Source: a virus
Direction: 5' to 3' (one strand)
Length of the DNA: 52,263 bases
Virus record (IMG/VR): IMGVR_UViG_3300027712_000046
Coordinates: 1 to 52,263 of that record
Shown piece by piece: positions 1 to 52,263 of the stretch. Each line of letters opens with the position of its first letter. Within the stretch, counting starts at the first letter, position 1. The notes under the pieces were generated by a model, which did not search any database, had not been told where the DNA came from, and worked only from the letters and a program-made list of their open reading frames with translations. Both the position numbers and the translations under genes were made by a program.

Positions 1-233
1 TTAAATCTTTTCTCTTGTATTATTGTGACATCTTCGGTGATGTAATTTCCATATTCGAAATTTTTAAATATTGTGTATTCGTATGCCAAAGGATCTGTGC
101 CTTGACCAGCAAACCAATTATTGGGATTGATGATTAATTGTTTGTCATATTTTTTGGCATATGCATACCCAGCAGCTATTTGAAATAGTTGATTGCCTAC
201 ACCCCCGACAACATTTACATAACAATTAGACAT
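1..233 (-). CDS. Fucosyltransferase-like protein (GT11), N-terminal part, cut by window edge
   Basis: The minus strand is open from an ATG at 233 to the left edge (77 codons). The N-terminus has a short strand followed by GGVGNQLFQIAAGYAYAKK, the sugar-nucleotide binding loop that opens family GT11 alpha-1,2-fucosyltransferases (family consensus GGLGNQLFQYA). The family transfers fucose from GDP-fucose to a terminal galactose. Here it is the last visible gene of the glycan operon and probably finishes a glycan built by the upstream glycosyltransferases. The visible part is too short to check later motifs. The fold assignment is fairly secure; the acceptor is unknown. Confidence 0.75.
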   Translation of the reverse strand, partial: MSNCYVNVVGGVGNQLFQIAAGYAYAKKYDKQLIINPNNWFAGQGTDPLAYEYTIFKNFEYGNYITEDVTIIQEKRF

Positions 234-372
234 AATTTTTCAACTTCAACATCACATGTTTTACCGCCATCCACATATCCAAATATTTGTATTGTGCGAG
301 ACGACCCATGAATATTATATCTTGTTCTTTTTTTGCCATCTCTTCATATTTTTTATAAATTGAGTTGCACTT
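226..372 (-). pseudogene. Remnant of UDP-galactopyranose mutase (C-terminal ~48 codons)
   Basis: A minus-strand frame open between stops at 373 and 226 encodes NSIYKKYEEMAKKEQDIIF followed by MGRLAQYKYLDMWMAVKHVM. This matches the C-terminal signature of UDP-galactopyranose mutase (Glf: YxxY..LA...VIFGGRLGxYKYYDMxxVI). Everything N-terminal to it, including the FAD-binding domain, is missing: the region from 373 to 435 has stops in this frame and then meets the transketolase-like gene. The fragment has no convincing start and overlaps the first codons of the fucosyltransferase. I read it as a decayed or recombination-truncated glf, which points to earlier galactofuranose chemistry in this operon. 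Confidence 0.65.
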
Positions 373-376
373 TCAT

Positions 377-390
377 ATTTTAATATTTAA
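377..390 (-). promoter_or_regulatory. Possible late-type promoter
   Basis: The minus strand carries TTAAATAT (383-390) followed after 6 nt by an ATG (376-374) that opens only a 7-codon reading frame. The motif matches the late box seen before other genes here. It could drive the fucosyltransferase with a leader, or be left over from the lost glf gene. The surrounding 373-435 stretch is very AT-rich and otherwise empty. Confidence 0.3.
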
Positions 391-435
391 ATATTATGTT
401 TTGTAATTTTATCGTTATGGGGGTTTTATGAAAAA

Positions 436-912
436 TTATCTAACCAAATTCAAGTATGATGGCTTGTTATTGTTTATCAATTCTTCAAAATCTGTGATTA
501 ACGCAGTTTTATCACGGGGCCAGAATTTTTCAATGTTGGTCAATGGTGCCATAATGTCCTTATCATCTCCTGCAAAATGAGTAAACCCATCATGCTCATA
601 ATCATTATCTCTTCCGCACCCAACCATCTTCACATTGCAGTTTTCATGATTTACGTAGTTTCGTATTATCTCAAACGGTCTATACAAAAGAAATGGAGTT
701 ATGCTGTAAACAAATGGTATTTTACCAGAATCTGCCAATCCAACTGCCATACCCAGCATCAATTGTTCAGATGCTCCTACTGTATATGCTCTATCTGGAT
801 ATTTTTCCAAAATATTATCAAATATCTTATATCCTAAATCACCAGTTAGGAAAAAAATATCTTTATTTTTTTCCATAGATTTTTCCAATAGTTCCGCAAA
901 TTTATATCTCAT
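436..912 (-). CDS. Transketolase-like subunit, pyrimidine-binding domain only
   Basis: This 158-residue protein matches the central (pyrimidine-binding) domain of transketolases: FFLTGDLGYKIFDNILEKYP, then the catalytic-type segment TVGASEQLMLGMAVGLADSG and an FVYSITPFLLYRPFEIIRN stretch. The Glu of GASEQ corresponds to the residue that activates the TPP aminopyrimidine. The usual third, C-terminal transketolase domain is absent, and the gene ends directly before the glf remnant. It overlaps the TPP-domain gene upstream by 11 nt, so the two are probably co-translated and form one split enzyme. In a glycan operon such an enzyme would supply or lengthen a sugar precursor. The substrate cannot be read from sequence. 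Confidence 0.75.
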   Translation of the reverse strand: MRYKFAELLEKSMEKNKDIFFLTGDLGYKIFDNILEKYPDRAYTVGASEQLMLGMAVGLADSGKIPFVYSITPFLLYRPFEIIRNYVNHENCNVKMVGCGRDNDYEHDGFTHFAGDDKDIMAPLTNIEKFWPRDKTALITDFEELINNNKPSYLNLVR

Positions 913-1549
913 ATTTCAAGTTTGTTAAAATTTCATTATCTGTTATTTTACAATAGTGGGCTTCAATTGATTTATCATTTAAAAACTTGAATTTTTTCAA
1001 TACATCAGAAGTATCTACAATTGTCACGTTTTTAATCTCAAATGCCTCTATACACTTGGATAATTTGGTGATGTTAATTTTATCATACGCGCTAAATCCA
1101 TTCGCGTTTACAAATATATGCAGGTTTGGAGATGGATTCTTACTCAGATAATACAACGATTCCCATATACTTCCTTCGCAACATTCACCATCTGAAATTA
1201 CACAATATACATCAATGTCTCTGTTTCCTATTGATGCGCCTATTGCAACAGGCAACCCCAATCCAAGACTACCTGTTGAGCAGAAAATGTTATCACTTTT
1301 ATTTTTTTCTGGATGAACTCCATATTTATCAAATAAGTTCTCAGCGTCATTATTTTCATAATGTTCCATACAAACATATTGTGATAGTCCTGCGTGTCCA
1401 TTTGAAAGAATTACCACATCATCAGCATTTTTACGTGCATAAATATCCGACAATATCGGCATTGTTGTTACACAACTGCTGATATGTGATAGATTTTTCT
1501 TGTAGATTATATCAATTAATCTGTTGTGTAATTTATTGTAAACGTTCAT
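902..1549 (-). CDS. Transketolase-like subunit, TPP-binding domain
   Basis: The protein has the N-terminal transketolase domain: ILSNGHAGLSQYV (the H-containing loop), GSLGLGLPVAIGASIG, and the thiamine diphosphate/Mg motif CVISDGECCEGSIWE followed by NLHIFVNANGF. The motif is SDGE instead of the usual GDGE, while the Asn of NANG is kept. I chose the ATG at 1549 (MNVYNK); an in-frame start at 1564 would overlap the glycosyltransferase upstream more. It overlaps the pyrimidine-domain gene downstream, giving a two-gene split transketolase as seen in some bacterial and archaeal enzymes. Likely role: a sugar-precursor step for the glycan encoded by this operon. Confidence 0.75.
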   Translation of the reverse strand: MNVYNKLHNRLIDIIYKKNLSHISSCVTTMPILSDIYARKNADDVVILSNGHAGLSQYVCMEHYENNDAENLFDKYGVHPEKNKSDNIFCSTGSLGLGLPVAIGASIGNRDIDVYCVISDGECCEGSIWESLYYLSKNPSPNLHIFVNANGFSAYDKINITKLSKCIEAFEIKNVTIVDTSDVLKKFKFLNDKSIEAHYCKITDNEILTNLKYEI

Positions 1550-2285
1550 ACAGCCAATTTGCAATCTCAGGTTTGAATAATTGATTAAATTTTGGTTTAT
1601 TACTACCTTTTGCTACGTGATAGCATTTTAATGGTATATCATTAATGCACACTATATCATTAACAATTTCACACATATGCTCTTTGTTTAAAGATGAACA
1701 TCCATAAAAACCTCTTCTGGTGGAATCATCACAATGATAAGCACCATCTAATACTTTATATTTGAAATTTCCAAATTCTATAACCATGTTTAATACATCA
1801 TTATCACGGCAAGTCATATGCCTAGCATGTTTTATAGATGCCGCTTCGTAAGTGTCCCAAAAGTTTTTACTTGTAGACGCTACAATACCAGCGTGTCTGT
1901 AATTTTCCGTAGGAATTATTTGATACATATTATTTAAATACGTTCTTATAGTTATATGATCTACATTTTCATACAAATTGTGACTCGATGGACTTGCGAC
2001 ATCATAATCACCTTTTAAAATTTCATCAAGTCGTCCAAATATAAAATGATCTGAGTCTATGTTCACAACCAAATCATAATCATTATAAAATAATTTAGCA
2101 GCAGATGCTTTGATATTGTACATATCAATATTTGAATTTGCACTTTTTAATTTAGAAATTTCATCATCTCTCAAAGTAAAAAGAGGTATTTCGGGATGAA
2201 AATATTTAAAACTTTTTTCAAATAATTCATATTCAATAGTAGAACTATATCCACTTTCTAGTAAAGTAAAAAAACAAGTTTTCAT
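1533..2285 (-). CDS. Glycosyltransferase, GT-A fold (GT8-like)
   Basis: A 250-residue protein with an early strand TCFFTLLESGY, a central LVVNIDSDHFIFGRLDEIL (DxD metal-nucleotide-sugar motif) and a later NYRHAGIVASTSKNFWDTYE segment typical of GT-A enzymes of the GT8/galactosyltransferase type. There is no signal peptide or membrane segment, so it is probably cytoplasmic. The start at 2285 is preceded by TAA-T-ATG, the same junction seen at uvsX and at 31133, and there is no Shine-Dalgarno sequence. Donor and acceptor are unknown. Confidence 0.65.
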   Translation of the reverse strand: MKTCFFTLLESGYSSTIEYELFEKSFKYFHPEIPLFTLRDDEISKLKSANSNIDMYNIKASAAKLFYNDYDLVVNIDSDHFIFGRLDEILKGDYDVASPSSHNLYENVDHITIRTYLNNMYQIIPTENYRHAGIVASTSKNFWDTYEAASIKHARHMTCRDNDVLNMVIEFGNFKYKVLDGAYHCDDSTRRGFYGCSSLNKEHMCEIVNDIVCINDIPLKCYHVAKGSNKPKFNQLFKPEIANWLYERLQ

Positions 2286-2286
2286 A

Positions 2287-2937
2287 TTATTTTTTTTGCA
2301 AAACAACCAAATAACTTTGCGGAACTTCTTCTACTACATCAAACAAATTTTCTGATACCATTTGCTGGTAATATTCATAATTACCATGGATATGCCCATG
2401 GGGGATCATATCATGTAGACATAGATATCCACCCTTTGCTATTTTATTTTTTAGCAAATTCCATCCAACCCATTGAGATATTGGAAAATCTAAATCTATC
2501 AATGCATAGTGAATATCTCCTTCTATGAATGATATGTCAGTATCTTCTGTTATAAGACCCTTTACTAGAACTACGTTATCTAATTGTTGGCTGTCTAAAT
2601 TTTCACGGATATATTCATATTTAAATTTTTCAGTTCCGTAATTTGGATCATTATACCAAGGGTCCATACAATATGTAGCGTGAGCTTCTTTATCTGGGGT
2701 AGTTACTTCCATTGTATATTTACAACTTTTTGCAATTTCTTTTGGATGCCCCTCGAAAGTGTCAAATCCCCATATGGTTCCTCTATTTTTCCAACTTTTA
2801 CCTATTCGCTCTATGCCTCCCCCATATGCGATTCCCATTTCAACCCCATTTAAATTTTCAGAAAATTTAGATTTGCATATTTCTGAATATTTAAATGTTA
2901 TATCAGAAGCTCCATTTGTATCATTTAGTTGGTTCAT
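2287..2937 (-). CDS. TylF/MycF-like SAM-dependent sugar O-methyltransferase
   Basis: This 216-residue class I methyltransferase has a SAM-binding motif VEMGIAYGGGIERIGKSW, then the family hallmark WGFDTFEGHP, followed by a metal-site-like ALIDLDFPISQWVGWNLLKN and GGYLCLHDM. TylF-type enzymes methylate sugar hydroxyls on glycosylated natural products or polysaccharides. Placement between an FkbM methyltransferase and a glycosyltransferase supports a glycan-capping role. It is 3 nt downstream of the FkbM gene. Confidence 0.72.
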   Translation of the reverse strand: MNQLNDTNGASDITFKYSEICKSKFSENLNGVEMGIAYGGGIERIGKSWKNRGTIWGFDTFEGHPKEIAKSCKYTMEVTTPDKEAHATYCMDPWYNDPNYGTEKFKYEYIRENLDSQQLDNVVLVKGLITEDTDISFIEGDIHYALIDLDFPISQWVGWNLLKNKIAKGGYLCLHDMIPHGHIHGNYEYYQQMVSENLFDVVEEVPQSYLVVLQKK

Positions 2938-2940
2938 AAA

Positions 2941-3621
2941 TTATTTGTATGCTAACACATTAAGATTATTATTAAGAAATTCACTGTTTATAAATTTAAT
3001 TTTATATCCCATTGATGAAAATTTATTAACTATGTCAGTTGGATTCACAAACGGTGGGTGTATTTCAATGTAAATGTTTTTGCAAAATGGAGCAACTTCA
3101 TCAAATGTCGGGTCTTCTAATATCGAAAATTGCTCACCGCCTTCAATATCAATCTTCAAAAGATCAATAATTGGTTCATTTAAACTTTTTATAAAATCAA
3201 TAATAGTTTGGCATTTAACTGTATTACCACCACGTTCAATTCGGTTTTGTGTGGTATTACTCTCATCCACAATGAAACTACACTCCCCGTTGTAATTATT
3301 GAACGCTAATTCACAAAATTCAATATTATCGATTTTCAATTTTTCAGACAAGCTTCTCAAAATATTTAAATGCTTTGCAGTAGGTTCGACTGCATAAATT
3401 TTCTTACATGCCTTGAATAAATGTAGAGCGAACAGTCCAATATTTGCACCCCCATCGATGACAACGGCGTCATTATTATTAAATATTTTTTTGAAATCTG
3501 GATCATTGTAATGTCCATTGTTTATCTCCTTCTCGATAATATGTTTCGTAAAGGAATTACCTGTGTGGTAATATTCCATGAATTCGTCATAAGGAGAAAG
3601 CTCCACGGGCGTCGAATTCAT
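2941..3621 (-). CDS. FkbM-family SAM-dependent methyltransferase
   Basis: Motifs are DAVVIDGGANIGLFALHLF (SAM site), KIYAVEPTAKHLNIL (acidic loop) and IIDLLKIDIEGGEQFSILED, the FkbM signature LLKIDxEGxE. The family O-methylates sugars or polyketides. I place the start at 3621 (MNSTPVEL), 5 nt after the stop of the epimerase gene. In-frame ATGs at 3642 and 3651 would overlap that gene and remain possible. Two adjacent methyltransferases of different families suggest a glycan with two distinct methylated positions. Confidence 0.8.
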   Translation of the reverse strand: MNSTPVELSPYDEFMEYYHTGNSFTKHIIEKEINNGHYNDPDFKKIFNNNDAVVIDGGANIGLFALHLFKACKKIYAVEPTAKHLNILRSLSEKLKIDNIEFCELAFNNYNGECSFIVDESNTTQNRIERGGNTVKCQTIIDFIKSLNEPIIDLLKIDIEGGEQFSILEDPTFDEVAPFCKNIYIEIHPPFVNPTDIVNKFSSMGYKIKFINSEFLNNNLNVLAYK

Positions 3622-3626
3622 TGTGT

Positions 3627-4454
3627 TTAATGTTGTTGACATATGTTCCATAATTTATACTGATTAAGCCCAAAGTCAAGATCGTATTTTGGAATAAAAT
3701 TGTAGAATTCTTTCATTTTTGTTGTATCGCATATCCAAACATCAGAGTCACATTGTTTTTTGTAATCTACATATTCTATTTCTGGAATAGTTACAGGATT
3801 TATAATTTTTATCATAAGATCCAAAACATCTCTATTTGAATATGATTTTCCAGTTCCCACGTTATAAATTTCTCCATAGTTTGGATCGCTGTTTATTATT
3901 AGATTGATAAAAGATACAAAATCTTCAATATGGATAAAATCATGATTTCCTTGTATCAATCTTATAGGAATATTATTAGTTAGATTGTTGTATAGTGTGG
4001 GTATCAATCGGCTACTTGGTTCATTAGGACCATACACACTAAATGGACGGATTATTGAAATGTCTTTATTGTATTTCGTGGCTATTTCGTGACATCGCAT
4101 AGTTCCTATCAATTTAGTCATTGCATAATAAGAACATGGTATACATTCATCATTCTCATTCATAGGTTTGTCACTTTTGCCATATTCGGATGATGATCCA
4201 AAATATAACAATTTAACATCATTGCGTATCACCCAAGATAATATGGTATCAGTAAGTTTAATATTGCTATTAAACATTTTTGTTTCGTCGTATATCTCAG
4301 CTGCGCTATGAATTATAATATTTGGTTTAAATTGATTTAAACACTCTATGATATTATCACCTCTTTTATACAAGAAAAAAGAATAGCTCTTTGATAAATT
4401 CTGAACTATACTTTTTCCTAAAAATCCACTAGATCCTGTTATAAAAATTTTCAT
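3627..4454 (-). CDS. NAD-dependent sugar epimerase/dehydratase (extended SDR)
   Basis: The 275-residue protein begins with the Rossmann motif FITGSSGFLGKSIV (GxxGxxG). It has the active-site serine region YFGSSSEYG, the catalytic YYAMTK (YxxxK), RPFSVYGPNEPSS and YNVGTGKSYSNRDV. These mark the extended short-chain dehydrogenase family that makes nucleotide-sugar epimers or 4-keto-6-deoxy sugars, often the GDP-fucose or dTDP-sugar routes. Given the fucosyltransferase at the operon end a nucleotide-sugar role is likely, but the exact reaction is not readable. It shares ATGA with the upstream gene. Confidence 0.8.
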   Translation of the reverse strand: MKIFITGSSGFLGKSIVQNLSKSYSFFLYKRGDNIIECLNQFKPNIIIHSAAEIYDETKMFNSNIKLTDTILSWVIRNDVKLLYFGSSSEYGKSDKPMNENDECIPCSYYAMTKLIGTMRCHEIATKYNKDISIIRPFSVYGPNEPSSRLIPTLYNNLTNNIPIRLIQGNHDFIHIEDFVSFINLIINSDPNYGEIYNVGTGKSYSNRDVLDLMIKIINPVTIPEIEYVDYKKQCDSDVWICDTTKMKEFYNFIPKYDLDFGLNQYKLWNICQQH

Positions 4455-5272
4455 AAATTATTGCATTTATCTATCATAAATTGCACACTTTTCAAATCGT
4501 TATTTTGTTGATCTAAGCAATTTTGCAACACTAGATTTTTTGTATTATTGGCCCATTCTAATTCATTTAATCCAAAGGCTATTCCATATCTATTAAATGG
4601 GAAGTGATCTTTCCATTTAATAGATGATAAATCTGTATTTGGAATGACAACTACAGTGCATCCACATAATGCAGCTAAAGTCACCCAAAAACATTCATTA
4701 TCATAACAATAAAATGTCTCACATCGGTTCAATAATTCAGCAGCGGCGTCCCAATTATTTTCATAATGAGCTAAATTAATAGCATTATTTGAATGATATT
4801 GATTAGCAATACCGCCCTTTTTAACTAAGAAACACTCTGAAATATCCCGAGTTTGATTAGTATTTTTGAATATGTCATAATCTATAAAAGAACATCTCAT
4901 ATGACCATCTATTTCCCCGTCATAATGAAAAAAAGAAGAATATTTAAAAATTAAATCGTTATCTTTTTTATTTTGGTAAAATCCATCACCGACACCTGCA
5001 CACTTTCCCGGTGTGTTTAATATCCAACGAACTACGTGATTTGCATTGATTGGATTTCCATGCACAATTTCTGGATATATTATAACGCAATCTTCGATAG
5101 CTATTGCATTTTCTCCCAGAAACGGAGAGTTTAATTTATAGTGAGTTGCTTTTGATGTGATGTATGCTGTCTTACCAAGTGATCTTATATCATGGCATAA
5201 TTTGTGCATTGCCACTTGACCGCCACTACTCGGATCAAATGAATTCATATAAATTAAGAATGTCTTTTCCAT
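4451..5272 (-). CDS. Putative glycosyltransferase (GT4/GT-B-like)
   Basis: The N-terminal half resembles the start of GT-B enzymes: FLIYMNSFDPSSGGQVAMHKL followed by a helix and a second strand TAYITSKA. The C-terminal part has LLNRCETFYCYDNECFWVT and ALCGCTVVVIPN, like the nucleotide-sugar binding end of family GT4 where a position on the cell's list of targets is chosen by an acidic helix. The classical EX7E motif is not clear. Length (273 residues) is short for GT4. The start at 5272 overlaps the preceding gene by 19 nt; a later ATG at 5248 would cut into the first strand. Confidence 0.5.
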   Translation of the reverse strand: MEKTFLIYMNSFDPSSGGQVAMHKLCHDIRSLGKTAYITSKATHYKLNSPFLGENAIAIEDCVIIYPEIVHGNPINANHVVRWILNTPGKCAGVGDGFYQNKKDNDLIFKYSSFFHYDGEIDGHMRCSFIDYDIFKNTNQTRDISECFLVKKGGIANQYHSNNAINLAHYENNWDAAAELLNRCETFYCYDNECFWVTLAALCGCTVVVIPNTDLSSIKWKDHFPFNRYGIAFGLNELEWANNTKNLVLQNCLDQQNNDLKSVQFMIDKCNNL

Positions 5273-5934
5273 TTATTATAAAATTTTTCTGATTGTCCGT
5301 AGGTTGCGTCATGTCGGTCTTCTAATAAATCGTGCGATGCGTTTGTCATGTGATACACTTTACTATCGCATATCAATGCATGTTTGATATTATTACATTC
5401 CAACGACATCGCATAGTCGTTATCCTGATACCAAAATTCAAATTGTTCATCAAATAATTTACATGTATCCATCAAACTACGATGCATTAAAATACACCAA
5501 CCGCAAACTTGATTAGATACTGTATAACCATAGATTATACCTTCTTGTGGTATGGTGGTATGTAGATGCCAATTAGGTGATATTGGAGATGCTGATAAAA
5601 TTTCTGGATTTTTTAAAAGTGCATCCTTCATACTCTTTAACCAAGATTTGGTAAAAAATAAATCATTGTTGCAAATTAATATCCAATCAGCTTTTGATTG
5701 AGCAATGCCAATATTTAAAAATCTATTATAATTGAATTTTTCTTCTGGATGTATGACAGAGCAATCATGATACATAAATCCTAATTGTTTGAAATCTAAT
5801 TCATTTACAGATTCAACTACAATAACATTTCCAGACCATTCTTCCGAATTTTTCAAACTGTTGATAGTTCTACATGTCAATCCGTATCGTTCAAGATCAA
5901 CTGCTTTACTTAAAATTATTGAGTCTATAATCAT
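5254..5934 (-). CDS. Family 2-like glycosyltransferase
   Basis: This 226-residue GT-A protein has a first strand DSIILSK, then NYNRFLNIGIAQSKADWIL followed by ICNNDLFFTKSWLK, where NND stands at the DxD position. CGWCILMHRSLMD and FEFWYQDNDYAMSLE fit the acceptor-side ED/QD region of GT2 enzymes. No membrane segments are present. The ATG overlaps the stop of the upstream gene (ATGA). Substrates are unknown. Confidence 0.7.
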   Translation of the reverse strand: MIIDSIILSKAVDLERYGLTCRTINSLKNSEEWSGNVIVVESVNELDFKQLGFMYHDCSVIHPEEKFNYNRFLNIGIAQSKADWILICNNDLFFTKSWLKSMKDALLKNPEILSASPISPNWHLHTTIPQEGIIYGYTVSNQVCGWCILMHRSLMDTCKLFDEQFEFWYQDNDYAMSLECNNIKHALICDSKVYHMTNASHDLLEDRHDATYGQSEKFYNKWKRHS

Positions 5935-6650
5935 ACTATAGTATTTTTTAAAAATAAAGTGTCTTTAATATATTCAGATTCTATCATCAACCCATATTGA
6001 TATAATGAATTATTATTATGAGTTCCTCCGAAATCAATATCGGTATCTGCTGCCGAAGGATCGAATTTTTTAGTTCTCCATGACATACCTTCGTAATGTT
6101 TGAAATATTTATTTTCTAAATTTGCATTAGCAATAAGCAAATTTGAATTTATCACATCCTCAAACATTGTAGATCCTATATCATAAATTCGGTCTTCTGA
6201 TCTGCTTTGCTTAGTTCTTATAGGATCAAAAAATTTAATGTTGTTTTCTTTTAAATGTTTCAAATTTATAAAACAAAACCATGGATCAACTCTAGGATAC
6301 AATTGCTTGCCTCCTCTATCACCAGATACATTTCCCAACAATGTGAAATTTCCGCTTTTGAACTTTTCGTAGATAGGTGCGATATCTTGATACAAAATCA
6401 CATCGGAATCTATCAGCAAAACATGCTCGGTTTCGATAAGTTCGAACCCTTTATTTACACCATTGCCGTGTGACGTATTCTCCATAACGTGATACGTCGC
6501 CCCTTCCACCACATCCGATATATCCGTAGGTGTTCCTGTATCCATTACGAGAATTTCAGGCATTTTAGAGCAATGCAACCGCACCGATTTTAACAAATTT
6601 TGAATTAAAATCGGCGTATTGTAATTACATGTGAGTAATGTCAGATTCAT
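5931..6650 (-). CDS. Family 2-like glycosyltransferase
   Basis: The protein begins MNLTLLTCNYNTPILIQNLL, a typical GT2 first strand and loop, and has HGNGVNKGFELIETEHVLL followed by IDSDVILY, with DSD as the DxD motif. The middle and C-terminal parts are less typical (IGSTMFEDV, YFKHYEGMSW). I start at 6650, 2 nt after the upstream stop; a TTG six bases earlier is less likely. Third of four consecutive glycosyltransferase-like genes transcribed from the promoter near 7488. Confidence 0.7.
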   Translation of the reverse strand: MNLTLLTCNYNTPILIQNLLKSVRLHCSKMPEILVMDTGTPTDISDVVEGATYHVMENTSHGNGVNKGFELIETEHVLLIDSDVILYQDIAPIYEKFKSGNFTLLGNVSGDRGGKQLYPRVDPWFCFINLKHLKENNIKFFDPIRTKQSRSEDRIYDIGSTMFEDVINSNLLIANANLENKYFKHYEGMSWRTKKFDPSAADTDIDFGGTHNNNSLYQYGLMIESEYIKDTLFLKNTIV

Positions 6651-6652
6651 AA

Positions 6653-7456
6653 TCAACTACCGTAAGTCACTTTGATTTCTCTTAATTTTTGCATGATATC
6701 ATATTCATTGCTCGTCGGTATTTGACCGGGGTAGCAATTATGTTTTGATACAAATACGGCGTCAGCTTTTGATATTATCTCAGAATGATTTGGCTTTGAT
6801 GAAATTGCAGATTGCTGCAAGCTCCATTGTTCATCACCTAGATATTCCCATGAATTTTCAATATCTGCAAAATTCCAAAACGGAGGATGCATTCCCAATT
6901 TAATGATTTCATATGTATGATCCACATGCTCGCATGCGTTGTAGTATCGTTCATCCAAGAATCCGGCGTGATTGATGCATTGCCTTGTATAGAAGGAAAA
7001 TGCACCAACGCAATGTGGATACAATGGAAGTTTCATAGTTCCATATTCCACTATATATGTTGGATTTGGTTGATTAGTTCCATCAAATGTCTTATTCATC
7101 AATCCATGTTGAGAATAATTGAAATGTTGAATGCCCGTGTATTTGGAAGCTTCGATGTATTTTTGAAAGACTTCTGGATTTTTAATATAGATATCATCTT
7201 CAATCAAGAAGAAGTAGTCACACCCTTTATCAAACAAAAATTTCAAAGCGTCGTTTTTACTTTTACCAACGCCTTGATAAGGTTCGTCATGTGATATCAG
7301 ATTGGTGATATCTGACAAATGATCCTTAAATGCTCCGTCATTGACCACTACAAGCTCAGTTTCCGCATCAGGAGGAATTGAGCCATAGCACTTTTCAAAC
7401 GACTCGATACGGTCGCAAGTCAAAATTCCAATTCCTATGGATTTTTTATCATTCAT
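6653..7456 (-). CDS. Family 2-like glycosyltransferase, first gene of the glycan operon
   Basis: The 267-residue protein has IGIGILTCDRIESFEKCY, VGKSKNDALKFLFDKGCDYF followed by FLIEDDIYI (EDD at the metal site), then PHCVGAFSFYTRQCIN and GFLDERYYNACEHVDHTYEI, a good GT2 acceptor region. An ORF extends to 7504, but the ATG at 7456 lies 26 nt after a TTGACT box, matching the promoter rule of this phage, and starts directly at the first strand. It heads a minus-strand operon reaching to at least position 1. Confidence 0.75.
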   Translation of the reverse strand: MNDKKSIGIGILTCDRIESFEKCYGSIPPDAETELVVVNDGAFKDHLSDITNLISHDEPYQGVGKSKNDALKFLFDKGCDYFFLIEDDIYIKNPEVFQKYIEASKYTGIQHFNYSQHGLMNKTFDGTNQPNPTYIVEYGTMKLPLYPHCVGAFSFYTRQCINHAGFLDERYYNACEHVDHTYEIIKLGMHPPFWNFADIENSWEYLGDEQWSLQQSAISSKPNHSEIISKADAVFVSKHNCYPGQIPTSNEYDIMQKLREIKVTYGS

Positions 7457-7488
7457 AAAAGTAATTAAACATGTATTACAAAAGTCAA
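7457..7488 (-). promoter_or_regulatory. Early-type promoter of the glycan operon
   Basis: On the minus strand TTGACT (7488-7483), 15 nt, TAATTA (7467-7462), 5 nt, then the ATG at 7456. The predicted transcription start falls at the start codon. Confidence 0.55.
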
Positions 7489-7508
7489 GTCTATTGTGTG
7501 TCACTACA

Positions 7509-7520
7509 CTAAATAATTTT
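7509..7520 (+). promoter_or_regulatory. Late-type promoter of the GIY-YIG gene
   Basis: CTAAATAA (7509-7516), TTTT, then ATG at 7521. Same box and 4-nt spacing as the other late-type promoters in this window. Confidence 0.55.
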
Positions 7521-8435
7521 ATGTCAAATAATCATATTATAGCTCAATTATATAAAATAACGTGTGATGTTAATTGTTGGGTTTATTGGGGTATGGTATA
7601 TGCTGCCAATAAAACCTATCTGGACCGATTTGAAGAACATAAAATAGGCAAGGGTGGTAAACACCTATATAAGGGAATTTTGGAATATGGAGAATCTGAA
7701 TTTCGTGTTGAGTTGGTAGAAACTGGCGATTTTGAATATATTTCAAAACGAGAGGAATTAGAATCAAAACACACTTTGTATGCGCATGGGAGCGGTTGGA
7801 ATGGCAATTCTGGGCATTCTATTTTCAACACGCCTGAAACTATTAAAATTATAAACTCCAAACGACAATTGAAAGAAGTTGAACGAATTGCAAAATTTAA
7901 AGAATCATATGGTCAGTTAGATCAACAGAAAATTCAAGAAAAAAGAAGTAATACAATTGCTAATAAATCAGTATCTGAAATACATAAATGGCGAAAATCT
8001 ATACCAAATTCTTGGAGGGGCGATACTAAAAAAACTAACAAAAAATTACGTAAACAATCAAATTCTCTTAAAAAGACATGGGAAAATCCCACTGATGCTA
8101 TGATAGAAGGTATTAGGAAGAGCGCCAACTGGAAAATTGGAAAAAATAAAGATAATTGGGACGTTATGCGAAAACATTCTGAGAAAATGAAAATAAAAGT
8201 TAAAGGAAAAAATAATCCAATGTTTAAGCATTTTTATATTACTCCACTGGGCAAGTTTGAAACTTATCAAGAAGCTAGTAACGCTCACGGCGCTATAAAA
8301 AAATCAAGTATTCAAAGGCTTTGCAAAAATCCAGATAAAATTATAACTAAAACCATAGCAAAATTTTCTAATTTAGATTTTTCTTTTATAAATAAAACCG
8401 CCAAAGAAGCTGGGTTTGGGTTGGAATTTATCTAA
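7521..8435 (+). CDS. GIY-YIG homing endonuclease with NUMOD-type DNA-binding tail
   Basis: The N-terminal ~95 residues follow the GIY-YIG layout: LYKITCDVNCWVYWGMVYA (degenerate GIY and YIG strands), RFEEHKIGKGGKHLYKGIL, EYGESEFRVELVET and a late Glu (REELESKH). The rest is a lysine-rich DNA-binding tail with KGKNNPMFKHFYIT (NUMOD3-like GKNNPM) and a C-terminal TPLGKFETYQEASNAHGAIK helix-turn-helix-like element. Such genes are free-standing homing endonucleases in T4-like phages. The 304-codon start at 7521 is set by the CTAAATAA-N4-ATG promoter; an upstream extension to 7437 runs antisense through the glycosyltransferase gene. It points opposite to both neighbours, as expected for an inserted element. 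Confidence 0.8.
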   Translation: MSNNHIIAQLYKITCDVNCWVYWGMVYAANKTYLDRFEEHKIGKGGKHLYKGILEYGESEFRVELVETGDFEYISKREELESKHTLYAHGSGWNGNSGHSIFNTPETIKIINSKRQLKEVERIAKFKESYGQLDQQKIQEKRSNTIANKSVSEIHKWRKSIPNSWRGDTKKTNKKLRKQSNSLKKTWENPTDAMIEGIRKSANWKIGKNKDNWDVMRKHSEKMKIKVKGKNNPMFKHFYITPLGKFETYQEASNAHGAIKKSSIQRLCKNPDKIITKTIAKFSNLDFSFINKTAKEAGFGLEFI

Positions 8436-8449
8436 TATTCCAACCCAAA
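8415..8449. terminator. Bidirectional terminator-like hairpin
   Basis: TTTGGGTTGGAAT (8415-8427) and its exact complement (8437-8449) form a 13-bp stem with a 9-nt loop that contains the stop codon of the GIY-YIG gene. A T-rich stretch follows on the plus strand. It separates two convergent genes and can serve both. Confidence 0.65.
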
Positions 8450-8456
8450 TTTCATT

Positions 8457-9200
8457 TTATCGATTGTTGGACTTTCCATTTTTGATATCGTTGGTTAGTT
8501 TAATAATAGTTTCATCGTCTTTTTGTGCCTTTTCTTGTTCTTTGAGCATTTGCTCAAGCACTTGAAGATTTTCTTCGCTAAAAAAGTTTTCATCAGGTTC
8601 GATGAGTTCTCCTTTATCATCAATGAAATTGGAAATGAAACTGATTCTATCGTCAATAGTCTTGCCATGAATCTCAATAATGGCTGGACAATCCTCCTTT
8701 GGATAAAAAATATCGGTTTCAAGATCTTCGGCATATTGTTCATACAATTGAGCAAATACATCATCAACTTCCAAGATATGATCCTTACTGACATCACGAA
8801 GACCATCATCAACAATTGTGATATCTTCGTCATGACGAAGCCAGAATATGATATCAATATTCTTAAGACTTTCTCTCACCAGAGAAATAGAAGCTGCTGT
8901 GACTTCATTGTTGATCTTGTTATTGGCATTTCCAACCAATGTGTAGGCCAAGTTGTCCCAAGAGCATCTATCGAAGATGATATTGTCTTCTTTCTTGAAT
9001 TTCTCTTGAGTTGTCATCATCCAATCAAGAATCAACAATTGTGTTTCTTCTGTAGTTTTAGAAGAATGTTCAAGATTATTTTCTGTGATCACATCGCGAT
9101 ATGTCTTCAGCGGTGTACCATACATAGGCCATCGCTGAAGAAACGCTTTGAGCAAAGTTGACTTTCCCACACATGCAGTTCCTGATATAGCTAATCTCAT
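8457..9200 (-). CDS. P-loop kinase/NTPase (deoxynucleoside kinase or NadR-like AAA)
   Basis: The protein starts MRLAISGTACVGKSTLLKAF, with a Walker A motif GTACVGKST at residues 7-15, followed by IIFDRCSWDNLAYT (DRx lid/substrate region) and IDIIFWLRHDE. These fit small P-loop kinases of the AAA_28/NadR or thymidylate-kinase-like group that phosphorylate nucleosides or nicotinamide riboside. The C-terminal ~60 residues are charged and probably helical. I start at 9200, directly before the first strand. It lies 21 nt after the HNH gene and shares its promoter. The substrate is not determinable. Confidence 0.65.
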   Translation of the reverse strand: MRLAISGTACVGKSTLLKAFLQRWPMYGTPLKTYRDVITENNLEHSSKTTEETQLLILDWMMTTQEKFKKEDNIIFDRCSWDNLAYTLVGNANNKINNEVTAASISLVRESLKNIDIIFWLRHDEDITIVDDGLRDVSKDHILEVDDVFAQLYEQYAEDLETDIFYPKEDCPAIIEIHGKTIDDRISFISNFIDDKGELIEPDENFFSEENLQVLEQMLKEQEKAQKDDETIIKLTNDIKNGKSNNR

Positions 9201-9221
9201 ATAGAGATAATTTAACACACA

Positions 9222-9887
9222 TCAAACGTTTTTCAAGAACAAATCCCATTCTTCTAAGAAATCAACAAAAACAAATCCATTTTTAGGCTTTGTAGGCGAT
9301 TTATTGAGTCTCAGTTTTTTGCTTTGAGTTGCTACCCAATCTTTTAAGTCGTCGTCTTTTGGATTGAATTTAGACAAATCACATTCTTCTGGTCGTCTGT
9401 CACTCTTCCAGATATTAAGCTCTCTGTGGCAGCAAACTTGGTTTTCCCAAGTGTTGGCGTTGCCAGTATGCTTTGATCTAGGAATAATGTGGTCAATGGT
9501 AGAAGTTTCCTTTGTAAGCTTTATACCAGAGTAGCAACAGGTATTGTTGTCTCTCTTGATGATATTCATCTTTGTTGGAAAATACACCTGCTTATGAGGT
9601 ATTCTGTCATAAGATGCACACACAACCACACTAGGAACTCTAACTTTACCTCTTGTAGTCAGTATGAAGTCATCGTATTCTCGCACAGGAAGATTCAACC
9701 AGTCCTTACTTCCCTTTATAACGTTGAAATAGTCAACATTGTCTGTTTTATTGTTATCTTCATCAAATTCATAAGTGATGTCCAATGGATACACCACTTC
9801 TGAGAAGATGTTGCCGAAAGTCTTTTTTTCATCGCAAACGCCAACAGGAAAATAATACCTGTTCAAAACTAGAATTCGCTGATTCAT
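9222..9887 (-). CDS. HNH endonuclease
   Basis: The N-terminus NQRILVLNRYYFPVGVCDEK is that of the common HNH family that opens with VLVLNxxYxP. The nuclease domain follows: MNIIKRDNNTCCYSGIKL, then STIDHIIPRSKHTGNANTWE (His of DH, general base) and NQVCCHRELNIWKSDRR (Asn and Arg end). The zinc-type CxxC pairs are altered (CCYSG, CCHRE). At 221 residues the length is usual. The ATG at 9887 is exactly 28 nt from a TTGACA box. Possible roles are homing, packaging-associated nicking or host DNA attack; nothing here decides. Confidence 0.8.
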   Translation of the reverse strand: MNQRILVLNRYYFPVGVCDEKKTFGNIFSEVVYPLDITYEFDEDNNKTDNVDYFNVIKGSKDWLNLPVREYDDFILTTRGKVRVPSVVVCASYDRIPHKQVYFPTKMNIIKRDNNTCCYSGIKLTKETSTIDHIIPRSKHTGNANTWENQVCCHRELNIWKSDRRPEECDLSKFNPKDDDLKDWVATQSKKLRLNKSPTKPKNGFVFVDFLEEWDLFLKNV

Positions 9888-9921
9888 GTATCGATTTTAG
9901 CGAAAAGTTTGAGGATGTCAA
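9888..9921 (-). promoter_or_regulatory. Early-type leaderless promoter (HNH/kinase operon)
   Basis: Minus strand TTGACA (9921-9916), 16 nt, TAAAAT (9899-9894), 6 nt, ATG at 9887. Best example of the -35/-10/start-codon arrangement: five of six matches at -10 and six of six at -35 to the sigma70 consensus. Confidence 0.75.
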
Positions 9922-9982
9922 GTCTCATTATTTAGTAGATTTAATGTTAAATTCTAACCCCAACCCAACGATCAAATTTCAA

Positions 9983-9996
9983 TTAAATATTAATGA
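9983..9996 (+). promoter_or_regulatory. Late-type promoter of the PhoH gene
   Basis: TTAAATAT (9983-9990), 6 nt, then the ATG at 9997. It diverges from the early-type promoter of the HNH gene about 60 nt away. Confidence 0.45.
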
Positions 9997-10737
9997 ATGA
10001 GCACAAAACGTTCTACGCGCAAGCGTAAAGAAAATGATGAAATTGAAATCGATTTTATAGATGCCTATAAGAAAAATTTTAATTTGGGCAACATGAAACT
10101 AAAAAAACAATTCCCGTTGACACCTAATCAAAAAAAGTGTTATTATACAATCAATAATCAAAATACCAATATGGTGTTTATTGATGGGTTGGCAGGAACC
10201 AACAAAACATATCTATCTGTATATGCGGCAATAGAGCACTTAAAAGAAGGCAAAGTTGACCAAATTATTTATATTAGATCGGTTGTTGAAAGTTCATCCA
10301 GAAGTATTGGAGCTTTACCCGGTGAATTGGACGATAAATTTGGTCCATATACTATGCCATTGATGGATAAGTTGCATGAAATTGTTGATGACGCAATGTG
10401 CGGTCAATTAATGTCCAACAACTATATCAAAGCAATTCCAGTAAACTTTGTTAGAGGTCTTACTTTTCACAATTCATTTGTCATTGTTGACGAAGCTCAA
10501 AATATGAGTCGTGGTGAATTGGCTACTATTCTTACCCGTTTCGGACGAAACACCAAGTATATTATATGTGGAGATGCTAGACAGGCTGATATAAGAGATT
10601 CTGGATTTGAAAAGGTTCATCAATTGTTTGATACCGAACACTCTATCAAGAATAATATTCATTGCGTTAAATTTGACGCAGATGATGTTGTTCGTAGTCC
10701 ACTATTGAAACATATTACCCAAGTGCTGGGGGTTTAA
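9997..10737 (+). CDS. phoH: PhoH-like ATPase
   Basis: A 246-residue P-loop protein of the PhoH family, frequent in T4-like phages. FIDGLAGTNKTYLSVYAAIE is the Walker A region (residues ~61-80), with GTNKT where the family has GTGKT. IRSVVESSSRSIGALPGELD, PYTMPLMDKLHEIV and VNFVRGLTFHNSFVIVDEAQ (Walker B) follow in the family order, then RFGRNTKYIICGDARQADI. The basic N-terminal STKRSTRKRKEN is extra. Proposed roles for PhoH are RNA helicase/nuclease activity or phosphate-stress related; its phage function is unsettled. Confidence 0.88.
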   Translation: MSTKRSTRKRKENDEIEIDFIDAYKKNFNLGNMKLKKQFPLTPNQKKCYYTINNQNTNMVFIDGLAGTNKTYLSVYAAIEHLKEGKVDQIIYIRSVVESSSRSIGALPGELDDKFGPYTMPLMDKLHEIVDDAMCGQLMSNNYIKAIPVNFVRGLTFHNSFVIVDEAQNMSRGELATILTRFGRNTKYIICGDARQADIRDSGFEKVHQLFDTEHSIKNNIHCVKFDADDVVRSPLLKHITQVLGV

Positions 10738-10744
10738 CCCCAGC
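10725..10744. terminator. Hairpin between convergent genes
   Basis: GCTGGGG (10725-10731), loop GTTTAA, CCCCAGC (10738-10744). The stem spans the overlapping ends of the convergent PhoH gene and its neighbour. There is no long T-run, so it may slow or end transcription in both directions. Confidence 0.5.
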
Positions 10745-10994
10745 TTGTTCCAGCAAACCATCCCGCGCCTTTATTGTTTTCGATAGGGGCCGGGATTTTT
10801 TGTCTAACTGGAGGATCGTTTTCGACCACAACATTTTCAGCAAGTTCGATCATCTCAGTAACTCCTGAAATAGCCGCCATTTCGGTAGTTCCTATACATA
10901 CATGTTCACCATCGGTGGCTACAAAGTGCGGCCCAAATTGATCCACATTGACCTTGAAGAATTCATCATTGATTGTTACTATTTCTGCTTTCAC
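10734..10994 (-). CDS. Small hypothetical protein (86 aa), GTG start
   Basis: The reading frame is open to 11018, but the GTG at 10994 (KAEIVTINDEFFKVNVDQFG) lies exactly 28 nt after TTGACA and is the likely start. The protein has a beta-rich N-terminal half (KVNVDQFGPHFVATDGEHV), a helix MAAISGVTEMIELAENVV and a Gly/Trp-rich end GAGWFAGTSWG. No family recognised. It is a stand-alone early-type gene that faces PhoH. Confidence 0.6.
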   Translation of the reverse strand: MKAEIVTINDEFFKVNVDQFGPHFVATDGEHVCIGTTEMAAISGVTEMIELAENVVVENDPPVRQKIPAPIENNKGAGWFAGTSWG

Positions 10995-11028
10995 GTTATG
11001 AAGATAGCACACAACCAAGCGTTGTCAA
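10995..11028 (-). promoter_or_regulatory. Early-type leaderless promoter
   Basis: Minus strand TTGACA (11028-11023), 16 nt, TATCTT (11006-11001), 6 nt, GTG at 10994. It decides the start codon of the gene downstream. Confidence 0.65.
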
Positions 11029-11035
11029 ATTAAAT

Positions 11036-11494
11036 TTACGGACCAGTTACATTTATCATATTTATAGGTGATAATATATTTCCATTCTCATCAACTATAA
11101 CTACTTTTTTGTTATTTCCAGACAAATCAGTTATATTAACATTATATGATTGTTTACCATTAAACACACCTGCATATTTTGGAATTTTATCTGGGTCCAA
11201 TGCCCACTTTTTCTTTTGAAGACCGTTTGCAATTTTATTCATCAGTTTATCAGACATTCCGCCGGGTTCTATTGTATTGCCAGTAGCTGCATTGTAAGCG
11301 CCTGTAACAGTGTTTATCGGTGTCATGTAAAGCTGTCTAGCTTCTGGTGCTACTTTCTGAACGGCATAATCGGCAAGTTTAGCAGCGCCTCCTACAATTT
11401 TACCAAATCTACTGTTTTTAACTTTATTAGCAGTATCTTTTATATTTTGCCAAGTGCCTTCTTCTAATAATTCTTTTTGGGTATATTTTCTCAT
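11036..11494 (-). CDS. Putative virion/assembly protein with N-terminal basic-acidic leader
   Basis: The 152-residue protein starts MRKYTQKELLEEGTWQNIKD, followed by an Ala/Lys-rich amphipathic region (KIVGGAAKLADYAVQKVAPE) and a C-terminal beta-rich part (QSYNVNITDLSGNNKKVVIV). I do not recognise the family. Start at 11494 is set by TTAAATAC-N4-ATG, whose box lies in the end of the protease gene. Late expression and neighbours suggest a structural or assembly protein. Confidence 0.6.
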   Translation of the reverse strand: MRKYTQKELLEEGTWQNIKDTANKVKNSRFGKIVGGAAKLADYAVQKVAPEARQLYMTPINTVTGAYNAATGNTIEPGGMSDKLMNKIANGLQKKKWALDPDKIPKYAGVFNGKQSYNVNITDLSGNNKKVVIVDENGNILSPINMINVTGP

Positions 11495-11506
11495 ATTAGT
11501 ATTTAA
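11495..11506 (-). promoter_or_regulatory. Late-type promoter
   Basis: Minus strand TTAAATAC (11506-11499), TAAT, ATG at 11494. The box overlaps the last codons and stop of the upstream protease gene. Confidence 0.65.
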
Positions 11507-11951
11507 CTTCAATATTTTTATTAGCTATATTATTAAGACTTACATCAATAAGAGCATTTAAATTATTTTCAATAAATTTTTTACCAATAAGAATTTTATG
11601 ATCATTTGTGCTTCTATTTCCAATACTGAATGGAACTTTAGAAAATCTCCTTCCCCCTATTTCAACATCAAATTGAACAACGGGGCGGTCTTCTGTGTTA
11701 CCAGCACCCACATTGATGCTGATAGTCCCAATTACAGGTTTTTCTAATGAAAAATTGTTTACGGTAACAAAACGCACATGCTCTTTATCAGGAGAAATTT
11801 CAATATTTTCTCCGTGTAATACGTTAAAAGCTCCATTGCCGCTGTCTAATTTAGACGCGATTTTTCCAACTCCTTCTAAATCAAAGAGATAAATATCCTC
11901 GATCAAGCCGAGAACATATTTTTCATAGAAAAACTGATTGAATTTTAGCAT
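11496..11951 (-). CDS. Retropepsin-like aspartyl protease (RimK-associated/PF05618-like)
   Basis: The 151-residue protein has EGVGKIASKLDSGNGAFNVL at residues 26-45, matching the family pattern I.AKIDTGAxxSALH with the catalytic Asp at residue 36 as DSG in place of DTG. It also has VVQFDVEIGGRRFSKVPFSI and NRSTNDHKILIGKKFIENN, equivalent to the conserved 'NR..M.YPVLIGR.FL' end. Homologues are single-domain, dimeric pepsin-type proteases. In this late gene group it could act in head or virion maturation, but T4 itself uses a serine-type protease, so that role is inference. The N-terminus FNQFFYEKYVLGLIEDIY resembles leaders of neighbouring virion genes. Confidence 0.7.
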   Translation of the reverse strand: MLKFNQFFYEKYVLGLIEDIYLFDLEGVGKIASKLDSGNGAFNVLHGENIEISPDKEHVRFVTVNNFSLEKPVIGTISINVGAGNTEDRPVVQFDVEIGGRRFSKVPFSIGNRSTNDHKILIGKKFIENNLNALIDVSLNNIANKNIEVKY

Positions 11952-11954
11952 ATT

Positions 11955-12419
11955 TCAAAATTCATATTCATCGTCAATGTCCGCGCTGTTTGCATAGTCT
12001 GCCTTTGAACTCACAGAATAGTAAACATCGGAAGCATAATCAGCAGCTTTTGTGATCTTGGCAAGCATCCATTCTTCAAAATCTGATTCCTTTGCGATTT
12101 TTTCCAAACGTTTTGCATATTCACCAAGCTTCTTAAGTTCGGAACATACCATTTCACACAATTCATTTTCTTCATGTTCTAATGTTTCGTGTTCCATGTC
12201 AGCGCCAGTATCGAATGACATGACAACTTCTGGTTCTTCCATGTGTTCATGTTCTGCGTGTTCATGTTCTGCGTGTTCGTGTTCTGCGTGTTCGTGGTCA
12301 GAATAATCTTCTCCCCCGAATCCATTGAGTTGATCCAATGCGTTTTCTTCTTCGTCATCGTATCTACCAACTGCATAGTTCTCCCAAATCAAATTATTAT
12401 CTTTATGTTTAAATTCCAT
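11955..12419 (-). CDS. His/Glu-repeat protein, putative virion or scaffold component
   Basis: The 154-residue acidic protein starts MEFKHKDNNLIWENYAVGRY. Residues ~40-60 contain the pentapeptide HEHAE repeated, giving a histidine-rich segment able to bind divalent metals. The C-terminal half is helical (LCEMVCSELKKLGEYAKRLE, WMLAKITKAADYASDVYYSV), a pattern I associate with small virion proteins of T4-like marine phages. The ORF is open to 12476, but the ATG at 12419 follows TTAAATAA-N4. Function unknown. Confidence 0.6.
   Translation of the reverse strand: MEFKHKDNNLIWENYAVGRYDDEEENALDQLNGFGGEDYSDHEHAEHEHAEHEHAEHEHMEEPEVVMSFDTGADMEHETLEHEENELCEMVCSELKKLGEYAKRLEKIAKESDFEEWMLAKITKAADYASDVYYSVSSKADYANSADIDDEYEF
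12245..12297 (-). repeat. 15-bp tandem repeat coding for HEHAE
   Basis: Three 15-bp units (12245-12259, 12260-12274, 12275-12289) plus a partial fourth. The first two are identical and the third differs by one base. They encode the His/Glu repeat. Confidence 0.85.
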
Positions 12420-12431
12420 AGTATTATTTAA
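12420..12431 (-). promoter_or_regulatory. Late-type promoter
   Basis: Minus strand TTAAATAA (12431-12424), TACT, ATG at 12419. Confidence 0.6.
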
Positions 12432-12441
12432 TGTTTTGATT

Positions 12442-12822
12442 TTAAATTTGATCCAACAACTCAGAAATGCCTTCACCCATATGTGGATTGATGATTTTCA
12501 AGAATTGTTGAAACACTTGTTTTGCGTTGATATTATTTCCACTTGCGAACTGTTCACTCAAATCATTAAGTTGGGTCGCTTCTTCTGTATTTTTAGTATC
12601 AGACATCCACTTGGTCCCCATGTCGATCATGAATTTAACATACATGTTTTCAGAAGCTGCTGTGAACGGCATTTCAGGAGCGGGTGCAGCTGGTGGTTGT
12701 TCTGGAGCAACTTGTTGTTGAGAACCATCATCCATAGGCATATCGCCTTGTTGCATTTCTTCACCTTGCTCTCTGATAAGCCTGATGTGATGTTGAATTA
12801 AAGATAACGTCTTGCTTTTCAT
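12442..12822 (-). CDS. Hypothetical late protein with Gln/Pro/Ala linker
   Basis: The 126-residue protein has a basic N-terminal helix (SLIQHHIRLIREQGEEM), a low-complexity linker rich in Q, P and A (SQQQVAPEQPPAAPAPEMP), and a helical C-terminus ending NPHMGEGISELLDQI. No family recognised. Its ATG overlaps the stop of the upstream gene (ATGA), so the two are co-translated. Confidence 0.6.
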   Translation of the reverse strand: MKSKTLSLIQHHIRLIREQGEEMQQGDMPMDDGSQQQVAPEQPPAAPAPEMPFTAASENMYVKFMIDMGTKWMSDTKNTEEATQLNDLSEQFASGNNINAKQVFQQFLKIINPHMGEGISELLDQI

Positions 12823-13211
12823 ATGTTTGGCTGTGGCTTGTATTTTTCGATTTCCTCGGTTGCTTTGTTGTAATCTTTTAGCATGATAGGTAATTTGTCG
12901 CTCACAGCTTTTAATCTGCTTGCTTTGGCTTGTGCCGCTGCTTGATTACTTTTGGATAATGTTTCAATTGCATCGTCCGCTTCTCCATCTTCTTCTGGCT
13001 TTGCACTTTCAACGGCTCCTTGCGTGATACCATCAAGACGAACCACGAACGTTCTGTTGTTCTCTGGATCATCAATATACAAAGTGCCATCAAGACCATT
13101 GCCGCTATGCAAACCAGCAGCTTTTAAAAGGTGTCTGAACTCATCACGCTGATCTAAATTTTCAACAAGTGTAGGATCATAAGCTTCAATTTTTGAAAGA
13201 AATTTACTCAT
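12819..13211 (-). CDS. Hypothetical late protein (130 aa)
   Basis: Starting at 13211 (MSKFLSKIEAYDPTLVENLD), the protein has a small beta segment (GTLYIDDPENNRTFVVRLDG) and a long charged helix (QAAAQAKASRLKAVSDKLPI). An in-frame ATG at 13235 precedes the CTAAATAC box and is unlikely to be used. It probably belongs with the neighbouring late genes to virion assembly; no homologue is recognised. Confidence 0.6.
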   Translation of the reverse strand: MSKFLSKIEAYDPTLVENLDQRDEFRHLLKAAGLHSGNGLDGTLYIDDPENNRTFVVRLDGITQGAVESAKPEEDGEADDAIETLSKSNQAAAQAKASRLKAVSDKLPIMLKDYNKATEEIEKYKPQPNI

Positions 13212-13223
13212 GTCTGTATTTAG
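13212..13223 (-). promoter_or_regulatory. Late-type promoter
   Basis: Minus strand CTAAATAC (13223-13216), AGAC, ATG at 13211. The box overlaps the end of the upstream gene. Confidence 0.65.
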
Positions 13224-13762
13224 ACAAAAAGGCAAAGCTTGTTTGACAACTCATTAAAATAAACATCGTTGAGATAAGTCAGACCATTTTTGTTCAAATA
13301 CTTTTTGATCTGTTTTAACGATTTCAATTTTCTCTCGGTGTTTAAAAACAATTCAACTTGCGATACCGTTTCACAGTCAGATTCTGTGATTTTTGAAAAA
13401 ATCTCATTAAGATCTTTGATTTGTTCAAAAACTGTAAATCCAAAAATAATTTTTAACTTATGAATCAATTTGTTGCGGAACGCATCTTTGGTCAATTGAT
13501 TGCTAAACAGATACAATTTCTCAGTGCGATGTCTATTCTTAATGTATTCTACGAATGTCAGAAGAAATTGTGTGGTGTATAATTTTTTTATATCCCTGTT
13601 TGAAAAATCAAAACTAATGTCAAGATTTAAATTTTTCAACATCTCAGGAAATTCTCGATTGGTTTTTTTAAAAATTTCATCAATGTCTAGTAATTCTTTA
13701 TTACTATCTTCAAAAACTATCGAAAACACCACGCTTTCTAAAACTTCCTTTTCAATATTCAT
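13220..13762 (-). CDS. Hypothetical protein (180 aa), Lys/Phe-rich, helical
   Basis: A basic, helical protein with aromatic residues throughout (KLYTTQFLLTFVEYIKNRHR, KLKIIFGFTVFEQIKDLNEI). No family recognised. The start at 13762 follows the upstream stop as TAA-CAC-ATG, so it is likely translated from the transcript of the GIY-YIG-like gene. It has no late-type box. Confidence 0.55.
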   Translation of the reverse strand: MNIEKEVLESVVFSIVFEDSNKELLDIDEIFKKTNREFPEMLKNLNLDISFDFSNRDIKKLYTTQFLLTFVEYIKNRHRTEKLYLFSNQLTKDAFRNKLIHKLKIIFGFTVFEQIKDLNEIFSKITESDCETVSQVELFLNTERKLKSLKQIKKYLNKNGLTYLNDVYFNELSNKLCLFV

Positions 13763-13765
13763 GTG

Positions 13766-14197
13766 TTAAAATTTAAAATTTTTGTATTTTTCCTGTAATG
13801 ATTTAGGAACTTTATTGATTCTAACGTTGATTATACCATTGTATGATGAAGTGTCAAACAAAACATTCGCTTTCATTTGTTCATACATTTCAAGAAATTT
13901 CATTTCCCATTGATTTTCACACAGATGCAACACTTTTTTTGTAAAAAAATCAATTCCATATTTCTCCATATCCACCTTTAATTCTTCTGAACTTCCCCAG
14001 TAACTGTCAACATTGTTGTCAACGTAAGATATTCTTGCTCGTTTCTTACCTTTTAATGGTTTTTTCTTTACTCTTTTTAATAATTTTTTACATCCTATAT
14101 AATATTTCTTATCACTATCAGGATGATTATTATTAATAATGTATACAAAACCATGATATTTGGTGGTGTCATCAGGTAAATCAATCCAATTACTCAT
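13766..14197 (-). CDS. GIY-YIG-like (Seg-type) nuclease
   Basis: The 143-residue protein has HGFVYIINNNHPDSDKKYYI followed by GCKKL (GIY ~ VYI, YIG ~ YYIG), then VDSYWGSSEELKVDMEKYGI, FFTKKVLHLCENQWEMKFLE and an EQMKANVLFD end. This is the arrangement of small phage GIY-YIG proteins often labelled Seg-like homing endonucleases, with SYWGSS and YG..F as family marks. Catalytic Glu is probably in EMKFLEMYEQ. It has no extra DNA-binding tail, so it may be a resolvase-like or structural relative rather than a mobile gene. Confidence 0.7.
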   Translation of the reverse strand: MSNWIDLPDDTTKYHGFVYIINNNHPDSDKKYYIGCKKLLKRVKKKPLKGKKRARISYVDNNVDSYWGSSEELKVDMEKYGIDFFTKKVLHLCENQWEMKFLEMYEQMKANVLFDTSSYNGIINVRINKVPKSLQEKYKNFKF

Positions 14198-14229
14198 ATT
14201 GTAATTATGAAATTTAATTCTTATTACAA
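14198..14229 (-). promoter_or_regulatory. Weak early-type promoter
   Basis: Minus strand TTGTAA (14229-14224), 16 nt, TAATTA (14207-14202), 4 nt, ATG at 14197. The spacing fits the early rule; the -35 box is poor. Confidence 0.35.
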
Positions 14230-14291
14230 TAATTATAATAAGTATTATATATTATATTATATAATAGTATATTACCAAGCCCACCCACTAC

Positions 14292-14325
14292 AACCCATAA
14301 CTACTTCACTTTTTTAAGTTGTCAA
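14292..14325 (-). promoter_or_regulatory. Early-type promoter without an adjacent start codon
   Basis: Minus strand TTGACA (14325-14320), 16 nt, TAGTTA (14303-14298), predicted start near 14291. No start codon is at the expected position, so a transcript here would carry about 94 nt of leader before 14197 or be a small non-coding RNA. Confidence 0.5.
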
Positions 14326-14329
14326 TAGG

Positions 14330-14629
14330 TCAAATAGAACTTTTTTTACTTTTATTGCGTATATTCTTATTCAAATCCTTCACATTACCAGATTGATATA
14401 GTAAAGTATCCTCATATCCTAAATTCCTTCGTTGAACAGTTGGTTTCTTTTTCTTCTTACCACTTTTTACAATTTTGGTATCATCGGGAGCATAAGTGTC
14501 GGCATTTGGTCGTCCCATATCAGTTATTGTAGGAGCTATTGGACCAACAACTTCTCCCGATGTCATTTCATTATACATTGATTCATACAATTTTTGTATT
14601 TCAGCATTATCTTTACTTGACATTGACAT
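14330..14629 (-). CDS. Small hypothetical protein with basic C-terminus (99 aa)
   Basis: The protein starts MSMSSKDNAEIQKLYESMYN and ends in a Lys/Arg-rich tail (KSGKKKKKPTVQRRNLGYED, NIRNKSKKSSI), which could contact nucleic acid. No family recognised. It is transcribed divergently from uvsY, and the two promoters overlap. Confidence 0.6.
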   Translation of the reverse strand: MSMSSKDNAEIQKLYESMYNEMTSGEVVGPIAPTITDMGRPNADTYAPDDTKIVKSGKKKKKPTVQRRNLGYEDTLLYQSGNVKDLNKNIRNKSKKSSI

Positions 14630-14655
14630 ATTCTTATTTACAATAACTAATATAA
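14623..14655 (+). promoter_or_regulatory. Early-type leaderless promoter of uvsY-uvsW-55
   Basis: TTGACA (14623-14628), 16-17 nt, ACTAAT-like -10, ATG at 14656 (27 nt after the -35 box). The -35 box covers the start codon of the divergent gene. Confidence 0.6.
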
Positions 14656-14664
14656 ATGAGTCAA
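14630..14664 (-). promoter_or_regulatory. Early-type promoter overlapping that of uvsY
   Basis: Minus strand TTGACT (14664-14659), 17 nt, GTAAAT, 6 nt, ATG at 14629. Its -35 box lies inside codons 2-3 of uvsY, so the two promoters occupy the same DNA. Confidence 0.5.
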
Positions 14665-15060
14665 CAGAATATCAGATTAAAATATGAACAGAGGATAACC
14701 TTATTTGCCAATGACATCAATATTTTAACACTGGGGGATAAATTGAATCAAATCCCCGGAGAGAAATCATATTGGGCCAACGAATTGAGTAAGGTCGAAC
14801 AATCTCTTCGTGGTCTTGAAATGAAAAAGAAGAAATTGATCAGAGAGCTATCCAAAAAACTGTTGGATAACAGTCCTGTTAAATTGAACAAGTCCACATT
14901 CGATAAGATTGAAGAGAGTGAAAACGTGGAAGAATTAAATGAACAGATTGAAGATATCAAATTAACTGTAAAACAGTTAGAACGTATATACGAAACTATT
15001 AAATATAGTGCCAAGGATTTTGAAAATATTCTCAAATTCCACCAATTGGAAATGAACTGA
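14656..15060 (+). CDS. uvsY: UvsY-like recombination mediator
   Basis: A 134-residue helical protein with KSYWANELSKVEQSLRGLEM, a lysine-rich helix (KKKKLIRELSKKLL) and LERIYETIKYSAKDFENILK at the end. The length (T4 UvsY 137), helical plan and KW/YW..EL..VE..L pattern fit UvsY, which loads the UvsX recombinase on gp32-covered single strands. The strongest support is position: it directly precedes uvsW with a 1-nt overlap, as in T4 relatives. Sequence similarity alone is weak. Confidence 0.7.
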   Translation: MSQQNIRLKYEQRITLFANDINILTLGDKLNQIPGEKSYWANELSKVEQSLRGLEMKKKKLIRELSKKLLDNSPVKLNKSTFDKIEESENVEELNEQIEDIKLTVKQLERIYETIKYSAKDFENILKFHQLEMN

Positions 15061-16505
15061 TGATAAAGATGCACTACGATACAAAAGCTAGAAAGGGTCA
15101 GATAATATGCGATCCTGCTCAATTGTCGTTAGTGCGTGGAAAATTCAGCGTAAAAAATGAGAACGCTAAGTTTGCTAAAAAATTCAATCGAAAAATACCA
15201 GATAGAAAACACGCTATCGACAATGTTGGGCGATTTGATTTTGGATTGTATAAGGAAATATTACAATTCCTGATAGACAATCAATTTATCAATATCGAAT
15301 ATACTCCAGAGTTCACCGACGCATTGCGATGTGGTATAAGCGTAGATACTGTTTATGATGGCTTTAAATACCCCCACAGGGACTTTCAATTGGAAATGGT
15401 AACACTAGCCTTAAAATACGGCAGAGGCACTTTAAAGAGCGCAACAGGATCGGGAAAAAGCTTTTGTATCGCATCCATCATCGAGAACTTTTGGAGAAAC
15501 AGAACCAACAAGACATTCAAGTGTTTTATTTCAGTTCCCGGAACAAGTTTGGTCAGTCAGTTACAAAACGATTTCGCAGAATATGGAGTTGCTTTTTCTT
15601 ATTCGGGATGGACTGGAAAAGATGAATTGCAAAATACCGAGGTTGTAATTTGTAATAACCAAAATCTAGCATCTAAATTCGATGACAATAAATGGATTTT
15701 GGATGTTGATTTGCTTATTGTCGATGAGTGTCATGGAGTCAAGACAGGTTCCGAATTGACAAAAATAATTTCAAAAATCAAGACACCGAATAAATTCGGG
15801 TTAACAGGAACATTTCCAAGAGATCAATTTGATACATGGAAAATTATTGGAACATTTGGACCTGTGTTGTATGTAAAAACAAGCAAGGAATTGAGAGACG
15901 AAAATGTCTTAACCGATGTAGCCGTTAAGATGATCAGGTTTAAACATCCAAAAAAATCGATCCCGAAAAGGATCAAACGAACGGACAAGTCGCCAACAGA
16001 AGATTATTTGGCTGAATTGTCCTACATTTACAACAACGAATCCAGAAACAATTTTATAAAGAAGATCGTTTCGAAATTACCGAACAATACGCTAGTTTTA
16101 GTCAACCATTTAGAACACGCTGAATTGTTGAATATTTTACTTTCTACAATCACCGACAAAAAAACATTTTTGATCAAAGGAGATGTGGAAGTATCAGATA
16201 GAAATTGCGTTATTCAAGAGCTTGAGACAAACAGTAATATTGTATGTGTGGCTATGAGCAGCATATTTGCAACTGGTATCAATATTAAAAATCTCCACAA
16301 CATCGTGTTCGCATCTGGAGGAAAAAGCTTTATCCGAATAATTCAAGGTATTGGTCGAGGTCTTCGTTTGCACAATAGTAAACAAAAATTAGCAGTCATT
16401 GACCTTTCAGATAATATCCATTATTCAATGGATCATGCTGAATTGAGAAAACAATATTATGAGGACGAACAGTTACCTTGGAAAGAAATAGAAATAATTT
16501 TATGA
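15060..16505 (+). CDS. uvsW: UvsW-like superfamily 2 helicase
   Basis: A 481-residue SF2 helicase (T4 UvsW about 500). It has a Q-like region YPHRDFQLEMVTLALKYGRG, Walker A SATGSGKS (residues ~127-134), LLIVDECHGVK (DECH box), FGLTGTFPRD (motif III), and a second RecA domain with NTLVLVNHLEHAELL and IIQGIGRGLR (motif VI). UvsW unwinds R-loops and branched DNA and ends origin-dependent replication. The N-terminal ~90 residues match the UvsW DNA-binding region in place. Start and stop overlap uvsY (TGATG) and gene 55 (ATGA). Confidence 0.9.
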   Translation: MIKMHYDTKARKGQIICDPAQLSLVRGKFSVKNENAKFAKKFNRKIPDRKHAIDNVGRFDFGLYKEILQFLIDNQFINIEYTPEFTDALRCGISVDTVYDGFKYPHRDFQLEMVTLALKYGRGTLKSATGSGKSFCIASIIENFWRNRTNKTFKCFISVPGTSLVSQLQNDFAEYGVAFSYSGWTGKDELQNTEVVICNNQNLASKFDDNKWILDVDLLIVDECHGVKTGSELTKIISKIKTPNKFGLTGTFPRDQFDTWKIIGTFGPVLYVKTSKELRDENVLTDVAVKMIRFKHPKKSIPKRIKRTDKSPTEDYLAELSYIYNNESRNNFIKKIVSKLPNNTLVLVNHLEHAELLNILLSTITDKKTFLIKGDVEVSDRNCVIQELETNSNIVCVAMSSIFATGINIKNLHNIVFASGGKSFIRIIQGIGRGLRLHNSKQKLAVIDLSDNIHYSMDHAELRKQYYEDEQLPWKEIEIIL

Positions 16506-17011
16506 AACAAATTGAAACAGTAGATATCCCACTAGATGAAGCCATAATTATCAAGACCGAACCAAAGATTCCTAAAAAGTCATACACGAATGAGTTCATG
16601 GCAGAAATTGAAAAGTATTACGCTACCGATAAGATGACCAATGAATTAGCCAGCCATATTGTTAAAATTGCAGAAGGTCTTAGTTATAATTGGAGGTTTA
16701 TTAATTATACAAATTCTTGGAAAGAAGAAATGGTAGGAGACGCTATCATCAAGATGTATTCGGCATTGGAAGGTAAGAAATATGATGTTACGATTGGATT
16801 CAATCCATTCAGTTATTTCAATCAAATAGCGTGGAATGCATTTACAAATCGAATTAAGAAGGAAAACCGCCAGCATGAAGCATTGCAAGAATACAAGCAA
16901 ATAGTTTATGAGCAAACTATGAATGATTCAGATGCTCATGTTTATGTAAAGCCAAATGGATTCTCGACAGATGATGATGATTCTTGCGATTGTTCATCAT
17001 ATAGCGATTGA
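16502..17011 (+). CDS. 55: Late-transcription sigma factor gp55
   Basis: The protein (169 residues) has YNWRFINYTNSWKEEMVGDA and IGFNPFSYFNQIAWNAFTNRIKKENRQ, the core of T4-type gp55 and of sigma70 region 2 (FSYF..IAW..F..RIKKE). gp55 directs host RNA polymerase to TATAAATA-like late promoters, and TAAATA boxes are found here before many late genes. Unlike T4 gp55, the end is Asp/Ser/Cys-rich (STDDDDSCDCSSYSD) with no obvious hydrophobic clamp-binding tail. Start at 16502 overlaps uvsW by 4 nt; a start at 16478 is open but less likely. Confidence 0.88.
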   Translation: MKQIETVDIPLDEAIIIKTEPKIPKKSYTNEFMAEIEKYYATDKMTNELASHIVKIAEGLSYNWRFINYTNSWKEEMVGDAIIKMYSALEGKKYDVTIGFNPFSYFNQIAWNAFTNRIKKENRQHEALQEYKQIVYEQTMNDSDAHVYVKPNGFSTDDDDSCDCSSYSD

Positions 17012-17041
17012 CAAATGAATGCATTATGATTTAATATTGCA
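17008..17041 (+). promoter_or_regulatory. Early-type leaderless promoter of genes 47-46
   Basis: TTGACA (17008-17013), 16 nt, TTTAAT (17030-17035), 6 nt, ATG at 17042. The box overlaps the stop codon of gene 55. Confidence 0.7.
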
Positions 17042-18064
17042 ATGATTAAAAAAACCAAAGTCGCTATCTTTACCGACTTGCATTTGGGAATTTATGGTAA
17101 TTCCGAAAAATGGCATGAGACGGCATTGAATTGGGCCGACTGGATTGTCTCTGATTTGACCACTAAAAAAATCAGAGACATTTTCTTTTTGGGTGACTTC
17201 TTTGACAACCGAAGTGAAATTAATGTTCAGACTATTCACGTAGCGGCTCAAATTATTGAGAAATTTAAAAGCTTCAATATGTTTATGATTGTGGGCAATC
17301 ATGATGCATATTATAAAAATCGAAGCGATATTCATAGCCTTGGAATGGTCAGAGGTCATGAAAATATCACACTTGTTGATAAAAACTTGGAATTTACAGC
17401 ATTTGACAAGCACTTTTTGTTGGTTCCTTGGAATAATGATATTCCAGATTCCAAATTTGATTATGTGTTTGGACATTTTGAAATTCAAACATTCAAAATG
17501 AATAATTATACGGTTTGCACACACGGTCTTACTCCGATGGATCTATTCAAAACCAAAGCGACTTCTATTTTCAGCGGTCATTTCCACAATAGAAACAGCA
17601 AAAAGTATAAAGAAGGCTCAATTCACTACGTTGGAAGTTGTTTCCCAATGGACTTTTCCGATGTTGGCAACATAAAAGGCTATCATTTGCTTGATGTTGA
17701 AGATGGATCGATTGAGTTTGTTGAAAATACTGTGTCGCCAATATTCACGAAGTTGTTTTTAAGCACGTTGAAAACTATCAACAAAGATACAGTAACGAAT
17801 AACATAGTCAAATTGGTCGTTGATATCGATATTGATGAGAAGAAGCTTGAAAAGCTGGAAGCAGCATTGGGTAAGCTTGGTCCTTGGCAATTTACAGTCG
17901 ATCACAATACAGTCACAGCGACATTAGAAGATGTTGAAAACATTGATTCCATTGACATCAAGGTAATGTTTGATGAATTCTACGAGCAATTAGGATTGAA
18001 AGATGATCAACTCGAACGAGTCAAAAACATAAATAGTGAACTTTTTGAAAAGAATAAGCAATAA
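17042..18064 (+). CDS. 47: Recombination nuclease subunit gp47 (SbcD/Mre11-like)
   Basis: A 340-residue metallophosphoesterase with all expected motifs: IFTDLHLGIYGN, FFLGDFFDNRSE, MIVGNHDAYY, YVFGHFE and IFSGHFHNRN, the two-metal site of Mre11/SbcD/gp47. With gp46 it resects DNA ends for recombination-dependent replication. T4 gp47 is 339 residues. It overlaps gene 46 by one base (TAATG). Confidence 0.95.
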   Translation: MIKKTKVAIFTDLHLGIYGNSEKWHETALNWADWIVSDLTTKKIRDIFFLGDFFDNRSEINVQTIHVAAQIIEKFKSFNMFMIVGNHDAYYKNRSDIHSLGMVRGHENITLVDKNLEFTAFDKHFLLVPWNNDIPDSKFDYVFGHFEIQTFKMNNYTVCTHGLTPMDLFKTKATSIFSGHFHNRNSKKYKEGSIHYVGSCFPMDFSDVGNIKGYHLLDVEDGSIEFVENTVSPIFTKLFLSTLKTINKDTVTNNIVKLVVDIDIDEKKLEKLEAALGKLGPWQFTVDHNTVTATLEDVENIDSIDIKVMFDEFYEQLGLKDDQLERVKNINSELFEKNKQ

Positions 18065-19863
18065 TGAAAAAAATCAAATACAAACGCCTTACCGTTCAAA
18101 ATTTCCTAAGCATAGGAAATGATGCTATCGAAGTTAATTTCCACAAGGGATTGAATTTGATAACAGGAACAAACATCGACAATCCAGACCGTAAAAATGC
18201 AGTTGGGAAAAGCGCGTTGATGTCTGCTTATTTCTTCGCTCTTTTCGGAGAGACAATCGGAAAAATTAAAAGCGAATTCATTGTCAATAATGTAACCAAA
18301 GGTAAAGGCAAAATCGAACTGCTGTTTGACGTAGAAACGACCACAGGCGTTCAGAGTTACAAAATCGTTAGACAGGTCAAGCCAAGTAAAGTCGAGCTTT
18401 GGAGAGGCGATGAGGACATTACCAGAGACAGTATCGCAAATACCAACAAATACATTTGCGATCTTCTAAGCACAAATTCAACGATTCATAAAAGTTGTGA
18501 TATTATGACATTGACCGATACAACATCGTTCATGTCCAAAACATCAGCTGATAAAAGAAAGTTTATTGAGGATATTTTCGGAATTGAAATTTTCGGAATG
18601 ATGTTGAAGGATTTGAAAAAGCTAATTTCTGAAAACAAAAACGAACTGAATGTATCAGTAGCGGTTTTGGAAGAAGTGAAAACATCCATAAATGCATACG
18701 AGTCGCAGATGGAAGAAATCGAAAAGCAAAAATCCGAACGTGAAGAGATTTTCAATCTCCGAAAGAATGAGATTTTGAATAAGATTGGCAAGACGCAGAG
18801 TATGTTGGATGAATTACCAGCAGACTTGGATATTGATGCATTGATAGATGAAGAAAACAAAACGATGAAAGGAATTTCATTGATTGATGGCAAGATAATA
18901 ACTTTGTTAACTCAAATATCTGATAAAAACAAGGACATTGGATATGCTCGAAATGAAATCCGAAAAATGTCAAATGTGGATGAAGGTGTGCAATGCGAAC
19001 GCTGTTTGCAGAATATTGAGCATGATCACGTAGCTCTTTTGGAGTCGTTGGTCGCGAAATACAATCTCGATATTGAGACATATTCAAATGAAGTGGCCGA
19101 ACTGCAACAAACTTTAAGTGATTGGAGAGACAAAAAGACGAAATTACAAGCTAATTTAGGTTTGATTTTTTCTAAAAAAACCCAAGACAAGGAAAACAAG
19201 CAAAAGAGAACCTATCTGTCTGAGAGATTGACAGAATACAATGATTCATTGGATAATTTGAAAATGGATGCTGAAAACACTACATTTTCAACCGAAACGT
19301 TTGCAGAAAACATAAAAAATGCAGTAGGTAAGAAGGAAAACTTAGATACTGACGTAGCACTGCACAAGCAGAAAGAAGCTGATTACGACATTTGCAAATT
19401 TGTATTGGGAGAAGAAGGTGTTAAAAGCTTTGTCATTAAGAAATTGCTGGATATGTTGAATGGCACGATTGCGAAATATCTCAAGGATCTTGGAATGCCG
19501 ATCAAATGTAAATTTGATGAGTATTTTGATGAAGAGATTTTAACTGGAAAGAATAAAAAGTTCTCATACAGCAATTTGTCAGGCGCTGAAAGACGAAGCG
19601 TTGACATTGCATGTGTTTTGAGCTTCTCGGATATGCGCAGAAAGATCAACGGCGTTTCTTCAAATGTTGAATTTTATGATGAAATTTTCGACGGTGCATT
19701 TGACGAAAGAGGATTAGATTTGTTGATCAATGTATTGAAAGATCGAATTGTAAAAAACAACATGAGCGTGTATGCAATTTCCCATAGGAAAGAGACTATG
19801 AAGCATATCGACGGTGAAATTGTCAATCTGGAAAAGGAGAATGATATAACTCGACGGGTTTAA
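18064..19863 (+). CDS. 46: Recombination nuclease subunit gp46 (SbcC/Rad50-like ATPase)
   Basis: The 599-residue protein has YKRLTVQNFLSIGNDAIEVN, Walker A NAVGKSALMSAYFF (GKS at 48-50), a long coiled coil broken by the zinc hook CERC (Cys 311 and 314), the ABC signature FSYSNLSGAERRSVDIACVL, and Walker B VEFYDEIFDGAFDERG. All features of Rad50/SbcC/gp46 are present; T4 gp46 is 560 residues. It tethers and opens DNA for gp47. There is no Shine-Dalgarno sequence before the start. Confidence 0.95.
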   Translation: MKKIKYKRLTVQNFLSIGNDAIEVNFHKGLNLITGTNIDNPDRKNAVGKSALMSAYFFALFGETIGKIKSEFIVNNVTKGKGKIELLFDVETTTGVQSYKIVRQVKPSKVELWRGDEDITRDSIANTNKYICDLLSTNSTIHKSCDIMTLTDTTSFMSKTSADKRKFIEDIFGIEIFGMMLKDLKKLISENKNELNVSVAVLEEVKTSINAYESQMEEIEKQKSEREEIFNLRKNEILNKIGKTQSMLDELPADLDIDALIDEENKTMKGISLIDGKIITLLTQISDKNKDIGYARNEIRKMSNVDEGVQCERCLQNIEHDHVALLESLVAKYNLDIETYSNEVAELQQTLSDWRDKKTKLQANLGLIFSKKTQDKENKQKRTYLSERLTEYNDSLDNLKMDAENTTFSTETFAENIKNAVGKKENLDTDVALHKQKEADYDICKFVLGEEGVKSFVIKKLLDMLNGTIAKYLKDLGMPIKCKFDEYFDEEILTGKNKKFSYSNLSGAERRSVDIACVLSFSDMRRKINGVSSNVEFYDEIFDGAFDERGLDLLINVLKDRIVKNNMSVYAISHRKETMKHIDGEIVNLEKENDITRRV

Positions 19864-19866
19864 TGC

Positions 19867-19898
19867 TTGACATTCCTATTTGATAAAATAACTATCGT
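19867..19898 (+). promoter_or_regulatory. Early-type leaderless promoter
   Basis: TTGACA (19867-19872), 16 nt, TAACTA (19889-19894), 4 nt, ATG at 19899 (26 nt after the -35 box). Confidence 0.55.
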
Positions 19899-21110
19899 AT
19901 GTTTGTAAATCCATTTCCTTCTCCGTTCCCGACAGCATTTCCGGGAATTCAATTCGCGTCTAATCCTAAGCCAACAGGTAAAAATGAAAAAGATCCAAAT
20001 CAACCAAAACGTTATGTTAATTTCATGGCTGATAGAGGTGGTTGTGGTATGTGGAGAATTGGATGGCCTGAATACATCATCAACATGACAGGCAAGGGAG
20101 ATTCCTTATCAACTACCAAAATGATTCTTGAAAAGGAATGGTATAGGGATATTGCCACTATCAAACTCCAGCGACAGGCGAGTGGTCCACAAAAGGAATT
20201 CATGCAATATCTGAAGTCTATTCAATCAGAAATGGGATTCAAATTAATTTATGAAGTGGATGATGTTGTGTTTAGAGAAGATATTCCTGATTACAACAAT
20301 AATAAAAAAGCGTTTGATAACGATGAAATTAGACAGAATTGTATCGACATGATCAATATGGTTGATGAGGTCACAGTAACATGTGATTTTATGAAGACGC
20401 TTTATCAAGAGCGCACAGGGAAAAAAGAAATTACTGTCATTCCTAACTTTGCTCCTTATTGGTGGATTGGGCATCAATATGATTACAAGAGAATTATTAA
20501 TACATTTGAAAAGAACAAGAAAAAACCGCGTATTGTTTACGCAGGTTCAGCTGCTCATTTCGATATTGGCAACAATACCAAGCAGCAAGACGACTTTACT
20601 CATGTGATCAAATTCATCATTGATAATATTGACAAGTATCAATTCATTTTTATGGGTGCTGTGCCACCTCCTCTCGTTCAGTATGCATTTAGCAAGAAAA
20701 TTGAAGTGTATTCTTGGAAGAACCTTTTGGAATATCCAAACTTCCTTAATAGTTTGGATGCTCAATTGTTCTTGGCTCCGCTTCAAGATAATAACTTCAA
20801 TAGAAGCAAGTCTGATATCAAATATATCGAAGCTGCTTGTCTTGGAATTCCTTGTTTGTGTCAAGATATGGTGACGTATCAAAATGCGTTGCCAAATCTT
20901 AAGTTTACCGATGGTGATGATCTTGCTAATAAGGTCGATGAGCTTCTAAATTGGAAAAACCGTTCAAAGTATTTCCAATTGATTCCTCAATTGAGAGAAA
21001 TTGCATCTCATAGATTCCTAGAATTGGATGACAATATTGGATGCCACCTTGAAGCTTTGGATACGCCGTATGGAGATCCTTCAAGACAATTGCTCAAAAA
21101 GTGGAACTGA
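19899..21110 (+). CDS. Glycosyltransferase (GT4-like) within the replication cluster
   Basis: A 403-residue protein with GT-B character. The first domain has GGCGMWRIGWPEYIINMTGK and FKLIYEVDDVVFREDIPDYN, then VDEVTVTCDFMKTLYQERTG and ITVIPNFAPYWW. The second has PRIVYAGSAAHFD, YQFIFMGAVPPPL, and SKSDIKYIEAACLGIPCLCQ, the nucleotide-sugar end of GT4 enzymes (E..A.G.P). It stands between gene 46 and the DNA polymerase with its own early-type promoter, away from the glycan operon. Possible targets are phage DNA, a host molecule or a virion protein; the sequence does not decide. Confidence 0.7.
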   Translation: MFVNPFPSPFPTAFPGIQFASNPKPTGKNEKDPNQPKRYVNFMADRGGCGMWRIGWPEYIINMTGKGDSLSTTKMILEKEWYRDIATIKLQRQASGPQKEFMQYLKSIQSEMGFKLIYEVDDVVFREDIPDYNNNKKAFDNDEIRQNCIDMINMVDEVTVTCDFMKTLYQERTGKKEITVIPNFAPYWWIGHQYDYKRIINTFEKNKKKPRIVYAGSAAHFDIGNNTKQQDDFTHVIKFIIDNIDKYQFIFMGAVPPPLVQYAFSKKIEVYSWKNLLEYPNFLNSLDAQLFLAPLQDNNFNRSKSDIKYIEAACLGIPCLCQDMVTYQNALPNLKFTDGDDLANKVDELLNWKNRSKYFQLIPQLREIASHRFLELDDNIGCHLEALDTPYGDPSRQLLKKWN

Positions 21111-21112
21111 GA

Positions 21113-21394
21113 TCAACCTCTAAATTCCTGATAAGGATATAGAGGTTCTCTCAAATGCTTCAACATATTTTCAAGCTTTTTCAATGCATTCATATCGCGA
21201 GGATTGTTGAAAAATTCAGTTTTTGTCATTTTGTAGTAATTTATCAATCCTTCAATTTTATGTTCAAGAGCGTGACAAACTTCATTAGCTTGAGCCTTAA
21301 CACGTTCTATTTGAGGATCTACGTTGGAGTATGATGATTTAAAATCTAAATTTTCATAAATATTGCCAATTGCGAGACTATCTTGCTTATCCAT
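21113..21394 (-). CDS. Small late hypothetical protein (93 aa)
   Basis: Starting at 21394 (MDKQDSLAIGNIYENLDFKS), mostly helical (RVKAQANEVCHALEHKIEGL, NALKKLENMLKHLREPL). No family recognised. It is an isolated minus-strand gene inside the early block and carries a late-type promoter, so it is likely expressed with virion genes. The upstream reading frame to 21454 runs over the polymerase promoter and is not used here. Confidence 0.6.
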   Translation of the reverse strand: MDKQDSLAIGNIYENLDFKSSYSNVDPQIERVKAQANEVCHALEHKIEGLINYYKMTKTEFFNNPRDMNALKKLENMLKHLREPLYPYQEFRG

Positions 21395-21406
21395 TTGAAT
21401 ATTTAG
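21395..21406 (-). promoter_or_regulatory. Late-type promoter
   Basis: Minus strand CTAAATAT (21406-21399), TCAA, ATG at 21394. Confidence 0.65.
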
Positions 21407-21427
21407 CAAATACATTTTTAAAAATGC

Positions 21428-21460
21428 CACGATTTGGGATTGACAGATTCCCAAATCGTG
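21428..21460. promoter_or_regulatory. Perfect 12-bp inverted repeat at the DNA polymerase promoter
   Basis: CACGATTTGGGA (21428-21439) and TCCCAAATCGTG (21449-21460) are exact complements. The 9-bp spacer holds the TTGACA -35 box (21440-21445). It can act as a DNA operator for a dimeric repressor, or as an RNA hairpin if transcripts from upstream read through. Confidence 0.75.
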
Positions 21461-21475
21461 CTATCGTTGGTTGAA
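21440..21475 (+). promoter_or_regulatory. Early-type promoter of gene 43
   Basis: TTGACA (21440-21445), 16 nt, TATCGT (21462-21467), 8 nt, ATG at 21476. Confidence 0.6.
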
Positions 21476-24058
21476 ATGTATCGAAATTGCGTCTACAACA
21501 ACCGAGAAAAGTGCATTCATCTGTTCACATGGGACGCCGATGGCAATCGTGTGCGACACGATTTGGATTTCAATCCGTATTTGTTGGTAGAAGACAAATA
21601 CGGAGCAGAAGAAAGCATTTTCAAAACAAAACTCCGCAAGAGAGAGTTTCCAACGGACTTTGATCGTAAGAAATTTGTCAAAGAATCCAAACTGAAAAGA
21701 TTGTTTGAAAACATTCCTCCAGCGCAACAATTTCTTGTTGACAACTACTGGACCCAAAACACCGATGATGATTTCAGTAAATTTGCCTTGAAAGTGATGT
21801 TTATAGACATCGAGACTTTCAGCAATAAAGGGAAGTTTCCCGATATTAAAAATCCAGAGGATACGATCAATTTGATCAGTTGTTACGATACGATCAAGAA
21901 TCGTTATGTGACATTCGGATTGCGCCCATTTGATACAAAGCACATCAAAGACAAGAAGGTGAAATACATTCATTGCAAATCCGAAGAAGAATTGTTGAAA
22001 ACTTTTGTCAAATTTTGGGAAATGGATTATCCAGATGTTGTATCTGGATGGAATTCAAGCGGATTTGACATTCCGTATATTGTAAATCGAATCGCGGCTG
22101 TTTTGAACGAGGATTGGCAAAAGAGATTGTCGCCAATTGGCCGAATATATGAAAAGGTCAAAAAGAATGTAAAGTTTGGAGAACCTCCATTTGAACTTAT
22201 TATCGAAGGTGTTGCATCTGTCGATTACATGGTTATGTATCAGAAGTTCAAACTTGACAAACAGGAGAGTTACAAACTGGATTACATTGCAGAAGTTGAA
22301 CTTGGAGAGCAGAAGTTGGAATATGAGGGTCAACTTTGGGAACTTGCTGTTAAAGATTGGAAAACCTTCGTTGATTACAACATCAAAGACGTAGAACTTC
22401 TTGTGAAGCTGGATGACAAGCTTCGTTACATGAAAACGTTGCGATTCCTTGCCAATATTGGATTGACAAACATAGACAAGGCGATTTCGACATTGCCAAT
22501 TATGAATGGCGCATTGGCTGTTCAAGCTAGAAAGCGCGATCAGCGTATTCCAACATTCATAAGACCTTTGAAAACTGGAAAAAATCCGGGAGCTTATGTC
22601 AAAGATCCTGTTGTAGGACTTAGTGAAAACTTAGTCATCTTTGACGCCAACTCGCTGTATCCAAGTGTTATGATTTCTTTGAATTTGTCTCCAGAAACCA
22701 AGATTGGCAGATACGAAGAGCTTGATGATGTTGTCAACATTTATCATGTGAACGGTAAGATGTATTCTCTTCAAAAGGATAAGTTTGAACAGTATGCAAT
22801 TGCTGAACAGTTGTGTATGACAAAGGCAAACTTCTTGTTTTCTCAAAAGCGCAAGGGTATTGTTCCTGAATATTTGGATTGGTTGTATGCCGAACGAAAG
22901 AAGATGCAGCAGGCGTTCAAGGATTGTCGTAAAAAACTGGAAGATGATTCTCTTTCAAAAGAAGAAATATTGCAACTGACCGATGACATGAATAGATTTG
23001 ATTCAGTTCAGTATGCATATAAAATCAATCTAAACTCGCTTTATGGATACATGGGGAATGGTTACGCGCCCATGGGCGATGATGACATTGCATCATCAGT
23101 TACATTGACGGGACAATCAGTTATTAAAAAATCCAATGATTTGTTTGTCGATAGCGTTCGAGCAAAGTTTCCAGAAATCTCAGTTGATACTCTCGAAAAA
23201 TCCATCATCTACAATGACACCGACTCAGTTCACGTTTCGTTGAAGTGTGTGCAAAACAAAGGAATTCCATTGTTCAAAGATGGGGAATTGAATTCAGATT
23301 TTTACGATTTCTGCGATTATATTGAAGATTATCTGAATGCTGGTATGACAACATGGGCAGCTTCTGAATTGAGAAGTTCCGATCCTCGATTTGTGTTCAA
23401 GCGAGAAGCCATTTGCGATGCAGGTATATTCCTCAAAAAGAAGTATTACGTCTTGCATCTTGTGGATGATGAAGGTTTCAAAACTTCCAAGTTTAAATAT
23501 CGTGGAGTTTCGGTCGTTAAAACTACAATGCCCAAGAAGCTGAAACCGTATTTGAAGGAAATCATAGAAAACATGATTACTGACAAGAGTAAAGTGTCAG
23601 CAGACGGGCTTTTCAATCAAGCTTATGAGACTTTTAAAACACTAGAAAATGAGAATATTTCACGTATTAGCGGAATCAATACATTTGACAAGTATGCAGA
23701 CAAGTGTGATGGTTTTGGAACGATTGCCAAAGGTATGCAAGAGCATATGAAAGCCGCTTACTTCCACAACACCATCATTGAAAGCATGGGAATTGGTGGT
23801 AAGTATCAAAAGCTTAAACAAGGTGATAAAATCCGTTATATCAATGTTAAAAAACCCAATAAATATGGGGTTGATGTTATCGCATATGGAACTAATTATC
23901 CCGAAGAGTTTAGAAATGAATTTGAAGTAGACTACGAAGTAATGTTTGAAAAGTTGATGTATAAGAATATCAACTTCTTTTACAAAGCGGTAGGATGGTT
24001 CTTGAGAAGACCAACTGAGAATTTGCGTTGTGAACTCCTAGACCTATTATCAGAATAA
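21476..24058 (+). CDS. 43: Family B DNA polymerase gp43
   Basis: The 860-residue replicative polymerase has exonuclease motifs IDIETFSNKGKF (Asp ~111), VSGWNSSGFDIPYIVNR and DYNIKDVELLVKL, then polymerase motif A FDANSLYPSVMI (Asp ~390), motif B KINLNSLYGYMG (Lys ~516) and motif C YNDTDSVHVS (Asp ~581 and ~583). Length is near T4 gp43 (898). I start at MYRNCVYNN, 30 nt after TTGACA; a TTG at 21434 lies inside the promoter. No intein or split is seen. It is followed after 4 nt by a small gene and then by uvsX. Confidence 0.97.
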   Translation: MYRNCVYNNREKCIHLFTWDADGNRVRHDLDFNPYLLVEDKYGAEESIFKTKLRKREFPTDFDRKKFVKESKLKRLFENIPPAQQFLVDNYWTQNTDDDFSKFALKVMFIDIETFSNKGKFPDIKNPEDTINLISCYDTIKNRYVTFGLRPFDTKHIKDKKVKYIHCKSEEELLKTFVKFWEMDYPDVVSGWNSSGFDIPYIVNRIAAVLNEDWQKRLSPIGRIYEKVKKNVKFGEPPFELIIEGVASVDYMVMYQKFKLDKQESYKLDYIAEVELGEQKLEYEGQLWELAVKDWKTFVDYNIKDVELLVKLDDKLRYMKTLRFLANIGLTNIDKAISTLPIMNGALAVQARKRDQRIPTFIRPLKTGKNPGAYVKDPVVGLSENLVIFDANSLYPSVMISLNLSPETKIGRYEELDDVVNIYHVNGKMYSLQKDKFEQYAIAEQLCMTKANFLFSQKRKGIVPEYLDWLYAERKKMQQAFKDCRKKLEDDSLSKEEILQLTDDMNRFDSVQYAYKINLNSLYGYMGNGYAPMGDDDIASSVTLTGQSVIKKSNDLFVDSVRAKFPEISVDTLEKSIIYNDTDSVHVSLKCVQNKGIPLFKDGELNSDFYDFCDYIEDYLNAGMTTWAASELRSSDPRFVFKREAICDAGIFLKKKYYVLHLVDDEGFKTSKFKYRGVSVVKTTMPKKLKPYLKEIIENMITDKSKVSADGLFNQAYETFKTLENENISRISGINTFDKYADKCDGFGTIAKGMQEHMKAAYFHNTIIESMGIGGKYQKLKQGDKIRYINVKKPNKYGVDVIAYGTNYPEEFRNEFEVDYEVMFEKLMYKNINFFYKAVGWFLRRPTENLRCELLDLLSE

Positions 24059-24062
24059 TATT

Positions 24063-24305
24063 ATGACAACTCAAGAGGCTTACAATAAGGGACTGGACGA
24101 TGCAGAAGCTACAATGATTGTAGTTTTGGATCAATTAATTCGCAATCAATATGGAGCTAAATTCAATAATCCAGAGTTGGAAAAGCGTAGAAAAGCTCTG
24201 CGCATTCAATTAAAATGGACGCATGAATTAGCTGGTAAAAAAAGAAGCAACGTTGGCAAATTTGCACTTGAAGAGATTAAAAAATCACTTGATTTATTGA
24301 AATGA
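24063..24305 (+). CDS. Small hypothetical protein (80 aa)
   Basis: A helical, basic protein (NKGLDDAEATMIVVLDQLIR, KFALEEIKKSLDLLK) translated 4 nt after the polymerase stop. No family recognised; its place suggests a replication-linked accessory. Confidence 0.6.
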   Translation: MTTQEAYNKGLDDAEATMIVVLDQLIRNQYGAKFNNPELEKRRKALRIQLKWTHELAGKKRSNVGKFALEEIKKSLDLLK

Positions 24306-24324
24306 TAGTGTAAATTGTATTTGT
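24289..24324 (+). promoter_or_regulatory. Weak early-type promoter before the uvsX pair
   Basis: TTGATT (24289-24294), 16 nt, TAAATT (24311-24316), 8 nt, ATG at 24325. Same spacing as the gene 43 promoter. Confidence 0.4.
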
Positions 24325-24669
24325 ATGAAACAGAAACCAATTGTATTTCAAGACCAAATCGGTCGAACCATCATTGCTAACAAGGTCAGCGAAACTGACG
24401 CCACACTGACTGTGGAAAACCCAGTTATGTTTATTGTAAATCCTGACCAATCCGGTCAATTTCAAGTTCAAGCATTCCCAATTTTCTTCTTTGAGTTTAT
24501 CAATAAGGATTCCAGAGCCAGTAATATATGGACTTATAACAAGACTACAATTGTTACTAGCGACGTTGATCTTGATGATCGAGTTATTGAGCAATACGGT
24601 AAGATCAACACTCCCCCAGCGCCAGTTGCCTCTAGTTCCCCAAAAGTGATCTCTATCAACGACCTATAA
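24325..24669 (+). CDS. Hypothetical protein next to uvsX (114 aa)
   Basis: A beta-rich small protein: PIVFQDQIGRTIIANKVSET, DATLTVENPVMFIVN, FQVQAFPIFFFEFINKD, then a disordered Pro/Ser stretch (TPPAPVASSSPK). The strand pattern is compatible with a small barrel, but I cannot assign a family. It ends TATAATATG, with the uvsX ATG one base after its stop, so the two are translationally coupled. Confidence 0.6.
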   Translation: MKQKPIVFQDQIGRTIIANKVSETDATLTVENPVMFIVNPDQSGQFQVQAFPIFFFEFINKDSRASNIWTYNKTTIVTSDVDLDDRVIEQYGKINTPPAPVASSSPKVISINDL

Positions 24670-24670
24670 T

Positions 24671-25819
24671 ATGTCTTCGAAAGATGATAAACAAAAACAA
24701 ATTGATGCTATTTTTGATAGCATTGATGACATCGCTCCATACTCAGCTTATCTTAGTGAGAATAAGCTGACTGGAGTTGATGATTGGATTGATACAGGAT
24801 CAATGGTTTTGAATGCGTTGATTTCTGGATCGTTGTATGGTGGAGTTCCTAGAGGTCGAGTTGTTCAATTTGCTGGACCTAGCCAAACGTTTAAGACCGG
24901 ATTTATTCTTAAGATCCTTGCAAATGCTCAGAAAAAAGGTATGCAAGTTGTCATTTACGATACCGAAGGTGCTATTGATGCTGAAAGCGCAGAGGCGATG
25001 GGGCTTGATGTGAGTCGAGTTAAGTATTTTACTGTGCAAACAGCTGAAAATACCAGAAATCACATCTACAGCTTGCTTAAAAAGGTGAAAGAACAAGGTC
25101 TTGAAGGCAAGGTAATCATTGCAATCGACTCGTTGGCAAACCTCCAGAGTGAACTGGAACTTAGCCGAATGGATAAGGAAAACACTTCAAGCGACATGGG
25201 AACATTTGCCAAGAGTATCAAGAGCCTTTTGAAGACATGCACCAACATGTCAACTCTTACAAAAACTCCGATTCTTATAACAAATCACGTTTATGAAGAT
25301 CCAAGTCAAATGTATCCAACACTGGAGAAGAATATATCAGGAGGTAAGGCTGCTGTGTATCTTCCATCTGTTACAGTCCAGCTTGCTCGTAAGCCGATGA
25401 AAGACGATGATGGTAAGACTGTCGATAACACAAAAGCGGCTTCTCAAAAGAGTTACTCAGGTGTTATTATCAGAGCGTTGACTGTGAAAAACCGATTTAT
25501 CAAGCAATATTTGGAAGGTGAAATGTATCTTTCTTTTGCAACAGGACTTGATAAGTATTATGGTCTGCTTGATATCATGAAGGACATGGGTGTTGTTGTA
25601 GCGAACGGTGCTACATATTCTGATTGGGAAGGAACCAAACTTGGATTTTACAAGACATGGCGAAAAGACACTAAACTTTGGGAGCGGTTGCTGCCAGAAC
25701 TTGAATCTCGTTTGAAAGCAGAGTGGTCGTATGGCAATAAAATAGACAACGAGGAAATACCGGAGGATGAAGATGATACTTCACCTCTAGAAGAAGAGAT
25801 ACCATACGAAGAAGAATGA
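24671..25819 (+). CDS. uvsX: UvsX recombinase (RecA family)
   Basis: A 382-residue RecA-type protein. It has VDDWIDTGSMVLNALISGSL, Walker A GPSQTFKTG (residues ~69-77), VVIYDTEGAIDAESAEAMG, GKVIIAIDSLANLQSE (Walker B), and TKTPILITNHVYEDPSQMYP leading into the GGKAAVYL L2 region. The acidic C-terminus (EDEDDTSPLEEEIPYEEE) is typical of UvsX/RecA. It carries out strand exchange with UvsY and gp32. A strong terminator follows. Confidence 0.95.
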   Translation: MSSKDDKQKQIDAIFDSIDDIAPYSAYLSENKLTGVDDWIDTGSMVLNALISGSLYGGVPRGRVVQFAGPSQTFKTGFILKILANAQKKGMQVVIYDTEGAIDAESAEAMGLDVSRVKYFTVQTAENTRNHIYSLLKKVKEQGLEGKVIIAIDSLANLQSELELSRMDKENTSSDMGTFAKSIKSLLKTCTNMSTLTKTPILITNHVYEDPSQMYPTLEKNISGGKAAVYLPSVTVQLARKPMKDDDGKTVDNTKAASQKSYSGVIIRALTVKNRFIKQYLEGEMYLSFATGLDKYYGLLDIMKDMGVVVANGATYSDWEGTKLGFYKTWRKDTKLWERLLPELESRLKAEWSYGNKIDNEEIPEDEDDTSPLEEEIPYEEE

Positions 25820-25826
25820 TAAAAAA

Positions 25827-25856
25827 GGCGGCAGGTTTCACCTGCCGCCTTTTTTT
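25827..25856. terminator. Strong bidirectional rho-independent terminator
   Basis: GGCGGCAGGT (25827-25836), loop TTC, ACCTGCCGCC (25840-25849), seven Ts after it and six As before it. It ends both uvsX (plus) and the convergent late gene (minus), and is by far the most GC-rich element of the window. Confidence 0.92.
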
Positions 25857-27645
25857 ATTTATTCACTTGACTCCAATGCCAAAGATTGATTGGCTTTTTA
25901 TAACCTCTATCTATGTAATCGCCAGTTGGATTTACATAGCGATCTTTTTTGACTTGTTCCATCATGTAACCAAACGTTCCTTCTTCATCTTCTTCGGGAG
26001 AAGGTGTTTCTAAAGCTTGTAGATCTTGCAATTTCTTATTAACAATATTCAATTGCTGTTCCCATGCTGTCTTCAATGCACTATGCGGATTTTGTTCAAT
26101 TTTTTTCTCATAATCAAACTTTAGATTTAAAAATTTTTGAATTTGTGGATTGTCTGATTTTTCAGGTTTTGGCGGCGGAACGAAATCTGGCAGCGCATTG
26201 ATCATTCTTTCAACTTCTGCCATTTTCTTACTGAAAAGAGCGATAGCATTGGCATCGTCAATTTTCTGACGGGCGTTAGCAATTTTCAAGAACTCTCGTT
26301 TCAACTCTGGAGTTGGAAAGAATTCATCAATTGCGTTTTTCGGAAAAATAGTTTCAACTGAACGTTCAGAACTTGGATGCAATTCTTTGAACGCTGCGAT
26401 AATGGTTTCCAGTAGTGCGGCTGTTTGATTTTGATTACTTTCCTTGAGTTTGGGAATAGCTTTTTCAAAAACTTCTGGGGAGGCAGTCGAACCATCGGCA
26501 CTATGCTGAAGTTTGTCAAATTGGTCGATAGTTCTATTGATGATCTGCATAGGCACTTCTCGCACTATAGAAGTTGGAATTGATACAGTTTCATCCCCGT
26601 AGTCAATATCCAACTTACTAGAATTGATTGATGAATCAGTTGAACCAGTTATTTTTTCACGTTCAGCTTTGTTGTAATATGAACGAAGCCCAACTTGCAT
26701 AACCGACAATGCAGCCAACGCAAAACCAACAAAACCAATTGAAAGATCGGTATCAGCAGTAAATGTTTGTCCAGCACCTCCCCGCACAGTTGACATATTA
26801 TGTCTTGCAACTTTATCTTTCAGTTGCTTAAATCTGTTTAATACATCTTCAGATGCTGTCCAATCTTCATTTTCAAGACCTGTAATTTCAGTTTTTCTTG
26901 CGTTTGTAACGTTGAGCGATGTAGCAACGCCACTTTCTTCAACAGAAACAATGTAGTCATACACATCTTGAGCGGAAAGACTGTCAACAGCCATCTTACC
27001 TTCTGCGCTAGATGCTAAGTTTTTGAAATTCTCATTATCCATAGCGACTGTAATCGCTTTGTTGTTGTGTTTATCAGCAGTTCCACCACTAATATATCTG
27101 AGAAACTTAATATTGCTATTTCCAGATAAGAATTTAACCAACGCTAAATTACCCAATACGTGTCTGTGTGTATCGGTTCCTGCTAATTCGTCCAAAAGAT
27201 CCATAGCATAACGAAGCATCGGAGTATTCGAACGAATTAAATGTCCCTGATCATCTTCAATTTCTTTAACGTCCTCGAAATCAACCCCTGTATCAGATTC
27301 TTCATAATCAGTTACTAAATCTTGATAGGTTTCAACACTTCCATCTCTTGGAATTTCATAATTCGCACCGTTTTTCTGCAAAATATAGTCAATACCATTG
27401 TAAATATCATTTTTGGATATAAAAAAGTAATTGAATTCGTCATTCAATACTGAAAGCAGTCTACGTTTTACAAATTTAGCGATGTTTTGCTTGCTTTTTC
27501 TAGTAGCAAACATTTTATAAAGTTCATTTGTTAATTCAACTTGCCTTTTGGATGCCGGGGTGCCGACTCCAAAAAGAGAAGCTTCTCTAGCTTCTTCTAA
27601 AAGTTCAGCGCATTCTAGGAAATAATCAAATCCGAAATTGGTCAT
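25855..27645 (-). CDS. Large late protein, putative virion component (596 aa)
   Basis: The N-terminus FGFDYFLECAELLEEAREAS is the acidic amphipathic leader seen on several late proteins of this phage. The middle contains GFVGFALAALSVMQVGLRSY, one hydrophobic segment of about 20 residues, flanked by long helical, charged regions. The C-terminal part is rich in Pro, Lys and Gln (FVPPPKPEKSDNP). No catalytic motif or known family recognised. The late-type promoter and size suggest a structural or internal virion protein. Confidence 0.6.
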   Translation of the reverse strand: MTNFGFDYFLECAELLEEAREASLFGVGTPASKRQVELTNELYKMFATRKSKQNIAKFVKRRLLSVLNDEFNYFFISKNDIYNGIDYILQKNGANYEIPRDGSVETYQDLVTDYEESDTGVDFEDVKEIEDDQGHLIRSNTPMLRYAMDLLDELAGTDTHRHVLGNLALVKFLSGNSNIKFLRYISGGTADKHNNKAITVAMDNENFKNLASSAEGKMAVDSLSAQDVYDYIVSVEESGVATSLNVTNARKTEITGLENEDWTASEDVLNRFKQLKDKVARHNMSTVRGGAGQTFTADTDLSIGFVGFALAALSVMQVGLRSYYNKAEREKITGSTDSSINSSKLDIDYGDETVSIPTSIVREVPMQIINRTIDQFDKLQHSADGSTASPEVFEKAIPKLKESNQNQTAALLETIIAAFKELHPSSERSVETIFPKNAIDEFFPTPELKREFLKIANARQKIDDANAIALFSKKMAEVERMINALPDFVPPPKPEKSDNPQIQKFLNLKFDYEKKIEQNPHSALKTAWEQQLNIVNKKLQDLQALETPSPEEDEEGTFGYMMEQVKKDRYVNPTGDYIDRGYKKPINLWHWSQVNK

Positions 27646-27657
27646 GTCAGTATTTAA
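27646..27657 (-). promoter_or_regulatory. Late-type promoter
   Basis: Minus strand TTAAATAC (27657-27650), TGAC, ATG at 27645. It lies 5 bp from the -35 box of the divergent early-type promoter. Confidence 0.65.
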
Positions 27658-27661
27658 TCAT

Positions 27662-27695
27662 TTGACAAATTAAATGGCTGGTGTAGAACGGGTTT
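27662..27695 (+). promoter_or_regulatory. Early-type leaderless promoter of the helicase operon
   Basis: TTGACA (27662-27667), 16 nt, TAGAAC (27684-27689), 6 nt, GTG at 27696. Confidence 0.6.
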
Positions 27696-28346
27696 GTGAA
27701 TATTTCCAACCCGCTAATCGCATTCGCAAGTCAAAAAACAAGTCCTGCTGAAACGACAACATTTAAGTCAGCGCCAGTAAGTATCGAAACAATGCCATTT
27801 ATGAATAATAAAAATTCATTGGCATCAGTTTACAATGTGGTGATCAATCAAGCCAAGGCAAACAACCACGATGCTCTTATTTTGGTTCATGATGATATTA
27901 TTTTCGAACACGATCCAATACCAAAGCTGATCCGACTGTTTGACCAATTTGATGTGGTTGGAGTTGCAGGAGCATCAAATGTAAACATGCAATCGCCTGC
28001 ACTCTGGCATATTATGGGACAGGGACATCTACACGGTGCAGTTGCTCATGGTGACGAAAATGCTAAATGGATGACATCGTTTGGAAAATATCCAAATCGA
28101 GCGGTTATGATTGATGGTGTTTTTATGGCTTTGAATCGTGCTGCCATTGAAAAAGCATCGTTTGACGAAAGCAATCCTGCTGGATTCCACTGTTACGACC
28201 TTGACTTTTCTTTGAATTGCCATAAGATGGGCCTCCGAGTTGGCGTAGGAGACATTCTAATCACACACAGTTCTCCCGGATTGCGAGAATTTACAGAAGA
28301 TTGGAAGGCTGGAGAACGTTGGTTTTTAAACAAATATGAATCTTGA
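27696..28346 (+). CDS. Glycosyltransferase-like protein (GT2 type), GTG start
   Basis: The 216-residue protein has NNKNSLASVYNVVINQAKAN, ALILVHDDIIFEHDPIPKLI (HDD metal site), FDVVGVAGASNVN, DGVFMALNRAAIEKASFDES and FHCYDLDFSLNCHKMGLRVG. This is the layout of short GT2-like glycosyltransferases with an N..SL...YN opening. The GTG at 27696 is exactly 28 nt after TTGACA; no ATG is available before the conserved region. The end overlaps the helicase start by 11 nt, so this glycosyltransferase is co-expressed with the replication genes. Confidence 0.7.
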   Translation: MNISNPLIAFASQKTSPAETTTFKSAPVSIETMPFMNNKNSLASVYNVVINQAKANNHDALILVHDDIIFEHDPIPKLIRLFDQFDVVGVAGASNVNMQSPALWHIMGQGHLHGAVAHGDENAKWMTSFGKYPNRAVMIDGVFMALNRAAIEKASFDESNPAGFHCYDLDFSLNCHKMGLRVGVGDILITHSSPGLREFTEDWKAGERWFLNKYES

Positions 28347-29727
28347 TCTTGATTATTTTGAAAAAATATTGGTCCGTCAATCGCTGATTGACTCATCCTA
28401 TTTGACTGCTATTGCAGATTATGTTAAACCTGATTATTTCACAGACAAACGTATTGCGAAATATTTCGAAATCGTCCAAACATATTACGATAAGCATCAA
28501 TCATTGCCATCCTTAACCGAAGTCAAGGCATATTTGACTGATGACAATCTTCGAAACGGATTTAAAAATCTAGTGTCGTCATTCAAGGAATTGGACAGCA
28601 ATCTCAATAAGGATGAACTGTATTCAAATACTGAATCGTTTCTCAAGGAGAAGAGTGTTTATCACACTCTGTTGAAAGTTGCTCAAGAAGTGTCAGAAGG
28701 TAATATCGACACTCCTACCATCTTAGATCAATTCGAACGGTCATGTAACATCAACCTTGTTACTGATAAAGGTCTTGAAATCTTTTCGGGAATTGATCTG
28801 ATTGCGGATGATATTTTGAATGTTGATGCATACATTTCTTCTGGTTGGCCATGGCTTGACGATCTTATCAATGCTGGATTTAGACGCGATGGCAAGGCGT
28901 TGTATATTTTCGCAGGGCAATCAAATATTGGTAAGAGTATCTTCTTGGGTAATATCGCGGCGAATATTGCAAGACAAGGAAAAACTGTCTTGGTCATTTC
29001 TCTTGAAATGAGCGAACTGCTTTATGCAAAACGAATTTGTTCAAACATTACCAAAATTCCGATGAGGGAATTTGAAACTGCTGCTGAATCATTGCGATTC
29101 TCAGTCAAAGAAGAGCATAAGCGTTTGCCCGATAGCAAAATTTTCATCAAGGAGTTTCCACCGAGCACGATCACGCCTAAACAACTCACTTCATTCATCC
29201 AACGTTTCAAAGACTCAGGGGAGAACGTAGATGCCATTGTAATCGATTACGTCAATCTGTTGCACTCGACTGTAGGAAGCAACTCCTACGAGCGTGTGAA
29301 ATACATTTGTGAGCAAGTGAGGGCCATGAGCTATATTTTCAAATGTCCAATCATTTCAGCGACTCAGTTGAACCGTTCTGCATACAATACAAACAATCCC
29401 GGTATGGAAGGTTTGTCTGAGTGTATTGAAGTTAACCAATTGATTGAATTAAGAAGTGGTGAAATGATTAAGATCGGTGATTTGAAATTTGGTCAACAGA
29501 TAAAAACAAATGACGGTTATAAAACAGTTACACAAACCCATCATAAGAAAATTAAAAAGTGTTTTAGGATAAAATTGAAGTCTGGTAAAGAGATAATCGT
29601 AAGTGAAAAACATAAATTTCCAACAAACAGAGGCCGAATATCTATAAATGATGGATTGAATGTTGGTGATAAATTAAATAGTTTAACATCATCGGTTGCC
29701 GCTACTTTAACCACTGAAGTGGTCTGA
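28336..29727 (+). CDS. 41: Replicative helicase gp41, N-part fused to split-intein N-half
   Basis: Residues 1-362 are a DnaB/gp41 helicase: a helical N-domain, ALYIFAGQSNIGKSIFLGNI (Walker A ~194-201), VLVISLEMSELLYAKRIC, VDAIVIDYVNLLHST (Walker B), and CPIISATQLNRSAYNTN. After GMEGLSE the sequence turns into an intein N-half: Cys363-IEVNQLIELRSGEMIKIG, then KTVTQTHHKKIKKCFRIKLK and EIIVSEKHKFPT (block B-like), ending at residue 463. The chain stops before the helicase C-terminus. The remaining part is in the next gene. Activity needs trans-splicing with that protein. Compare the gp41-1 and gp41-8 split inteins known from phage helicases. Confidence 0.93.
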   Translation: MNLDLDYFEKILVRQSLIDSSYLTAIADYVKPDYFTDKRIAKYFEIVQTYYDKHQSLPSLTEVKAYLTDDNLRNGFKNLVSSFKELDSNLNKDELYSNTESFLKEKSVYHTLLKVAQEVSEGNIDTPTILDQFERSCNINLVTDKGLEIFSGIDLIADDILNVDAYISSGWPWLDDLINAGFRRDGKALYIFAGQSNIGKSIFLGNIAANIARQGKTVLVISLEMSELLYAKRICSNITKIPMREFETAAESLRFSVKEEHKRLPDSKIFIKEFPPSTITPKQLTSFIQRFKDSGENVDAIVIDYVNLLHSTVGSNSYERVKYICEQVRAMSYIFKCPIISATQLNRSAYNTNNPGMEGLSECIEVNQLIELRSGEMIKIGDLKFGQQIKTNDGYKTVTQTHHKKIKKCFRIKLKSGKEIIVSEKHKFPTNRGRISINDGLNVGDKLNSLTSSVAATLTTEVV

Positions 29728-29731
29728 CAAC

Positions 29732-29765
29732 TTGACAAACACAGAAGATGCAATAGAATTTATTT
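29732..29765 (+). promoter_or_regulatory. Early-type leaderless promoter of the intein C-half gene
   Basis: TTGACA (29732-29737), 16 nt, TAGAAT (29754-29759), 6 nt, ATG at 29766. It lies in the 38-nt gap between the two helicase halves. Confidence 0.7.
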
Positions 29766-30266
29766 ATGGATGCTAAACTTGAAAAATATATTAGAGAAAA
29801 AGTTAATGCTATGCGATTGCTTGGGCTAACTGATAGCAGAACCGAAACAGATGAATATATTAAAATGATGAAACTTGTTTTACAAGAACAAGATGATAAA
29901 AATATATTAACCGATTCAACTATCGATTATAATGATGAAATAGTTGAAATTGAAGAGATTGGCGACATGGAAACCGTCGATATCTCAGTCACAGGCGATC
30001 AGTTATTTTATTGCAACGGTATTTTAACTAAAAATTCGATCGGATTGGCCGCGACTTCGGATGTTATTCTTTCCATCTTCCAAAATGAAGAAGATCAAGA
30101 GCTTAATTTGATTCGATTGGGTATGATGAAGAATCGATTTGGACCTAGAGGAGGTATTCAGCCTATGAATATCGATTACACCACATTGACAATCACACAA
30201 TCCAGTGAAGAAGAGGAATTTATGAACGAAGAAGAGATTTCTTTACTTGAAAAATTTGCAAAATAA
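29766..30266 (+). CDS. 41: Split-intein C-half fused to C-part of helicase gp41
   Basis: Residues 57-90 are an intein C-terminal half: DEIVEIEEIGDMETVDISV (block F) and DQLFYCNGILTKN (block G) ending in Asn90. Ser91 is the +1 nucleophile and opens the helicase C-part SIGLAATSDVILSIFQN, then GMMKNRFGPRGGIQPMNIDY. The penultimate intein residue is Lys where His is usual. The first ~56 residues are an extra, charged helical extension longer than in known split-intein C-halves. Ligation of 362 + 76 residues would give a 438-residue helicase. No homing endonuclease lies between the halves. Confidence 0.92.
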   Translation: MDAKLEKYIREKVNAMRLLGLTDSRTETDEYIKMMKLVLQEQDDKNILTDSTIDYNDEIVEIEEIGDMETVDISVTGDQLFYCNGILTKNSIGLAATSDVILSIFQNEEDQELNLIRLGMMKNRFGPRGGIQPMNIDYTTLTITQSSEEEEFMNEEEISLLEKFAK

Positions 30267-30279
30267 TGTAGTTATGTAA
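30247..30279 (+). promoter_or_regulatory. Early-type promoter
   Basis: TTGAAA (30247-30252), 16 nt, TAGTTA (30269-30274), 5 nt, ATG at 30280. The box lies inside the last codons of the helicase C-part. Confidence 0.45.
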
Positions 30280-31131
30280 ATGAAAGTATTTTTATGGACG
30301 AACAACGATCTCGATGGAGTCGGTGCTGCTATTTTGCTCGGCAACATTTTCCAAAACTTTGAATATCAATCGATATTCTTTGGAGATTTTATGCAAAAGT
30401 TTCCAGATTGGTATGATGAAAATAGAAACAACTATGATAAAATCTTTGTGGTCGGCATTCCGTTAGAACAAAGTTTGATCAATAAGACCGATGATAAAAA
30501 ATTGATCTTCATTTCAGATAAGAAAGAAGAATTGACTACTGTTGAGTCCAAATTGATAAGTGAAGATTCAACATCCTGTTCCAAAATGCTTTATAAACTG
30601 TTCAAGTCTAAATTTGATTTTCCTGATGGTGTTAAAAAGTTCATCGCTTATATCAACGACTACAACAGTTACGAACTCAAAACAAAAGAAGCTAAAATTT
30701 TAAATGGATTGTTTAGAAAAAGTGGAAGTCGTAAGTTTTATAATTTTGTAAATCGTTTTTGGAGCGGTATTGGTGAATTCACAGAGTCTGAAATTCGATT
30801 GGCCGGATCGTTCTACAAAGAACTGAATGCTGAGATGGAAAACTTGGAATTGTTCTTTGGAAGCTACAAAGATTCAAAGGTTGTAGCAACCTTTTCAAAT
30901 TTCAGCGTCAATGAAATCGCTGCAACGATCATAGAACATTATGATTCCGACGTTGCGATTGTCGTCAATACATCCAGTCGATATGTTTCTTTTAGAAAGA
31001 AGAAAGGTTCAACAGCTGATATTAAATTTATGGCTGAAAATCTTTGTAATGGAGGAGGCAGCGATCAAGCTGCGGGTGGTAAACTCACTCAAAAGTTCCT
31101 TGAATTCACTCAAACCCTATCTGCTCAATAA
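30280..31131 (+). CDS. DHH-family phosphoesterase
   Basis: The 283-residue protein starts MKVFLWTNNDLDGVGAAILL, the first DHH motif (DLDGVG), and ends with a DHHA1-type FMAENLCNGGGSDQAAGGKL, which reads like the substrate-binding GG....AAG segment. The DHH triad itself is not obvious. The family includes NrnA-type oligoribonucleases and RecJ, hydrolysing short oligonucleotides or dinucleotides. Its place between helicase and gp59 suggests nucleic-acid turnover during replication. Confidence 0.72.
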   Translation: MKVFLWTNNDLDGVGAAILLGNIFQNFEYQSIFFGDFMQKFPDWYDENRNNYDKIFVVGIPLEQSLINKTDDKKLIFISDKKEELTTVESKLISEDSTSCSKMLYKLFKSKFDFPDGVKKFIAYINDYNSYELKTKEAKILNGLFRKSGSRKFYNFVNRFWSGIGEFTESEIRLAGSFYKELNAEMENLELFFGSYKDSKVVATFSNFSVNEIAATIIEHYDSDVAIVVNTSSRYVSFRKKKGSTADIKFMAENLCNGGGSDQAAGGKLTQKFLEFTQTLSAQ

Positions 31132-31132
31132 T

Positions 31133-31429
31133 ATGCACCCATCCAACAACATCGAAGAAACAGAACAATCTCATTTATTCATGTGCTATTGCACTTTTGT
31201 AATGAATTTGCAAGGTAAGAAGATGTCAATTCAGAATGTTTTTGTTTACACATTGCAAAATGAAAAGATGAAAAATTTTCTTAAGAGTGTTTTATGTATT
31301 GACACCGATTTTGAGATTGTTAGAGTGTTTTTGGACTTCGATCCAAGCATCGCCAAGAGCAAGTATGTTACAAAATTTATTAATAAAACGACTAAATTGA
31401 TCAAAAATAAAAATGGAAACCATAAATGA
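31133..31429 (+). CDS. Small protein in the gene 33 position (98 aa)
   Basis: The ORF is open from 30941, but the ATG at 31133 follows the DHH stop as TAA-T-ATG and avoids a 190-nt overlap. The protein has QSHLFMCYCTFVMNLQGKKM, NVFVYTLQNEKMKNFLKSVL and a basic end (KTTKLIKNKNGNHK). In T4 the gene just before 59 is 33, the late co-activator. I see no similarity to gp33, and the hydrophobic clamp-binding tail is missing. Unknown function; 4-nt overlap with the next gene. Confidence 0.6.
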   Translation: MHPSNNIEETEQSHLFMCYCTFVMNLQGKKMSIQNVFVYTLQNEKMKNFLKSVLCIDTDFEIVRVFLDFDPSIAKSKYVTKFINKTTKLIKNKNGNHK

Positions 31430-32073
31430 TATCCGAATTACAAAAATATATTTACAACATCCATCTAGCAGTTACAAGAAGGTCTCAAAATCTTCCATAC
31501 AAACTAAAGAAGGACTTTAGTAATATATCAGAAGATGTAGAAGTTGAATTGACCAAACTTGCTACATTTTTCGAGAAACACAAACATATTGATATCGAAG
31601 ATTTTTTCAAAGCCCCTTTCAAGATTCATAGCGACGAGACATACTTGGAATTGAATTTTTTCAATTCGCTTAAAGCTGTCAAGTGCTATTCCACTTACAT
31701 GAAACTTCTGGAAACAGAAGATCCAGATTCCAGCGAATCTTTGATACGACTTCAAAAGAGTTTGAAATTTGTGATGGACTTTTGCAAAGAGCATGGTATC
31801 TCTTTAGAAGAGTATGTGAGTTTCTTAAACGAAGGCGATACACTACCAGCATACATCAACCATTTGAAAATACACAACATCAACTTTTACACATTGCACA
31901 CGTTGACATTTCCAAAACCTGATGTAGAGTCGGACATATTAAATTTTATTTTCGGTGATTTTTGGAAGACATTCCAAACAACTCGAAATAAATACCAATG
32001 TTCAAAAAGGATGAAAATCTTTGGAGAACAAGCAAAAACTAAACTAACAACTAAACTAACTAAACTAAACTAA
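31426..32073 (+). CDS. 59: Probable helicase loader gp59
   Basis: A 215-residue helical protein (T4 gp59 is 217) directly before gene 32, as in T4. It has a two-domain helical pattern: MISELQKYIYNIHLAVTRRS, ELNFFNSLKAVKCYSTYMKL, SLKFVMDFCKEHGISLEEYV, then the C-domain LPAYINHLKIHNINFYTLHT and IFGDFWKTFQTTRNKYQC. gp59 loads gp41 on gp32-coated forks. Support is length, helical pattern and synteny; direct similarity is modest. Its C-terminal TKLTTKLTKLN is encoded by the ACTAA repeat preceding gene 32. Confidence 0.68.
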   Translation: MISELQKYIYNIHLAVTRRSQNLPYKLKKDFSNISEDVEVELTKLATFFEKHKHIDIEDFFKAPFKIHSDETYLELNFFNSLKAVKCYSTYMKLLETEDPDSSESLIRLQKSLKFVMDFCKEHGISLEEYVSFLNEGDTLPAYINHLKIHNINFYTLHTLTFPKPDVESDILNFIFGDFWKTFQTTRNKYQCSKRMKIFGEQAKTKLTTKLTKLN

Positions 32074-32084
32074 AAAATAAAACT
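32033..32084 (+). promoter_or_regulatory. G-free ACTAA-repeat leader of gene 32, probable autoregulatory operator
   Basis: From 32033 to the gene 32 start there is no G. The stretch is built of ACTAAA/ACTAAC units followed by AAAAAATAAAACT. It is therefore unstructured in RNA. T4 gene 32 mRNA has a similar place-holder of UUAAA repeats where gp32 binds its own message and blocks translation. Confidence 0.6.
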
Positions 32085-32972
32085 ATGAGCAAACCTAAAT
32101 TCAACGCAAGCATGTTTGAGAAGATTAAAGATGCACTCAACAAGTCATCAGAAGGAAACAAGAGCAATACATATGCAAATGTTATGAAGTTCCCAGCAGG
32201 GAAGACGTATACCCTCCGATTGATTCCAAATTTGGACAATCCCGGTGATAAAACCTTTTTCCATCACTATACACACGGATGGAAGAGTAAGACAACTGGA
32301 AGTTATACTTCAACTCTGTCCCTGCAAACCTTTGGTGAGCGTGACCCGATTACAGAAACGTTTTGGAAACTCATCAAAAGTGCTGATCCAACAGAAAAAG
32401 CTCTCGGAAAGGTGCTTAGTCGTAAAGAAAACTGGTTCGTGAACGTTTATGTGATTGATGATCCATCAACACCTGAAAATAACGGAACTGTTAAGATACT
32501 TCGAGTTGGACCACAAATCAAAAAGATCATCGATGATGCTCTTACTGGTGATGGGGCCGATGAATTCGGTATCCGTATTTTCGATCTTGGTCCAGAAGGG
32601 GCGAACCTTAAGATAAAGGCAGAAACCAGCGGAGACTATACTACGTTCGCGTCATCTGGCTTTTATAATAAGCCGACTCTGAATCTTAGCGATGATGAAA
32701 TCGAGAAAGTTTATGAAAGCGTTCACGATTTGGAACAAATCCATCCGGTTAAGACATTTGATGAACTTCAAGAAATTCTTGATATTCATTTTTATGGAAA
32801 GACCCAAGAAGCTGTTGCAAACAAGCCATCTGCAACTCCCGCGAACTCTAATGTTTTTGATGATGTGAATGATGATATCCCCTTTGATTTTGATAAGAAG
32901 TCAAATAAGAAGGAAATTGCAACATCAGATGATGAAATTGACAAATTGCTTGGCGAACTAAACGAAGACTAA
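32085..32972 (+). CDS. 32: Single-stranded DNA-binding protein gp32
   Basis: The 295-residue protein starts MSKPKFNASMFEKIKDALNK (basic N-terminal LAST-like region), followed by the OB-fold core FPAGKTYTLRLIPNLDNPGD, FFHHYTHGWKSKTTGSYTST and KENWFVNVYVIDDPSTPENN. It closes with the acidic tail EIDKLLGELNED that recruits partners. T4 gp32 holds zinc with cysteines; here no cysteine is present in that region, so the protein is probably zinc-free as in cyanophage-type relatives. Binds ssDNA cooperatively in replication and recombination. Confidence 0.92.
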   Translation: MSKPKFNASMFEKIKDALNKSSEGNKSNTYANVMKFPAGKTYTLRLIPNLDNPGDKTFFHHYTHGWKSKTTGSYTSTLSLQTFGERDPITETFWKLIKSADPTEKALGKVLSRKENWFVNVYVIDDPSTPENNGTVKILRVGPQIKKIIDDALTGDGADEFGIRIFDLGPEGANLKIKAETSGDYTTFASSGFYNKPTLNLSDDEIEKVYESVHDLEQIHPVKTFDELQEILDIHFYGKTQEAVANKPSATPANSNVFDDVNDDIPFDFDKKSNKKEIATSDDEIDKLLGELNED

Positions 32973-32975
32973 ATT

Positions 32976-33431
32976 ATGCTATCACCAGAAGACAAAAAAA
33001 TACTATTAGACTTTGCTGGACCGATATTTCAGGAAAGTAAAGAAATCGATGGAATGTATTATAATGATGCAAGACCAAAGGTTAATGGTTATGTTGATGG
33101 TGGAATAGCTGAAGGAATTAAGGATGCTCTTGAGAGAGGCTTACGCCAATCTCAGGGGCATCCCGCTTCTGCCCCCCAGCAGGATTATTCTTATCTTCAA
33201 CCACCTGCATTACCTGAACCACCTGCAATACAGCAGTATCAACCACATCATAGTGCGATGGCCCAGCCAGCGTATCCAAAAGATGATTCACAGTTGGAAT
33301 TCAATTTCAACATAACAGAACAGAAAAAAACAAATGAGTTGCTTGAAAAGCAAACCAGATTGTTAACTGAATTGAATTATACAATATCAAAATTGGTTGA
33401 TATCTTTGAAAAACTAAAAAACGATGAGTAA
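32976..33431 (+). CDS. Hypothetical protein with Pro/Gln linker and coiled coil (151 aa)
   Basis: The N-terminal helix MLSPEDKKILLDFAGPIFQE and GIAEGIKDALERGLRQSQ are followed by a Pro/Gln/Tyr-rich linker (YLQPPALPEPPAIQQYQPHH) and a C-terminal coiled coil (KKTNELLEKQTRLLTELNYT). No family recognised. Wedged between genes 32 and 45 (3 nt from 32, 8-nt overlap with 45), it is probably a replication accessory bridging partners. Confidence 0.6.
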   Translation: MLSPEDKKILLDFAGPIFQESKEIDGMYYNDARPKVNGYVDGGIAEGIKDALERGLRQSQGHPASAPQQDYSYLQPPALPEPPAIQQYQPHHSAMAQPAYPKDDSQLEFNFNITEQKKTNELLEKQTRLLTELNYTISKLVDIFEKLKNDE

Positions 33432-34143
33432 ACTTACATTCAATAAATCTAACCTTTTATATTTGTTGGATTCATTGTCTAAGATCAACGACACTTGCAT
33501 TTTACACATTAAAGATGATGAAGCATATGCAGTTTCGATTAGCGAAGATGCAAGTTTTATTTTGTGGGGAAGTATTTCGGGGGAGTTCGGGATTGAAACT
33601 ACTTTGAATCTACCTTCTCTTAAAAAGCTTATCAATGCATTGAAAGTTTCAGGCGATGAAACTGATGTTACTTTGATCTTGAACAAGAACAATCTTGAAT
33701 ATAGAGGTGATAAAATCAAATTTAAGTATCATTTGTATGATGATGGTATTTTGACAAAACCTAAGACAAGTCTTGAGAAAATCCAAAGTCTTTCATACAA
33801 TATTGATGTTGATTTCACAAAATCATTTTTGAAAAATCTATTGAAAACGAGTTCGATGTTTTCAGATGTCAATAAACTATATATCAACACAATCAACGGT
33901 ATTGTAACTTGGGCATTACAAGACAAGACTTTGACAAATAGTGACACGTATTCATTCAGCGGAAACGCTGTAGATTTTGAATTGGATGATTTCATTCTCA
34001 ATTTGGACAATCTCAGAATGATTACGTTATCAGCGGAGGAAAATCTTCAATTAAAAATCAATACAACTTACGGAATTGGTAATTTAAGCTTGATTAATGG
34101 AGACGTTTCTCTTAATTATATATTATCAAGTCTGGTAAAGTAA
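33424..34143 (+). CDS. 45: Sliding clamp gp45
   Basis: A 239-residue protein (T4 gp45 is 228) with the clamp layout: KLTFNKSNLLYLLDSLSKIN, EFGIETTLNLPSLKKLINAL, LEYRGDKIKFKYHLYDDGIL, and a second repeat FELDDFILNLDNLRMITLSA ending DVSLNYILSSLVK. It tethers gp43 to DNA and in T4 also activates late transcription. Clamp loader genes 44 and 62 are not in this window. Confidence 0.85.
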   Translation: MSKLTFNKSNLLYLLDSLSKINDTCILHIKDDEAYAVSISEDASFILWGSISGEFGIETTLNLPSLKKLINALKVSGDETDVTLILNKNNLEYRGDKIKFKYHLYDDGILTKPKTSLEKIQSLSYNIDVDFTKSFLKNLLKTSSMFSDVNKLYINTINGIVTWALQDKTLTNSDTYSFSGNAVDFELDDFILNLDNLRMITLSAEENLQLKINTTYGIGNLSLINGDVSLNYILSSLVK

Positions 34144-34158
34144 ACGACATTTTAAAAT

Positions 34159-34497
34159 ATGAATACTAATCAAAAAAATAAAATCACAACATGTGGGTAT
34201 TTCTTAAAGCGTCTAAGAGATAGCGGGTTTATAGCCATTCGTTTGTTTAAGGATTATGGCGACCATGATCCTCGTAAATGGACGATTATGGTAGACCCAG
34301 CAAACAGTAGCTTGTTAGTTACTTGCTATGAAAACAAAGAAAGTCAAGGAGAATACATGTTTGAGTTTAATGATGGAGGTAATCTCTTTCCGAAGAACTT
34401 TAATTTGAAAACAAGTTCAATGGAAGTCATCGTAACAGTTTTGATTGAGAGACACGTTTCTCAAAAATCACCTGACGATCAGTTTATTAAGAAATAA
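34159..34497 (+). CDS. Hypothetical protein (112 aa) after the clamp
   Basis: A small mixed protein: CGYFLKRLRDSGFIAIRLFK, RKWTIMVDPANSSLLVTCYE, then SSMEVIVTVLIERHVSQ. No family recognised. It follows gene 45 by 15 nt and is the last gene of the plus-strand early block; the 62 nt after it hold no clear terminator. Confidence 0.6.
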   Translation: MNTNQKNKITTCGYFLKRLRDSGFIAIRLFKDYGDHDPRKWTIMVDPANSSLLVTCYENKESQGEYMFEFNDGGNLFPKNFNLKTSSMEVIVTVLIERHVSQKSPDDQFIKK

Positions 34498-34559
34498 ATT
34501 ACCATAACATTATGAATGATTTCATCCTTGCTCAAATCTAATTCATTGGTTGGTATAAT

Positions 34560-36347
34560 TTATGAAATCTTTCCATATTTTTTGTAGAAGAATTGGGAGA
34601 ATGTTTTCGTTTCGTGCAAGTCCAACATACCCTGATCGGGGCTTTCTTTTCTATTTTTGAGTTGAATCAACGGTAATTTAATATCTTCTGGTATTCCGTA
34701 GCTATCTCTCCCGTTTTCCATATTTTTCATATATGGGAATACATACTTTTCCATGAATTTCTTGATTTGTTCAATATAGAAATCAAAATGGGTATCAAAA
34801 TCTTTGATTGCTTTTAATCCACGGATGTATTGTTTACCAGTCTTATCTTCCTTATATTTTGGTGCATATTGGAAATTTAAATCAACTCTATGGCGTATAT
34901 CAACTTCAAGTCCTCTCTGAACAAAGGGAGCAAGAAATTCCGCCAACAGTAAAAATGGGTGATCGCTTCTCTTATATTTTTTGCGAAGAAAATCAATGTC
35001 AACGATTTTGAAGTTTGATGAATAACCAAAAAAACGCTCGTCACCCATGGAAATATATCCCGTTTGATAGACATTCTTGGAATGGTCTTTTTTAAAATTT
35101 TCTAAAGGTAAGTTGCTTATAGAAACCTTGGTGGTGAAATCTCCGAAGCCGGATTTTATATATCCAGCATCCAACATTTTTTCTTTAAATGTTTCGTCAA
35201 ATTCAGCAGGATCAAATTTATTCTCCGCATATTCCAATTCGTTTACAAAGGACTTCAACTTATCCGTGGCTGATTCGTTACGATAATTATCATCCCTATA
35301 TTGCATGTCAAGATCAATATAATCCATATCATCGGAAAAAGGTTGCCCATAATCCCAATTACTAGGATATATATCAAATTTACCAAGAACATCCAGAACC
35401 ACGCTCATGAATTTCTTGTCTCCTAGATAATCTTCATAGGGAGTTAAATCATAGGGAATACTACCACTTGCTTCCGGTTGATAGTATTGCAATTCTTCGG
35501 AATATGGTTCCGATATGTCAAACATTTTCAGAGAGGAATTTGCGCTTGATATAATATCATCAAGCCTTTCCCAGAAAATAGCGGATATCTTGCCATCAAA
35601 TCCTTCTCCAACCTTGTCAGAGTAGAACGACAAAGCGGAATTTGAATTATCGTTGGCTATCACATAATCCGTTATCTCTTCCGTTTCCATCAATGATTTC
35701 TCATTGTAGTTTAAATCGGTGGGGCTATCTCTAACATCATTACACTGGTTGGAATTTAGATGAAGAAGTGTCTTGGGTTGTCCATCTTTAGTAAAGAAAT
35801 AATATGGCGCACCATACTCGTTGAAATATTGAGGGTCTTTCACACACCATTCCGTTTCTCGGAAATATTTAGCACCCGCCTCTTCAGTAGTTACAATGTA
35901 AAGGCTTATACCTGATCCTTCGTTGCCAGTTGAGGAATCAATGAATTGAATACCTTGTTCCTTGGCAATACGTTTCAGTTCCCCTTTGGTCTTCACACCC
36001 AAAAATTCATCAAGGGTTTCCGCCAAATCTCCGTAGGTTTTGTAGGAATTGATATCCCGCTTGTCCTTTGGGAATTGGGGTTTCTTTTTAAGTTCTTCCA
36101 ATTGTGCTAGACGATCCTTTACCTTTTGACCATCTTCTTCTCCTGCTAGAACACCCTTCTTGAGCATTCTAAGAATCCATGTGATATAGGAAGCATTCTT
36201 CGACGGATCGAATGTCTCTGCGGCCCACCGGATATAAGTTTCCTTGTCTTCCACGCTGTCATCCACCATCTTCAAAAGATTTGGTATTTTTTCCTCAATC
36301 CCTTCAATTAGAAGGGATTCGTAAATTTCTTGCAGTTCCCATAACAT
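34560..36347 (-). CDS. Large late protein of unknown function (595 aa)
   Basis: The N-terminus MLWELQEIYESLLIEGIEEK is an acidic leader like those of other late genes. The core has TYIRWAAETFDPSKNASYIT, ETEWCVKDPQYFNEYGAPYY and KTLLHLNSNQCNDVRD, resembling a family of large T4-like phage proteins with a WC...F..YG.pYYF..KDG.pk...H pattern. I recall that pattern but no function for it. The C-terminus ends in ETKTFSQFFYKKYGKIS. I use the ATG at 36347, 6 nt after CTAAATAT; the ATG at 36353 touches the box. Confidence 0.6.
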   Translation of the reverse strand: MLWELQEIYESLLIEGIEEKIPNLLKMVDDSVEDKETYIRWAAETFDPSKNASYITWILRMLKKGVLAGEEDGQKVKDRLAQLEELKKKPQFPKDKRDINSYKTYGDLAETLDEFLGVKTKGELKRIAKEQGIQFIDSSTGNEGSGISLYIVTTEEAGAKYFRETEWCVKDPQYFNEYGAPYYFFTKDGQPKTLLHLNSNQCNDVRDSPTDLNYNEKSLMETEEITDYVIANDNSNSALSFYSDKVGEGFDGKISAIFWERLDDIISSANSSLKMFDISEPYSEELQYYQPEASGSIPYDLTPYEDYLGDKKFMSVVLDVLGKFDIYPSNWDYGQPFSDDMDYIDLDMQYRDDNYRNESATDKLKSFVNELEYAENKFDPAEFDETFKEKMLDAGYIKSGFGDFTTKVSISNLPLENFKKDHSKNVYQTGYISMGDERFFGYSSNFKIVDIDFLRKKYKRSDHPFLLLAEFLAPFVQRGLEVDIRHRVDLNFQYAPKYKEDKTGKQYIRGLKAIKDFDTHFDFYIEQIKKFMEKYVFPYMKNMENGRDSYGIPEDIKLPLIQLKNRKESPDQGMLDLHETKTFSQFFYKKYGKIS

Positions 36348-36361
36348 ATTCATATATTTAG
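36348..36361 (-). promoter_or_regulatory. Late-type promoter
   Basis: Minus strand CTAAATAT (36361-36354), 6 nt, ATG at 36347. Confidence 0.5.
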
Positions 36362-36394
36362 CGTAATTGAAGATTTTTCATCTATATAATAAGT

Positions 36395-36613
36395 ATGGCG
36401 GGTATCGGCAGTTTAACAACATCATCTTCAAATAAACATTATAAAGTTAGAGATGGAAAAGGCTCTATTTTTGATAGGAATATACAATCATATTTGAAAA
36501 ATCGTAGAAATTTTATTCGACAACTCCTGATAATAAGTTTATTAAGAAATAAAATTGATTATCAGGCATGCTATCTTAAATATTTATATGGACGACGAGC
36601 CACCGGGAGATGA
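36395..36613 (+). CDS. Small basic hypothetical protein (72 aa)
   Basis: MAGIGSLTTSSSNKHYKVRD followed by a basic helix (KNRRNFIRQLLIISLLRNK). A TATAAT box stands 4 nt before the ATG, so it can be made as a leaderless message, although no -35 box is clear. It overlaps the next gene by 26 nt. Real gene likely but not certain. Confidence 0.5.
   Translation: MAGIGSLTTSSSNKHYKVRDGKGSIFDRNIQSYLKNRRNFIRQLLIISLLRNKIDYQACYLKYLYGRRATGR
36576..36587 (+). promoter_or_regulatory. Late-type promoter
   Basis: TTAAATAT (36576-36583), TTAT, ATG at 36588. The box is inside the preceding small gene. Confidence 0.65.
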
Positions 36614-36887
36614 TTACATCGATGATGAGGTTAAGAAAATTTTAATCGATTCATTCAAGGTAAAAATTAGAGACAACCGATCAAAACCATCAAAAATTAA
36701 GATCAACCAAGCTATAATTGCATCTCTTAGTGAGTTTCTGGTATGTTTTAAGTTAATCGGTTATGATATTGATGGAAATCCCGTTAATATGACAATTACA
36801 AACACTAAAATGGATAAATCAGCATTGGATAATGCATTTGTTGAAGAGATTACTACTTTTATGTCAGATAAATTGATAGATCAATGA
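36588..36887 (+). CDS. Small hypothetical protein (99 aa)
   Basis: The ORF begins at 36555, but the ATG at 36588 (MDDEPPGDDYIDDEVKKILI) fits the promoter. The rest is KIKINQAIIASLSEFLVCFK and NMTITNTKMDKSALDNAFVE. No family recognised. Its stop overlaps the next ATG (ATGA). Confidence 0.6.
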   Translation: MDDEPPGDDYIDDEVKKILIDSFKVKIRDNRSKPSKIKINQAIIASLSEFLVCFKLIGYDIDGNPVNMTITNTKMDKSALDNAFVEEITTFMSDKLIDQ

Positions 36888-37180
36888 AACTTCCTAAATT
36901 AATAACAAAGTTTATAAGCAAAAAGAAAACATCACCTAAGTATGGTGATGTTTTTGCTGTTGGTATGGGAGATTATGCAGGTCAATTGCTTATATTTATT
37001 AAGCAAACAAAGGACAATTTGTTCTTTTTGTCAATACCCAATATGGAAAATCGTCAAATGCCGATTGAGAAGTTTGACTTCGGAATGGATCATGGTATAA
37101 TCGAGTATGTTGAACGCCTCCCTAAATCTATCCGCGATATTACAAGGGCTCAATTCTCGCAAAACGCGACAGAGAATTGA
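36884..37180 (+). CDS. Small hypothetical protein upstream of primase (98 aa)
   Basis: A basic N-terminus (KLPKLITKFISKKKTSPKYG) leads into a small beta domain: YGDVFAVGMGDYAGQLLIFI, LFFLSIPNMENRQMPIEKFD, ending in VERLPKSIRDITRAQF. This YGDVF..G.Y.G pattern recurs in T4-like phages near replication genes, function unknown. Its 3' part contains the whole primase promoter and overlaps the primase by 74 nt. Confidence 0.62.
   Translation: MKLPKLITKFISKKKTSPKYGDVFAVGMGDYAGQLLIFIKQTKDNLFFLSIPNMENRQMPIEKFDFGMDHGIIEYVERLPKSIRDITRAQFSQNATEN
37074..37106 (+). promoter_or_regulatory. Early-type leaderless promoter of primase, inside the upstream gene
   Basis: TTGACT (37074-37079), 16 nt, perfect TATAAT (37096-37101), 5 nt, ATG at 37107. 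It fixes the primase start. Confidence 0.75.
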
Positions 37181-38216
37181 GTTGCCGACCGATTATGTTG
37201 TGGCAAAGTTCTATGAGTTTGGATTTCAACCACAAACCAACAAATACAATGGCACCTACCAATGTGGGTGCCCTATTTGTAGAGAAGGTAAGAGTTTAGG
37301 ACGCAAAAAAAGGTGCTTTTATATTCCAGATCAAGACTTGATTTATTGTCATAACTGCGGATGGAGTAGCCAACCCCTGCGATGGGTGATGCAAGTATCT
37401 GGAATGGAAGAAATGGATATTTTAAACGAACTAGAAGATGATTCATACGACCTTATGGATGCATCTGCTCTAAATGAGCCGCCAAAAGCACCTCAGAAGC
37501 TTCCTTGCCTTCCTGATGACTGTATCAACCTAACTGATGACGCCCAACTTGCATACCATTCAAAAAATTTTATGGTTAAATCAGCATTGGATTATGCAAT
37601 CAGACGGCAGTTGTTTAGTGCAATCAACAAATGTGATGTATTATATTTCTCTTTGACGGATAAAGTTCATAAACATAGGCTAATACTACCATTTAAAGAT
37701 GAATACAATAAAATTCTGTTCTATCAAAGCCGAAAAATCTTTGATTGGGACGAAAGACCAACATATTTGTCTAAATTGAATGCTGATAAGACTCTGTTTG
37801 GCATAGATAGAGTTGATGGAAGCCTAAATGACAGCATTTTTATCTTTGAGGGGCCAATTGATGCATGTTTTGTTCAAAACGGGGTGGCAGTAGGCGGTAT
37901 TACAAAGGGAGATACGCTGTTTAGCCCTCTGCAACAGGAACAAATGGTTGGATTGAAGCTTTTTGATAGGATTTGGTGCTTGGATAGTCAATATTTGGAC
38001 CAAACCAGTTTGGAAAAGAGCATGAATCTACTTGAAAGAGGAGAAAAAATCTTTATATGGCCCGAAAACATCGGAACATTGTATAAAGATTTCAATCAAT
38101 TGTGTGTAGAGCAGAATATTGATAAAATACCATATTCATTTATCAAAAAACACACGTATCATGGACATCAGGGTATAATTAAACTTAAATTGATAACAGG
38201 GAAAGTAAAAAAATGA
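37107..38216 (+). CDS. 61: DNA primase gp61 (DnaG type)
   Basis: The 369-residue protein (T4 gp61 is 342) has an N-terminal zinc-binding domain: YQCGCPICREGKSLGRKK and IYCHNCGWSSQPLRWV, with cysteines at 53, 55, 58, 81 and 84. The Toprim core follows: HRLILPFKDEYNKILFYQSR, SIFIFEGPIDACFVQNGVAV and DRIWCLDSQYLDQTS. It makes RNA primers with gp41. The long overlap with the upstream gene is unusual, but the embedded promoter and the need for residues before the zinc site support this start. ATGA overlap with the methyltransferase. Confidence 0.88.
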   Translation: MLNASLNLSAILQGLNSRKTRQRIELPTDYVVAKFYEFGFQPQTNKYNGTYQCGCPICREGKSLGRKKRCFYIPDQDLIYCHNCGWSSQPLRWVMQVSGMEEMDILNELEDDSYDLMDASALNEPPKAPQKLPCLPDDCINLTDDAQLAYHSKNFMVKSALDYAIRRQLFSAINKCDVLYFSLTDKVHKHRLILPFKDEYNKILFYQSRKIFDWDERPTYLSKLNADKTLFGIDRVDGSLNDSIFIFEGPIDACFVQNGVAVGGITKGDTLFSPLQQEQMVGLKLFDRIWCLDSQYLDQTSLEKSMNLLERGEKIFIWPENIGTLYKDFNQLCVEQNIDKIPYSFIKKHTYHGHQGIIKLKLITGKVKK

Positions 38217-39214
38217 GTAAACTTAAAGTATTGAGCCTTTTTAGTGGAATTGGAGCCTTTGAGAAGGCTTTAACCAACAAAGATGTAGAGTTTGAGGTCG
38301 TTGCATTCAGCGATATCGACAAATACACTGTGCAAAGCTACTGTGCCATCCATAATGTTGATGAATCTCTTAATTTAGGCGATATATCAGCAATTAAAAC
38401 TAATTCATTGCCCGATTTTGACCTTTTGGTAGGTGGAAGTCCTTGTCAAAACATCAGTAAATGTGGAAATGTTAAAGGTTTGAAGGGTGATGAATCTAAA
38501 TTGTTCTATGATTACGCTAGAATACTCAATGATAAGCTTCCAAAGTATTTTATCTTCGAAAATGTTGATAATTTGCTCCAAGTCAATGATGGGGAAGACT
38601 GGAAGATTGTTTCAGTTGAATTATCTAAGAATTATAAGATAAAATCACAAGTTTTAGACTCCAAATACTACAATATACCTCAAAGTCGTAAAAGATTGTT
38701 TGTCGTGGGCGTTAGAAACGATATAGATGAAGAATTCAACTTTACACCGAGTTTAATTCCCACTTCTTTGACCATGAATGACATAATGGACCAAGATGCA
38801 GCTGATAGTTTGTTTATAACAAACTTTAATGGCCAATATGATGAAATTATTGAGAATAACAAGGTTGTATCTCTTAATAAAGGCAATAAAATCAAAAAGG
38901 TTGGCAACATATACCCAAAGAACGGTCAAAATGGCAATATTTACTCTCCTCACGGTTTATCACCTACCCTTAGAAGCGGTCAGGGTGTTGTAGGTAATGG
39001 TATTGGTAGTAATAATGCTCCAAAGGTGCTATTGGATGATGGAACTGTAAGAAAGCTTAGTTCTAAAGAGTGTTGGCGGCTTATGGGGTTCTCAGATGCT
39101 GATTATGAAAATTGCGTTGCGAAAAATGTATCCGCAACGCAATTATACAAGCAATCAGGTAATGCTATAGTCGTTAATGTAATCGAATCTATAGTGGATA
39201 ATTTATTCGGTTGA
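38213..39214 (+). CDS. C5-cytosine DNA methyltransferase
   Basis: The 333-residue protein has the ordered motifs of Dcm-type enzymes: I LSLFSGIGAFEKAL, IV LLVGGSPCQNISKCG (catalytic Cys 78), VI KYFIFENVDNLL, VIII YNIPQSRKRLFVVGV, IX-X KLSSKECWRLMGFSDADY and KQSGNAIVVNVIESIV. It methylates cytosine C5 at a short recognition site set by the region before motif IX. No restriction partner is beside it, so protection of phage DNA is the simplest role. Co-translated with primase. Confidence 0.92.
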   Translation: MSKLKVLSLFSGIGAFEKALTNKDVEFEVVAFSDIDKYTVQSYCAIHNVDESLNLGDISAIKTNSLPDFDLLVGGSPCQNISKCGNVKGLKGDESKLFYDYARILNDKLPKYFIFENVDNLLQVNDGEDWKIVSVELSKNYKIKSQVLDSKYYNIPQSRKRLFVVGVRNDIDEEFNFTPSLIPTSLTMNDIMDQDAADSLFITNFNGQYDEIIENNKVVSLNKGNKIKKVGNIYPKNGQNGNIYSPHGLSPTLRSGQGVVGNGIGSNNAPKVLLDDGTVRKLSSKECWRLMGFSDADYENCVAKNVSATQLYKQSGNAIVVNVIESIVDNLFG

Positions 39215-39225
39215 TATTGCCCAAA

Positions 39226-39669
39226 TTATACATATCGATATTTGGCATTCTTGGTCTGAGCCATAAATCCAAGGAAGTTTTGGTGCAATGCAGCCAAGTC
39301 AGACGCAACACGGGCGATTTTACTCTGTTGTGATTGCTTCATTTTATCGAGAACGGTATCAGCTTCAGCATTCGCCAAGCGAGATTGAATGCTATTTGGG
39401 TCTTCACTGTTTAAAACAGTAAGGAAGTTTTCAATTTGATCAATCCAACTTTGCAATTCGTTGACAATTTGGACATTTCTCTTAGAAATAGCATCGGCCA
39501 ACTCCCCGTGGGCGTTTCCAACTTCATCGGGTTGCATTGCATTGATATCATAATCAGTTGGATCGATACCATCATCAACGGACTGTTCCATAGCATCGCG
39601 TTCCAACATACTGTCTTCAGCAGCTTCGTTTAAGAAATACATGAATCTTTCAGCAAATAGTCTATTCAT
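39226..39669 (-). CDS. Late hypothetical protein, putative virion component (147 aa)
   Basis: Starts MNRLFAERFMYFLNEAAEDS at 39669, an aromatic-acidic leader like those of other late genes here. The rest is helical (NAHGELADAISKRNVQIVNE, KIARVASDLAALHQNFLGFM). An ATG at 39675 lies in the promoter box. No family recognised. Confidence 0.6.
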   Translation of the reverse strand: MNRLFAERFMYFLNEAAEDSMLERDAMEQSVDDGIDPTDYDINAMQPDEVGNAHGELADAISKRNVQIVNELQSWIDQIENFLTVLNSEDPNSIQSRLANAEADTVLDKMKQSQQSKIARVASDLAALHQNFLGFMAQTKNAKYRYV

Positions 39670-39681
39670 ACTCATATTTAG
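39670..39681 (-). promoter_or_regulatory. Late-type promoter
   Basis: Minus strand CTAAATAT (39681-39674), GAGT, ATG at 39669. Confidence 0.6.
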
Positions 39682-39691
39682 TCACGGAATG

Positions 39692-39703
39692 ATAAATAAT
39701 GTT
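39692..39703 (+). promoter_or_regulatory. Late-type promoter, divergent pair
   Basis: ATAAATAA (39692-39699), TGTT, ATG at 39704. It forms a back-to-back pair with the late promoter at 39674-39681. Confidence 0.55.
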
Positions 39704-40072
39704 ATGGCTAAAGGAGATTCTCCATATTCAACAGGTTTTTTATCATCTAATATTGATTTTGATATAAACACAAAGGATGCATTTGATAAAATCAAAGAAG
39801 ATGAGAAGATAACTTCTGAGGGTCCGTTGACTTTACCATTTGAGTTGACATTAGTTCCTCAATACCTTGGAAATATCGTTTTGAATGCTGTGGAAGCATC
39901 CAAAACAATTTCAAAGATTGAAGAATCTGAGAATTTTGGAAATATGGGTGAATTATTGAAGCTTCGTAATGGAATTGACAAAATAATCCACTATTTGATT
40001 AGAAACACCGACAAAACCCTTGCAAAATATGCAGTTGGTGCTAGACTTAGGGATGATGAAGAAGATGAATGA
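39704..40072 (+). CDS. Late hypothetical protein (122 aa)
   Basis: Starts MAKGDSPYSTGFLSSNIDFD, with LTLPFELTLVPQYLGNIVLN and RNGIDKIIHYLIRNTDKTLA, and an acidic end. No family recognised. The ORF is open from 39641, but that part runs through the divergent promoters. Confidence 0.6.
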   Translation: MAKGDSPYSTGFLSSNIDFDINTKDAFDKIKEDEKITSEGPLTLPFELTLVPQYLGNIVLNAVEASKTISKIEESENFGNMGELLKLRNGIDKIIHYLIRNTDKTLAKYAVGARLRDDEEDE

Positions 40073-40535
40073 TTCGTTTTGGATTAAAATCGCATTGAGA
40101 ATAGCAGCTATTGTATTATTTTCGTTCGGTTTAACTTTTTTAAAGCTTCCTTTTTGGAATACCGTCAGTATATTGTCAGGTGTTCTAATAATTGTAGAAG
40201 GATTTTTTCCAACTAAGGTGGAAACTCCTCCAATTCAGGAGTTGCAAGTATCAGATTTGCAAAAATTTGAAGAATTGCTTCAAGAAAAAGATGAAGTGAT
40301 CAATTCTTATGAGGTTATGTTGGATGAACAAGTCGTTTCTATTGATTGCAATTGTGGATCTACTCTTTTTAAAGGTATTTTGATTCCAAATGCTGAAAAT
40401 ATATGTAAATGCTCCAAATGTTCGGAAACATATAAGGTTTTCGTTAGCTATGACAGCATTTTAATCGCTGACCCGCTCACATCCGACGCTGTTTTCGACA
40501 AATTGCGTTCTATTGAGCCTGAATCTATCAATTAA
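40065..40535 (+). CDS. Small membrane protein with zinc ribbon
   Basis: After a short N-terminus (MNDSFWIKIALR) there are two hydrophobic segments, AAIVLFSFGLTFLKL and TVSILSGVLIIVEGFF, then a charged helix (LQKFEELLQEKDEVINSYEV) and a zinc ribbon IDCNCGSTLFKG...ICKCSKCSETYK. It is likely an inner-membrane hairpin with a cytoplasmic metal-binding domain. No named family. It overlaps the upstream gene by 8 nt; ATGs at 40053 and 40056 are also in frame. Confidence 0.62.
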   Translation: MNDSFWIKIALRIAAIVLFSFGLTFLKLPFWNTVSILSGVLIIVEGFFPTKVETPPIQELQVSDLQKFEELLQEKDEVINSYEVMLDEQVVSIDCNCGSTLFKGILIPNAENICKCSKCSETYKVFVSYDSILIADPLTSDAVFDKLRSIEPESIN

Positions 40536-40558
40536 ACACTGCGGCATAGTAATGTTGT

Positions 40559-40795
40559 ATGAAAACTATTACTATACATAGAAAACAAGGAATCGTAGAA
40601 CAAATGAGCTTGACATCTTTCGCAAGATGGGCTTGTTTGGTAGAGGCATTTGAATTTATTGATGAAAAAGCAGAAGAATTGGGACTTGATCTGAAAGATG
40701 TTGTAAAACCACTAGCAATCGAGCATTATATCAATGAAAGATTTCCCGCAATGCTTCACGATGTTACTGTAGAAGCAAGATCAGGTAATATTTGA
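40559..40795 (+). CDS. Small hypothetical protein (78 aa)
   Basis: Acidic helical protein (ARWACLVEAFEFIDEKAEEL, VVKPLAIEHYINERFPAML). No family recognised. Convergent with, and overlapping by 15 nt, the glycosyltransferase on the other strand. A TAGTAA element 6 nt before the ATG resembles a -10 box without a -35. Confidence 0.55.
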   Translation: MKTITIHRKQGIVEQMSLTSFARWACLVEAFEFIDEKAEELGLDLKDVVKPLAIEHYINERFPAMLHDVTVEARSGNI

Positions 40796-41614
40796 CTTGA
40801 TTTCATCCTCAATAATTTGAATGTAATTATTATCGACCACTTCTTTGAAGTGGTCTTTTAATTCATCAGTAGGTAGACCCAATTCTGCAAACCCAATCAT
40901 ATAATTACGAAAGCGATCCTTTAAATTATTGGGGTATGACACTCCATTCGGGCGTTGGAATCGATGCATCCATCTTAAGAACGGTAAACATAATGTTTTT
41001 TTACCGTTTTTTTTGTATTTGGTATGAATATACCCTTCTTCGCCGCCAAAACCTCTGAAATTCTTATTAAAACCAAGCCAACTGTCTTTTCTACAAGCAA
41101 AAAGACCCAATCCTTGTGCAGGTATTTCAAAAGGCTTATTAGCAGGTGAAATACCCCTGTCATCGGTGCCCCAAGTGCCCCACATATAAGATCTCCATTC
41201 CAAATCAAAGTGTGTTGAAATGTTTTTCATATCATCATACACCAATGGACCTTGTAAAAGATTACCACGATCCTTTCCAGAATCAAAAAACGCAATTAAT
41301 TGATTAATCGATCCCGGTTCCAATAAAACATGGCTATCAATACACAACACATAAGGTGTATCTGCCAATTCAAATATTTTATTTCGAACAATAGTGGAAT
41401 TATACTTTGTAAATGGCAAATATTGAACAGGTTCTTGAATCCATTCAATATATTCACGTAAAGATTTGCCGTGTTTGCTAGTTGGATTGTTATCAATGAT
41501 GATAAATTCAACATCATTCAATATTTCAGTATGAAACATTCGAATGGCTTGTAAAGTAAAGTAAATACCATCAAAATCATCATGGACCGCCATGCCTATT
41601 GTTAATTTTTTCAT
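40781..41614 (-). CDS. Glycosyltransferase (GT2, GalNAc-transferase-like) in the adhesin module
   Basis: The 277-residue protein has KKLTIGMAVHDDFDGIYFTL, VEFIIIDNNPTSKHGKSLRE, YNSTIVRNKIFELADTPYVL followed by CIDSHVLLEPG (DxH metal motif, as in polypeptide GalNAc transferases), and NKNFRGFGGEEGYIHTKYKK (GGEE acceptor/catalytic region). DxH plus GGEE resembles enzymes adding the first sugar to Ser/Thr. It is 11 nt downstream of a gene for a Ser/Thr-repeat protein, an attractive substrate. That link is inference. Confidence 0.75.
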   Translation of the reverse strand: MKKLTIGMAVHDDFDGIYFTLQAIRMFHTEILNDVEFIIIDNNPTSKHGKSLREYIEWIQEPVQYLPFTKYNSTIVRNKIFELADTPYVLCIDSHVLLEPGSINQLIAFFDSGKDRGNLLQGPLVYDDMKNISTHFDLEWRSYMWGTWGTDDRGISPANKPFEIPAQGLGLFACRKDSWLGFNKNFRGFGGEEGYIHTKYKKNGKKTLCLPFLRWMHRFQRPNGVSYPNNLKDRFRNYMIGFAELGLPTDELKDHFKEVVDNNYIQIIEDEIKSNIT

Positions 41615-41625
41615 TTCTATAATTA

Positions 41626-42153
41626 TCAGAATCCTAATCTATTGCAACTACCAATTTGAGAAGAACATTGCAATACCAATGGAGATATTGTAGTGACTTT
41701 AGAAGTTGTGGTGCTAGTAGATACATAAACAACAGGCTGTAATGTTGTTGATATGTTTGAGGGGCTTCCAAATCCCGGTGGCATCGTTAATGGATTAGAT
41801 GTAGTGGTTGGATTTAACGTAACTGTGAACACAGGAGGGAATGTAAATGTTCCCGGATCAAGAGTTGTCTCCGTAGTTGTCTCTGTAGTGGTCTCCGTAG
41901 TAGTATACGGGGGAATCGTAGTGCTGGTAGATGTGCTGGTGGATGTAGATGTAGATGTGCTGGTGGATGTGGACGTAGAGGTGCTAGTGCTAGTGGTCTC
42001 CGTAGTAGTATACGGGGGAATCGTAGTGCTGGTAGATGTGCTGGTGGATGTAGATGTAGATGTGCTGGTGGATGTGGACGTAGAGGTGCTAGTGCTAGTG
42101 GAAGTGCTAGTGCTAGTTGATGTGTCTGTTGTAAATGTAGTTTCATCAACCAT
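41626..42153 (-). CDS. Ser/Thr-repeat (mucin-like) virion protein
   Basis: The 175-residue protein is dominated by alternating Ser-Thr runs in two blocks, each followed by TTIPPYTTTETT. A Pro/Thr-rich region (FTFPPVFTVTLNPTTTSNPL) and a short C-terminus with two Cys (LQCSSQIGSCNRLGF) follow. No catalytic motif. The composition is that of a heavily O-glycosylated stalk or spacer. It lies between a lectin-like virion gene and a glycosyltransferase on one transcript. Confidence 0.7.
   Translation of the reverse strand: MVDETTFTTDTSTSTSTSTSTSTSTSTSTSTSTSTSTSTSTSTTIPPYTTTETTSTSTSTSTSTSTSTSTSTSTSTSTTIPPYTTTETTTETTTETTLDPGTFTFPPVFTVTLNPTTTSNPLTMPPGFGSPSNISTTLQPVVYVSTSTTTSKVTTISPLVLQCSSQIGSCNRLGF
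41890..42099 (-). repeat. Perfect 105-bp tandem direct repeat
   Basis: Units 41890-41994 and 41995-42099 are identical base for base (35 codons each), including silent positions, so the duplication is recent. Smaller 6-bp Ser-Thr repeats lie inside each unit. Confidence 0.9.
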
Positions 42154-42156
42154 TTA

Positions 42157-42969
42157 TTATGGATATATCCCAGATAAAGTGTTATATGTTAATTCTCCAG
42201 ATGTTTTGATTTTATCAAATGGTATTATCTCCGTAATTGCATCTTGCGTTGCTCCTTGAACGTGAAAATTTTTGAAAAATAACGTAGATGGAGTATTTAA
42301 TGATGATATTGGCGAGCAAAATGTGAATCCAGCTTTCAATCCGTTTTTGTATGTCAAATAGTTTCCAATATATACAGAAGTTAACGTTCGATACGATGAA
42401 TCTGTATTATATTTAAAATCGATAGATATGGTATCTGTATTTGCGTATCTAAATCGCAAAGTTTTGTAAGATTTTGCTGATGATAGTATTGAGAATGATG
42501 AATTTAAACTAGATAATGTTTCATAAAAAATGATATTATCAGAACCTTCTCGTATTATTATGCTATTGCGTTTAATTTGATTCAAATTAACGCCCCCTCT
42601 AGTCGAAGAAGACAACGCAAACAATCCTGTTGTATCAAATGCAATACAAATGTCGCCAACTGTATCAGTTCCAACGTTTCCTTCTAATACAATACGATTG
42701 TAATCTTCTGTTAAGATAAACTCATCACTTTCAGTTGCTAAAAATGCTGATGCAGGAAGACTACAACTATATCCTAGATATTGCCCCGGTAAAGCTGATG
42801 TTGATTGAGTTTGGGATGTTAAAAACGTGCAAAAACCAGCTTCTGTTCCAGTCAATGCATATTGAAAACTCCAAGTTATATCATAGCTTGGATTATATTG
42901 ATTATTATTATCAACAAATGCAAAATACTTTGCATTTGCTGGTAATGTTATGTCCGCTGGAAAACTCAT
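42157..42969 (-). CDS. Lectin-like beta-sandwich adhesin/virion protein
   Basis: The 270-residue protein has ITWSFQYALTGTEAGFCTFL, SALPGQYLGYSCSL, GDICIAFDTTGLFALSSSTR and SYKTLRFRYANTDTISIDFK. These follow the strand order of L-type lectin/concanavalin-like domains (G.....LGY, then G....AFDT.G.F) often found in phage adhesins. Carbohydrate binding is likely but not shown. It lies directly downstream of the fibre genes. Confidence 0.6.
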   Translation of the reverse strand: MSFPADITLPANAKYFAFVDNNNQYNPSYDITWSFQYALTGTEAGFCTFLTSQTQSTSALPGQYLGYSCSLPASAFLATESDEFILTEDYNRIVLEGNVGTDTVGDICIAFDTTGLFALSSSTRGGVNLNQIKRNSIIIREGSDNIIFYETLSSLNSSFSILSSAKSYKTLRFRYANTDTISIDFKYNTDSSYRTLTSVYIGNYLTYKNGLKAGFTFCSPISSLNTPSTLFFKNFHVQGATQDAITEIIPFDKIKTSGELTYNTLSGIYP

Positions 42970-44078
42970 ACTTTATCTTTAATCAATACACTAACAGGTA
43001 AATCATATCGAGCAAATAAATTAGCTAGTGATACAACCTTAACAATGCAATAAGTATTGGTGGATTCAGTAACTTTAGCAAACCAGCCCAAATTATCTGA
43101 AATCACGTTCGCTAAAACAAACGGTTTTGATAAATTAGTGGTAGGATACGAGAATTTATATTCTCCTCTCGCCATTCTAGTAGCCGACAATAAAGAAGAA
43201 TTTGCATCGAATGATGACAGTAGAGAACCATCTGCGATGGTAAGAATTCCCCATTTTTCAGTCCAATAAATACTGTTTAGTGTGAATGCATTAACAGCTG
43301 ACAAAATACTACTATCAACTCCGATAACAACGGTGCTTGTCAATGGATTTGTCGCAACTCCAGTTATTGGAAGTCCATTACCAGTAGCCGTCAATCCATT
43401 TGTTACAGTTATTGTATTTGTAGATATATCAACAGCTGATAATTTTGTCCAGCTGAGAGTTCCATCGGCTTGTATTCTAGCAAATGTATTATTTAATAAT
43501 ACATTTGATGGAAAGTGATAAATGTTATTATTTATCTTTAGATCACTTGGAAGTGTCAATTCAGAAGCCGTTGCTTTTACAATAATATCAGCTGGAATAG
43601 TTGCAGACAGTGCGATCTTATTAGATCCATTAATGTAAATCGGCGCTGTAGTTGCATTTGAATCAATATTACCCGCTGATATTTTACCTACAATTACAGA
43701 AGTGTCTGAAATTACAATAGTTCCATTACCTGCATTATAAATTCCACCGATTTTAGTCCAATTTGAAACAGTTGTTCCCGGTAACGATGTTAATTTGTAT
43801 AGATAATTAAGATTAGTAGCAAATGCCAAATCTCCAACTTCTGAATTATCTCCATATGAAGTTGCTATGTTGGAAACTGTAGTCTGCTCACCTTTGAATT
43901 TGTTACCAGCCGGAACTCCCCCAGCAGTTGAACCATCTCCAATATATAATCTTTTTGTATCTGTTGAATATCCAAGTTCACCAGCATCCAAAATGATTTG
44001 TTTTCGTTGAGAGTCTGGACCCTGCCGAACAATCAATTTCAGGAGAGTGTTTTCGTATATTTCAATAGATTTTGCCAT
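42966..44078 (-). CDS. Tail fibre protein, paralogue 1
   Basis: The N-terminal 45 residues (LIVRQGPDSQRKQIILDAGE followed by LGYSTDTKRLYIGDGS) form a phage fibre N-domain of the R.G.......L..GELGY..DT..l.iGdG type, as in major tropism determinant and many short fibres. The rest is beta-repetitive and Ser/Thr/Asn-rich, as in trimeric fibres, and ends in a compact domain (MARGEYKFSYPTTNLSKPFV). Receptor-binding function is inferred from the fold and context. Overlaps the lectin-like gene by ATGA. Confidence 0.75.
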   Translation of the reverse strand: MAKSIEIYENTLLKLIVRQGPDSQRKQIILDAGELGYSTDTKRLYIGDGSTAGGVPAGNKFKGEQTTVSNIATSYGDNSEVGDLAFATNLNYLYKLTSLPGTTVSNWTKIGGIYNAGNGTIVISDTSVIVGKISAGNIDSNATTAPIYINGSNKIALSATIPADIIVKATASELTLPSDLKINNNIYHFPSNVLLNNTFARIQADGTLSWTKLSAVDISTNTITVTNGLTATGNGLPITGVATNPLTSTVVIGVDSSILSAVNAFTLNSIYWTEKWGILTIADGSLLSSFDANSSLLSATRMARGEYKFSYPTTNLSKPFVLANVISDNLGWFAKVTESTNTYCIVKVVSLANLFARYDLPVSVLIKDKV

Positions 44079-44086
44079 ATAATTAA

Positions 44087-45190
44087 TTAGTAAGCGTAGA
44101 CTGGAATTGCAAAACGACTGATTATCTTATCGCCTAATCTTGTTGATGTGTTACCTTCAAACAACATGAACCCAGCAGATGACAATACAAGAACACTTGA
44201 CGTAGAGCCATTTGAAGACATTGTATAGTAAGTAGTCAATGCTCCAGATGCGGACGGCCATGATGTCAAACCTTTTGTAATAGCACCATTATGACCAGTT
44301 CCAGTTCCGTCTGGGTTAAACGCGGATACAACATCATAAATGGATGATCTGATATAAGTAATTCTACCATAACTATCTGATGACATAGCAGCCATTTCAC
44401 TATAGTTAGTTCCAATTGTTTTTAAATCTAATGTGCCATTTGCGTTTAAATCAAATGCCGCAACATTAACACCTGTTATAGCGGTTCGAATAGTGGAATT
44501 TGCACTATTCAGTTGCAACCCATTACCAATCCACGAACCGGACAATGCAGAGTAACTGAGAGCAGCTACATCCAAATTACCATCTGATGTAATTTTCAAA
44601 TTAGATGCCAATTTAAGACCAACTTTGGTTCCATTACCACCACTCAAACCATTTGTGAATGTGGCGGATGCCAATTCAAATTCTGTAACGCCTTGATTGT
44701 TAATTTGCAGAGCACTTAATCCACTCAATTTGAATTGAGTTGCATCATAGTTGACTTTGAGAATACCAGAATCAATTTTAAGACCGCCAGTTACATAAGA
44801 TGGATTAATTTTGATTGGAAGAATTGCATTGTCTTTTAATGTTATGTAATTGTTTGATAATAATTCAAAAAACGCAGCATCAATTTTTGGACCGACTGGA
44901 TACCAAGATGAAATATTATTGTAAGCTGCCGCAGTTAATTGATAAAATTGATTATTTGCATACACCAAATCGCCAACCTGTGCATTTGTGTCAGTAAGAG
45001 AGCTATAGCTGTTTGAAACTGGATGCACTTTTGATCCAACTACAACACCACCCGATAGAGTGCCTGTCCCCACAAAAACTCTACGAGTGTCAATGGTGTA
45101 ACCCAACTCACCTTCATCCAAGATGACGGTTTTACGTTGAGAATCCAGTCCTCTACGGACTTTAAATTTTGTAATTTGAATACTTGCCAT
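44087..45190 (-). CDS. Tail fibre protein, paralogue 2
   Basis: Same plan as its neighbour: an N-domain KFKVRRGLDSQRKTVILDEG then ELGYTIDTRRVFVGTGTLSG, followed by VGDLVYANNQFYQLTA and a long beta-repeat shaft (SGGNGTKVGLKLASNLKITS). The C-terminal domain (MSSNGSTSSVLVLSSAGFML) differs from paralogue 1. The head-to-tail pair suggests duplication with divergence of receptor-binding ends. 367 residues. Confidence 0.75.
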   Translation of the reverse strand: MASIQITKFKVRRGLDSQRKTVILDEGELGYTIDTRRVFVGTGTLSGGVVVGSKVHPVSNSYSSLTDTNAQVGDLVYANNQFYQLTAAAYNNISSWYPVGPKIDAAFFELLSNNYITLKDNAILPIKINPSYVTGGLKIDSGILKVNYDATQFKLSGLSALQINNQGVTEFELASATFTNGLSGGNGTKVGLKLASNLKITSDGNLDVAALSYSALSGSWIGNGLQLNSANSTIRTAITGVNVAAFDLNANGTLDLKTIGTNYSEMAAMSSDSYGRITYIRSSIYDVVSAFNPDGTGTGHNGAITKGLTSWPSASGALTTYYTMSSNGSTSSVLVLSSAGFMLFEGNTSTRLGDKIISRFAIPVYAY

Positions 45191-45193
45191 ATA

Positions 45194-45886
45194 TTAAGCG
45201 GTTCTTTGCCAAATGTAAAGACCAAATGAGGGGGGAGTGGTCATTATCGGTACTCCCAATCCAGTGTTGTCTGCTGTATTTCCAACAAGCGATGTTTTAC
45301 CAAGAGTTGCTTGAGTTGGAGTTCCTCTTAATGTGTAAGCTCTACTAGCTACTGCATAAGCATCGGCTATGACTGTGGTTTCGGCTGATACAGTAGGTGC
45401 AGTTTGAGCGTATGCACTATCAGAGTTAGCAACATAGTGGGAGTGAGCAGGTAAATTATTCTTATCGAGGGCTACTTCATATTTTCCAGTATTGTTACCA
45501 CCAACGCTAAAGGTTCTTGAAATACCAGTTGAATCTGATCCAGTTCCAACCCCAACAATAAAGCGTCCTTGTGCAATTTGTCCCCAAGTTCCACCCATAA
45601 AAGTAGATGGACTTGAATTGGTAGCTGTAAAATAAACACTTCCAACAGGGAATAACACATCGATCAATGGTTTAGGAGAGGCGGATGTCGGGTATGACAC
45701 ATTACCAGCAATAAGTGGACCGCTAACAACAGCCCCATTGTTTTTAGCGCCAAGTGATAATGCGGTTTGCTTACCACCGCCATCATAGATATCATCTATA
45801 CTAGATGAGGGTACTCCGTCATTGTTAACTGTGTGTAACAAGGAGGTGTAAGTATCAGAAATAAACTGGTTTTCCAAAGATTTCAT
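45194..45886 (-). CDS. Tail collar-domain fibre protein
   Basis: The 230-residue protein contains the phage tail collar fold: DVLFPVGSVYFTATNSSPST, FMGGTWGQIAQGRFIVGVG, then ALDKNNLPAHSHYVANSDSA and a C-terminal MTTPPSFGLYIWQRTA. This is the arrangement of short tail fibre (gp12-type) and microcin-collar proteins, where conserved His residues can bind iron. Its promoter has both a TTGACA box and a late box. First gene of the fibre group. Confidence 0.85.
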   Translation of the reverse strand: MKSLENQFISDTYTSLLHTVNNDGVPSSSIDDIYDGGGKQTALSLGAKNNGAVVSGPLIAGNVSYPTSASPKPLIDVLFPVGSVYFTATNSSPSTFMGGTWGQIAQGRFIVGVGTGSDSTGISRTFSVGGNNTGKYEVALDKNNLPAHSHYVANSDSAYAQTAPTVSAETTVIADAYAVASRAYTLRGTPTQATLGKTSLVGNTADNTGLGVPIMTTPPSFGLYIWQRTA

Positions 45887-45921
45887 TAGTTGTATTTAAT
45901 TTGAAGATTTGATTATGTCAA
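45887..45921 (-). promoter_or_regulatory. Hybrid promoter: TTGACA -35 plus late-type box
   Basis: Minus strand TTGACA (45921-45916), 16 nt, then TTAAATAC (45899-45892), 5 nt, ATG at 45886. It could be read by the host sigma factor and by gp55. Confidence 0.55.
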
Positions 45922-47705
45922 ACTAAATTTAATATTTTAGTTTGAATTGCTACCATAGCAAGAAATACTCGTTGAATGGAGACGATATTAATTGTCTCGT
46001 TACCATTTATCAGCATATTTTCTAATTCAAATACCAAATCTTCAATTGGGATATTGCGGAATTTAGAATCCGTTGATTTGAATATTTTTTTAGAATCTCT
46101 AGTTGTCCATAACAACTCATTGGTAGAGATGTTTAATTTTGTAATGTTCCAAATATAATTTTCAAATGTTGCATTTTTTATGCTTTTGAAATCTTTAATT
46201 TGGGAAGCTCTTGAATAGATTGAAAGCAAGTCTTTGAGCAAATTCAATATGGCAATATTGAAAGAAATACCTATGCTATTTCCTGTGCAGTTAAAGTTCT
46301 TGTATTTTTTAACCAAATCAAGATCGATGGTTGCAGAATACATAGTAGGTCGTCCTTTACAAGCATACAATCTTCCTATGTTATGCACTAATGAATATGT
46401 ATAACCATTTTGGTTAACGTTATTGAAGGTGCGATTATTAAACCTATTCGAACGCATCGCATTTGAATTATATTTTATCTGTATTGTATCCCAAGTGTTG
46501 TAAGTGTTTTTCCACAGATAATCTCTTAGATAAGAATAAGTAACGTCGCCTGATACACCAACGCTTGATGTAGGATTCGATAGGATTCGAGATTCAATAC
46601 GCTTCGCAGTATCAATTGTGTGTGTGATTAAGAATACATCAGAGTCGTCGTTAGAAAACATCAAACTATCAACAGTATCAATCACATCAATCTCAGTTTT
46701 TTGCAAACTTGAAATGACATTCTCAACATCAAAGAAGATAAAGTAATCAGAAGTTCCATTACTTCCAATCAATATGATTGCATCGTCATTTTTTCTGATA
46801 TCCAATCCTTTCAGGGATGTTATGCCCAAATCTGCAAAAGTTACAGTTTGATAAATTTCATTTGAGTATCTATTTTTGATGTAAATAACATCATTCATAA
46901 CTTCACTTCTCTTATCAGAACCCATCTTAAAGAAATTTTTGGTTTGTTCTGTTATTGTAGTTGAGAGTGCATCTTTAAGAGTTAATGAACCACAAATTGA
47001 GAACTTTGAGAAATCATAAATTGAAATTTTATTTGTTGAATAGTAATAAAGTTCATTTTTGGAGTAATCGCCATCTATTCGCAATACATTCTGGTTTGGA
47101 GACTGTGATAAAACTTGAATTTCATTAGTATTAATGAAACTGCCACCTATTGAATAGGTGTTGGTATCGTCCATACAATAATATACAAAGTCTTCATTTG
47201 TTCCGATAACAAAAAATCCATATTTGATAGAGTCTAAGAATGCCCATGTAGGATTTCCAGAGAATGGATCGCTATGAGTGTATGTATTTTTACCAGTCGC
47301 GATATCATCCGGTGTTCTTATATCCAATTCTGTTGATGATAGAGTATAAAAATGACTATTTTTGTAATCATATTTGATAAAATCAGGATTCAAATACACA
47401 TGAGTCTTGTATATCTTTAGATTGTTATCATTAATATTACCAAATAGATAACTCAAGTTGGTGTCATCAAGAATATCAAATGCATTTGGAGTAAAAATAG
47501 TTAATTCTTCGAATTTTCCATCAAATGCAGTCTCTCTCAGAAATAAATCAGTTAAAAACGTCGATTTCGGAGTCAACTGCGCCGATTTATTATTAGGTCG
47601 TTTTTCAGAGTATGCGACTCCGCTCAATACATGGAAGTATCCTGAATAATCATTACCGTTTAAGGTGAATGCATTTCCATTGTCGTGTTTGAAGTAATAA
47701 ATCAT
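45918..47705 (-). CDS. Large virion protein, beta-rich (595 aa)
   Basis: The protein starts MIYYFKHDNGNAFTLNGNDY and is rich in Asn, Asp, Ser and aromatic residues with many short strands (KNSHFYTLSSTELDIRTPDD, YGFFVIGTNEDFVYYCMDD, DDAIILIGSNGTSDYFIFFD), a pattern consistent with a repeated blade-like fold. A helical C-terminus (FNIAILNLLKDLLSIYSRAS) follows. No family recognised. Its place in the fibre/baseplate transcript suggests a tail-associated structural role. Confidence 0.65.
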   Translation of the reverse strand: MIYYFKHDNGNAFTLNGNDYSGYFHVLSGVAYSEKRPNNKSAQLTPKSTFLTDLFLRETAFDGKFEELTIFTPNAFDILDDTNLSYLFGNINDNNLKIYKTHVYLNPDFIKYDYKNSHFYTLSSTELDIRTPDDIATGKNTYTHSDPFSGNPTWAFLDSIKYGFFVIGTNEDFVYYCMDDTNTYSIGGSFINTNEIQVLSQSPNQNVLRIDGDYSKNELYYYSTNKISIYDFSKFSICGSLTLKDALSTTITEQTKNFFKMGSDKRSEVMNDVIYIKNRYSNEIYQTVTFADLGITSLKGLDIRKNDDAIILIGSNGTSDYFIFFDVENVISSLQKTEIDVIDTVDSLMFSNDDSDVFLITHTIDTAKRIESRILSNPTSSVGVSGDVTYSYLRDYLWKNTYNTWDTIQIKYNSNAMRSNRFNNRTFNNVNQNGYTYSLVHNIGRLYACKGRPTMYSATIDLDLVKKYKNFNCTGNSIGISFNIAILNLLKDLLSIYSRASQIKDFKSIKNATFENYIWNITKLNISTNELLWTTRDSKKIFKSTDSKFRNIPIEDLVFELENMLINGNETINIVSIQRVFLAMVAIQTKILNLV

Positions 47706-49909
47706 ATGTAGTTGGTGAACTCAATTTTATTTATGGTTGTTGTAGCTGGAATATGGTTTTTTACCTTATCTTCAATTGCGTTTTTGAGCGAATTTAAGAT
47801 GTTTGGATTGGAAATGCCTAAATTATCAATAGATATGTTAATGTAGTTGCTCTTGTTTGTATTCTTTTTACAGAATGATTGCAGATAGGATACATCATCA
47901 ATAGAATTTCTCATACCACAGGGCAGAGTCAGAACCAAATCATTAATTTTTTGTTTTCCTTGAATAATTGGAAGGGCAAACATCAAATCTTTATCAATAA
48001 CATCATCCAATAGTATGATATTGGATATATTGCGTGTAGGCAGTAATATATCCTGATCATTGTAATCAAAACGACCATAAAGAATGGTTTTATTTGCAAA
48101 TTGGCCAATTGGTGTGTTGAACTCATATATAACTTCATTGTTCATGAAGAAAAATCCTTTACCTGTAAGTGCATCATATGATATACAAATAAAGTTATCT
48201 TTTAAATATTTAAATTCTAGTGTTTTTGAGAATTTCAATACATTATTGGTCGAGTTATCAAATAACTTAAGTTCAAATGTGACTGTGGTTGATGTTTTTG
48301 TTACGGTAATGCCACCATCAACACTATTTCTCAAACTTTTAACAATCCACGAATCCTTATTTCCACTAAAGTAAAATGAAAATGTCATTTTTGCAGTAGC
48401 ATTTATATTATCTTGATAATTATATGATAGATTATTACAAGTGATTAGATTATTGTAAGTTAATGTATTTTCAAAACGACTATAAATATATTTTGTATTT
48501 GGAACAAATGTCAAATCACTCTTTTTATCAAATATCTTGTTTGCAACAATACTACCACTTAATACAGAGTTTGTAGCTATTAAGTTTTCCAAAATTTGAT
48601 CATATGTAACATCAAACACCCCCTTTGTTCGTAAAGCTTCGTGCTTTGAAATAAAATCAGGGTAATAATATCTATCAATCCACATTTTGTTATTTCCTGA
48701 TGGCGAACCTGATAACCATGTGCATAAAAACACCTTGCCATCATCGGAATAGTCATTTCTTTCAATTTCAAATATTTTATCAGCGTATTCAGGTATTGGG
48801 AATGAAAATGATCCACTTTTTATGAATTTAGTGTCGTTTACATTCAACGCCGTGAATGGATACATGCTGGACGGTGATGTAAATGTATTCGAACCTGTTG
48901 TAATATTGTATGGCTTGTTGTAAAATACATAACTCAATGCCAATTCGGATGAATTTTCAGAATCGATAGGATTTGAAATAGCCGAGTAATCTCTAAATTC
49001 CTGAACTGCGTTAGTGCCCCGAGACGATATCATATTTTGACCAGTTGTAAATACATCGTCAACAGTTAATTGGTTTTTCAAAACTAAAAATTCTTTGTAT
49101 TGTGATGTATATGGAGAATGAAATAGATAATTATTTGTCAAATTGAAATCACTCTTATCATAATTTATAGCATTTGTGTTGTTCTGATAAGTTATGAATG
49201 ATGTATTCAAGTTTAAGTCTAAATTATATGTCTTAGATCTTACAGTAGTGAATTTGTTATTTATCAATACCGATTTATTGGTATCTTTGATAGACTTCAA
49301 TACCAAAGTATTGTTATTTTTTGTAAGACTCTCATTGCCATCAATTGTTGGCTTTATAAAAATGACATAGTTATTGGAATTGTCAAATACAAAGGTGAAT
49401 GTTTGAGGCTGTATGTCCGCATTATTATCATTCAAAAAGATATCCCATATAAAGAATAAGTTTTTATTAATATCTGATACTAGATAATATTTTCTACCAT
49501 TATAATCAAAAGATATTGTGCAAGTTTGATTATCTGCAAACTCCAAAAGAAAATAACAGTTGTCGTCGAGAGTATCTGTGAAATTCTGCGTTACATAAGT
49601 GATGGTTTTTGAAAAAATATCTGATCTTCTAAGATATGAATCTCCAAATTTCAAATATGTCAACATTTTACGGTTTTCGAATGTGTCGAAGTTAATATCT
49701 AAAAAATTGTCAAGCGTTTGATCAACAGACAAGTAGAAATTACTATATTCTTTCGTTTTAAAGTCGGTAAATCCTGACAATGCGAAGGGGAAATTGAAAG
49801 AATACCCTCCTTGATATGTTCTAAATACTTGCTTGTATGCAATATCATCCGAGCTTGATTTCCAAGCTTTAGAAGATAAATCAGACAATGACTTTACAAT
49901 AGTTTCCAT
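47702..49909 (-). CDS. Large virion protein with LamG-like region (735 aa)
   Basis: The 735-residue protein is beta-rich with Asn/Tyr/Phe-rich strands. Around residues 500-640 the order MTFSFYFSGNKDSWIVKSLR, VTFELKLFDNSTN, FICISYDALTGKGFFFMNNE, TILYGRFDYNDQDILLPTRN resembles a LamG/concanavalin-like jelly roll. The N- and C-terminal parts (SLKNAIEDKVKNHIPATTTI) look like assembly regions. Probable baseplate wedge or fibre-attachment protein; no specific family recognised. Late-type promoter directly before the ATG. Confidence 0.65.
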   Translation of the reverse strand: METIVKSLSDLSSKAWKSSSDDIAYKQVFRTYQGGYSFNFPFALSGFTDFKTKEYSNFYLSVDQTLDNFLDINFDTFENRKMLTYLKFGDSYLRRSDIFSKTITYVTQNFTDTLDDNCYFLLEFADNQTCTISFDYNGRKYYLVSDINKNLFFIWDIFLNDNNADIQPQTFTFVFDNSNNYVIFIKPTIDGNESLTKNNNTLVLKSIKDTNKSVLINNKFTTVRSKTYNLDLNLNTSFITYQNNTNAINYDKSDFNLTNNYLFHSPYTSQYKEFLVLKNQLTVDDVFTTGQNMISSRGTNAVQEFRDYSAISNPIDSENSSELALSYVFYNKPYNITTGSNTFTSPSSMYPFTALNVNDTKFIKSGSFSFPIPEYADKIFEIERNDYSDDGKVFLCTWLSGSPSGNNKMWIDRYYYPDFISKHEALRTKGVFDVTYDQILENLIATNSVLSGSIVANKIFDKKSDLTFVPNTKYIYSRFENTLTYNNLITCNNLSYNYQDNINATAKMTFSFYFSGNKDSWIVKSLRNSVDGGITVTKTSTTVTFELKLFDNSTNNVLKFSKTLEFKYLKDNFICISYDALTGKGFFFMNNEVIYEFNTPIGQFANKTILYGRFDYNDQDILLPTRNISNIILLDDVIDKDLMFALPIIQGKQKINDLVLTLPCGMRNSIDDVSYLQSFCKKNTNKSNYINISIDNLGISNPNILNSLKNAIEDKVKNHIPATTTINKIEFTNYI

Positions 49910-49922
49910 TTGAAATATTTAG
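49910..49922 (-). promoter_or_regulatory. Late-type promoter
   Basis: Minus strand CTAAATAT (49922-49915), 5 nt, ATG at 49909. The box covers the end of the upstream gene. Confidence 0.6.
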
Positions 49923-50428
49923 GATTCTGATTCTATTAAGAAGCCGCCACGATCCACAGAAAACACAAATTGTTTTTCATTCGAATCAGTTGGTAGAATA
50001 TTAGTTTTCAAATGCTTCATATCTCCAATTGTTTCAAAATAATCACCTGTTGTAATTCTAAATGGTTGAATTATCGAACATATCGAACTGTCTGTATACT
50101 CAATGAATATTTCAGCTGATAATTGTTTGAATCTAGCCGACGCAGAGGGATAATATGTATGGGAATGAATGTCTAATAGAACAGAACTGCGAACATTATA
50201 TAACACTTCATTCAAAATGCTTTCTTTTCTGTAATTTCTGTATAATCTATTATTAAAATATTCAACTCGACCATCACCCCAATTGATTGACATGTAAAGA
50301 GGTATGGAACTTTCTGATATCCTACACAAATTGAAATTGACTGTAGTTAAATCATATAAATTTTGTTCAGCCTTTAATACTGTAGTTGCAGGTATGCTTG
50401 TTGAATAAGATAAATCTAAAGTGTTCAT
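49919..50428 (-). CDS. Small virion protein (169 aa), beta-rich
   Basis: Contains PLYMSINWGDGRVEYFNNRL, a WGDG turn like those of PKD-type beta domains, and FKQLSAEIFIEYTDSSICSI. The C-terminal strand (KQFVFSVDRGGFLIESES) is short. No family recognised. ATGA overlap with the large gene upstream; tail-associated by context. Confidence 0.62.
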   Translation of the reverse strand: MNTLDLSYSTSIPATTVLKAEQNLYDLTTVNFNLCRISESSIPLYMSINWGDGRVEYFNNRLYRNYRKESILNEVLYNVRSSVLLDIHSHTYYPSASARFKQLSAEIFIEYTDSSICSIIQPFRITTGDYFETIGDMKHLKTNILPTDSNEKQFVFSVDRGGFLIESES

Positions 50429-52263
50429 ATGATAATTTCTTCGTTAATTGAAGTTACGGGGGTTGCTGAAAGATACACACCAACAGTTGAACTGTAACTT
50501 GAATTCATTATATTGGAATAGCTTTCAAATGTTGCGAAATACACATTATGCTTTAAGAACTCTACATTTGGGCTGAGTCTAAAGTCATATTCATGTAGAG
50601 CGATCATATCATTCTGGTCTTTTAACAAGAATGATATGTTGAACATATCGTTTTTCTTAGCATATGTGAATGTAGGAGGTTCCGTTCTTGTGAATCGAAT
50701 ATCACCACCCGATACGCTGAAGAAATCGGTATGATTTAGATAATCAGCAGATGTTAGAGGGAACAATTTACTATTCTTGTGTGTTAATGTATCAAATTTG
50801 TATATTTCAGGATACAACACATAATCGTTTGAAGATATTGCAGATGTTGTTGTTTGTAACACACAGTAATAAACATCAGTTCCAACTTTGAAACGATTTG
50901 AAATCTTATTAAGCGACGATTTATTATGTTGTATCTCATATACCAAAGCAACAGGGGGATTGAATTGAGAATTTTCATATGTAATCTTTTCAAACACTAG
51001 ATAGTTATCAGTTTCAATAAACAATGTATCGAAACTGATTTCAAATTTCGAAATGGCCGATAACTGACGGTATGCAGATGGAGTGTATCTTGATGATAGA
51101 TAGTAAAATGCAGTTGTCAAGTCTTTTACTTCTTGTGTGTTGATATTCTTGATAAAGATATTACCATTTAGATCAAATCTATCATTGTATGTAGTGGATT
51201 GTGGAGTATCTACAACGTAGTCACTATTCACCAAGACTGTATCGTCATAATAATACGATATGGTAGGCAATTCATAAATAAAATTGAATGGATCATTGAA
51301 ATATCCACCATCATCACTTACGATGCCATTTGTCCTTGTGTGTTGAGCGTTTTGAGTAAAGTTAGAAGTATTCAAACCAATTGGTCTTATCAATGGGCTA
51401 AAGCTTGATAAACCACACTCCATCAAAAGACTGTAATAATAATTAAATGCTCCCGGATATGATGGATCGTCGGATGATATCGGATCTAAGAATGGAGCAC
51501 CTGTAGATTTTGTGAAGAATCCTCCGTCTCTGAGAACCGTTTCCTTGGCGATTATGTCCTCTGTAGGCTCTTTGAGTTCTTGGTATGGATCGAAGTATCG
51601 GAAGAACAACGTATCAACGCCTGAGAGGGCACTAGCGCCACTAAACGTGCTTGTGTAAGCACTCAGACCAGAACGTTTCAATTCGTCAAATGATGATAAA
51701 TTCTGAGTTTTGAAGTTGAACGCATATCCTTCTTCAAAAATATCATCGTAGAAACGATAACCATCCAATTGAAGACTTTTAATTGTTGTAGGTTCAACAA
51801 CTTTGATACCTTTTGTGAAGTTAGGATCATTTTTAAACAATCCATAAATGTTTCCATAAACATCTTCCTTTTGATCTTGAACAAATCCAGAATCAAAGAT
51901 GCTTTCCAAATTACAATCAAACTTATTGATCTTTTCAGTTACGTAACCGTAATATTTGGTGTCATTTTTGTTTGAAGTTGGTTGGTTAACAGCATTTGAC
52001 GATGTTAAATTTCTTTTAAGACCTTCATCGTTGACATAAAACGTAACAATATCAGCATTTCCTCCGAATACATTAGGATCAGGGAAATAATAAATTGAAT
52101 TTGGTTGAATTTTATCAAAATTGAATTCAAATGATTTATTCTTACCATCAACCAAGACGATAGCAGTTTTGGAAGTCTTGAAGAAACCTATTTCATAAGT
52201 GTCAATCAAACTTCCTTGTAATGTAGTTGGAATAGTTGGGTAATTACGATTTAGTAAGCTTTT
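50425..52263 (-). CDS. Large virion protein, N-terminus beyond the right edge
   Basis: The frame is open from the stop at 50425 to the window end (612 codons visible). A TTG at 52209 could be read as a start, but the 18 codons before it are also open, so the gene most likely begins outside the window. The protein is beta-rich with Tyr, Asp and Ser (YYFPDPNVFGGNADIVTFYV, YYDDTVLVNSDYVVDTPQST) and ends VGVYLSATPVTSINEEIII. No family recognised; likely a baseplate or fibre-support protein of the same late transcript. Confidence 0.7.
   Translation of the reverse strand, partial: KSLLNRNYPTIPTTLQGSLIDTYEIGFFKTSKTAIVLVDGKNKSFEFNFDKIQPNSIYYFPDPNVFGGNADIVTFYVNDEGLKRNLTSSNAVNQPTSNKNDTKYYGYVTEKINKFDCNLESIFDSGFVQDQKEDVYGNIYGLFKNDPNFTKGIKVVEPTTIKSLQLDGYRFYDDIFEEGYAFNFKTQNLSSFDELKRSGLSAYTSTFSGASALSGVDTLFFRYFDPYQELKEPTEDIIAKETVLRDGGFFTKSTGAPFLDPISSDDPSYPGAFNYYYSLLMECGLSSFSPLIRPIGLNTSNFTQNAQHTRTNGIVSDDGGYFNDPFNFIYELPTISYYYDDTVLVNSDYVVDTPQSTTYNDRFDLNGNIFIKNINTQEVKDLTTAFYYLSSRYTPSAYRQLSAISKFEISFDTLFIETDNYLVFEKITYENSQFNPPVALVYEIQHNKSSLNKISNRFKVGTDVYYCVLQTTTSAISSNDYVLYPEIYKFDTLTHKNSKLFPLTSADYLNHTDFFSVSGGDIRFTRTEPPTFTYAKKNDMFNISFLLKDQNDMIALHEYDFRLSPNVEFLKHNVYFATFESYSNIMNSSYSSTVGVYLSATPVTSINEEIII

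Follow-up and report, generated by a model that had tools for sequence, protein, structure and literature searches.

Two adjacent genes in the DNA of an uncultured phage probably encode a dedicated O-glycosyltransferase and the protein that it would modify, a probable tail appendage with a Thr/Ser tract. Judging from the sequences and from structural modeling, we put this reading at roughly three chances in four. The pair lies within a 52,263-nucleotide stretch of viral DNA (IMG/VR record IMGVR_UViG_3300027712_000046), the whole of which is referred to here as the window (Table 1). By its sequence, the source is an uncultured, remote T4-like phage, because its DNA polymerase is only about 30% identical to those of T4-like phages and because the glycosyltransferase (GT) had no homologues in 50,697 phage records (tblastn, two queries).

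Table 1. Coordinates of the GT gene, its partner, and the neighboring tail-region genes in the window
Feature	Position	Strand	Basis
Stand-alone GT-A glycosyltransferase, GalNAc-transferase-like, 277 aa	40781..41614	-	Pfam PF00535; AlphaFold2, Foldseek, and VIA-align
Intergenic gap of 11 nt, repeat protein stop to GT ATG	41615..41625	-	
Presumed substrate: mucin-like protein rich in Thr and Ser, 175 aa	41626..42153	-	Composition, duplication, counterparts in relatives
C-terminal tag CSSQIGSCNRLGF-stop	41629..41667	-	Kept among GT loci with varied synonymous codons
Predicted L-type-lectin-like protein (270 aa), encoded just ahead of the repeat protein	42157..42969	-	Foldseek
Tail-fiber-type protein, Mtd_N	42966..44078	-	Pfam PF18454, 3.2e-09
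Tail-fiber-type protein, Mtd_N	44087..45190	-	Pfam PF18454, 5.5e-08
Gp10_C baseplate/tail-type protein	45194..45886	-	Pfam PF21939, 5.2e-20

We confirmed the placement of a Ser/Thr protein 11 nt ahead of the GT on the minus strand, as the original prediction had it. The protein contains 67 Thr and 39 Ser residues (61% S+T; 69% S+T+P), and its long Ser/Thr/Pro-rich tract qualifies it as mucin-like. Its earlier description as near-pure Ser-Thr repeats holds for roughly the N-terminal 100 residues; the 75 that follow include a stretch rich in Pro and Thr and a conserved C terminus that contains Cys. A perfect tandem duplication of 105 bp was found within the ORF, and no Pfam domain was detected in its product.

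The GT matched Glycos_transf_2 (PF00535) with an E value of 8.8e-10 and 39.2 bits, above the gathering score of 23.3, and the same family was matched by all 49 member sequences at E values up to 0.01. The DxH and GGEE motifs read from the sequence at the outset are present, as D93-S94-H95 and residues 190 to 193, respectively. When 61 phage and 50 bacterial relatives were aligned, the Asp, the His, the first Gly, and both Glu residues of these motifs were invariant, and the second Gly was kept in all but one. Across these 111 sequences, D93, H95, and E192 did not vary, and H217 was found in all except one gapped row.

Structure comparison linked this active site to a known enzyme class. The AlphaFold2 model of the GT, built from an alignment of 49 sequences, reached a pLDDT of 92.8, and the best 50 Foldseek matches in the PDB were all polypeptide GalNAc-transferases. 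In VIA-align, which re-ranked the Foldseek matches and thus leaves room for other families, 29 polypeptide GalNAc-transferase entries ranked first (Z 20.3 to 24.4 over about 250 to 260 residues), and the next-ranked enzyme was chondroitin polymerase (Z 18.6). In GALNT1 and GALNT2, an Asp-x-His motif coordinates Mn together with a more remote His (PMC4202792, PMC4388629; also PMC6115407), and in GALNT2 the sugar is bound by Glu334 (PMC4388629). The spacing of 25 between E192 and H217 in the phage GT equals that between E334 and H359 in ppGalNAcT2. Matched by motif and spacing rather than by coordinate superposition, D93, H95, and H217 fit as candidate Mn ligands and E192 as the candidate sugar-binding Glu. 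Together, the comparison of the AlphaFold2 model and the invariant active-site residues strongly support the early description of the enzyme as GalNAc-transferase-like.

The phage GT thus shares with the eukaryotic polypeptide GalNAc-transferases of mucin-type O-glycosylation (CAZy GT27) a predicted catalytic fold (Z up to 24.4 over 256 of 277 residues), an invariant DxH...H plus Glu, and a Thr/Ser-rich partner. However, it is phage encoded, is only about 15% identical to these enzymes, and was placed by Pfam only in Glycos_transf_2. A profile search against PDB sequences returned no GalNAc-transferase at E values up to 1. No ricin-type lectin family was matched, and the protein stops after the catalytic domain. 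Because the sequence searches miss GT27 and the lectin domain is missing, the model leads us to say that the phage enzyme probably works like a GT27 enzyme rather than that it is a member of that family.

Far from being absent in related phages, the pair recurs in them. Viral contigs were scanned twice, which provided 81 analyzable viral GT loci in addition to the window; in 68 of these a Thr-rich ORF lies no more than 1.5 kb from the GT. Judged by these sequences, the pairing is not due to chance, because it recurs in most relatives.

The pairing is often marked by a short C-terminal tag on the partner, a feature absent from the original prediction, with the consensus C-x(2-6)-C-[NK]-x-L-x-[FY]-stop. 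Counting the window, upstream sequence was readable at 81 viral loci, and in 64 of them the ORF preceding the GT ends with the core pattern C-x-x-L-x-[FY]. A second Cys stands a few residues ahead in most tags (e.g., CSSQIGSCNRLGF, CPEDEDCNNLQF, and CNPYCNKLGY), a Thr-rich tract nearly always precedes the tag, and the gap from the tagged ORF to the GT is 10 to 13 nt in all tagged relatives. The 64 residues preceding the tag have a median S+T+P content of 53%, versus 17% in other ORFs of the same loci. In 15 of 16 tagged viral records (about 2.0 Mb), tracts of six consecutive Thr codons were found in the GT-adjacent ORF or ORFs, with two tracts elsewhere (coordinates compared by hand). The bodies of the tag carriers vary, from 113 aa of repeats up to about 2,000 aa, and two of the largest contain beta-helix domains. 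Neither the large tagged proteins nor the GT, repeat, and lectin genes had a match in PHROGs. Tandem tagged copies were seen in eight loci (L002, L014, L030, L031, L042, L044, L047, and L051), and deep branches of the GT tree carry the tag as well. A search of 25 records for another long ORF that bears the tag but lies away from the GT found none; the remaining matches to the pattern were very short frames or, in L090, an ORF without Leu at the tag position. Enzyme docking or appendage anchoring is most likely the role of the tag, and these sequence data fit both.

Codon usage bears on whether the repeat ORF is a gene at all. The low-complexity repeat and an antisense frame that is open for 168 aa are compatible with a spurious ORF, or with a tag that is merely the ribosome-binding site of the GT. 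However, the Thr/Ser tract uses all four codons for Thr and five for Ser. Among 22 distinct tag hexapeptides, the Cys, Leu, and Phe/Tyr classes are constant and are encoded by six Leu codons, both Cys codons, and four Phe/Tyr codons. Since the tag residues are fixed while their codons vary, it is the protein that is under selection; this variation rules out a ribosome-binding constraint and makes the spurious-ORF explanation highly improbable.

Relatives of the GT were also found outside viruses, again a point that the original prediction did not contain. One genome scan yielded 52 bacterial or archaeal homologues with 36 to 55% identity, 50 of which could be aligned over the GT domain; the phage GTs form a single clade apart from the bacterial sequences (support, 1.0). 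The enzyme looks rare: among Alphaproteobacteria, it was detected in 1 of 190 genomes at E 1e-40, namely the center genome, so there is no independent alphaproteobacterial replicate. In the bacterial examples scanned, the GT domain is fused to an HprK-related or PqqD-like region, sometimes together with GT25 or sulfotransferase domains. The HprK-related region matched TIGR04352 (NCBIfam HprK_rel_A) at E 1e-12 to 1e-25, under the curated cutoff.

Many of these bacterial GT loci hold a small twin-arginine (Tat) protein with a poly-Thr exported part; in L142, for example, the signal RRKALKKIAAGTAVAGALAVSSKWSKPVVNSVILPAHAQA is followed by TNAQGPATDTTTTTTSTTTTTTTTTTTTTANPNGR. When ten of these proteins were compared with NCBIfam, only the generic Tat signal model was matched, in 3 of the 10. 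The GT loci (475 kb) held 38 T-rich ORFs, 22 of them with a Tat-like signal as well, whereas control DNA taken from the same genome set (550 kb) held 4 and 1, respectively. The corresponding binomial P values, 2e-9 and 6e-7, are uncorrected for relatedness and are optimistic because the loci are phylogenetically related. Sixty of the 312 seven-Thr-codon matches found genome-wide fall in 26 GT loci, against 0.69 expected by length, and 8 of the 26 genomes contribute to them. A Tat-type Thr-rich neighbor was not seen in about half of the bacterial loci by the criteria used. Since the GT was the sole criterion for choosing these loci, they provide an independent association of the GT with Thr-rich proteins. 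In the Thermomicrobiales locus L150, the GT-domain gene is flanked by two large Tat-like proteins (1478-4822 and 8162-10180), both of which contain runs of Thr and Cys-rich repeats. Among cultured bacteria, Desulfofustis glycolicus (locus L140) has both a homologue of the GT and a Thr-rich Tat neighbor. The phage and bacterial systems are therefore alike in having a homologous GT domain, about 50% identical between them, near Thr-rich proteins, which in bacteria often carry a Tat signal. They differ in that the phage GT stands alone, with no HprK-related or PqqD (RRE) domain detected by Pfam in its 277 aa, and in that its partner bears a C-terminal tag whereas the bacterial partner bears a Tat signal.

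Untagged GTs fall into a few viral lineages, and in L049, L058, L063, and L078 long poly-Thr ORFs lie near the GT nonetheless. No Thr-rich partner was found within 1.5 kb in three lineages of incomplete records (L004-L009; L052/L062/L064/L065; L056/L066), so some relatives of the GT may act elsewhere. In the six L004-L009 records, all partial, the GT and the lectin-like gene converge, and a search for tracts of six Thr codons found none anywhere. Such loci would be expected if the GT acts on another acceptor (a host surface glycan, a phage-built glycan chain, or DNA) and adjoins the repeat gene through a shared hypervariable tail region. Phage GTs that modify DNA do exist, according to a paper citing Pyle 2024 (PMC12619734), and the window contains a separate glycan cluster. 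We nevertheless regard this alternative as unlikely: a Thr-rich partner follows the GT in phages, the untagged ones included, and in tail-less bacteria, and the nearest solved folds are of enzymes that glycosylate Thr/Ser peptides, ranking above chondroitin polymerase, RmlT, and TarS. The glycan cluster itself, a glycan/nucleotide-sugar cluster on the minus strand (436-7504), encodes two transketolase-like half proteins, GT2-type proteins, an NAD epimerase/dehydratase, and an FkbM-type methyltransferase; it may serve to elaborate the glycan added by the GT. At its edge, on the opposite strand, lies an ORF that by eye resembles a GIY-YIG-type homing endonuclease (7437-8435).

The pair, the lectin-like gene, and the tail-type genes lie on one strand with tiny gaps. 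The T4-type late promoter TATAAATA occurred at a chance-level count, with none near the pair, and a scan for sigma-70 promoters likewise gave chance-level matches only. The adjoining gene had been called lectin-like, and the call is supported, albeit on a low-confidence model (pLDDT 59), by legume lectins as the top Foldseek matches of the 270-aa protein (E 6.6e-07). A homologue of this protein was found in 35 of the 58 viral loci with sufficient upstream DNA. An alternative is that the target of the GT is the neighboring lectin-like or fiber protein, with the repeat serving as an unmodified flexible spacer and the tag as a virion attachment or oligomerization signal. Tract length and sequence do vary freely while the tag is fixed, and the size range of the tag carriers, two of which have beta-helix domains as in tail spikes, agrees with such a role. 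Yet 23 of the 58 loci yielded no lectin homologue, while Thr-rich tracts persist in most, and the bacterial GT is paired with Thr-rich exported proteins where lectin or fiber genes are not evident. We consider this alternative quite improbable.

Several other features of the window were recorded. A strong terminator-like hairpin (40835-40855, plus strand) lies within the GT gene, in its 3' portion, and adjoins a small convergent gene (40559-40795), homologues of which were found in 74 viral loci. By eye, a DnaB/gp41-like helicase frame appears to be broken by an intein-like sequence (28336-30266, plus strand), and the translated product of 38213-39214 (plus strand) resembles a C5 cytosine DNA methyltransferase. 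A 15-bp tandem repeat (12243-12293) encodes His/Glu repeats (EHEHAEHEHAEHEH) in a 173-aa protein that is possibly metal binding.

The original prediction of an O-glycosylation cassette is thus upheld in part, notably by the GalNAc-transferase-like fold seen by structure comparison and by the conserved pairing (68/81); the reaction, the acceptor residues, and the virion location of the repeat protein we infer from sequence and the model. In our preferred reading of a dedicated enzyme and its substrate, the upstream protein would be a tail-associated appendage whose Thr/Ser tract acts as a glycan-carrying linker, and the GT would be translated straight after it. Before virions assemble, and still within the host cytoplasm, the enzyme, a predicted Mn-dependent GT-A transferase binding Mn and a nucleotide sugar, would place sugar on the Thr/Ser hydroxyls of the tract. 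The tag would bring enzyme and substrate together or anchor the product.

Bacterial adhesins with adjacent dedicated GTs include the serine-rich repeat proteins and AIDA-I/TibA with their heptosyltransferases. In those systems, as here, a repeat protein or adhesin adjoins its own GT, but the enzymes are different. Mycobacteriophages glycosylate virion proteins, namely capsid and tail-tube subunits, with glycans at the protein C termini (Freeman 2023, as described in PMC12619734). Compared through that citing paper, the present case would share the glycosylation of virion proteins by a phage and the C-terminal glycans, but its target would be a Thr-rich protein of the tail region that carries a tag of its own. 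Among the papers searched, none linked Thr-rich/Tat proteins, HprK-related kinases, and such a GT, which is weak evidence of novelty.

The pairing in dozens of phages, together with its other form in bacteria, suggests that prokaryotes have an as yet undescribed equivalent of mucin glycosylation. We hold with about equal confidence and doubt a broader version of this idea, in which one GalNAc-transferase-like family is dedicated to poly-Thr proteins throughout prokaryotes. This family would act on Thr-rich, Tat-exported proteins in bacteria, guided by PqqD- or HprK-type regions; T4-like phages would have acquired it to coat a tail appendage with sugar, and a C-terminal tag specific to the phages would direct the enzyme to its substrate. 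If this holds, eukaryotes would not be alone in performing mucin-type O-glycosylation with a GalNAc-transferase-like enzyme, and a testable function could be assigned to the bacterial HprK/PqqD-type gene sets that carry the GT domain. The compact 277-aa GT and its natural substrate would then also offer a practical O-glycosylation tool for E. coli. For the phages themselves, it would mean that aquatic T4-like phages bear phage-encoded sugar coats on their tail appendages, affecting adsorption.
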